Positions 1-43,484 of a stretch of DNA of 43,484 bases are shown one piece after another. The position numbers and the translations under genes were made by a program. Each line of letters opens with the position of its first letter. Position 1 is the stretch's first letter. Source of the stretch: Pseudolabrys sp. (GTDB lineage: Bacteria > Pseudomonadota > Alphaproteobacteria > Rhizobiales > Xanthobacteraceae); the NCBI GenBank assembly GCA_025451355.1, contig JANWKN010000109.1, positions 1 to 43,484 on the forward strand, written 5' to 3'. The notes under the pieces were generated by a model. It worked only from the letters and a program-made list of their open reading frames with translations, was not told the DNA's origin and searched no databases.

Positions 1-13
1 AAGGCGGATTGAT

Positions 14-37
14 AGACGCGACTTTCCACGCGCGTCT
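14..37 (+). terminator. Possible terminator or hairpin at window edge: AGACGCG-N10-CGCGTCT followed by TGTTATTAT
   Basis: Perfect 7-bp inverted repeat followed by a T-rich tail; lies upstream of the likely AraC start at 96. Confidence 0.3.
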
Positions 38-95
38 TGTTATTATCTGCCAAAGCTTTGTCGACGCGTGCCACCCTAGGCAGGAAGGCGGCTCT

Positions 96-1130
96 ATGGG
101 GCTCTCCGATGCCAGACGCTTTGGCGCTCTTCCAAACGCCACCGGCACGATTGCGCGACTCGCTTATGCCCATGCAAAAGCTAGTGGTGTTGACCCGCGA
201 CCGCTTTTGAAGAAAGCGGACCTAACGCTCCAACAAATCAGAAATACGAACCTGCGGCTCAGCGTTCTCGATCAGATCAATTTTCTGAACTTTACCGCAG
301 ACGCACTGCAGGATGACTTGCTCGGCTTTCATCTTGCTCAGCAGCCTGATCTGCGCGAACTCGGCTTTCTCTACTACGTCTCCGCCTCCTCGGACATCCT
401 GGGTGACGCATTAAACCAACTTGCGCGGTATGCCTCGATCGCCAATGAAGGCCTCGCATGCAAATACTCGGACGGCAATCAACCCAGCGTGATCTTCCGC
501 TATGTCGGGGTCAGCCGCCATGTGGACCGCCATCAGATCGAGTTTTTTGCCACAACTTTGATCCGTCTTTGCCGGCAGCTGACCGACACCCGACTTGTGC
601 CGACGAGTCTGAAGTTCGCGCATCGCCGCGACGGCAAATATCCGGAATTGACCGAGTTCTTTGGCAGTGACGTCGAATTTGACACGAACATCGACGAAGT
701 ATCCTTCGCGCCGGCGAGTAGGGAGATGCCGGTCGTCTCCGCTGATCATCATCTGAACAAGATACTTGTCGGCTACTGTGAGGAAGCACTGCAACGTCGA
801 CCGAAGAAGCGTGGTCCGTTCCGTTCAAGGGTCGAGAATGCAATTGTTCCGCTGCTGCCGCACGGCAAGGCGAGAGCTGATGAAATCTCGCGTAGGCTTG
901 GCGTCAGCCAACGTACGCTGGCGCGCCGTCTTTCTTCGGAGCAGCTGAGCTTCTCTACGGTATTGGAGAATCTAAAAATGGATCTCGCGGAGCGCTATCT
1001 CGCCGATGAAGACCTGTCGATTTCGCAAATCGCGTGGCTGCTCGGCTATCAGGAGGTCAGTTCTTTCACGCATGCTTTCAAGCGGTGGACCAACAAGACG
1101 CCGCGTCAAATGCGTTCAAAAGCGGCATAG
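96..1130 (+). CDS. AraC family transcriptional regulator (N-terminal ligand-binding domain, C-terminal HTH)
   Basis: C-terminus 'ADEISRRLGVSQRTLARRLSSEQLSFSTVLENLKMDLAERYLADEDLSISQIAWLLGYQEVSSFTHAFKRWTNKTPRQMR' is a typical AraC HTH; ATG at 96 has a purine-rich upstream region (AGGAAGG). Confidence 0.87.
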   Translation: MGLSDARRFGALPNATGTIARLAYAHAKASGVDPRPLLKKADLTLQQIRNTNLRLSVLDQINFLNFTADALQDDLLGFHLAQQPDLRELGFLYYVSASSDILGDALNQLARYASIANEGLACKYSDGNQPSVIFRYVGVSRHVDRHQIEFFATTLIRLCRQLTDTRLVPTSLKFAHRRDGKYPELTEFFGSDVEFDTNIDEVSFAPASREMPVVSADHHLNKILVGYCEEALQRRPKKRGPFRSRVENAIVPLLPHGKARADEISRRLGVSQRTLARRLSSEQLSFSTVLENLKMDLAERYLADEDLSISQIAWLLGYQEVSSFTHAFKRWTNKTPRQMRSKAA

Positions 1131-1135
1131 CTCAA

Positions 1136-1149
1136 CACCAGCACTGGTG
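1136..1149. repeat. Short inverted repeat CACCAG-CA-CTGGTG between convergent genes
   Basis: Read directly; 6-bp arms with a 2-nt centre. Confidence 0.35.
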
Positions 1150-1178
1150 ATTGTAGCGTCGTTTATGGACTGCCTTGA

Positions 1179-1688
1179 TTAATTAGTCTCGCTCAATTCC
1201 GACAGCTTTCTAGCGGTGTCTACGATCATATCTATCCGTCGCTGCAATTTATTTTTGAGGTCGGGAACATTTACCTTGTCGGTGACACGGTAAGCATTGC
1301 CGACGCGCTCCACATATCCATGCTTGACCATTTCCTGCAGACGCCTCACGACAGTTACGCGTGGCAGTTTGAGAGAATTCGCTATCTTGCTGGCGCTCAC
1401 CGGCGAACACATCACTGTACGAAGAAACACATAAATTCCAATCATTCGAAACGTTGAGCTGTCACTGTGGGCCGCAAACGCGGCGCCGTAATCTTCGCTG
1501 ATGCTACGAATCAGGCCTATGTAAAGGCGGCACATAAGCATCCGCTCTCGCGCCAGTTCGATTCGAGGCGGCGGTTGAAAATCGTCGACCAGGACGAAGT
1601 CGGATCCAGGCTCATGCCAGGCGTGAGCTTTATGTTTCGCTTCGCGCGGGCGTGGGACGTGTGACCCCTTTTGAATTTCCATCGGCAT
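1179..1688 (-). CDS. Winged-helix (MarR-like) DNA-binding protein
   Basis: 'VSASKIANSLKLPRVTVVRRLQEMVKHGYVERVGNAYRVTDK' resembles a winged HTH. Confidence 0.55.
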   Translation of the reverse strand: MPMEIQKGSHVPRPREAKHKAHAWHEPGSDFVLVDDFQPPPRIELARERMLMCRLYIGLIRSISEDYGAAFAAHSDSSTFRMIGIYVFLRTVMCSPVSASKIANSLKLPRVTVVRRLQEMVKHGYVERVGNAYRVTDKVNVPDLKNKLQRRIDMIVDTARKLSELSETN

Positions 1689-1729
1689 TTACTCCAGCCC
1701 GACAGATAAAAAAATAGTAGAGGCGAGGC

Positions 1730-1763
1730 TCATCGACCGTCGGCTCGAGCCGGCGGCCGATGA
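1730..1763. repeat. Long near-perfect inverted repeat TCATCGACCGT-CGGCTCGAGCCG-GCGGCCGATGA
   Basis: 34 nt; central 12-bp perfect palindrome CGGCTCGAGCCG, arms extend 11 more positions with one mismatch and one G-T pair; just downstream of the minus-strand DUF937 gene. Confidence 0.6.
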
Positions 1764-1778
1764 CCTCCGAACCAAGGT

Positions 1779-2885
1779 TCACGCGGTCAGAGTTGCGAGC
1801 CTGGCCCTCAACGCGTCAATCGTGGGCTTTATGACCTCGGCGACACCCGGAATTGCCAGCACTTTGTCGAAGAGCTGGTTCAGAGTGGACATCGCTGGAT
1901 TGACCAATCCGGCGAGCATCTTTCGCTGTCCGTCCGACAATTGCGCCAGCGTGCCGCTGACCTTGTCGATTTGAGATGTGGCGGCCTGCAGTCTGGGCAA
2001 TGCCGCTTGCGCCGAAGCAGCATCGGTAATGCCGTTGAGCGTCGAACGTACACTACTGATACTGTCGGTAACCTGCTTGCCGATATCGACCCCGCCGACC
2101 ATCAAGCCCTGGGCGGTCGAGACGCCTTGCTGAACCACCTGCTCCGTCGGCCTGCCGAGAAGGTAGACCAACAGCGCTGCAATGGCGATCGCCGGAATGG
2201 CCCACAAAAGCCAATTGGTCGATCCGGATGTCGCCTCCGCCGTTGACCGCCGCGTATCATCGAAGGTTCGCGCGACTGACGCAGCTGCGGCCCGCGTGGT
2301 TTCGCCGCCGGCCATAGCCGCTCTTTTTGCCGTATCTCCGAGCGAGTCGAGCAGACCGGTTCCGCCGAGCAATCGACCAAAGCCCGAAGGAATTGCCGCG
2401 GCTATATTGTCCTTTTGGCTGGTGAGAAGATTTGTGACGCTTCCGGCATCGAGGCCGCGCGAGCCTTGCTGTTGACCAATCGCACCCATAACAAGAGGGG
2501 TCAGCAGACCGAGCACGGAATCGCTCGCCGCCGATCCCAATCCGGAATATTTGCCTACTGAATTGGCAAGCGCGGTCTGGTCGCGGTCGCCGAGAAGCGA
2601 CGCCAGCAAGCTCGACCCCCGGTCGGCGACTGACGTGGCGCCCGCAGCACCAAGCATGCCCGAGAATTTATCGAGCATCCCCATTTCCTGCTTTGCAGCG
2701 TCAACAATCTTCTGCGGACCGCCCGGCTTTGTAGTAGCGCCGACCAGCCCAGCCAGTAACGCCGGAACTCCGGCGCTCACCGCCGTGGAAGCATCGTTGC
2801 GATCAAGCCCGAGTGTGCTGGCGATGCGCCCGATCATATCGGGCGTCAGAAATTTCATGATCAGTGATACGAGGTTCGTGGCCAT
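1779..2885 (-). CDS. DUF937 family protein
   Basis: N-terminus 'LVSLIMKFLTPDMIGRIASTLGLDRNDASTAVSAGVPALLAGLVGATTKPGG' typical of DUF937; TM segment 'WLLWAIPAIAIAALLVYLLG'; ATG at 2885 preceded by GGGAG. Confidence 0.7.
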   Translation of the reverse strand: MATNLVSLIMKFLTPDMIGRIASTLGLDRNDASTAVSAGVPALLAGLVGATTKPGGPQKIVDAAKQEMGMLDKFSGMLGAAGATSVADRGSSLLASLLGDRDQTALANSVGKYSGLGSAASDSVLGLLTPLVMGAIGQQQGSRGLDAGSVTNLLTSQKDNIAAAIPSGFGRLLGGTGLLDSLGDTAKRAAMAGGETTRAAAASVARTFDDTRRSTAEATSGSTNWLLWAIPAIAIAALLVYLLGRPTEQVVQQGVSTAQGLMVGGVDIGKQVTDSISSVRSTLNGITDAASAQAALPRLQAATSQIDKVSGTLAQLSDGQRKMLAGLVNPAMSTLNQLFDKVLAIPGVAEVIKPTIDALRARLATLTA

Positions 2886-2899
2886 TGACGTTTGCTCCC

Positions 2900-2981
2900 G
2901 CATTCGTGAATGAACGAGATTGTCGTTCCGCAACTTCCCCGCATTTGTGGTTGAACAAATTTGTCGTTCGACAACTTCAAT
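2900..2981. repeat. Imperfect tandem direct repeat, two 41-bp units (about 30/41 identical), each with internal inverted-repeat arms
   Basis: Unit 1 gcattcgtgaatgaacgagattgtcgttccgcaacttcccc (2900-2940); unit 2 gcatttgtggttgaacaaatttgtcgttcgacaacttcaat (2941-2981); upstream of the DUF937 start. Confidence 0.65.
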
Positions 2982-3105
2982 GTCGAGATGGACCTAGGGC
3001 CCATGGCCGCGCCTTTCGTAGTTCCCTACTCCGGTAGTTCCCGCGGGTATTTTCATCGGATTGACGCACTGGCGACCCGTTGCAGTCGAAATTACATAGT
3101 ACGGA

Positions 3106-4749
3106 ATGACCAGTATGCTCTGTGACGTGCGGTGTCCGCGTTGGGTTTTGGCGGCGGTTTTTCTGGCGACAGGCCTGACTGCCAGCTTGGAAGCTCACGC
3201 CCAGTTTTCCTGGGATCAGCAGTATCAATACAAACGGTCGCGGCCACAGTCGGGCGGTTTCTTTCGGAATTTCTTCGAACCGTTTAATTCGCACCAGCGC
3301 GAAGATGAGTACTACGCTCCGCCGCCGCGGCGGCAACCGCAGCAACACGTACAGCCGGCCGAAAGTCCACGCGCCCCATCACCGCGCAAAACGGAATCAA
3401 AAGCGGAGTCAAAAGTCGCCTCGATCGTGGTGATGGGTGACGATATGGCCGACTGGCTTGCGTACGGCCTGGAGGACATATTCGCGGATTCACCCGAGAT
3501 TGGCATTGTCCGCAAGAACAAACTCAATTCGGGGCTGTTGCGCTACGATAGCAAGGGCGATCTCGACTGGTGGCATGTCGCACGCGATACATTGGCGCAA
3601 GAGAAAGCAGACTATGTAATCATGATGCTTGGCATTGGCGATCGCCAGGAGATTGGCGAAAAGGATCTTGCCAAAGAGGCAGAAGCAAAGGCCAAGGATC
3701 AGCAGGCCAAGGACGATGCGGACAAAAAGGCCGGCCAGAAACCGGCCAAGCCAGAGAGTTCCGCGAAGTCCGACAATACCGAGGATGTCGGCGCCACGGC
3801 GCAGCGCGTCAGGAAAACAGGTGGCCCCGCCGAATTCCGGGGCGATGAGTGGGCAAAAGTCTACTCAAGGCGCATCGATGAGACCATCGCGGCACTGAAA
3901 AGCAAGGGCGTGCCGGTGATCTGGGTCGGCCTTCCGTCAATTCGTGGAGCCCGATCCACAGCGGACGTGGCCTTTCTCAACGATCTCTATCGTTCGCGCG
4001 CCGAACGTGCCGGCATCACATATATTGATGTGTGGGACGGCTTTGTGGACGAAGCGGGCAAGTATTCAAATTACGGTCCGGACTATGAGGGTCAGGTCCG
4101 GCGGCTGCGCCTGAGCGACGGTGTTTTCTTCACCAAATACGGCGCAGTCAAGCTTGCGCGTTACGTCGAACACGAGTTGCGTCGGTTTATGAACAATCGC
4201 GTGCCAGTGGCACTCCCGTCCGGACCCGTTGAGTCGTCACCATCCGCGGCAAAACCGGCCGAGCGGCCGCTAGTGGGCCCAGTCGTTCCGCTAACCGGTC
4301 CGCCGAAGGACAAAGATACGAAAGACACGAAGGATGGCGATGATCTGCTCGGGGGGCCGGGCAGCAGCCAGATTCACGGCGATGCGACCGCTACGAAGGT
4401 TTTTGCAAAGGGCGAAGCGGTGGCCCCTCCGGCCGATCGAGCCGACAATTTTTCCTGGACCAGTGCAAACAACTCCCCTGCAGCTCAGTCCGCGCCAGTG
4501 CCGCCTGTAGCAACTGAGACCGCGGTGCCTCCCGCAGGAGCAGGCGCAATGGCCTCTGCGCCGCCGGAGGCGACACCGGAAGAGCGCAAGAAAAAGGGTA
4601 GCGTCGGGAAGGTCACACAAAAAGTGACGAAGAAGCCGCCGAAACCGGAATACGCAGCGCCACAATCGCCGCAATCGTTGCAGGATTTCTTCTTGCGGCC
4701 GCCAATGCCGGTTGGACCTTCAAACGGCCCGTTCTTCCGGACACGCTAG
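3106..4749 (+). CDS. SGNH-fold (DUF459-like) secreted protein, apparently lacking catalytic residues
   Basis: N-terminal signal peptide; 'VASIVVMGDDMADWLAYGLEDIF', 'DYVIMMLGIGDRQEI', 'VPVIWVGLPSIR', 'ITYIDVWDGFVDEAG', 'LSDGVFFTKYGAVKLARYVEHEL' follow the SGNH block order; Pro/Ala-rich C-terminus. Confidence 0.65.
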   Translation: MTSMLCDVRCPRWVLAAVFLATGLTASLEAHAQFSWDQQYQYKRSRPQSGGFFRNFFEPFNSHQREDEYYAPPPRRQPQQHVQPAESPRAPSPRKTESKAESKVASIVVMGDDMADWLAYGLEDIFADSPEIGIVRKNKLNSGLLRYDSKGDLDWWHVARDTLAQEKADYVIMMLGIGDRQEIGEKDLAKEAEAKAKDQQAKDDADKKAGQKPAKPESSAKSDNTEDVGATAQRVRKTGGPAEFRGDEWAKVYSRRIDETIAALKSKGVPVIWVGLPSIRGARSTADVAFLNDLYRSRAERAGITYIDVWDGFVDEAGKYSNYGPDYEGQVRRLRLSDGVFFTKYGAVKLARYVEHELRRFMNNRVPVALPSGPVESSPSAAKPAERPLVGPVVPLTGPPKDKDTKDTKDGDDLLGGPGSSQIHGDATATKVFAKGEAVAPPADRADNFSWTSANNSPAAQSAPVPPVATETAVPPAGAGAMASAPPEATPEERKKKGSVGKVTQKVTKKPPKPEYAAPQSPQSLQDFFLRPPMPVGPSNGPFFRTR

Positions 4750-4795
4750 CCCGATGAGGTAATACGCAAAGCCTGTGTGGGCCGCGTCGTTCGCA

Positions 4796-5104
4796 TCAAG
4801 TCAGACAATGCGAGAGAATATGCCCCCGCGAGGGTTCGGCGAAGGGGCTGAAGGCTGGCTCGCAACCGACCAATGTCGGCTTTCGAACCGGCGTTTCGGC
4901 CGGAGTTGAATCATGCTGCTTCGGCTTGGTAGCCGGCACCGGCGGCAAGCGGTCGCCCTTGATGATCCGATTGACGGAAACGGTCGGCGCGGCGTTTTTG
5001 GCGGTAACGGGACTCGTCAACGCGGTAACAACGCCGGCTATGAAGCAGCTCAAAAGCAGAGCGCCAGCGATACCTTTGAAACTGAAACCGGACCCGTACC
5101 ACAT
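4796..5104 (-). CDS. Small hypothetical protein with N-terminal hydrophobic segment
   Basis: 102-aa ORF with signal/TM-like N-terminus 'GIAGALLLSCFIAGVVTAL'. Confidence 0.5.
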   Translation of the reverse strand: MWYGSGFSFKGIAGALLLSCFIAGVVTALTSPVTAKNAAPTVSVNRIIKGDRLPPVPATKPKQHDSTPAETPVRKPTLVGCEPAFSPFAEPSRGHILSHCLT

Positions 5105-5129
5105 GGCACTACTCCCAAGCCTCGGCCGC

Positions 5130-5228
5130 TCAGAAAGAAAGAGCGTTGAGTAACAGGAGGCCCACGAATACGGCCGTCAGCGATAGACCAAACACACCGG
5201 TGGTTACGCGTTCGCTCGTATTGACCAT
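5130..5228 (-). CDS. Very small putative membrane protein (32 aa; longer ORF reaches 5327)
   Basis: 'MVNTSERVTTGVFGLSLTAVFVGLLLLNALSF' has a single TM-like segment; same strand as the neighbouring small gene. Confidence 0.35.
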   Translation of the reverse strand: MVNTSERVTTGVFGLSLTAVFVGLLLLNALSF

Positions 5229-5407
5229 GGCAGCCGTCCCTGTACTTCCGAAGCTTTTGTTTTTGTGTACGGGCACAAAGCTAGAGTGCGGCCGGGCCGT
5301 CACACCAGCATACGTAGGTAGCCGCAAAGTATAAGGAGAAAGGGCGGACCCTATACGTAAGTGTAATAGGCTTTCGAGCAGCTTTGACGCTTTGGACCAC
5401 CCGGCCG

Positions 5408-5818
5408 CTAACTGGCGGGGATAACCGCTGTGCCCTCAATCTCGACTTTTGCACCTGACTCGAGCAGCCCTGCGACGACAATCAAAGACATCGCCGGAAA
5501 ATGGCGACCGATGACCCTGCGATAGGCTTCGCCGATCTCCTTTTGCCGCGCCACATAAGTCGCCTTGTCGGTGACAAACCATGTCAATCGGGTGAGATGC
5601 CGAGGCTCGCCCCCGGCCTCTGCCAACACTGCAACAATATTCGAAAGCGCGCGCTCAGCTTGGCCAACGAAATCGTCACTGACCAACTGACAGCGCTCAT
5701 TCCAGCCAATCTGCCCGGCGATGAACACCTGGCGTCCCTCGGCAGCCACTCCATTGGAATAGCCTTTCGGAAGCATCCAGTTCTTCGGCTGTAAAAATTC
5801 AAACGTGTTCTTGCTCAT
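5408..5818 (-). CDS. RidA/YjgF/YER057c family protein
   Basis: 'GRQVFIAGQIGWN...QAERALSNIVAVLAEAGGEPRHLTRLTWFVTDK...KVEIEGTAVIPAS' matches RidA; start overlaps the upstream ligase stop (ATGA, 5815-5818). Confidence 0.85.
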   Translation of the reverse strand: MSKNTFEFLQPKNWMLPKGYSNGVAAEGRQVFIAGQIGWNERCQLVSDDFVGQAERALSNIVAVLAEAGGEPRHLTRLTWFVTDKATYVARQKEIGEAYRRVIGRHFPAMSLIVVAGLLESGAKVEIEGTAVIPAS

Positions 5819-7470
5819 GACTGACCGTGCTGCCGCAATTTGAATCTTTGGATTTTGCCTGTCTGGGTCTTCGGCAAAGCTTCGACAAACCTGACCGCGC
5901 GCGGATACTTATAAGGCGCGATAACTGCCTTAACATGATCCTGCAACCGCTTCATACAGGCCGTATCACCTTCGACACCGGCCTTGAGCACGACAAAAGC
6001 CGTCACAATCTGCCCGCGTTCGATATCCGGCGCGCCAATCACAGCGCATTCCCCCACGTCGGCGTGTGAGAGCAGCGCGCTCTCGACTTCCGGCCCCGCT
6101 ATGTTGTAGCCGGCCGAAACAATCATATCGTCCGTGCGCGCTGCAAAGTGGAAGTGGCCTTCCTCGTCCTGAAAATAGGCGTCGCCGGTCAAATTCCAGC
6201 CGTCGCAGACATAAGACTTCTGCCGCATGTCAGCGAGGTATCGGCATCCTGTCGGGCCGCGCACCGCCAATCGACCGACGGTTCCGGGCTTTGCCGTTTT
6301 CATGTCGGCGTCGACGATTCTCGCCTCATATCCGGTAACCGGACGGCCGGTGACTCCTGCGTGGGCATCGTCAACCCGATTCGAAATGAAGATATGCAGC
6401 AGTTCGGTCGTCCCGATGCCGTCCAGAATTGATTTACCCGTTTTGCGTCGCCAGTCCTCGAAGACGGGGCCCGGCAGCGTCTCTCCGGCGGACACCGCGA
6501 TGCGCAAAGACGAGAGATCTGCACCCTGCTCCATCGCCGCCAGCATGGCGCGATAGGCAGTCGGCGCCGTGAAGCAGATCGTTGCCTTATAGTTCTCGAT
6601 GATCTGAATCATGTTCGCGGGCGAAGCATTTTCTAGCAGCGTCGCTGTCGCGCCAAAGCGCAACGGAAAAATCGCAAGGCCGCCCAGGCCGAACGTGAAG
6701 GCAAGCGGCGGTGAGCCGACAAACACGTCGTCGGGTGTCACTTTCAGGACTTCCCGTGCGTAACCATCCGCAATGATCAGCAGGTCGCGATGGAAATGCA
6801 TCGTCGCTTTCGGTTCTCCGGTCGTTCCTGATGTGAAACCGAGCAGGGCCACATCGTCGCGCCCGGTGGGCACCGGATCGAACTTGACCGGCTTGTCGAG
6901 GGCGATGCGGTCGAGCTCGGCGTCGTGGTTGGAGGTTCCATCAAATCCGACCACCTGCTTGAGGAATCGGCTGTCCTTGGCGCATGCAATAATCTCGTCC
7001 ACAATACGCATGTCTGTCAGCGCAAGACTGATTTGCGCCTTGTCGACGATTTTGGTGAGTTCGCCTGCGCGCAGCATCGGCATCGTATTGACGACCACCG
7101 CACCGGCTTTCGTCGCCGCAAGCCAGGCCGCGACAAGCGCGGGATTGTTGCCAGAGCGGATCAAGATGCGGTTGCCCGGTTTGATACCGTAGTTCTCGAC
7201 CAACGCATGGGCGACGCGGTTCGACCAGTCGGTCAGCTCCTTGTAAGTGCGCCGCCGGCCGTTTCCGATCAGTGCAATGCGATCCCCGAACCCGCGCTCG
7301 ACCATTCGGTCAGTCAGCTCAACGGCTGCGTTGAGGCACTCCGGATATTGAAATTCCGGCCGATCGAGCGGCAAATCTGGCCATTGATCGAATGGCGGCA
7401 GGTTGTCGCGGGTAAACGTATCGACATGCGCCGACGGACCAAGCTGCGGCTGTCTGTTTGCCGTGCCCAT
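5815..7470 (-). CDS. abmG: 2-aminobenzoate/benzoate-type CoA ligase (AMP-dependent synthetase family)
   Basis: 'LLGFTSGTTGEPKATMHFHRD' AMP-binding motif, C-terminal 'PKTQTGKIQRFKLR'; operon context with an aminobenzoyl-CoA monooxygenase/reductase-like gene. Confidence 0.82.
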   Translation of the reverse strand: MGTANRQPQLGPSAHVDTFTRDNLPPFDQWPDLPLDRPEFQYPECLNAAVELTDRMVERGFGDRIALIGNGRRRTYKELTDWSNRVAHALVENYGIKPGNRILIRSGNNPALVAAWLAATKAGAVVVNTMPMLRAGELTKIVDKAQISLALTDMRIVDEIIACAKDSRFLKQVVGFDGTSNHDAELDRIALDKPVKFDPVPTGRDDVALLGFTSGTTGEPKATMHFHRDLLIIADGYAREVLKVTPDDVFVGSPPLAFTFGLGGLAIFPLRFGATATLLENASPANMIQIIENYKATICFTAPTAYRAMLAAMEQGADLSSLRIAVSAGETLPGPVFEDWRRKTGKSILDGIGTTELLHIFISNRVDDAHAGVTGRPVTGYEARIVDADMKTAKPGTVGRLAVRGPTGCRYLADMRQKSYVCDGWNLTGDAYFQDEEGHFHFAARTDDMIVSAGYNIAGPEVESALLSHADVGECAVIGAPDIERGQIVTAFVVLKAGVEGDTACMKRLQDHVKAVIAPYKYPRAVRFVEALPKTQTGKIQRFKLRQHGQS

Positions 7471-7471
7471 C

Positions 7472-8635
7472 TCAGTGCTCCAATGCGGAAAGGACGGATC
7501 GCGCAATAACGATTTTCTGAACGTCGGACGCGCCTTCGTAAATGCGTAGCGCGCGGATTTCCCGATAGAGAGTTTCGACGGGATGGCAGGAACGCACCCC
7601 ATCTCCGCCGTGGATCTGCACCGCCGTGTCAATCACACGTTGCGCGGCTTCTGTCGCAAACAGTTTGGCCATGGCTGCCTCCCGGGTCACGCGTGCAGCA
7701 CCCATGTCCTTGGCCCAGGCGGCGCGATAGATCAGCAGTGCGGCAGCATCGATCTCCAGCGCCATGTCCGCGATATGTCCTTGCACCATCTGCAGGTCGG
7801 CAAGCGGCGCGCCAAACAAGTGGCGGTCGGTCGCTCGTTTCAGCGTCTCGTCCAGTGCACGGCGTGCAAAGCCAAGCGCCGCAGCCCCGACCGACGTTCG
7901 AAACACATCAAGCGTCGCCATCGCGATCTTAAAACCATCCCCGGCGCGGCCAACAAGAGCGGAGGCTGGAACCCGGCACGCTTCGAAACGAAGGCGCGCC
8001 AGCGGATGCGGCGCGATCACGTTCAAACGCTCGGCAATCGTCAGACCAGGATTGTCAGCCTCAATGACGAAAGTCGAAAGTCCGCGGGCGCCTGGTGCCT
8101 CGCCGGTACGCGCAAAAACAATATAGAAGTCGGCAATACCGCCATTCGAAATCCAGGTCTTTTCACCGTCGAGAACGAAATTAGCTCCATCGCGGCTGGC
8201 AACGGTGGCGATGTTTGCGACATCCGAACCGGACGCGGGCTCCGACAGCGCAAACGCGGCTATCGCCTTGCCGGAGCGGGTCTTCGGTAACCACGCCTCG
8301 CGTTGCTCCGCGTTGCCGAACAACGACAAGGGACCGGCGCCCAGGCCCTGCATGGCGAAAGCGAAATCAGCAAGGCCCGCGTGCCGCGCCAATGTTTCCC
8401 TGATCAGCGCCAGCGTGCGCACATCGATCCGCTCGGCGTCGCCCTCACCCGGAGCGGTGAATTTAAGCCAACCATCTCGCCCCAGCGCGGCGACGAGGCT
8501 ACGACAGGTTTGATCAGTGTCGTGATGGTCAATGCCCGAAAGGTTTTGCACGGACCAAGCCTCCAGTCGCTCGGCCAGTTCGCGATGACGCGGCTCGAAA
8601 AAGGGCCAGTGCAGAAAACTTTTGTCGCTCATCAC
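7472..8635 (-). CDS. Acyl-CoA dehydrogenase
   Basis: '[18 protein letters not shown]', '[20 protein letters not shown]', '[40 protein letters not shown]'. Confidence 0.92.
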
Positions 8636-9445
8636 TCAGTTTCCGGCAAAGCGCGGGGTGTCTTTTGCAATGAAGGCTTCGTATGCGCGACGGAAATCGG
8701 CGGTTTGCATGCAAATCGCCTGTGCCTGTGCTTCCGCCTCAATCGCCTGGTCAAGCGTCATGGACCATTCCTGGCCAAGCATAGTTTTAGTCATCATGTG
8801 CGCGAAAACCGGGCCTTGAGTGAGCTTCTGCGCGAATGCCAGCGCTTCCATTTCGAGCTTGTCGGTTGCAACAAGCCGATTGAAAAAACCCCATCGCTCG
8901 CCCTCTTCCGCACTCATCGTGCGGCCGGTGAACAGCAATTCCGATGCACGGCCCTGCCCAATCACGCGTGGCAGCATGGCACACGCGCCCATGTCGCAGC
9001 CTGCAAGTCCCACACGTGTAAACAGAAACGCAGTTTTCGCCTGCGGCGAGCCCAACCGCATATCGCAGAACAGCGCGATCATCGCGCCGGCGCCAACGCA
9101 GACACCGTCGACGGCGGCGATAATGGGCTGCGGGCAGGCGCGCATAGCTTTCACAAGATCGCCGGTCATGCGCGTGAACGCGAGCAAGCCTTTCATGTCC
9201 CGATCGAGCAGCGGACCGATAATATCGCGCACGTCACCGCCTGAGCAGAAATTTCCTCCATTCGAGCCAAAAACCACGGCCTTGACGTCATCAGCGGAGG
9301 TGAGCTGGTGAAAGGTGTCGCGCAGCTCGACATAGGAATCTAAAGTAATAGGGTTCTTTCGCTCGCTGCCCTTGAGCGTGATAACCGCCACGTCATCCTT
9401 GCAATGCCAGTTGAAATGCGCGGGCTTGAAGTCCTTCATTTTCAT
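8636..9445 (-). CDS. Enoyl-CoA hydratase/isomerase (crotonase) family
   Basis: '[14 protein letters not shown]', '[26 protein letters not shown]'. Confidence 0.88.
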
Positions 9446-9933
9446 GGTCTGGCCTCCCGGGTACGCACGCGCCTGACAAGTTCGTCGAGCTGACTGATGA
9501 TCGACTCAGCCTCCATGGCGCCGAATTCCTCAAGCATTTCGTCGATCCACCCTTCATGAGCTTTCGCGATGACCGAAAATTGCGAGGCACCCTTGGGGGT
9601 CAGACGGACAATAAAGGACCGACGATCGCTGGCTGGCGCCTGTCGCAGCACCAGCTTCTCGGCGACGAGCCGATCGATGATGCCAGTCACATTGCCGTTG
9701 GACACCATCAACTGCCGCGACAGCTCGGTCATTGTCATACCCTCTTCGCTACGAGCGAGCGCGGCCATTACGTCGAACTGCGGTAAAGTGATCGAAAATC
9801 TTGTGCGCAATCGCTCCCGCAATTGGGCCTCGATCGCGCGTGACGAACGCAACAACCTCAGCCAGAGCCGCAGGCGTTGCTTGCTGATTGGAAGCGGTGC
9901 GCTGCGGACGCGCGCTTTGTTCGCGGCGTTCAT
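9442..9933 (-). CDS. MarR family transcriptional regulator
   Basis: '[66 protein letters not shown]'. Confidence 0.9.
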
Positions 9934-10697
9934 TGCGAACCTCCGGTTACCTCGATTGTCTGCCCGTTCACGGAGCCGGCGGACGGCAAGCAGAGCCGTA
10001 GCACCGCCAACGCCACTTCCTCCGGCTTAACCAGTCGGCCAGACGGATTGTCTTTGGCAAGCATGGCGCGCGCTTCGTTGGCCGATCGGCCCGTTTTGGC
10101 AGAAATTTTCTCAGCCGCAGCATCGATGAGCGGCGTGTCCGTGTAGCCCGGACACACAGCGTTGACCGTAACTCCGGTTGACTCGAGTTCCAGACTGAGA
10201 GCGCGGGTTAAGCCGACGACGCCGTGCTTGGCGGCACAATATGCCGCGACGTAGGGATATCCCTTCAACCCTGCCGTCGACGCGATAAAGACAATCCGGC
10301 GCGTTCCCTCGAATTTGCGGGTGACATCGGGCAAAGCTGCCTTCACCGTAAGGAACGCGCCGGTGAGGTTCACGTCGATCATGCTTTGCCAGTGAGAAAG
10401 TTCCATCTTTTCGACGGCAGCACTCGCGGCAGTTCCAGCGTTGGCGACGACGATATCGATCGGGCCGTGAGCCTCGCAAGCCGCACGCGCCATGGCTGCG
10501 CAGTCGGATTCCTTCGTCACGTCAGCGACAATCGCCGTCGCTTTGGCGAGGCTCGCTGCCACGTTCTCTAACGGCGCCTGGCGTCTGCCTGCCAGCGAAA
10601 CTGCGGCGCCTTCGCCTGCCAGCGCACGCGCGATAGCCGCGCCTATGCCGGTGCCGCCGCCGGTGATCAGTGCGTGTCGATTGTCGAGCACCCCCAT
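9930..10697 (-). CDS. Short-chain dehydrogenase/reductase (probable hydroxyacyl-CoA dehydrogenase role)
   Basis: 'ALITGGGTGIGAAIARAL', 'YCAAKHG' YxxxK motif, 'VNAVCPGYTDTPL'; start overlaps the upstream stop (TGATG). Confidence 0.9.
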   Translation of the reverse strand: MGVLDNRHALITGGGTGIGAAIARALAGEGAAVSLAGRRQAPLENVAASLAKATAIVADVTKESDCAAMARAACEAHGPIDIVVANAGTAASAAVEKMELSHWQSMIDVNLTGAFLTVKAALPDVTRKFEGTRRIVFIASTAGLKGYPYVAAYCAAKHGVVGLTRALSLELESTGVTVNAVCPGYTDTPLIDAAAEKISAKTGRSANEARAMLAKDNPSGRLVKPEEVALAVLRLCLPSAGSVNGQTIEVTGGSQ

Positions 10698-12988
10698 CAG
10701 ACTTTCCCCGTCATTATGTCGGGGCGTGACTTGAGGCGGTAGAGTTGATCGCGGCCGGGCCAATAGGGCTTCGGCCATCTCACGCCGTCGTAGCGAAGGT
10801 CAGCCGCCGCATGCAGCGTCCAGTACGGATCCGACAGATGTGGGCGAGCCAGGCAGACAAGGTCAGCTCGCCCCGCCATCAGGATCGAATTAACATGATC
10901 CGGCTCATAGATGTTGCCGACGGCGAGAGTTGCGACGCCAGCCTCATTGCGAATTCGGTCAGAGAAAGGCGTCTGAAACATTCGGCCGTAGACCGGACGT
11001 GCGTGCGTGGATGTTTGGCCGGCCGAGACATCGATGAGGTCGACGCCCGCCTCGCTGAGTAATCGCGCGATCTCGACGGCGTCCTGCGGCCGCACGCCCT
11101 CTGGGGTAACCCAATCGTGAGCCGAAATGCGTACGGAGATCGGTTTTTCGTCCGGCCACACTTTTCGCACCGCACGAAACACTTCAAGCGGGAACCGCAT
11201 TCGATTCTCCAGCGGCCCACCGTATTCATCGGTGCGTTTGTTGGTCAGCGGGGTAATAAAGGACGACATCAAGTAGCCGTGCGCGTAATGCAGCTCGAGC
11301 CAGTCGAAACCGATACGGGCCGCCATCTCCGCCGAGCGCACAAACTCGTCGCGGATCTGGTCCATGTCAGCGCGCGCCATCTCACGCGGCGTCTGGTTTT
11401 GCGGGCTCCAAGCCACGGCCGAGGGTGCGAGTACCGGCCAATTTCCGGTCGCGAGCGGTGCGTCGCTCTCTTCCCACCCGAGCTGGGTCGAGCCTTTCGC
11501 TCCTGAATGGCCAAGCTGGATTGCGATCTTGGCGTCAGTCTCGGTATGGACAAATTCGACTATGCGTTGCCAGGCGTTGAGGTGTTCCGAGGCGTAAAGG
11601 CCTGTACATCCGGGCGAGATGCGGCCTTCCGGCGAAACGCAGGTCATTTCCGTAAACACCAGCCCGGCGCCGCCTTTGGCTCGTTCGGCGTAGTGCACGA
11701 AGTGCCATTCGTTGGGTGTGCCGTCTTTGGCGCGATATTGCGCCATCGGTGAAACGCACACCCTGTTTGCAAGCTCGAGGCCGCGAACCCGAAACGGCAC
11801 AAACATCGGCGGCCGCGCCGAATTTGGTATCTGCCCTGTCGCCTTTTGCTCGAACCATTTCTCCGCGCCAGAAAGCCACTGCGGATCTCGCTGGCGCAGG
11901 TTCTCGTGACTAATTCGTTGCGAACGCGTGAGCAGTGAATAGTTGAACTGCACAGGATCGAGATCGAAATACCGCTCGACGTCCTCGAACCATTCGGTCG
12001 AATTGCGCGCGGCATTCTGTAGTCGCAATACTTCAAGCCGCCGTTCTTCTTCGTAGCGCCTAAAGGCCGAGGTAATATCGGGCTCGCTGTCGAGATAGTT
12101 CGCCAGCGCTATCGCGCTTTCCATGGCTAGTTTCGATCCGGAGCCGACCGAGAAATGAGCGGTGGCGGCGGCATCGCCCAGCAGGACGATGTTCTCGTGA
12201 CTCCAGCGTTCGCAGAGAACGCGATTGAAATTGAGCCAAGCCGAACCGCGCAAGTGGCGCGCATTCGACATCAGTCTGTGACCACCGAGATTGCGAGCGA
12301 AGATTTTCTCGCAGGCCGCGATTGTTTCGTCGATGTTCATGCGATCGAAGCCGAGGCGCCGCCATGTCTCTTCAGAACACTCGACAATGAAGGTCGCCGT
12401 GTCGGCGTCGAATTGATAGGCGTGCACCCAAATCCAGCCGTGCTCAGTCTCTTCGAAGATAAAGGTGAATGCGTCGTCGAATTTCTGATGCGTTCCGAGC
12501 CAGATGTATTTGCACGCACGAACGTCGATGTCAGGCTTGAAGGCGTCGGCGTGTGCTGCGCGGACACGAGAATTCACGCCGTCAGCACCAACAACGATGT
12601 CGAAGTCTTTGTAGCTGTCGACCGGTGCCACTTCCGTCTCAAACCTGATCTCCACGCCGAGAGAACGTGCACGGTCCTGCAGAATATTGAGAAGCCGCTT
12701 GCGGCCGATGCCGCTGAAGCCGTGGCCTCCTGACCGCATCACCTTGCCTCGATAGTGAACGGCTATGTCGTCCCAATAGACAAAAGAGTCGCGAATTGCT
12801 TTTGAGGAAACGGGATCGTTAATGTGAAGATTGCCAAGTGTCTCGTCGGACAAAACGACACCCCAGCCAAAGGTGTCGTTCGGTTTGTTGCGTTCAACAA
12901 CGAGGACGTCGTGCGAGGCGTCACGTAACTTGAGCGAGATCGCGAAGTTTAGCCCACCCGGGCCGCCCCCCAGAACTGCCGCACGCAT
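10697..12988 (-). CDS. Bifunctional FAD monooxygenase (salicylyl-CoA 5-hydroxylase-like)/old-yellow-enzyme fusion; probable 2-aminobenzoyl-CoA monooxygenase/reductase
   Basis: N-terminal '[21 protein letters not shown]' with '[28 protein letters not shown]'; C-terminal OYE half '[61 protein letters not shown]'; ATG at 12988 with AAAGGAG. Confidence 0.9.
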
Positions 12989-13036
12989 GCGCCGGCTCCT
13001 TTCGCGGTGACCTGAGAAGAATGCCGCAGAAGGCAA

Positions 13037-13070
13037 GATATTACAAACATAAAATATTTAAATTTAAAGC
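13037..13070. promoter_or_regulatory. AT-rich patch with inverted repeats upstream of the aminobenzoyl-CoA operon; candidate promoter/MarR operator
   Basis: gATATTacaaacataaAATATttaaatttaaa: ATATT-N10-AATAT (13038-13057) and TTTAAATTTAAA (13057-13068), in a GC-rich background. Confidence 0.35.
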
Positions 13071-13161
13071 TTTTTAGCGAGAGGGGACGAAGCGCGGTTT
13101 TCTACACCACCTCAATGGCTTATTGCGCTTGGATGCACCCGCCGCCCCGCTCTGCGGGTAT

Positions 13162-14229
13162 TTAGTGCGACGACTTTTTCCAGATTCCGCGCTTGTGCAT
13201 CAAGGCCACCTGTTTGTCGATCACATCGCGTTTGTAATCGGCATGCTTGGGCGGGACTTTTTTCAGATAGCGGTTCTTCGGATAGATCGGCTTTTCATAG
13301 ATGATCTGTGCAAGTTCCGACCGGATGTCTTTCATCCAGTTCGTGACTTGCGCCGACTCGCGGTGATGACGCAGCGCTTCGATATTGATGACACCCGAAA
13401 CGAACGTTGAGCCGTTGGTATCGCGTTGCTTGCCAACCAGCTGACCGCGGTAGTCTACAATCATGGACTGGCCGCCGCCGGCATCTATGCCCACCGGATG
13501 ATCGGCATCGAGATGATAACTGCCGATATTGGGAGCCACGATATACATGTTGTTTTCCAAAGCGCGCGCGCGATTGGAGATTTCGAAAATGTCGTTTTCG
13601 GTGAACGGCGCGGGCATCGAGGCGCGATACACCACCTCAGCCCCATTCATCGCCAGACCTCGACCATTTTCCGGATAGTTCCCTTCCATCGCCATCATGA
13701 TGCCGAGACGTCCGATTTTGGTGTCGGCGACGGGCCAGAACGCATCGAGCGTGCGTCCGTATTTTTTTATCCACCAGTCGTAAAGATCGTGCGGGGACAC
13801 TGAACGTTCGACCGGCAACAATGCGCTGAGCTTATAATGTTTTAGAATAATCTTGCCGTCCGGATCGACGATGAACCCGATGTTGAAGAAACGGTCCTTC
13901 CAGTCTTTGTGGCGCGCCTTGGCCTGCGCCATGATGTAGACGTTCCACTGCCGCGCGAGCTTGCCAATCTCGTCGGTCTCGGGGCCCGGAACATCGATGC
14001 AGCAAGTCCGGGCGTAGTCGGCATGGTCCACGTCGAGCACTTCGTCATTGAATCCCATCAGCGCGCCTTCGGGGATGGCGAGCAGACGGACCGGAATATC
14101 GAGATTGGACAGCCAAAATGCCGCCTTGGTGAGACCCTTGAGGTGCTCGATATTGTGCTTTATTTCCTCGCGCCGGCGAATGCCCCAGAAGCTGGGGATG
14201 AGGCCGACGGCGTTATACGGCTCGATCAT
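13162..14229 (-). CDS. Carbon-nitrogen hydrolase (nitrilase) superfamily protein, nucleophile Cys replaced by Ala
   Basis: 'LLAIPEGALMGF' (Glu region), 'IILKHYKLS' (Lys region), 'KIGRLGIMMAMEGNYPENGRGLAMNGAEVVYRA' (nucleophile region without Cys), 'NRARALENNMYIVAPN'. Confidence 0.78.
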   Translation of the reverse strand: MIEPYNAVGLIPSFWGIRRREEIKHNIEHLKGLTKAAFWLSNLDIPVRLLAIPEGALMGFNDEVLDVDHADYARTCCIDVPGPETDEIGKLARQWNVYIMAQAKARHKDWKDRFFNIGFIVDPDGKIILKHYKLSALLPVERSVSPHDLYDWWIKKYGRTLDAFWPVADTKIGRLGIMMAMEGNYPENGRGLAMNGAEVVYRASMPAPFTENDIFEISNRARALENNMYIVAPNIGSYHLDADHPVGIDAGGGQSMIVDYRGQLVGKQRDTNGSTFVSGVINIEALRHHRESAQVTNWMKDIRSELAQIIYEKPIYPKNRYLKKVPPKHADYKRDVIDKQVALMHKRGIWKKSSH

Positions 14230-14280
14230 GGCCTTCCTCTTCGAATAAAATTTCCGTGCTGAATAATCGATCGGGACCGC

Positions 14281-15645
14281 TCACGCCGCGACGCTCGGCA
14301 GGCCGGCCAGCGCCATGGCAAGTTCTTTATCATCGTAGTCCTGGTCGACCAATTTGCCTTCGAAGTAGTTGATGTAGGCCTGCATGTCGAAATGGCCGTG
14401 GCCGGAGAGATTGAAGAGGATGGTCTCTGTCTTGCCCTCCTTCTTGCAGCGCAATGCCTCATCGATGGCACACCGCACCGCATGGCTGGCTTCGGGTGCC
14501 GGTACGATGCCTTCACAGCGCGCGAATTCTACGCCGGCTTCGAAACATGCCACCTGATGATAAGCACGCGCTTCGATGAGCCCGAGTTGATAGACGTGAG
14601 ACACGAGCGGCGACATGCCGTGGTAACGCAGACCGCCGGCGTGGAAGCCCGGCGGGATAAATGTCGAGCCGAGTGTGTGCATCTTCACCAGCGGCGTGAG
14701 ATGCGCGGTGTCACCGAAATCATAGGCGTATTTGCCGCGCGTCAGTGACGGACAGGCTGCCGGTTCGACAGCGATAACGCGCCGCTTGCGTCCCCCGCGC
14801 AAATGCAGGCCCAAAAACGGAAATGCGAGACCGGCGAAGTTCGAGCCACCACCCGTACATCCAATGACTATATCGGGGTCATCGCCGGCCACTTCGAACT
14901 GCTTGATGGTCTCCTCTCCCACGATGGTCTGATGCAACAGCACGTGATTGAGCACTGAGCCGAGCGAATATTTCAGCTCCGGGTCCTTCGCCGCCATCTC
15001 CACCGCCTCTGAAATCGCGATGCCGAGCGAGCCCGGACTGTTGGGATGCTGCTTAAGGATTGAGCGACCGCTTTCCGTCTCGTTCGACGGCGACGCAATG
15101 CAGCGCGCGCCGTAGGTTTCCATCAGCGCTCGCCGGTAGGGCTTCTGATCGTACGACACGCGCACCTGGAACACGGTCACGTCGATGCCGAACAGAGCAC
15201 CCGCGAAGGCGAGCGAAGAACCCCACTGCCCGGCCCCGGTCTCTGTGCTCAGACGTTTCACGCCCGCCTGTTTGTTGTACCAAGCCTGTGCCACCGCCGT
15301 GTTCGGCTTGTGCGAGCCGGCTGGCGAGACACCTTCATATTTGAAGTAGATCTTCGCCGGCGTGCCGAGCTTCTGCTCAAGACGCCGCGCGCGGATCAAC
15401 GGGGCCGGCCGCCACATCCGGTAGACGTCACGGATGGGCTGCGGAATATCGAGGTAGCGCTCGCCGGTCACCTCCTGGAGAATGAGCTCCATGGGGAACA
15501 GCGGCTCGAGGTCGGCGGGACCGATTGGCTGCTTGGTTCCCGGATGCAGGACGGGCGGCAATGGCTTGGGGAGGTCAGCCGTCAGGTTGTACCAAGTTTT
15601 AGGAATATCCTTTTCATCCAGGACGAATTTGACCTGATCACTCAC
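14281..15645 (-). CDS. trpB2: TrpB2-type tryptophan synthase beta-like PLP enzyme
   Basis: '[68 protein letters not shown]', '[11 protein letters not shown]'; GTG start at 15645 with AGGAG upstream. Confidence 0.87.
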
Positions 15646-15828
15646 GCAACTCTCCTCTTGCCCGCACCACGCGACAGAACGCGGCGAAACATTACCCGAG
15701 GACGCCAACGATGTGAACTCGCCGGCACCCAGCGACATTTCATGCAGATCGCCAGTTGCCTTCGGCTCGCTCCGCAGGTGAAAATGGGCGTACGATATGC
15801 GCTAATTGATCACCCGCAGGAGGGGGAC

Positions 15829-16995
15829 ATGCATAAGAAGCTCGCGCTGATCGGCGCCATCATGGGACTTTCGGCTACGGCGGCCGGCGCGCAGGACAAG
15901 GTCAAAGTAGGCGTCATTGCGACGCTTTCCGGCCCACCGGCGGTGCTCGGTCAGCAACTGCGCAACGGATTCCAGCTCGCCGTCAAGAATCTTGGCGGTA
16001 AGGTCGGTGGTCGCGAAGTGGAGGTTGTCGTCGAAGACGACGAGCTTAAGCCCGACGTCGCGGTCAATAAGGCGAAGGCATTGGTCGATCGCACGAAGGT
16101 GGATTTCGTCGTTGGCCCGATTTTTTCCAACATGCTGATCGCGATAATGAAGCCGGTGACCGACGCGGGTGTCATCCTGATCAGCCCGAATGCGGGCACC
16201 TCCAACTTCGCCGGGAAAGAGTGCAATCCTAATTTCTTTGTCACCTCGTACCAGAACGATCAAAACCACGAGGTCATGGGAAAGTACGCTCAGGACGCCG
16301 CGATGAAAAAGGTGTTCCTGATGGCGCCGAATTACCAAGCGGGCAAAGATGCCATTGCCGGATTCAAGCGCTATTTCAAAGGTGAGATTGCCGACGAAGT
16401 CTACGTTCCGCTTGGCCAGCTCGACTATTCGGCCGAGCTGACAAAGATTGCCGCGGCTTCGCCGGACGGGATCTTTGTTTTCTTGCCAGGTGGCATGGGC
16501 GTGAATTTCGTCAAGCAGTTCCGGCAGGCTGGCCTCGCGGATAAGATCAAGTTCCTTTCCGCATTCACGGTCGATGAGTCGACCCTACCCGCGCAGAAAG
16601 AAGCTGCGCTCGGATTTTTCGGCGGCGCCAACTGGGCACCCAATCTCGACAACCCCCAGAACAAGAAATTCGTTGCCGAATACGAGAAAGAGTACAACGC
16701 TGTTCCGGCAACCTACGCTTTCCAGGCCTACGATGCAGCGTTGCTGATCGACGGTGCACTGAAGCTGACCAAGGGAAATACGTCGGATAAAGACGCGTTG
16801 CGTGCGGCGTTGATGAAGGCGAACTTCACGTCGCTACGAGGTCCTTTCAAGTTCAACACCAATCACTATCCGATCCAGGACTTCTACCAGGTAAAAGTAG
16901 CGCAGCGCGCGGACGGCAAGTTTGAAACCCAGATCGATAAGAAGGTATTCGCCGGCTACTCCGATCCGTACGCTAAAGATTGTCCGATGAAGTGA
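15829..16995 (+). CDS. LIV-type ABC transporter periplasmic substrate-binding protein
   Basis: Signal peptide 'MHKKLALIGAIMGLSATAAGAQ' then 'VKVGVIATLSGPPAVLGQQLRNGFQLAVKNLGGKVGGREVEVVVEDDELKPDVAVNKAKALVD'; ATG at 15829 with AGGAGGGGG. Confidence 0.92.
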   Translation: MHKKLALIGAIMGLSATAAGAQDKVKVGVIATLSGPPAVLGQQLRNGFQLAVKNLGGKVGGREVEVVVEDDELKPDVAVNKAKALVDRTKVDFVVGPIFSNMLIAIMKPVTDAGVILISPNAGTSNFAGKECNPNFFVTSYQNDQNHEVMGKYAQDAAMKKVFLMAPNYQAGKDAIAGFKRYFKGEIADEVYVPLGQLDYSAELTKIAAASPDGIFVFLPGGMGVNFVKQFRQAGLADKIKFLSAFTVDESTLPAQKEAALGFFGGANWAPNLDNPQNKKFVAEYEKEYNAVPATYAFQAYDAALLIDGALKLTKGNTSDKDALRAALMKANFTSLRGPFKFNTNHYPIQDFYQVKVAQRADGKFETQIDKKVFAGYSDPYAKDCPMK

Positions 16996-17017
16996 GGAAA
17001 GGCGCCGGACTGATGTA

Positions 17018-17941
17018 ATGTCCACGGGGCTCGTTGTCGTCCAGATTCTGAACGGGCTCCAGTTCGGCGTCCTGCTCTTTTTGATCGCGGCCGGGCTTAC
17101 GCTCGTGTTCGGGGTGATGGATTTCATCAATCTCGCCCACGGTGTCCAGTACATGTTGGGCGCCTATCTCGCCGTCGCGTTCTATGCGCTTACAAGCAAT
17201 TTCTTCATTGCCTTGTTGCTGGCACTCGCGGCGGCTCTGGTCTTTGGGCTTCTGCTCGAATTCCTGGTGTTCCGCCATCTTTACGATCGTGATCATCTCG
17301 AGCAGGTGATCGCGACTTTTGGCATCATCATTTTTCTCAATCAGGCAGTAAAAACCGTCTGGGGCGCCGCGCCTCTGACGCTGCCCATTCCCGAGATCTT
17401 TTCCGGGTCGATCATCCTGATGCCCGGCCTGCTCTATCCCATCTGGAGGCTGGTCATCATCGCTTCGGGACTAGCGATCGGCCTGCTCCTTTACGTATTG
17501 GTGGGTCATACCCGCGTCGGCATGTTGGTTCGCGCGGGCGCTACCAATGCGCGAATGGTATCCGCCCTTGGTGTCGATATTCGCCGGCTTTTCATGATCG
17601 TATTTGGCTTCGGCACCATGCTCGCCGCTTTCGCCGGCGCGATGATTGCGCCGATCCTGTCGGTCGAGCCGGGCATGGGTGACACCGTTCTCATCCTTGC
17701 CTTCGTTGTCATCGTCATCGGCGGCATCGGCTCAATGCGCGGCGCTTTCCTGGCCGCGCTCTTGATAGGTCTCGTCGACACGCTGGGGCGCTCCTTCGCG
17801 ATCGACATCCTGCGGCTTGTGATGCCGCCCTCACCGGCCCGCACCGTCGGCCCGGCCATAGCGTCCATGCTGATTTATGTGCTGATGGCACTGGTGCTCT
17901 ATTTTCGGCCCTCCGGCCTGTTCCCAGCACGGGGGCGTTGA
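17018..17941 (+). CDS. LIV-type ABC transporter permease (LivH-like)
   Basis: 'QILNGLQFGVLLFLIAAGLTLVFGVMDFINLAHGVQYMLGAYLAV'. Confidence 0.92.
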   Translation: MSTGLVVVQILNGLQFGVLLFLIAAGLTLVFGVMDFINLAHGVQYMLGAYLAVAFYALTSNFFIALLLALAAALVFGLLLEFLVFRHLYDRDHLEQVIATFGIIIFLNQAVKTVWGAAPLTLPIPEIFSGSIILMPGLLYPIWRLVIIASGLAIGLLLYVLVGHTRVGMLVRAGATNARMVSALGVDIRRLFMIVFGFGTMLAAFAGAMIAPILSVEPGMGDTVLILAFVVIVIGGIGSMRGAFLAALLIGLVDTLGRSFAIDILRLVMPPSPARTVGPAIASMLIYVLMALVLYFRPSGLFPARGR

Positions 17942-18933
17942 TGACCCAGACGCTTGCCGCTTCCAGCGTCCTGCCTTCGCAACAAACCGATCGCGCGAAC
18001 GCATTACCCGTAGCGATTTTTCTGATACTCGCATTGGTTCCGTTCGGCGCGGCGTTTGGCCCGGAAAGCTATGTGCTGGGGCTATTTACCCGTGTGATGG
18101 TGTTTGCGGTCGCCGCACTCGCGCTTGATTTCATCTGCGGTTACGGCGGGCTAGTCTCATTCGGACACGCCGCCTTCGTCGGCATTGGCGCCTACGCTGT
18201 GGGAATTATCGGCGCGCATGGCGTCACGGAGATGCTTGTATCTCTTCCGGTCGCGCTATTGGCCGGCGCGATCTTCGCTTACCTGACTGGAACGGTATGT
18301 CTGCGGACGAAGAGCGTGTACTTCATCATGATCACCCTGGCTTTCGGGCAAATGGCGTATTTTATTGCAGGCTCGCTCGCGCCCTACGGCGGCGATGACG
18401 GTCTCACCGTCAGACTACGCAGCACGCTTCTCGGCTTCCCGATTCTGCAAAACGATCGCACATTTTATTATTTTGTCCTTCTCTCGTTACTCGTCGTCTA
18501 TTTCGCGTTCCGCACCATCGTATATTCGCGCTTCGGGCGGGTCTTGCGCGGGGCGCGCGAAAACGCGACACGGATGGCTACGCTCGGGTTCGACGTTTTC
18601 AGCTTTCAGCGCGTTGGATATGTGATCGCCGGCGCGGTCGGCGGACTCTCCGGCTTCCTTCTCGCCAACGCGACGGAGTTCGTAAGCCCCGCCTATATGT
18701 CGTGGCAGCGGTCCGGCGAACTGATCATCATGATCCTGCTCGGCGGGCTCGGTACACTGCACGGCGCTATTGTTGGCGCCGCGGCCTACCTGCTGATTGA
18801 GGAGACACTCGGTGGCATTACCGAGCAGTGGAAATTGATATTCGGCCCACTCTTGGTGCTCATCGTTCTGTTTGCGCGCGGCGGATTGCTTGGACTGGTC
18901 GACAGAATTCGTGGAAGGCCTGGCCGTGGCTGA
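17941..18933 (+). CDS. LIV-type ABC transporter permease (LivM-like)
   Basis: 'ALALDFICGYGGLVSFGHAAFVGIGAYAVGI', 'GRVLRGARENATRMATLGFDVF'. Confidence 0.92.
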   Translation: MTQTLAASSVLPSQQTDRANALPVAIFLILALVPFGAAFGPESYVLGLFTRVMVFAVAALALDFICGYGGLVSFGHAAFVGIGAYAVGIIGAHGVTEMLVSLPVALLAGAIFAYLTGTVCLRTKSVYFIMITLAFGQMAYFIAGSLAPYGGDDGLTVRLRSTLLGFPILQNDRTFYYFVLLSLLVVYFAFRTIVYSRFGRVLRGARENATRMATLGFDVFSFQRVGYVIAGAVGGLSGFLLANATEFVSPAYMSWQRSGELIIMILLGGLGTLHGAIVGAAAYLLIEETLGGITEQWKLIFGPLLVLIVLFARGGLLGLVDRIRGRPGRG

Positions 18934-19678
18934 TCCCGTTCTCCAGCTGAACGATCTGCACAAGAACTTCGGCGGACTCGTCGTAACCGACGGCGTGACG
19001 CTCGATATTGGATTCGGCGAGCTGCACGCGGTGATCGGGCCGAACGGTGCCGGAAAAACCACGCTGATAAATCAGATTTCCGGTCTGCTCGCGCCTACGG
19101 CCGGGACAATCAACTTTAGGGGCACTGACGTCACCGATTTGCCCGCGGACAAGCGCGCGAAGCTCGGGCTGGCGCGATCGTTTCAGATCACTTCGGTGCT
19201 GCCCCGATTTTCTGCCCTGGAAAACGTCGCTTTGGCTGTGCAGGCGCGCAATCAAACGAGCTATCGATTTTTCGGGCGTGCCGACCACGAACAACCTGTC
19301 AACGACGCGGCAAACGCCGCGCTTGCCGAGGTCGGATTGGCCGACCGCGGACAAACCCTCGCGGCTCATCTCTCGCACGGCGAGAAGCGGTCGCTCGAAC
19401 TTGCAATCGCCATCGCCATGGAGCCGAAGTTGCTACTGCTCGACGAACCGATGGCCGGCACCGGACACGAAGAAAGCGCTCGTTTGGTCAGCGTTCTGAA
19501 GCGGCTGAAAGGCCGTTTCTCGATGCTGCTGGTTGAGCACGACATGACTGCAGTCTTTGCGTTGGCTGACCGGATTTCCGTTCTTACCTATGGCCGTATC
19601 CTTGCGAGCGGTACACCCGACGCCGTGCGCGCAGATCCGAGGGTGATCGCCGCCTACCTTGGTGAGGAGATGGAATAG
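18911..19678 (+). CDS. LIV-type ABC transporter ATP-binding protein (LivG-like)
   Basis: Walker A 'GPNGAGKTT', signature 'LSHGEKRSLELAIAIA', Walker B 'LLLLDEP'; GTG start likely, overlaps LivM. Confidence 0.92.
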   Translation: MEGLAVADPVLQLNDLHKNFGGLVVTDGVTLDIGFGELHAVIGPNGAGKTTLINQISGLLAPTAGTINFRGTDVTDLPADKRAKLGLARSFQITSVLPRFSALENVALAVQARNQTSYRFFGRADHEQPVNDAANAALAEVGLADRGQTLAAHLSHGEKRSLELAIAIAMEPKLLLLDEPMAGTGHEESARLVSVLKRLKGRFSMLLVEHDMTAVFALADRISVLTYGRILASGTPDAVRADPRVIAAYLGEEME

Positions 19679-19680
19679 CC

Positions 19681-20379
19681 ATGCTCTCGGTCGAGCGGCT
19701 CGCAGCATCTTACGGACCGGCACAGGTGCTGTTCGACATAAGCTTTTCGGTCGACGCAGGCGAAGTCGTGACCCTGATCGGCCGCAACGGCATGGGCAAG
19801 ACGACCACCATTTTCGCGCTCATGGGTTTGGTGCCACCCGAAGGTGGAACTGCCACGTTTGACGGGCAATCGCTCGTCGGACTACCGCCGTTTCGTATTG
19901 CGCAGGCAGGACTCGGGCTGGTGCCCGAAGGACGTCAGATATTCCCGACATTGACGGTCGAGGAGAACCTCGTCGCCACCGGGGCGGCGCGCTTTGGCAC
20001 CAAGCAATGGACACTCGAGCGCGTCTACGACTTTTTCCCCGCGCTCGCCGAACGACGCAGCCACATGGGCAATGAACTCTCCGGCGGCGAACAACAGATG
20101 TTGGCGATCGGCCGCGCCCTGATGACCAATCCAAAGCTTCTGATCCTCGACGAGGCGACTGAAGGACTGGCACCGAAAATCCGGACTGAGATTTGGCAAT
20201 GCCTCACGCGGCTTAAACAGGAAGGCCAGGCGATCCTGATTGTCGACAAGCACCTCGAGGTGTTGCTGCGCTTTGCCGACCGCCATGTTGTGATCGAAAA
20301 AGGTCACGTGGTCTGGACTGGTACGTCTGCAGGGCTTGCCGCCGATCCCAGTATTCGCAAGCGCTATCTTCAGGTGTGA
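19681..20379 (+). CDS. LIV-type ABC transporter ATP-binding protein (LivF-like)
   Basis: Walker A 'GRNGMGKTT', 'LSGGEQQMLAIGRALM', 'LLILDEATEGLAP'. Confidence 0.92.
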   Translation: MLSVERLAASYGPAQVLFDISFSVDAGEVVTLIGRNGMGKTTTIFALMGLVPPEGGTATFDGQSLVGLPPFRIAQAGLGLVPEGRQIFPTLTVEENLVATGAARFGTKQWTLERVYDFFPALAERRSHMGNELSGGEQQMLAIGRALMTNPKLLILDEATEGLAPKIRTEIWQCLTRLKQEGQAILIVDKHLEVLLRFADRHVVIEKGHVVWTGTSAGLAADPSIRKRYLQV

Positions 20380-22043
20380 GCCGCCTGACTAGGAAAGTGC
20401 TCGGCATGCCAATCCGCCTCGAGATTCGGATTGATCTTGGCGTCGATCAGGAAGACGCCAGGCGCTCCCTCTCCAACCCAGGTCCGCACCGCGTCCAGAT
20501 CGGCAAGCGTCCGCACAGTCGCCCCGCGCGCGCCGAAACCGCGGGCTATGGCGGCGAAATCGGTTTCCGGAAACTGGACGATATCGACCGAATAACCCTG
20601 CCGCCGGAAGAAATGCACTTCGGCGGCATAAGAGCTGTCATTGTAGATCAAGATACACATCCGCAGTCGGAGACGAATTGCGGTTTCAAGGTCGGCGATG
20701 GACATCAGGAAGCCGCCGTCGCCCGCGCCAAGCACCGCGAGCTTGCCCGGATTAGCGACGGCAAGACCGATCGCGGAGGCAAGCCCGAGTCCCACCGACT
20801 GGAACGAATGGCTGAGACAGGACGCCTTCGGATTGGGAACGCGAAGATAGCGCGGAACCCATCCGCAGAAATGTCCGGAGTCAGAAGCGACCACGCGATC
20901 CCCGGGCAGAATTTCGTCTACAGCTTTGCTCACCGTGCGAGGGTCGATGTACTGCGCGCTCGATTCCTCGGGATACGGACTATGATGATTGTCGCCTGAG
21001 CGAATACGCTGGCGCGTGCGATCGTCGCGACGGCCCGCGCCCGACGCGCCACGCCGGTCAAGCTCCGCCAGTAAGGCTTCTGCTGTGGCCTTTGCGTCAC
21101 CCAGTACGGCAAACTGCACCGGCATCTGATAGCCGAGCTTCGGCGCTTCTATATCGATCTGGGCGACAGTTGCGCCACGCGCGATCAATTTGCCTTTCTT
21201 GGTCGTCCATTGGGTGAAGCTCACGCCAAAACCAAGAATAAAATCGCTTTCGGAAATCAGCTCGTCTGCGACCGGCGACGAAAAGCCGCCGCTGATTCCG
21301 ACCGACCAAGGATTGTCGGCAAAAAGGCCGTGACCGCAGATCGATGTTGCCAGCAGCGCGCCGAGCTGGTCGGCCAGCGCGATCAGCGGCTTTTCGGCGT
21401 CAGACACCACGGCGCCACGGCCCGCCAGAATGAGCGGACGCTTCGCACGCCACATCGCTTCCACGAGCCGGCGGATATCGTTTTGATCCGGCTGCAGCCG
21501 ACCCGGCATCGGATCCAGTTCAATGGGCTCATTCGAGCCGTTGACCGTTGCGTCCTGCACGTCGAGTGGCAAACTCAATACAACTGTCTGACGATCTCGC
21601 ATGGCCCGCGTAACCGCGCGCAGCAGGTCGCTCCGCGCCGATTGCGGCGTATAGGTACGCTCGGAAATGGCTCCGACCGATCGCACGAGTTCGGCTTGTT
21701 CGAAATAGAAATTCGATTTGACGTTGCCCGTTGGCACGTCTCCCGCAAGCACCAGCAGAGGGGTGCGACTTTTTGCAGCTTCGCCAATCCCAGTGATGGC
21801 ATTGGTGAGACCCGGGCCGGAGTGCACGCTGACGAGCGTCAGCTCACCGGTCGCCTTCGCATAGGCATCGGCCATACTCGCGGCATTTCCTTCATGCCGA
21901 GCGGAAATGAGTTCGACTCCGGCCGCGACGAGTCCGTGCGAAATCTTGAAATTGGCGGTCCCGAGCAATCCGAAACAGCGGCGCGCGCCGAGCGCCGCAA
22001 GATCCTTTGCCAGGACTTCCGCGACAGTTGAATCGTTACTCAA
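20370..22043 (-). CDS. Thiamine pyrophosphate-dependent enzyme (acetolactate synthase/2-oxoacid decarboxylase-like)
   Basis: N-terminal 'ISARHEGNAASMADAYAKATG' (catalytic Glu region), C-terminal TPP motif 'GAGDGGFLMSIADLETAIRLRLRMCILIYNDSSY'. Confidence 0.9.
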   Translation of the reverse strand: MSNDSTVAEVLAKDLAALGARRCFGLLGTANFKISHGLVAAGVELISARHEGNAASMADAYAKATGELTLVSVHSGPGLTNAITGIGEAAKSRTPLLVLAGDVPTGNVKSNFYFEQAELVRSVGAISERTYTPQSARSDLLRAVTRAMRDRQTVVLSLPLDVQDATVNGSNEPIELDPMPGRLQPDQNDIRRLVEAMWRAKRPLILAGRGAVVSDAEKPLIALADQLGALLATSICGHGLFADNPWSVGISGGFSSPVADELISESDFILGFGVSFTQWTTKKGKLIARGATVAQIDIEAPKLGYQMPVQFAVLGDAKATAEALLAELDRRGASGAGRRDDRTRQRIRSGDNHHSPYPEESSAQYIDPRTVSKAVDEILPGDRVVASDSGHFCGWVPRYLRVPNPKASCLSHSFQSVGLGLASAIGLAVANPGKLAVLGAGDGGFLMSIADLETAIRLRLRMCILIYNDSSYAAEVHFFRRQGYSVDIVQFPETDFAAIARGFGARGATVRTLADLDAVRTWVGEGAPGVFLIDAKINPNLEADWHAEHFPSQAAHT

Positions 22044-22062
22044 AGCGCACCAACGGCCTTGT

Positions 22063-22091
22063 TTGACTCCCTAACCTACTCATAACAATAT
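22063..22091 (+). promoter_or_regulatory. Weak sigma70-like promoter candidate for the TRAP operon: TTGACT-N17-CAATAT
   Basis: Read directly in the divergent intergenic region; good -35, poor -10. Confidence 0.22.
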
Positions 22092-22104
22092 AGGAAATAC
22101 ATGA

Positions 22105-23112
<1,008 letters not shown>

Positions 23113-23142
23113 TCACGCTCGCTTCGTTTCAGGTGACTCGGC

Positions 23143-23658
23143 ATGGCGCGACTATCCGAATGGTATGGGCGCTTGCTGGATGCACTAGTGTTCGCGGCGT
23201 GCCTGCTGCTGCTCCTTATGACCGTCATGATCGGCGCCGATGTCTTATCTCGTAACATTGGCGGCGGCGGCATACCAGTGAGCAACGAACTTTCCGAGGA
23301 CATCCTCTATTTGATGACGCTAATGGTTGCGCCATGGTTGCTGCGCCAGGGTCAGCACATTCGCGTCGATATCGTTCTCCACACCCTCCCCCTTCGTGTG
23401 GCGTGGCTGCTGGAGTGGTTCGGTGACATTGTCGGATTTTTCTGCTGTCTGTATTTCGTCTGGTATGGCTATCTCATCACGAAGGCGAGCTATCTCGCCG
23501 GTTCAGTCAATATCAAGACACTCATCACGCCGGAATGGTGGACGCTTGCGCCCCTGCCGGTCGGCTTCATGCTTCTCGCCATCGAATTCATTTTTCGCAT
23601 GCACCGACTATCCGTGGCCGAAATCGGCGTGCGGGATGACGCCGTTTCGGCAGCCTGA
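23143..23658 (+). CDS. TRAP transporter small permease (DctQ-like)
   Basis: Four hydrophobic segments; 'ADVLSRNIGGGGIPVSNELSEDILYLMTLMVAPWLLRQGQHIRVDI'. Confidence 0.88.
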   Translation: MARLSEWYGRLLDALVFAACLLLLLMTVMIGADVLSRNIGGGGIPVSNELSEDILYLMTLMVAPWLLRQGQHIRVDIVLHTLPLRVAWLLEWFGDIVGFFCCLYFVWYGYLITKASYLAGSVNIKTLITPEWWTLAPLPVGFMLLAIEFIFRMHRLSVAEIGVRDDAVSAA

Positions 23659-23672
23659 AGGCGTATTTGAGC

Positions 23673-24986
23673 ATGACCTGGCAGATGGCCTCGCTGCTGC
23701 TCCTCGGAGGCTCCACGGTGCTTTTGTTTGCCGGGATGCCGGTTGCGATTTCTTTCATCGCGATCAATCTGATCGGTGCGTTTCTCTTTCTCGGCGGCGA
23801 TGCCGGTCTGCATCAGGTCGCCCGCAACAGCGTTGCGGCCGCAATCAATTTCTCGCTGACACCCATCCCGCTTTTTATTCTGATGGGCGAAGTCCTTTTT
23901 CATACCGGACTCGCGCTAAAGGTCATCGATGGCGTCGAGCGGTTGATCCGCCAGGTGCCTGGTCGACTCGCCGTTGTTGCGGTCGTCGCAGGAACGGTTT
24001 TCTCGGCGATCTCGGGGTCGACTATTGCGACGACGGCGATGCTCGGTTCGTTGATGCTGCCGGTGATGCTGTCGCGCGGATACAATCCCGTCCTGGCAAC
24101 AGGCCCGATCATGGCGATCGGCGCTGTCGACATGCTTATCCCGCCCTCCGCCCTCACTGTTCTGCTCGGTAGCCTTTCAGGAATTTCGATCTCAAAACTA
24201 CTGATCGGCGGAGTCGTACCCGGTTTGATGTTGAGCATTGCCTTTGTCGGCTACATCATCGTTCGCGTGTCGACACGGCCCGAACTCGCCCCGCCCACGC
24301 CGATCGAGAGCAAATCCGGCTGGGCGCGCTACGAGTTGCTCTTTCTCTACGTCTTGCCGCTTGCATCCATCTTTGTCGTCGTGGTCGGCGCGATGTCGGC
24401 GGGGATTGCAACGCCGACTGAATCTGCGGCATTGGGCGCACTCGCAACGATGGCGCTGGCAGCCGCATACCGCGCGTTGAGTTTTGAGAATCTGATGCGA
24501 GCCCTACGCGGCACCGTCGCCATCTCCGGCATGATCCTGTTCATTATCCTCGGCGCCATCACCTTCTCGCAGATCCTCAGTTTCTCCGGCGCAACGCAAG
24601 GCATCGTCTCCGCCATTCTCGGACAAGGGCTCTCGACCCTGGCCATTCTGATCGGAATGATGATGCTGTTGATTTTTCTTGGAATTTTTGTCGATCAGGT
24701 CAGCATGATGCTGATCACGCTGCCGGTCTTTATGCCGATCGTTCAACGGCTGGAGATCGATCTGATCTGGTTCGGTGTGCTCTATCTGATCTGCATGCAG
24801 CTCGGCCTGCTGCTGCCGCCACACGGACTCCTCTTGATGACGATGAAGGGAGTAGCACCGCCGCAGGTGACAATGGGTCACATTTTTCGGGCGGTTGTGC
24901 CCTATATCACGATGAGTCTTGTGCTTCTGTTGATTATCATTTTATTTCCGGCAATCGCGACCTGGTTACCGAACATTCTGGGTTGA
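23673..24986 (+). CDS. TRAP transporter large permease (DctM-like)
   Basis: 'GEVLFHTGLALKVIDGVERLIRQVPGRLAVVAVVAGTVFSAISGSTIATTAMLGSLMLPVMLSRGY'. Confidence 0.93.
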   Translation: MTWQMASLLLLGGSTVLLFAGMPVAISFIAINLIGAFLFLGGDAGLHQVARNSVAAAINFSLTPIPLFILMGEVLFHTGLALKVIDGVERLIRQVPGRLAVVAVVAGTVFSAISGSTIATTAMLGSLMLPVMLSRGYNPVLATGPIMAIGAVDMLIPPSALTVLLGSLSGISISKLLIGGVVPGLMLSIAFVGYIIVRVSTRPELAPPTPIESKSGWARYELLFLYVLPLASIFVVVVGAMSAGIATPTESAALGALATMALAAAYRALSFENLMRALRGTVAISGMILFIILGAITFSQILSFSGATQGIVSAILGQGLSTLAILIGMMMLLIFLGIFVDQVSMMLITLPVFMPIVQRLEIDLIWFGVLYLICMQLGLLLPPHGLLLMTMKGVAPPQVTMGHIFRAVVPYITMSLVLLLIIILFPAIATWLPNILG

Positions 24987-26459
24987 GCGACTGGAGATGG
25001 ACCGCCGCAGATAGCTACCGCGCGCGGGACCCACGACATTGCCGTTGTCGTAGACAAGCGCGCCACGCAGGAAAGTACTCTTGACCCGGCCGGTGAGTTC
25101 GACGCCTTCAAAAGGCGAATAACCTTGCACGGATTCAGATTCGCTCGCGCGCACCACGAAGCTTTCGTGAGGATCAACGATCGCGATATCTGCGTCGCAG
25201 CCGGGGGCGATGTCCCCTTTGCTCGGCAATCCGAACCGTTGCGCGGGCTTCCAGCTCAAAAGTTCAGCCATGTGATTATACGACATCCCGCGCTTACTGC
25301 CCTCGCTCAGAACACCGGACAGCAAATATTCGGTGCCGCCAAATCCCGATTTCGCCAGCCAGATATTGGTGGGGTCATCCTTGGACCATTTCTGTTCGGC
25401 CGAGCAACAGGCATGATCGCTGACGATCCAGTCGATCTTGCGGTCGAGCACGGCCTGCCACAGCGCTTCGACATCCTCGCGCGGGCGGATTGGCGGGTTG
25501 ACCTTGGCATGCACCGCGCACTCGCAGTCCGTATCGAGAAGAAGATGGCCGATCGTCACCTCGCGACGGAATGCTATGTGCGGAAAGACCTGCTGCATTG
25601 TCCAGGCCGCATCCACCGCTTTGCGCGAGCTCAGGTGAAGCAGGTTGATGTTCAGGCAATTGGTTTCATTGGCCAGATAGGACGCAATCCAGATGGCAAG
25701 GCCTTCGGAATGCGGAGGACGCGCCGCGCTATAGGCATGCAGGCCGGTCAGTTTGCCTTCACGTTCGACGATTTTCGTATAGGCGTTGAGGATCTCAGCG
25801 AGTTCGCAATGCAGGCTGACGCTAATATGGGGAGCAAGATCGGGAAATCTGTCCATCAGCCGCTGCGCGGAGCGCATGATGAATTCGAAATGAGCAATGT
25901 CATAGCGCTCGTCGGGGCCGATCATCAAAAAATCATTTTGCTGCGACGACCGCCCGTGCAGACCGTAGCCGCCGTAGAACATGAAGATCTTGAATGAGGT
26001 TACGCCGTGTTCGGTGACGAGATATTCCATCTCGTCGATGTGCCCGGACTCGATCGGCGCGAGGTGGAAGCCGTAGTCGACCCAGAACCGGCCTTCGGAT
26101 TGATTGAAGACCTCTGGCATGAACTCGCGGTAAGGGCCACCACGGTTGAGATAGTAGTGGCCGGTGCGCAAGTAGTTCAGGCTTGAAGTCACGCCGCCCA
26201 TGGCCGCCGCCTTGCTCTCCGAGACGGCATCCTGCGCCAGTGGCGCGTAAATCCCGATATGCATATGCGCGTCGACACAACCCGGAAATGCAAGACGGTT
26301 CTTGACGTCAAATATGGTCATGGCCTGGTCGGGCTGAATGTCGGGTCCAAGCCGCGCGATCTTTCCATCCTTAATCGCGATGTCGAGACAATCGACCGAC
26401 GTCTTGTTCGGACGAACGACGCGGGCATTCTTGATGATGGTGTCGAAAACCTTATCCAT
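24966..26459 (-). CDS. Amidohydrolase family protein (dihydropyrimidinase/hydantoinase/imidase-like)
   Basis: Complete metal-site signature: 'GCVDAHMHIG' (HxH), 'VTSFKIFM' (carboxylated Lys position), 'SLHCE', 'LLHLSSRKA', 'IVSDHA'. Confidence 0.88.
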   Translation of the reverse strand: MDKVFDTIIKNARVVRPNKTSVDCLDIAIKDGKIARLGPDIQPDQAMTIFDVKNRLAFPGCVDAHMHIGIYAPLAQDAVSESKAAAMGGVTSSLNYLRTGHYYLNRGGPYREFMPEVFNQSEGRFWVDYGFHLAPIESGHIDEMEYLVTEHGVTSFKIFMFYGGYGLHGRSSQQNDFLMIGPDERYDIAHFEFIMRSAQRLMDRFPDLAPHISVSLHCELAEILNAYTKIVEREGKLTGLHAYSAARPPHSEGLAIWIASYLANETNCLNINLLHLSSRKAVDAAWTMQQVFPHIAFRREVTIGHLLLDTDCECAVHAKVNPPIRPREDVEALWQAVLDRKIDWIVSDHACCSAEQKWSKDDPTNIWLAKSGFGGTEYLLSGVLSEGSKRGMSYNHMAELLSWKPAQRFGLPSKGDIAPGCDADIAIVDPHESFVVRASESESVQGYSPFEGVELTGRVKSTFLRGALVYDNGNVVGPARGSYLRRSISSRSTQNVR

Positions 26460-26471
26460 GCTTTATCCTGA

Positions 26472-27443
26472 CTAGTTCGGCGTCGCGCCGGATGATCTGA
26501 CGAGTGGCGCCCAGCGATCTATGTCGTCGCGAACAAAGGTTGCAAATTCCTTCGCACTGTTGCCGACGACGGTGGCACCCTCGTTTTTCAATTGCTCGCG
26601 CAGTTTTGGCTCGGCAAGAGCTGCAATGATGACCGCATTGAGTCGCTCGGTAATCGCACCGGGGAGCATCGCGGGCGCGAATACGCCAAACCATGCGCTG
26701 GATTCAAATCCCGCGACGACCTCCGCGATCGCGGGTACCTCCGGAAACGAGGGCTGCCTCTGTACGCTCGTCACGCCATAGGCGCGCAATTTCCCCGCAC
26801 GGACCTGCTCGGCTCCCGTGACCAGGCTGATGAACATGAGATCGATCTGCCCGCCCAGCAGGTCACTTAATGCGGGCGCCGTTCCTTTGTACGGCACATT
26901 GAGCAGATCAACGCCCATCATCTGCTTGAATTTCTCACCCGCAAGGTGGAGCGACGAGCCGATACCGCCTATTCCGATGGTCAACGTATGCGGTTTTGCT
27001 TTCGCCAATTCGATCAGCGCCTTGAGATCATTCGCGGGGAGACCGGAACGGCCGACCAGCAGACTAGGCACCCTCGCCACCATCGTAATCGGCGTAAAAT
27101 CGGCGACAGGATCGTAAGGCAGTGTCGGATAGAGCGTCGCGTTGATGGTGTGGCTGCTGAAGCTGACCAGCAGCGTATATCCATCGGCCGCCGACTTGGC
27201 GACCGCGGCGGTAGCCAGGTTGCCACCCGCGCCCGGCCTGTTCTCGACCAAAACTGGCTGCTTCAGCGCCGCCGCCATCGGTTCAGCGATGAAGCGTGCG
27301 ACGGTGTCCGTGGTGCCGCCGGCCGGAGCACCGACCACCAATTTTATCGGCCGCGCGGGATAATCTTCCGCACGCAGAGCGTTCGTTATCGCTGAAAGGA
27401 CGGTGATAGCGGCGAAGAGAAGAAAAATAGAACGCGACTTCAC
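26472..27443 (-). CDS. Bug-type (tripartite tricarboxylate transporter) substrate-binding protein
   Basis: 'YPARPIKLVVGAPAGGTTDTVARFIAEPMAAALKQPVLVENRPGAGGNLATAAVAKSAADGYTLL'; GTG start overlaps the upstream stop. Confidence 0.93.
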   Translation of the reverse strand: MKSRSIFLLFAAITVLSAITNALRAEDYPARPIKLVVGAPAGGTTDTVARFIAEPMAAALKQPVLVENRPGAGGNLATAAVAKSAADGYTLLVSFSSHTINATLYPTLPYDPVADFTPITMVARVPSLLVGRSGLPANDLKALIELAKAKPHTLTIGIGGIGSSLHLAGEKFKQMMGVDLLNVPYKGTAPALSDLLGGQIDLMFISLVTGAEQVRAGKLRAYGVTSVQRQPSFPEVPAIAEVVAGFESSAWFGVFAPAMLPGAITERLNAVIIAALAEPKLREQLKNEGATVVGNSAKEFATFVRDDIDRWAPLVRSSGATPN

Positions 27444-28336
27444 TTGTCGTGACCCTTCTTTGCATTCGCTTCATATCGCTTGCCCAGCGCGATCATTTCA
27501 GGTGTGCCGATGACGTCATTAAGCGCGGTAAAATCGTACATGCGGTCTTGGAAAGGTTCGGACGTGCCCTCAGCGCCAAGGGACGCGTAAAATTCGTTCG
27601 CGGCGCGCGCCAAAACGCGAACGATAGCACCAGGAAAAATTACTAACGAAAAGCCGATCGCCTCGAGCTCCGTGGCCTTAAGCGGAGGCGTCTTCCCGCC
27701 CTCGACCATGTTCGCTATCAAAGGCACGTTGTTGACCGCGGGCTGGATGCGTTCGAGTTCTGCGCGTGTCTTCGGCGCTTCGACAAACAATACGTCTGCG
27801 CCGGCATCACGGTAACTAACTGCCCGCGACACGGCGCGATCGAAGCCCTCCACCGCCACGGCGTCGGTTCTCGCGATGATCAAAGTGTCGCTCGAATGTC
27901 GTGCATCAAGCGCGGCCTTGATCTTCCCAACCATTTCCTCGGCCGAGATCAAGGCCTTGTCATCGAGGTGGCCGCAGCGCTTGGGAAATGCCTGATCCTC
28001 GAGTTGGATCGCCCTCGCCCCAGCGCGCTCGAACAGGCGCATCGTTCGGCTGACGTTAAGTGCGTTGCCATATCCAGTATCCGCGTCAACGATAAGGTCG
28101 GCGCGGACACGATCGCTGATCATTGAAATGATGTCGGCCACTTCGTTCATCGCGACAAGACCGATATCGGGGCGGCCAAGCCGGGTATAGGCGATTGCGG
28201 CCCCGGAGACATAGAGCGTCGAAAACCCGGCTCGTTCAGCGAGATGGGCGGTGAGCGCGTCGTACACTCCCGGCGCCACAACGATCGGTTTATGTGCCAG
28301 CCGTGTGCGAAGAGTTGCTGCATCAGCCATGGTCAT
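27440..28336 (-). CDS. Isocitrate lyase/PEP mutase superfamily C-C lyase (methylisocitrate/2,3-dimethylmalate lyase-like)
   Basis: 'LIVDADTGYGNALNVSRTMRLFERAGARAIQLEDQAFPKRCGHLDDKALISAEEMVGKIKAA'; catalytic-loop 'KRCGH' present. Confidence 0.9.
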   Translation of the reverse strand: MTMADAATLRTRLAHKPIVVAPGVYDALTAHLAERAGFSTLYVSGAAIAYTRLGRPDIGLVAMNEVADIISMISDRVRADLIVDADTGYGNALNVSRTMRLFERAGARAIQLEDQAFPKRCGHLDDKALISAEEMVGKIKAALDARHSSDTLIIARTDAVAVEGFDRAVSRAVSYRDAGADVLFVEAPKTRAELERIQPAVNNVPLIANMVEGGKTPPLKATELEAIGFSLVIFPGAIVRVLARAANEFYASLGAEGTSEPFQDRMYDFTALNDVIGTPEMIALGKRYEANAKKGHDK

Positions 28337-29049
28337 AGTCCGAGATAGGCGCGTTTGAGATTAGGATCGCTGCGCAGTTGATCGGATGCCCCATTCAGCA
28401 CCACGCTGCCGTTTTCAAGGATATAGGCCCGATGGGCGACTTCAAGGCTTTGCACAACGTTCTGCTCGACCAGAAGGAGAGCAATGCCCTGCTGGTTGAT
28501 TCGCTGGATCAAGGCGAATAGCTCCTCTACGAGGAGCGGGGAAAGACCAAGCGAGGGCTCGTCCAAGATAAGCAAAATCGGTTCGGCCATCAGGCCGCGT
28601 CCGATCGCCAACATTTGCTGCTCGCCGCCCGACAGACTGCCGGCACTTTGCGATTGGCGCTCTGCAAGTCGAGGGAAAATGCCGAATACGCCGTCGCGAT
28701 TCTGTTGCCGGTGATCGCGTGCGCGCCGGTAACTTCCGAGATCGAGATTGTCCCTGACGCTCAAGTTGGGAAAAACGCAACGCCCTTCCGGCACGTGAAT
28801 AAGCCCGCGCATGACGATTTTCGGGGGCTTTTCCTGCTCGATCGCATGTCCTGCGAAGCGAATGGAGCCTCGCTTGGCGCGCAACACACCGGAGATTGTG
28901 CGATTGAGCGTCGATTTGCCGACGCCATTCGAACCGAGGACGGCAACAATTTCACCTTTCCCCACCGCGAGATCGACGCCGTGCAGCACTTCGGTCTCTC
29001 CATAACCAGCGTGGAGGTCGCTGACGGCGAGCAGCGGATCAGTGTCCAT
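28333..29049 (-). CDS. LIV-type ABC transporter ATP-binding protein (LivF-like)
   Basis: Walker A 'GSNGVGKST', 'LSGGEQQMLAIGRGLM', 'LLILDEPSLGLSP'. Confidence 0.93.
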   Translation of the reverse strand: MDTDPLLAVSDLHAGYGETEVLHGVDLAVGKGEIVAVLGSNGVGKSTLNRTISGVLRAKRGSIRFAGHAIEQEKPPKIVMRGLIHVPEGRCVFPNLSVRDNLDLGSYRRARDHRQQNRDGVFGIFPRLAERQSQSAGSLSGGEQQMLAIGRGLMAEPILLILDEPSLGLSPLLVEELFALIQRINQQGIALLLVEQNVVQSLEVAHRAYILENGSVVLNGASDQLRSDPNLKRAYLGL

Positions 29050-29791
29050 GCCGCGCCCCCAGCCTTGCCGCAGCGCCGCGACCTAAATAGGCCTCCACGA
29101 CGGCGGGATCCGCAACGATTTCCGTCGGCGTGCCTTTGGCAATAATGCGACCCTCGGCCAGCACGAACACCTGTTCGGCGAGGCTCATCACCGCCTGCAT
29201 GACATGCTCGATCATCAGGATGGTGATGCCACGTCGGCAAAACTCGCGGATGACCGGAACGATGTCCCTGATCTCGGAAGGGTTCAGCCCGGCCAGAACC
29301 TCATCCAGCAGAAGAAGTTTTGGTTCGGTGGCGAGCGAGCGGGCAAGTTCGAGCCGCTTGCGCCCGGCGACGGTCAACTGATCGGCCGCGCGGTCGAGCA
29401 TCTCGCCAAGCCCTACATCGCGGCCGATCTGATCGGCGACAGCGAGCGCCGCATCACGCTTGCGATGATGAAGATGAGCACCAACAAGAATATTTTCGCG
29501 GACCGACAGGCCATAAAACGGCTGCACGATCTGGAAGGTTCGCGCTATACCGCGCCGCGCGAGACGATAAGGCGGCTCGCCGGTCACGTTTTGGCCGGCA
29601 AAATGGACAGAGCCTTGGTTCGCCCTGACAAAGCCGGAAATGATCGAAAAAAGCGTCGTCTTCCCGGCGCCATTAGGACCGATCAGCGCTGTAATTTGTC
29701 CCTCTTGGGCACCGAGTGAAGCGGCATTCACGGCCACCAGGCCGCCGAACCGGCATGTGACGCCATCGACCACGAGTAAAGGCTCAGCCAT
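29039..29791 (-). CDS. LIV-type ABC transporter ATP-binding protein (LivG-like)
   Basis: Walker A 'GPNGAGKTT', 'LTVAGRKRLELARSLATEPKLLLLDEVLAGLNPSE'. Confidence 0.92.
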   Translation of the reverse strand: MAEPLLVVDGVTCRFGGLVAVNAASLGAQEGQITALIGPNGAGKTTLFSIISGFVRANQGSVHFAGQNVTGEPPYRLARRGIARTFQIVQPFYGLSVRENILVGAHLHHRKRDAALAVADQIGRDVGLGEMLDRAADQLTVAGRKRLELARSLATEPKLLLLDEVLAGLNPSEIRDIVPVIREFCRRGITILMIEHVMQAVMSLAEQVFVLAEGRIIAKGTPTEIVADPAVVEAYLGRGAAARLGARHGH

Positions 29792-30773
29792 GGCGTACCT
29801 CCCCGGTCGGGGCTGCAGGCGCCTCCCGACGCATCAGCTTTCGCGCACTCGCGAGTCCGCCGATCAGGCCGCGTGGCATGATCCAAATGACCAGAACGAG
29901 CACCGTGCCATAAATGATGAGATCGAGGCCAGGCGCGTCGCCAGTCAGAAGTTTCGCCGCCTCGCCAAGCGTCTTGACCACAAGGGCGCCGAGCAAGGGA
30001 CCAAATACCGTTCCAACGCCGCCGATGATCGGCGTCAGCAACGCCTCGATCGAGATCCAGGTGCCGTAGGCAATCCCGGAATCGACAAAGAGAAAATACT
30101 GCGCATAGAAGCATCCCGCTGCCGCGGTAATAGCGGCCGAGATAACCATGGCGACAGTTTTCACCGTGCTTGCATCGACGCCCAGCGCTTTTGCCGCATC
30201 CTCGTTCTCTCGCACGGCAATCAGCCACGCCCCGAAGCGAGAGCGCTCGATGAGTTGAGCAAGCACGAGTGATACGCCGACCAATGCGAGGATGATCCAG
30301 TAGAACGCTGCCCGGCTCTGGAACTGGAACGTCCGAATGCCCAGATCGAGCTTTATCAATGTCCCGACACCGGCTCCGGTGATGGGAGCGACGCTGGCGA
30401 TGATGCGTAACACTTCGGCAAACGCGAGGGTCACCAGAGCGAAGTACGAGCCGCGCAGCCCGGAACGAAAAACCAGCGCACCAAGCGCGCCGCCAAGAGC
30501 GGCACCGGCCACGATCCCCCCCACAAAGCCAAACCACGCGTTGACGCCATAGCGAACCTGCAGGATCGCTGTGACATAGGTGCCCGTGCCGAAGAAGGCG
30601 GCGTGCCCGAATGAATACTGTCCACCATAACCGCCGAGAATGTTCCAACCTTGCCCGGCCAGCGCGATCATCAGCGCCACGACGAGGAAATTGAGCGTGG
30701 TATTGGAATGCACGACAAAGGGCACCGCCGCCAGAACCGCGAGCACGGCTGCGATTGGGAGAAAAGGCCTCAT
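29784..30773 (-). CDS. LIV-type ABC transporter permease (LivM-like)
   Basis: 'GQGWNILGGYGGQYSFGHAAFFGTGTYVTAIL', 'AVRENEDAAKALGVD'. Confidence 0.92.
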   Translation of the reverse strand: MRPFLPIAAVLAVLAAVPFVVHSNTTLNFLVVALMIALAGQGWNILGGYGGQYSFGHAAFFGTGTYVTAILQVRYGVNAWFGFVGGIVAGAALGGALGALVFRSGLRGSYFALVTLAFAEVLRIIASVAPITGAGVGTLIKLDLGIRTFQFQSRAAFYWIILALVGVSLVLAQLIERSRFGAWLIAVRENEDAAKALGVDASTVKTVAMVISAAITAAAGCFYAQYFLFVDSGIAYGTWISIEALLTPIIGGVGTVFGPLLGALVVKTLGEAAKLLTGDAPGLDLIIYGTVLVLVIWIMPRGLIGGLASARKLMRREAPAAPTGEVRHG

Positions 30774-31642
30774 GCGCGCGCCCCAAACAGGCCGCTTGGG
30801 CGCACGAGCAGCACAACAATAAAGATGAGAAAGATCCCGATCTGCCCGAGCGACTCGCCGAGAAACAGTCCGGAGAGGCTTTCAGCGACACCGATCAGCA
30901 ACGCGCCGACAAGAGCGCCCGGCACCGAGCCCATGCCGCCGAGCACGACAATGGTAAAGGCGACGAGCACAAAGGCGTCCCCTACTCTCGGATTGACGTA
31001 ATAGGTCGGAATCAAGAGGCAAGCGGCGATTGCAACGCATGCCGTGCCGAGGCCAAACGTCACCGCATAAACGTGTGCAACGTCGATGCCAGCCAGTTGC
31101 GCTCCTAGTTTCTCCTTGGCAACGGCGCGGATGGCGCGGCCGGTGTCGGTGAAAGTCATGATTACCCAGAGCGCGAATGCGACGGCGAATACCGCGCAGA
31201 ATCCGACAACGCGCGGAACCGCCAGAAACGTGAATCCTAGATTGATCGTCTGAAAGGCATAAGGAACATCGATCGTGCGGGTATCGGCGCGAAATGCGTA
31301 AAGAAGCGCATTCTCGATGATGACGGCGAGCCCCAGAGTGACCAGCAACATGTTGCGGTCGTCGCCGTGTGACGCCGGGCCAATAATGAAACGCTGCAGG
31401 ACGTAACCGAGCGTGAAGAATGCCGGCGCGAGCAAAAACACCGAGACGTAGGGATCAAGACCCAAAAGACGGAAGGCAAAAAAGGCGGCGAACAACGCAG
31501 CACTCAACAGCGCTCCATGCGCAAAATTGATAATGTGCAGGACGCCGTAGATCAGCGTCAGTCCGAGAGCAATCAGTGCATAGATTGCGCCGATCAACAG
31601 GCCGTTGATTATCGCAGGGATCAGGATGGCGGGCGACAGCAC
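30770..31642 (-). CDS. LIV-type ABC transporter permease (LivH-like)
   Basis: 'IINGLLIGAIYALIALGLTLIYGVLHIINFAHGALLSAALFAAF'; GTG start. Confidence 0.92.
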   Translation of the reverse strand: MLSPAILIPAIINGLLIGAIYALIALGLTLIYGVLHIINFAHGALLSAALFAAFFAFRLLGLDPYVSVFLLAPAFFTLGYVLQRFIIGPASHGDDRNMLLVTLGLAVIIENALLYAFRADTRTIDVPYAFQTINLGFTFLAVPRVVGFCAVFAVAFALWVIMTFTDTGRAIRAVAKEKLGAQLAGIDVAHVYAVTFGLGTACVAIAACLLIPTYYVNPRVGDAFVLVAFTIVVLGGMGSVPGALVGALLIGVAESLSGLFLGESLGQIGIFLIFIVVLLVRPSGLFGARA

Positions 31643-31660
31643 GGACTCAATGCTTTGACG

Positions 31661-31709
31661 GTCATAAGAGCGGGTGGAGCTTCAGAAACTCCACCCGCAA
31701 CTCTATGAC
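31661..31709 (-). repeat. Extended stem-loop between the binding-protein and permease genes (mRNA stabiliser/attenuator candidate)
   Basis: Perfect 10-bp stem GCGGGTGGAG-N9-CTCCACCCGC (31670-31698) plus outer arms GTCATA (31661-31666)/TATGAC (31704-31709); no T-run. Confidence 0.6.
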
Positions 31710-31711
31710 AC

Positions 31712-32938
31712 TTACGCCGGTCGCGGGAATACCGGCTTCGCGTTGGCGAAGCCGGACGGCAGAATCACCTTGATATCGTTGTCGAGCACCTGGGTATTGA
31801 CCGGCGCCGCACCCTCGTTCTGGCCATTGACGAACTTCGTTGGACCGTAAGGCATCACATGACCCGCGAAGGTCGAACTCGCCAGCGCATCGGTAAGCTT
31901 GGCGCGGTTCGCCGAGCCGGCGCGCTCGAGCGCATCGGCGACGAGATAGACGCAGCTGTAGTTCATATAGACTTCGTAAGTGTAGAACTGGTCCTTGCTC
32001 TCAACTTTCTTCTTTAGCGCTAGGGCTTTCTCGTTGCGCGGATCGAACCAGTGATTGCAGTCCATGATGTACCTTGCCGCCTCAGGGAATTCCTTGACGA
32101 ACTTGTACGACGACGCTGCTCCGCCAAGGACCGAATAGATGCCCTTTGGCTTGACCTGTTGCTGCTGCATCGTACGGGCGAGCAGAACGTATTCGTTGTA
32201 GTAGTTTGCAGGGATGATGAGGTCCGGGTTCTGCGCCTTGATCTTGAGTACGACGTTGTTGAAGTCGCGGGTCGGCGTCGGGTGCGGGATGGTCTCAAGG
32301 ATCTCGAAACCTTGCTGCGGAAGTTGCGCGTTAAGCAGCTTCGCGAGGCCAGATCCGAATAACGAATCCTCGTGCACGATCATCACGGTCTTGGCCGGTT
32401 TGCCGGCCTGCTCGTTAATCGCGGCCAGATTGGCCAGCGCAGTTTTGGAGATGACGCCAAAGCCTGGGCCAAATCTGAAAGTATTTTTCAGTCCGCGGGT
32501 GACGATTCCATCGGCGACACCGACGTCGACCACATAAGGCAGTTCATAGCGCGCCGCCGCCTGCGTCGTGGCGAGACAGATGTTGCTGGCATAGCCGCCG
32601 ACGATGCAGCAGACGTCCGCGGAATTCATCTTCTCGACTTCCGCTGTGCCGCCGTCGGGCGTCGACTGCGCATCGCCGAGGACCGCGTCGATCTTGCCCA
32701 ATCCTTTGACGCCACCAGCCGCATTGATCTCCTCGATGGCCAGAGTCGCACCGAGCCGACCCTGCTGGCCGGAGTAGGACAGCGCGCCCGTGACCGGGTG
32801 CAGTACACCGAGCTTGACCGGTGCGCCTTGAGCACGCAGGACGGAAGGCATTGCCACGCTGCCTGTTGCGGCAGCCGCGGCGCCGAGCGCCGTCGTGGCA
32901 AGGAACTGACGGCGGCTAAGTTTCCCTTGTTTCGGCAT
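31712..32938 (-). CDS. LIV-type ABC transporter substrate-binding protein with Tat-type signal
   Basis: 'KLSRRQFLATTALGAAAAATGSVAMPSVLRAQG' twin-Arg signal; 'VKLGVLHPVTGALSYSGQQGRLGATLAIEEINAAGGVKG'. Confidence 0.92.
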   Translation of the reverse strand: MPKQGKLSRRQFLATTALGAAAAATGSVAMPSVLRAQGAPVKLGVLHPVTGALSYSGQQGRLGATLAIEEINAAGGVKGLGKIDAVLGDAQSTPDGGTAEVEKMNSADVCCIVGGYASNICLATTQAAARYELPYVVDVGVADGIVTRGLKNTFRFGPGFGVISKTALANLAAINEQAGKPAKTVMIVHEDSLFGSGLAKLLNAQLPQQGFEILETIPHPTPTRDFNNVVLKIKAQNPDLIIPANYYNEYVLLARTMQQQQVKPKGIYSVLGGAASSYKFVKEFPEAARYIMDCNHWFDPRNEKALALKKKVESKDQFYTYEVYMNYSCVYLVADALERAGSANRAKLTDALASSTFAGHVMPYGPTKFVNGQNEGAAPVNTQVLDNDIKVILPSGFANAKPVFPRPA

Positions 32939-32964
32939 GATGACTCCCCTTCTGGCTCACATTG

Positions 32965-32979
32965 CGGGGCAAAGCCCCG
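32965..32979. repeat. 5'-UTR hairpin CGGGGC-AAA-GCCCCG upstream of the binding-protein gene
   Basis: Perfect 6-bp stem with 3-nt loop, about 26 nt upstream of the start at 32938. Confidence 0.5.
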
Positions 32980-32993
32980 TTACGGTCTGGTTA

Positions 32994-33022
32994 TTCAAGG
33001 TTCTCGAACTTGGGTTTACAAT
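32994..33022. promoter_or_regulatory. Candidate overlapping divergent promoters with a shared near-palindromic operator
   Basis: Plus: TTCAAG-N17-TACAAT (32994-33022); minus: TTGTAA-N17-TTGAAT; both enclose CAAGGTTC-TC-GAACTTG (32996-33012). Confidence 0.4.
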
Positions 33023-33070
33023 ATTGCCAACCCTCGACAAGGCTGCAACCGTTAAAGAAGACCCTGTCAT

Positions 33071-34483
33071 ATGAGTGAGCCCCAGACCCTGGTCGACAAG
33101 TTGTGGTCCACGCACGAGGTTGTGCGGCGCGACGACGGGACGTCCCTGCTCTGGGTCGATCGCCACTATGTGCATGAAGGCTCGTTCCATGCTTTCAGTC
33201 AGATGAAGGCGCGCGGTCGCACGGTCGCGGAGCCCGGACTGACGTTCGGTGTTGCGGATCATTACGTACCGACACGCGGCCGCGATCACGCCATCGCCAA
33301 TCCCGAAATCGCAGCTATGGTGCGCAATCTTGAGGCCAATACGACTGAAAGCCATATAGCGTTGTTCGGTTTGCGCGATCCGCGTCAAGGCATCGTACAT
33401 GTCGTCGGTCCTGAACAAGGACTGACCTTACCTGGACTGCTTATTGTCTGTGGCGACAGCCATACGTCGACTCATGGAGCCTTTGGAGCCTATGCCTTTG
33501 GAATCGGAGCGTCAGAGGTCGCTCACGTTCTGATGACGCAGACCTTGTGGCAGAAAAGGCCAAAGCGGATGCGTATCTCAGTCGACGGTACCGCCACGGT
33601 CGGGGTCGGCGCGAAAGACATCGCTCTCGCAATCATTGCGCATGTCGGCGCCGACGGAGCGCAAGGCCACGCCATCGAATTCGGTGGGAGCACTATCCGC
33701 ACACTGTCCATGGAAGGACGTATGACGCTGTGCAACATGTCGATCGAGGCCGGAGGGCGCTGCGGAATGGTCGCGCCGGATGCAACCACTTTTGGCTATC
33801 TTAAAGGTCGTCCCTACGCGCCCGAAGGTGATGCTTACGATCGAGCCACCGAGGCGTGGTCGGCGCTTGCTTCCGATGCGGAGGCGCGGTTCGACCGCGA
33901 GATAACCCTCGATGGCAACGTCATTGCGCCTATCGTGACTTGGGGCACAACGCCAGACGATGCTCTACCGATCGATGCCCGCGTGCCGGATCCGTCGCGC
34001 GAGGGCGATCCCGTGCGCGCAAAGTATCTGCGCGACGCGCTCGATTACATGGCCATCGCACCGGGCAAGAAGCTGACCGAGATCCCGATTGATCGCGTTT
34101 TCATCGGCTCCTGCACTAATTCTCGCATCGAGGACTTGCGCGCTGCCGCCGCAATTCTGGCCGGCCGGGTCAGCAAAGTGCCCGGGCTTGTGTCGCCGGG
34201 TTCGTCCAGCGTCAAGCGCCAAGCGGAAGGTGAAGGGCTTGACCGCATCTTCCGCGACGCCGGACTTGAATGGGCCGACTCCGGCTGCTCGATGTGCGTG
34301 GGAATCAATGGGGACCTTGTACCGTCCGGCGAGCGATGCGCCTCGACCACCAACCGCAATTTCCGTGGCCGACAAGGGCCCGGCGCGCGAACACATCTGA
34401 TGTCACCGGCGATGGTTGCTGCTGCGGCCGTGAGCGGACATCTCGCCGATGTCCGCCCGCTCCTTGCCGGTCGCAAGCCATAG
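33071..34483 (+). CDS. LeuC-like hydro-lyase large subunit (3-isopropylmalate dehydratase/dimethylmaleate hydratase family)
   Basis: 'GDSHTSTHGAFGAYAFGIGASEVAHVLMTQTLW', 'FIGSCTNSRIEDLRAAA', 'DSGCSMCVGINGD' Fe-S cysteine motifs. Confidence 0.92.
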   Translation: MSEPQTLVDKLWSTHEVVRRDDGTSLLWVDRHYVHEGSFHAFSQMKARGRTVAEPGLTFGVADHYVPTRGRDHAIANPEIAAMVRNLEANTTESHIALFGLRDPRQGIVHVVGPEQGLTLPGLLIVCGDSHTSTHGAFGAYAFGIGASEVAHVLMTQTLWQKRPKRMRISVDGTATVGVGAKDIALAIIAHVGADGAQGHAIEFGGSTIRTLSMEGRMTLCNMSIEAGGRCGMVAPDATTFGYLKGRPYAPEGDAYDRATEAWSALASDAEARFDREITLDGNVIAPIVTWGTTPDDALPIDARVPDPSREGDPVRAKYLRDALDYMAIAPGKKLTEIPIDRVFIGSCTNSRIEDLRAAAAILAGRVSKVPGLVSPGSSSVKRQAEGEGLDRIFRDAGLEWADSGCSMCVGINGDLVPSGERCASTTNRNFRGRQGPGARTHLMSPAMVAAAAVSGHLADVRPLLAGRKP

Positions 34484-34494
34484 GAGTCCGGCGC

Positions 34495-35127
34495 ATGGAA
34501 AAATTCGTTCAGCTCAGCGCCAAGGCCTGTCCGTTGCCATTTTCCAATCTCAATACTGATCAAATCCTGCCGGCGCGCTATCTCAAGTGGCCGCGATCGA
34601 AGGGGCTCGGCACCGTGCTCTTTCAGGACTTGCGCTTCGACGCCGATGGAAACCAGAAGAAAGATTTTCCGCTCAACCAGCTTCTTTGGCAAAGTGCAAA
34701 AATCCTTGTGGCTGGCCGCAATTTCGGCGGCGGCTCCTCGCGCGAAGCTGCGGTCTATGCGCTATACGATTATGGATTTCGCTGCGTCATCGCGCCGTCT
34801 TTCGGCGATATCTTCGCACAAAATGCAGTGAAGAACGGGTTGGTGACGGCCGTCGTTTCCGATGCCGATGTCGCCGATATGGCAGCGGCGGTGTCTTCCA
34901 ATCCTGAGCGGCCGGTCACAATCGATCTGGATAGAAGAACTATTGTTTGCGGCGATCGAACTTATGCCTTTGAAATCGATCCGGTCAGCCGCAACCAACT
35001 TTTGAATGGATGGGACGATGTCGACCTCACCGAGAGCTACAGAGATCAAATCGTCAGATTTTCGATTGAGCATCGCGCGCGCCAGCCTTGGGCAGTGCCC
35101 GCACGAGCCGGTACTCAGGTCAGCTGA
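34495..35127 (+). CDS. LeuD-like hydro-lyase small subunit
   Basis: 'LPFSNLNTDQILPARYLKWPRSKGLGTVLFQDLRF', 'ILVAGRNFGGGSSREAAVYALYDYGFRCVIAPSFGDIFAQNAVKNGL'; ATG at 34495 after TAGGAG. Confidence 0.92.
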   Translation: MEKFVQLSAKACPLPFSNLNTDQILPARYLKWPRSKGLGTVLFQDLRFDADGNQKKDFPLNQLLWQSAKILVAGRNFGGGSSREAAVYALYDYGFRCVIAPSFGDIFAQNAVKNGLVTAVVSDADVADMAAAVSSNPERPVTIDLDRRTIVCGDRTYAFEIDPVSRNQLLNGWDDVDLTESYRDQIVRFSIEHRARQPWAVPARAGTQVS

Positions 35128-36520
35128 TCAACTGTCTGGCAGCCGCTTTCCCCGCCAAGCGCCCGAGAACGGTCGCAGTCAGCAAGCCATTGCCCGACAA
35201 ATAACCCGCTGCCGTCGACCCCGATACGCCCGCCGCCGCACCGCCTGCCGCAAACAGGTTGGGAAATCCCGTTCCGTCCTTACGTTTGACTCGGCCAGTT
35301 GAATCGACCGCAAGTCCGCCCTGGGTGTGGAACAGCGCGCCGGTCACTTTGACTGCGTGATAGGGAGGTCTGCACAATTGGTCCGCAAGAAACGTGCGGC
35401 CGTAATGATCCTGACCACCAACCAATTTCAATTTTTCGACGCCCTTCCACTCGGCGACAAACGCTGCGACGGGCACGCGCATCGCCTCAGCGAGGTTTTC
35501 GATGGTATCGGACGTCACAATTGCACCGGCACGTTCGGCAGCCTGGAAGTCTTCGAACTGTCGCGCTATCGCCGCGATCCGCGCATCGAAGACGTCCCAC
35601 GCGATTCCCTCCCGTTGTCTCAATACCTCGGCTGCCTGCTCCGAGTAGCCACGCGTCTCATCGCTGAAGCGACGGCCATCTCGGTTGACCTGAAAGCCGC
35701 CCTGCATGACGACCGCCCAGCTGATCAGGATATTGTGCGGCATCGCCACCGAGCCGTGACCTTGATAGGCGCCCAGGTGAGCGAGTTGAGCGTCGAGCGC
35801 GCCGCCCCAAATGATGGCGTCCCCGCGATTGCCCGTATGACCGAAATATATTGCGTTCGCCATGTCGGGTATGTGGCGATGAATCAGATCGGGGTTTCCT
35901 CCGAACCCACTGCAGGCGAGGATCAACGCTTCGCATCCGATCCGTTCTTGCGTGCCGTCAGGATGCGCGATCTGCACTCCGATAATGCGTCCTTCCGCAT
36001 CCGCCATGGGTCGCTCGGCAATGCTTCTGGTCAAAACAACGATATCGTTCAATTCGGCGGCGCTGCGCAGGCGGTCGATCAATTCGCGACCGGTACGGCT
36101 TGGCAAGCCATGCATCCGCAGGGCTGAGTGTCCAGGATAATTGAAGTTATCGACCACCTCGAAAGGGAACCCGTGACGGTCGGCTAGCCACTCAACAAGT
36201 GGGCCCGCCTCCTCCGCAACGGCATTGACGACGGCGGGGTCAGCTTCGCCTTTCGCCTTGCGCTCAATATCGGCGGCGAACAGCTGTGGACTGTCGTGTA
36301 TCCCCTTGGCGCGCTGAAATCGCGTGCCAGCGGCCGGAATGAGCCCCGCCGATAGCGCTGTCGAACCGGAAGGTGCTGCATCACGCTCGACGACAACGAC
36401 ATCGACCCCCGCTTCCCTTGCGGTCAGCGCCGCGCAAAATCCAGCAGCGCCCGCGCCAATGATCAGGAGGGGCACTTTCGTGTCGAAGTCTTCGTTTTTT
36501 GCCGCAACAATCGTGCTCAT
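35120..36520 (-). CDS. FAD-dependent fumarate reductase/tricarballylate dehydrogenase (TcuA)-like flavoprotein
   Basis: 'LLIIGAGAAGFCAALTAREAGVDVVVVERD', 'LILACSGFGGNPDLIHRH', 'TGALFHTQGGLAVDSTGRVKRKDGTGFPNLFAAGGAAAGVSGSTAAGYLSGNGLLTATVLGRLAG'. Confidence 0.87.
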   Translation of the reverse strand: MSTIVAAKNEDFDTKVPLLIIGAGAAGFCAALTAREAGVDVVVVERDAAPSGSTALSAGLIPAAGTRFQRAKGIHDSPQLFAADIERKAKGEADPAVVNAVAEEAGPLVEWLADRHGFPFEVVDNFNYPGHSALRMHGLPSRTGRELIDRLRSAAELNDIVVLTRSIAERPMADAEGRIIGVQIAHPDGTQERIGCEALILACSGFGGNPDLIHRHIPDMANAIYFGHTGNRGDAIIWGGALDAQLAHLGAYQGHGSVAMPHNILISWAVVMQGGFQVNRDGRRFSDETRGYSEQAAEVLRQREGIAWDVFDARIAAIARQFEDFQAAERAGAIVTSDTIENLAEAMRVPVAAFVAEWKGVEKLKLVGGQDHYGRTFLADQLCRPPYHAVKVTGALFHTQGGLAVDSTGRVKRKDGTGFPNLFAAGGAAAGVSGSTAAGYLSGNGLLTATVLGRLAGKAAARQLIS

Positions 36521-36624
36521 GAGGCCGCAATATTGCTTATTGTCCTGCGATCGTGTTGCCCTTGGCGGCTGTTTGGGTTGTGTAGCATTATGAAACGCAG
36601 AATCTGAAACCACCAGTGGCCTGA

Positions 36625-37998
<1,374 letters not shown>

Positions 37999-38064
37999 AC
38001 AGTCAAAAGCGCTCGCATATTCGCGTGCTTTATATTTCGCGCCTGTCGGGAAAAGACCTAGGGC

Positions 38065-38949
38065 ATGGCAAATGATGTGACACTCGTGACCGGCGCCAGC
38101 GGGTTTCTGGGGAAGGCCGTCATGAAACTGCTCGCCGGAAAGTCGCACCACGCAGTCGGACTCGATCCGCGTCCATCGGATACGGCGCAGGTAGTGGATG
38201 ATCTTTCGGATCGGTCAAGGCTCGAGGCATTGCTCACCGCCGAAAGGGTCACGCACATCGTTCACGCGGGCGGCGTCTCGGGACCCATGGTCCTCGCGGA
38301 TAACCCCGTCGAAGTCATCGCGATCAACGTGCTGGGCAGCCTTAACCTGCTTTATGCCGCGATGGAAAGCGGCGTCAGAACTTTCATCTACTGTTCCTCG
38401 GCGGCCGCGCTTGGCAATTTTTATCAAGACGAACCGGTCGACGAGCAATATCCCCTGCGCCCCAACAACACATACAGCGCTTCCAAGGCTGCAATGGAAA
38501 TGGTGCTGCGCGGACTGTGGCGCAAAATCCCCCTGGACTTATGTTCGCTACGTTTCACCGTGATTTACGGCCCAGGGCGGGAAACGACCTTCACGGTCGA
38601 GGAAATCATTCGCGCGGCGCGAGCGGGCAAAGCAGCGCGCATCGCGCCGATGACCGATTGGCCCTACATCTACATCGACGATGCCGCGCGCGCGGCCGTC
38701 CAAGCCTGTTTCTCGGAAAACAGGAAGCAGCTCAGCTATTTCGTCGCGCATCCGGAAAAAGTCACCCCCGACGACATCGCCGCGGCGGCGGCAACGGCCG
38801 GCAAGCCTGTGCGCCTCGAGATCGACGGAAGCAAGCCGAAAGCCGCGCGAGGTCCGCTCGATATCGAACCGGCCGCGCGCGATTTCGGGTTTCGCGCGCA
38901 AGTCGGTCATCGCGAAGGTGTTCGCCGTTTGATCGAGGCCACGCGCTAG
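38065..38949 (+). CDS. NAD-dependent epimerase/dehydratase family protein (extended SDR)
   Basis: 'VTGASGFLGKAVMKLL', 'YSASKAAMEM', 'FTVIYGPGRE'. Confidence 0.9.
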   Translation: MANDVTLVTGASGFLGKAVMKLLAGKSHHAVGLDPRPSDTAQVVDDLSDRSRLEALLTAERVTHIVHAGGVSGPMVLADNPVEVIAINVLGSLNLLYAAMESGVRTFIYCSSAAALGNFYQDEPVDEQYPLRPNNTYSASKAAMEMVLRGLWRKIPLDLCSLRFTVIYGPGRETTFTVEEIIRAARAGKAARIAPMTDWPYIYIDDAARAAVQACFSENRKQLSYFVAHPEKVTPDDIAAAAATAGKPVRLEIDGSKPKAARGPLDIEPAARDFGFRAQVGHREGVRRLIEATR

Positions 38950-39017
38950 CCGCACAGGTTGCCGATCCCGCGCTCGGCCGTCATAGTCGCTCACCTTTAG
39001 TTCTTCCGGGGGAATAT

Positions 39018-39800
39018 ATGGACCTGAAACTTGCCGGCAAAACCGCCCTTGTCACCGGCGGCTCAAAAGGGATTGGCCGCGCGGCTGCTGAAATTCTGGC
39101 CGGCGAAGGCTGCAACGTCATTATCGTATCCCGTAGCAGTGACGCGTTGGCTGCAGCGAAGTCGGCGATCGCGCAGAAGTCGAATGTGCGCGTCGATACG
39201 GTCGCGGCCGACCTGTCCGACAGCGCCACGGTCAACGAACTCGCCCGCCACTATCCCAACATCGATATTCTGGTGAACAATGCCGGTGCCATTCCGGGCG
39301 GAAGTCTGCTCAATGTCGATGAGGCGACATGGCGCAAGGCCTGGGACCTAAAGGTCTTCGGCTACGTCAACATGTGTCGCGCCTTCTACGCCCTGATGCA
39401 GAAACGCAAGCGTGGCGTAATTGTCAATGTTGTGGGCAACGCGGCGGACACGCATGATCCCGAGTATATCTGCGGAGTCGCAGGCAATGCCGCCCTCGCC
39501 GCCTTCACGCAGTCGCTTGGCAGCGTCAGCGCTCGGGACGGGATCCGTGTCGTTGCTATCAACCCGGGCCCGGTCGCGACCGACCGACTCGTCTCACTCA
39601 TGAAGAAGAAGGCACGCGATCGCACCGGCAGCGAAGACAACTGGAAGGACTTGCTCAAACCACTGCCATTCGGCCGTGGCGCCACCGCCGAAGAAATCGG
39701 CGCCGCCATCGCATTCATCGCTTCCGATCACTCAGGCTACACCAGTGGATCCGTTGTTACGATCGACGCCGGATTGTCCGCGCGTGCCCAGGCCTTTTGA
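39018..39800 (+). CDS. SDR-family protein with non-canonical active-site region
   Basis: 'KTALVTGGSKGIGRAAAEILAGEG' Rossmann motif and 'VVAINPGPVATDR', but 'YICGVAGNAALAAFTQSLG' at the YxxxK position; ATG at 39018. Confidence 0.87.
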   Translation: MDLKLAGKTALVTGGSKGIGRAAAEILAGEGCNVIIVSRSSDALAAAKSAIAQKSNVRVDTVAADLSDSATVNELARHYPNIDILVNNAGAIPGGSLLNVDEATWRKAWDLKVFGYVNMCRAFYALMQKRKRGVIVNVVGNAADTHDPEYICGVAGNAALAAFTQSLGSVSARDGIRVVAINPGPVATDRLVSLMKKKARDRTGSEDNWKDLLKPLPFGRGATAEEIGAAIAFIASDHSGYTSGSVVTIDAGLSARAQAF

Positions 39801-39811
39801 ACGGAGATTCT

Positions 39812-40690
39812 ATGCCACATCTGACGACCGACGACGGGGTGAAGCTCTACTACGATGATACTGGCAAAGGCATACCGATCGTCTTTGTTCATGAATTTGC
39901 CGGCGATGTTCGCTCGTGGGAACAGCAGGTCCGCCACTTCTCGAAATACTACCGTTGCATCACCTTCAATGCGCGCGGCTATCCGCCGTCGGATGTGCCG
40001 AAGGATCAGGAAAAGTATTCGCAGGAGCGCGCACGCGACGACATCCGCTCGGTGCTCGATGCGTTGAAGATCGAGAAAGCGCACATCGTCGGGCTTTCGA
40101 TGGGCGGCTTTGCCGCGCTTCACTTCGGGTTCACATATGGCGATCGGGCGCGCTCGATCGTGGTCGCCGGCTGCGGCTACGGCGCGGCACCTGGGGAGCG
40201 CGCAAAATTCGCTGAGGAAGCTGAAGCTTCGGCCAAGCGCTTTGAAGAACTGACGATGAAAAAGGCCGCCGAAGGTTATGCCCTCGGCCCTACGCGCGTG
40301 CAGCATCAGAACAAGGACCCGCGCGGCTGGCGCGAATTCGCGGACCAGCTTGCCGAACACTCGACCGAAGGCGCAGCGTTCACGATGCGTGGGGTGCAGA
40401 AGCGGCGGCCGTCGCTATTCGATCTCGTCGACAAGATGAAAACGATCACGGTGCCGACACTGATCATGACCGGTGACGAGGACTGGCCCTGCCTCGAGCC
40501 AGGCATCCTGATGAAGAAGAATATCCCGACCGCGTCGCTGGTTGTGATGGGAAACTGCGGCCACAACATCAATCTGGAAGAGCCTGCCCTCTTCAACATG
40601 CACCTGTCGGAGCTCTTTCAGGCAGCCGATGCCGGAGCCTGGCCTAAGCGCGATCCGCGTGCGATGGCTGGCACAATCCTCGGCCGCTAA
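39812..40690 (+). CDS. Alpha/beta hydrolase
   Basis: 'IVFVHEFAGDVRSWEQQV', 'GLSMGGFAALH' nucleophile elbow, 'GNCGHNINLEEP' His. Confidence 0.9.
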   Translation: MPHLTTDDGVKLYYDDTGKGIPIVFVHEFAGDVRSWEQQVRHFSKYYRCITFNARGYPPSDVPKDQEKYSQERARDDIRSVLDALKIEKAHIVGLSMGGFAALHFGFTYGDRARSIVVAGCGYGAAPGERAKFAEEAEASAKRFEELTMKKAAEGYALGPTRVQHQNKDPRGWREFADQLAEHSTEGAAFTMRGVQKRRPSLFDLVDKMKTITVPTLIMTGDEDWPCLEPGILMKKNIPTASLVVMGNCGHNINLEEPALFNMHLSELFQAADAGAWPKRDPRAMAGTILGR

Positions 40691-40698
40691 AACGGGTG

Positions 40699-41463
40699 CT
40701 ACGTCGCGTTGTAGCCGCCGTCGACCAGCAGGTCGGCGCCGGTCATGAAGCTCGACGCGTCGCTGGCAAGAAAGACGGCCGCCTGGCCGATCTCGTCCGG
40801 CTGGCCCAGGCGCTGCAGCAGATGCTTCGGTCCCGCCGTTCGTCTTGCTGTTTCCATGTCGCCAAAGCGTTTCACCAAACGATCGGTTTCGACCGCCCCC
40901 GGCGACAAGGTGTTAACCCGCACGTTATGCGCCGCGTGATCGGTCGCCATGGCTTTGGCAAGCTGGATCAATGCACCCTTGGTCGCGCAATAGACCGCAC
41001 GGCGCGCCCCGGCGACGCTACCGAGCTGCGAGGCAATATGAATGATGCTGCCGCCGCCCGCCTTGATCATCGCAGGCAGGATCGCGCGACTCATCAGGAA
41101 TGCGCCACCGACATTTACGGCGAACACTTTGTTCCAGTCGGCGAGACTGAGTTCCAGCACCGAGCCGTTGGGGTCATGACCGGCCGCACCATTGACCAGA
41201 ATGTGAACCTCGGGAGACCTGGTGAGGATCGTCTTGGCCGCCGCCTCGACTTCGGATTCATTGCTCACGTCGCAGACAACTGCGAACGCAGCCGAACCGA
41301 TCGTGGTCGCCGTTGCCGTTGTGGCCGCCTTGTCCAGATCGACACAGGCGACTTTTGCGCCCGCTTCCGCAAATGCTAGCGCGATTGCGCGCCCGATGCC
41401 GTTTCCCGCGCCAGTAACGACAGCGGATTTCCCCGCGAGCGAGTATTTGTCCGCGAGTGTCAT
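40699..41463 (-). CDS. Short-chain dehydrogenase/reductase
   Basis: 'AVVTGAGNGIGRAIALAFAEAGA', 'YCATKGAL', 'VNTLSPGAVETDR'. Confidence 0.92.
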   Translation of the reverse strand: MTLADKYSLAGKSAVVTGAGNGIGRAIALAFAEAGAKVACVDLDKAATTATATTIGSAAFAVVCDVSNESEVEAAAKTILTRSPEVHILVNGAAGHDPNGSVLELSLADWNKVFAVNVGGAFLMSRAILPAMIKAGGGSIIHIASQLGSVAGARRAVYCATKGALIQLAKAMATDHAAHNVRVNTLSPGAVETDRLVKRFGDMETARRTAGPKHLLQRLGQPDEIGQAAVFLASDASSFMTGADLLVDGGYNAT

Positions 41464-42200
41464 TGTGAGACCGCCGGAGCTGCAATGCGGCCAAGGTAGG
41501 CTTCTTGGACCCGCGGATTGAGCTTCAGCTCGGCGCAGAGACCGCTTGCAATCACTGAGCCCGTCTGCAGCACGTAGCCGCGGCTTGCCGTCTCAAAGGC
41601 GTAGCGGGCGTTCTGCTCTACCAGCAGCACGCTCGTGCCAGTGGCGTTAATGGCCCGAATCTTCTGGAAGATGTCTTGTACGACGATCGGCGCCAGACCG
41701 AGCGATGGCTCGTCCAAACAGAGCAGTTGAGGCTCCGACATCATTGCGCGCCCGAGCGCCAGCATCTGTTGCTCTCCGCCGCTCAAGGTTCCCGCATTCT
41801 GGCTGCTGCGTTCGGACAAGCGCGGGAACATGGCGAACACGCCATCCATGCGTTGCCGAATTTTTGCAGCGTCGCTGCGGACATTGAACCCGCCGAGTTC
41901 GAGATTTTCCCGAACCGTCAAGAAAGGAAAGACGCGACGACCTTCGGGAACGAGCGCGATGCCGAGCTTACTGCGCTCATACGAAGGCATCGACGTGACA
42001 TCTTGGCCAGAAAATACAATCGTGCCTGCTCTCGGCGACAGCACGCCCGCAATCGCACGAAGGGTCGTGGATTTTCCCGCCCCATTGGCGCCGATCAAGG
42101 CGACGATCTCGCCGCGATCAAGCCGTAGCGAAATATCCCGGCACACCGCGACTTGCCCGTATGCAAGCTCCAGGTCCTTGACCTCCAGAAGCGCGCTCAC
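41460..42200 (-). CDS. LIV-type ABC transporter ATP-binding protein (LivF-like)
   Basis: 'GANGAGKSTTLRAIAG', 'LSGGEQQMLALGRAMM', 'LLCLDEPSLGLAP'. Confidence 0.93.
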   Translation of the reverse strand: MSALLEVKDLELAYGQVAVCRDISLRLDRGEIVALIGANGAGKSTTLRAIAGVLSPRAGTIVFSGQDVTSMPSYERSKLGIALVPEGRRVFPFLTVRENLELGGFNVRSDAAKIRQRMDGVFAMFPRLSERSSQNAGTLSGGEQQMLALGRAMMSEPQLLCLDEPSLGLAPIVVQDIFQKIRAINATGTSVLLVEQNARYAFETASRGYVLQTGSVIASGLCAELKLNPRVQEAYLGRIAAPAVSQ

Positions 42201-42994
42201 AACAGCTCTCCACCGAGATAGGCGGCAATCACGGCGGGATTCTTCTGCACTTCGGCCGGACTTCCTTCGAACAGACGCCGACCGTAATCCATGACCATGA
42301 TCCGGTCTGCAACATTCATGACCAGATCCATGTTGTGCTCGACCAGGATGACCGTCATTCTATCATTCCGAAGCGACCGGATACGATCGAGAAGGCCGTC
42401 GACTTCCGCAGCATTAAGGCCCGCGGCAGGCTCATCGATCAGCAGGAGCTGCGGTTTTGTTGCGAGCGCACGTGCGAGTTCGAGCATCCGCTGCTCACCA
42501 TATGACAGCGATCCCGCAAGCACATCGAGGCGTCCCGACATGCCAACGAAATGCAAAAGTTGCACGGCCCGTTCGCGACACCGTCGTTGATCGGCCGCAA
42601 AAGCGGCGCCATGCGTCACGTATTGCCATGCCGGGATGTGGTGATGGACATGAAATCCCGCGATCACGTTTTCCAACACGCTCAGCTGCTTGAAGAGACG
42701 GATCTTCTGGAACGTCCGCGCAATACCGAGCCGCACCCGCCGATGGGCCGGCATGGCCGAAAGGGCCGTGCCATTAAAGGACAATGACCCGGAGTCGGGC
42801 TGATAGACACCGCTGATGAGATTGAGCAGGGTCGATTTCCCTGCCCCGTTCGGGCCTATGACGGAAAAAATCGAGCCCGCCGGAACGTCGAACGAAATGT
42901 CCGACACGGCTTTCACGCCGCCAAAGTTCTTGTGCAGGCTTCGTACCTGCAAGAGCGACCGCTCTATCTGACCTATTGCCGCAACAGCGCTCAT
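42197..42994 (-). CDS. LIV-type ABC transporter ATP-binding protein (LivG-like)
   Basis: 'GPNGAGKSTLLNLISGVYQPDSG', 'LSYGEQRMLELARALATKPQLLLIDEPAAGLNAAE'; ATG at 42994 overlaps the LivM stop (ATGA). Confidence 0.92.
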   Translation of the reverse strand: MSAVAAIGQIERSLLQVRSLHKNFGGVKAVSDISFDVPAGSIFSVIGPNGAGKSTLLNLISGVYQPDSGSLSFNGTALSAMPAHRRVRLGIARTFQKIRLFKQLSVLENVIAGFHVHHHIPAWQYVTHGAAFAADQRRCRERAVQLLHFVGMSGRLDVLAGSLSYGEQRMLELARALATKPQLLLIDEPAAGLNAAEVDGLLDRIRSLRNDRMTVILVEHNMDLVMNVADRIMVMDYGRRLFEGSPAEVQKNPAVIAAYLGGELL

Positions 42995-43484
42995 GCACCC
43001 CGCCCAAAGCCGAACTTTTCCCCGAGGACGCGAGCTGCCTGCGCTAGCCCCCCGGGCATGAAGAGAACGACAAACGTCAGAGCAGCACCATAGACGACCA
43101 GGCGCAGGTCGCCGAAACCACGTAGGACTTCCGGCAGGACTGTGAGAAGAATTGCACCGAAAACCGGACCGATCAGCGTGCCCATCCCACCGACGATAAC
43201 CATGGCCAAAATGTTGAACGCCTCGTTTATGAAAAATGCGTCCGGCACGAGGGTGCCGACGAAACTCGCGTAGAAACAACCTGCGGCACCGGCAATCGCT
43301 GACCCGACGCCGAAAGCAAACACTTTCCAGGCGGTGCCGTTGATGCCAAGAGATGCGGCTGACACCTCGTCCTCGCGAATCGCCGTGAGCGTTTCTCCGA
43401 TCGGCGACAGCACGAGTTGGCTCAACAGGATGTACGAAAGAAATGCAAATCCCGCGACCAAGTAAAAGAACGCGGCGAGATTGC
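42991..43484 (-). CDS. LIV-type ABC transporter permease (LivM-like), partial, runs off window end
   Basis: 'LVLSPIGETLTAIREDEVSAASLGINGTAWKVFAFGVGSAIAGAAGCFYASFVGTLVPDAFFINEAFNILAMVIVGGMGTLIGPVFGA'; frame stays open to 43484. Confidence 0.88.
   Translation of the reverse strand, partial: NLAAFFYLVAGFAFLSYILLSQLVLSPIGETLTAIREDEVSAASLGINGTAWKVFAFGVGSAIAGAAGCFYASFVGTLVPDAFFINEAFNILAMVIVGGMGTLIGPVFGAILLTVLPEVLRGFGDLRLVVYGAALTFVVLFMPGGLAQAARVLGEKFGFGRGA

Follow-up and report, generated by a model that had tools for sequence, protein, structure and literature searches.

The nitrilase superfamily is defined by its catalytic Cys residue, and a Cys-to-Ala exchange in this fold is normally taken as the mark of a dead enzyme. 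The relatives that gave the best sequence and fold matches in the present analysis were the formamidase AmiF (H. pylori, 2dyu and 2e2k; B. cereus, 5g3o) and the amidase AmiE (2uxy, 2plq). Two described gene pairs are also comparable. The beta-cyanoalanine synthase and the NIT4-type nitrilase likewise put a PLP beta-synthase and a nitrilase-fold protein side by side, and the TrpA-TrpB tryptophan synthase is likewise a gene pair with a TrpB-family enzyme.

The gene analysed here, designated Nit-Ala, was found in a stretch of 43,484 nucleotides of Pseudolabrys sp. (the window) behind a gene for a TrpB-like enzyme. It keeps the Glu, Lys and second Glu of AmiF and AmiE in register, with the same Lys-Glu spacing of 8, but is only ~20% identical to them and has Ala in place of the nucleophile Cys166. 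The pair differs from beta-cyanoalanine synthase/NIT4 as its PLP enzyme is of the TrpB2 type, not a Cys/cyanoalanine synthase, and the catalytic Cys is absent; it differs from TrpA-TrpB in having a nitrilase fold instead of the TIM-barrel of TrpA. The genes of the pair and the active-site codons are as follows.

13162..14229, minus strand: Nit-Ala, Cys-less nitrilase/amidase-fold protein, 355 aa plus stop
14068..14070, minus strand: codon of Glu54, the general-base Glu of the superfamily (IPEGAL), invariant in 98/98 aligned proteins
13831..13833, minus strand: codon of Lys133, the catalytic Lys of the superfamily (HYK), invariant in 98/98
13807..13809, minus strand: codon of Glu141, the second active-site Glu, 8 after the Lys, invariant in 98/98
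13690..13692, minus strand: codon 180, GCG for Ala, at the nucleophile position of the superfamily, from the sequence and the alignment to AmiF Cys166
14281..15738, minus strand: TrpB-like PLP enzyme (TIGR01415 / PRK12391; TrpB2-type), from profile match, 51 bp upstream of Nit-Ala

The Nit-Ala reading frame has an ATG start with a good ribosome-binding site (gaagaggaaggccATG), is free of internal stops and begins 51 bp past the stop of the same-strand TrpB-like gene. The profile search assigned the protein to PF00795 CN_hydrolase with an E value of 1.5e-24 and 87.2 bits against a cut-off of 23.2. The AlphaFold2 model, computed with a 55-sequence alignment as input, had a mean pLDDT of 93.4, and the best Foldseek match was AmiF 2dyu (E 3.4e-24, probability 1.00), with AmiE-type amidases also at the top. 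Nit-Ala is thus predicted to have the formamidase/amidase fold, in accordance with the nitrilase-superfamily assignment made in the earlier note. Its scores for the formamidase NF009803 (52.8 bits, cut-off 406) and the aliphatic amidase NF009802 (42.2 bits, cut-off 427) were far below those required of an equivalog.

The segment corresponding to the nucleophile motif reads GIMMAMEGNYPENGRGLAMNGAEV and contains no Cys at all. In its sequence context (GIMMAMEGNYPE), Ala180 was aligned by HMMER to the solved formamidases, opposite Cys166 of H. pylori AmiF (2dyu) and the engineered Ser of 2e2k. The observations of the earlier note that Ala stands at the Cys position and that the Glu and Lys regions are retained were upheld, as was its implication that ordinary thiol chemistry is impossible. 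Among the residues expected of an active C-N hydrolase, Glu, Lys and the second Glu are present and the Cys nucleophile is replaced; judged by these residues, Nit-Ala would fall outside the active C-N hydrolases while belonging to the superfamily by fold and profile. The loss of the catalytic residue is conserved across orthologues, as is expected of a pseudoenzyme.

About 85 homologues were gathered by scanning genome contigs and the class to which the window belongs. Every intact homologue at least 57% identical that covers the nucleophile position has Ala there, while relatives at 38-48% identity from the same scans retain Cys. In the alignment of 98 proteins, position 180 is Ala in 74, Cys in 22 and Gly in 2, and all 74 members of the clade have Ala. 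Glu54, Lys133, Glu141, Asn116 and Arg190 are invariant in 98/98, Cys relatives included. The spacing between Lys133 and Glu141 is 8 in 74/74 Ala proteins and 7 in all 24 Cys/Gly relatives examined. The tree, computed after removal of column 180 and the Lys-Glu loop, put the Ala proteins on one side of a single branch (support 99/87), and the sister families keep Cys; its root was not inferred, so the statement that Cys was lost rests on the generality of Cys across the nitrilase superfamily. On this sequence evidence, Nit-Ala is placed in a Cys-to-Ala branch of the superfamily that is distinct and monophyletic.

The dN/dS values among near relatives ranged from 0.016 to 0.124 and were mostly 0.02-0.05; the Nit-Ala gene is under strong purifying selection. 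By record titles, the Ala clade spans eight bacterial phyla (Pseudomonadota, Binatota, Actinomycetota, Chloroflexota, Acidobacteriota, Bacillota, Thermodesulfobacteriota and Bacteroidota), and plasmid-borne members at 48-53% identity are found in haloarchaea. The group is further extended by homologues of Flammeovirga (39%) and Tsukamurella (72%). The clade-wide Ala, the invariant Glu/Lys/Glu, the single branch and the low dN/dS together indicate an old, selected trait. The explanation by an isolated mutation, a sequencing error or a decaying gene, which has nothing beyond the missing Cys in its favour, is therefore of negligible probability, as Ala in 74/74 homologues, the low dN/dS and the intact reading frames all stand against it. 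Neither a substitute Cys in the nucleophile position nor a close orthologue retaining Cys, the two outcomes named beforehand as contrary to the proposal, was found. Mycobacterium simulans has a second Nit-Ala copy (L064) with its reading frame disrupted around the motif; the same genome carries an intact one (L039) on a small contig.

The invariance of Glu and Lys, which in this superfamily activate the nucleophile and water, would also suit a protein that is still a hydrolase, acting through a migrated nucleophile or through water activated directly by Glu. This was judged unlikely. No clade-specific Ser, Thr or Cys occurs near position 180, which makes a migrated nucleophile improbable; the only clade-specific hydroxyl-bearing residues, Ser274 and Tyr321, are in the C-terminal part. 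A different Cys was considered as nucleophile and discarded, as the segment has none and Cys139 (LLPCE) is confined to some members, the window protein not among them. Cys mutants of nitrilase-family enzymes are also generally inactive, which counts against this reading.

The nearest Cys-bearing proteins are uncharacterised sister nitrilases 44-49% identical to Nit-Ala (for example L036:10270-11445, L072:2377-3507, L071 and L073-L075). They are equal in length and share the Glu/Lys/Glu and the flanking motifs, but have Cys at 180 and a Lys-Glu spacing of 7; some are flanked by genes for a CoA ligase, UbiD or an aldoxime dehydratase. Cys was lost a second time in a Gly variant of Chromatiales MAGs (L126:6175-7224 and L127:9177-10226; GSVGVEG), which keeps Glu/Lys/Glu, forms a tree branch separate from the Ala clade and adjoins UbiD-type decarboxylase genes. 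This Gly variant also lies near a Cys-bearing paralogue. Nit-Ala is usually a single copy in its genome, and among the Nit-Ala genomes searched a close Cys sister accompanies it only in G298 (L036) and G313 (L072), so an obligate hetero-oligomer with the Cys sister was rejected as a general model.

In locus L036, a haem-containing aldoxime dehydratase (PF13816; 9160-10236) stands between Nit-Ala and the Cys-bearing sister, and a further Nit6803-family nitrilase is close by, so that these genes may form an aldoxime-nitrile-acid cluster. A link of Nit-Ala to aldoxime dehydratase was nevertheless set aside: the gene adjoins Nit-Ala only in L036 and is also found beside the Cys sister in G319, which suggests that it probably belongs to the latter.

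The TrpB-like gene was the most consistent neighbour of Nit-Ala, lying within a few kb at 30 of ~75 Ala loci (a hand count, window included). The true start of the window gene is probably near 15648. Its protein scored 637.3 bits against TIGR01415 (cut-off 518.85) and is accordingly a member of that family, and its best solved relative was 6hul_B, tryptophan synthase beta chain 1. The motifs GSHK (with the PLP-Lys), ETGAGQ and GGGSN were present in 37/37 aligned TrpB-like sequences. Canonical trpB was present in all 11 genomes checked, which indicates that the TrpB-like enzyme is accessory.

The pair occurs in at least five arrangements. TrpB precedes Nit in the Xanthobacteraceae relatives and again in Halieaceae; Nit precedes TrpB in Rhodoplanes, with a distinct TrpB of ~70% identity, and in two lineages of other Alphaproteobacteria; in Porticoccaceae an aldehyde dehydrogenase stands between Nit and TrpB. 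In some Alphaproteobacteria (L027 and L040), nothing but Nit-Ala and the TrpB-like gene separates adk from rpsM in the ribosomal-protein operon; at L082 the TrpB-like gene is followed by the same rpsM-type family, and at L032 Nit-Ala follows adk without a TrpB-like gene. This operon is an odd site for a metabolic gene pair.

Of 26 genomes searched in which Nit-Ala has no TrpB-like neighbour, 15 carry such a gene elsewhere, compared to 26/289 genomes of the window's class. In the remaining 11 of the 26, some of them incomplete, it was not found at E 1e-60, and the partnership is therefore not obligatory. The TrpB-like gene is also present in 4/8 genomes of the Cys sisters, which makes co-occurrence in a genome weaker evidence than adjacency.

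These data bear on a serious rival, plausible though short of probable, in which Nit-Ala is a non-catalytic pseudoenzyme, that is, a nitrilase-fold ligand-binding or regulatory/scaffold protein, for instance one that serves the TrpB-like enzyme as its allosteric partner or senses an imported compound, with Glu-Lys-Glu holding the ligand. The nucleophile is absent in every clade member, Glu and Lys could equally be preserved as ligand contacts, and its occurrence with a PLP enzyme as a two-gene module resembles subunit pairing of the TrpA/TrpB type. A TrpB-family pseudoenzyme acts in plant indole formation, as stated in PMC12727527, and this was counted in the same direction. Against the pseudoenzyme reading, the other three catalytic residues show 100% invariance over two domains of life, which exceeds the usual needs of ligand binding. 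As a dedicated TrpB subunit the pseudoenzyme is weakened by two Acinetobacter genomes and M. simulans, in which no TrpB-like gene was found at E 1e-60; as a subunit of a Cys-bearing paralogue, by the rarity of genomes with both kinds.

The pairing of a fold-type II PLP beta-synthase with a nitrilase fold also recalls the tandem of beta-cyanoalanine synthase and NIT4-type nitrilase. By this analogy the PLP enzyme would join a serine derivative to a small nucleophile, and Nit-Ala would hydrate or bind the product. The enzyme classes are the same, and NIT4-type nitrilases do have hydratase activity. Such a tandem is very unlikely here, as the annotated neighbourhood has no cyanide-related genes, the TrpB-like protein gives much stronger matches to tryptophan synthase beta chains than to cysteine synthases, and Nit-Ala is without the Cys that NIT4 uses.

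The wider neighbourhood of the pair in the window comprises the following.

15829..16995, plus strand: substrate-binding protein of a urea/branched-chain-amino-acid-type ABC importer (TIGR03407, 2.4e-32, below cut-off)
17018..20379, plus strand: other ABC importer genes, UrtB-, UrtC-, UrtD- and UrtE-like, from order and homology across loci
10697..13036, minus strand: bifunctional salicylyl-CoA 5-hydroxylase/oxidoreductase-type flavoenzyme (context; PRK08255, 1282 bits, cut-off 1078)
5815..10778, minus strand: aromatic acyl-CoA catabolism genes (context), from profile matches

The substrate-binding gene, with its start at 15829 inferred from the RBS, is divergent from the TrpB-like/Nit-Ala pair, and this arrangement recurs in L004, L011, L012, L016 and others. 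Several unrelated importers adjoin Nit-Ala across the loci and form the other recurrent neighbours. Besides this urea/Liv-type system they include a Liv-type ABC system beside a haloarchaeal copy (L144), an SsuA-type binding protein gene overlapping Nit-Ala in Nonomuraea, and, in marine Gammaproteobacteria, a TonB receptor with an aromatic-acid-type MFS. Genes for an M20 peptidase, AA_kinase and IlvD also adjoin it in the last group; from their families they look like arginine/valine biosynthesis and were not taken as parts of the system. Further along the window (20370-26459), TRAP transporter genes have two enzyme genes as neighbours, one for an amidohydrolase of the allantoinase/hydantoinase type and one for a thiamine-pyrophosphate enzyme resembling acetolactate synthase.

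The salicylyl-CoA 5-hydroxylase-type gene lies downstream of Nit-Ala on the same strand. With the benzoate-CoA-ligase family, acyl-CoA dehydrogenase, enoyl-CoA hydratase, MarR regulator and SDR genes of 5815..10778 it makes up an aromatic acyl-CoA catabolic cluster (5815-13036), perhaps for an anthranilate- or salicylate-like acid. The same hydroxylase type occurs at the Tsukamurella plasmid locus, together with IorAB and a cyclase-family hydrolase. The latter two suggested auxin (iad) catabolism, which was retained merely as context: these genes are not recurrent at other Nit-Ala loci, and a word search of the main text of PMC12633357, PMC11630574 and PMC9613470 gave no mention of a nitrilase. 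A StyA-like flavoenzyme and a nitrilase are near Nit-Ala in L072, as the aldoxime dehydratase and nitrilases are in L036. Genes of aromatic/indolic catabolism are thus present at some loci, none recurrent enough for naming a substrate, and beyond the TrpB-like gene and the importers the neighbours are too heterogeneous to define a single one.

From the observed sequence, clade, selection and neighbourhood, we infer a chemistry in which Nit-Ala would be an enzyme that works on a small nitrogen-containing ligand without need of a thiol, and often in the pathway of the TrpB-like enzyme; this is the reading we favour, at somewhat less than even confidence. The missing nucleophile excludes the covalent mechanism of the family, and neither an acyl-enzyme nor a thioimidate would be formed. 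The pocket may still bind a small amide/nitrile-like or aromatic/indolic nitrogen compound, placed by Lys133 and both Glu residues, and non-covalent acid-base catalysis of the hydratase, lyase or isomerase type could follow. In many hosts Nit-Ala would share a pathway with the TrpB-like enzyme, for example by supplying its indole-like acceptor or by processing its beta-substituted amino-acid product. The usual reading of Cys-to-Ala as inactivating counts against catalysis, while the frozen Glu-Lys-Glu, the strong purifying selection and the usual single copy point to a working site and not a relic. As to the role, which the earlier note had left between pseudoenzyme, scaffold and other chemistry, the same clade-wide and selected features argue against decay and against an obligate Cys-paralogue partner; the sequence is compatible with either an enzyme or a binding protein. 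More tentatively, and rather doubtfully, Nit-Ala may represent a new functional class of thiol-free nitrilase-fold enzymes, combining Glu-Lys-Glu non-covalent chemistry with, in many bacteria, a mobile TrpB2-type two-gene pathway, and having single-gene relatives in haloarchaea.

In a search covering part of the literature, no paper was found that describes a nitrilase clade without the Cys. Annotation pipelines still label the Ala-clade proteins as carbon-nitrogen hydrolases. A Cys-to-Ala replacement in two domains of life with the other catalytic residues frozen would mean either a new chemistry from an old active site or a deeply conserved pseudoenzyme with a binding role. These annotations would be corrected by either outcome, and the recurrent TrpB-like partner offers experiments on Nit-Ala a direct starting point.
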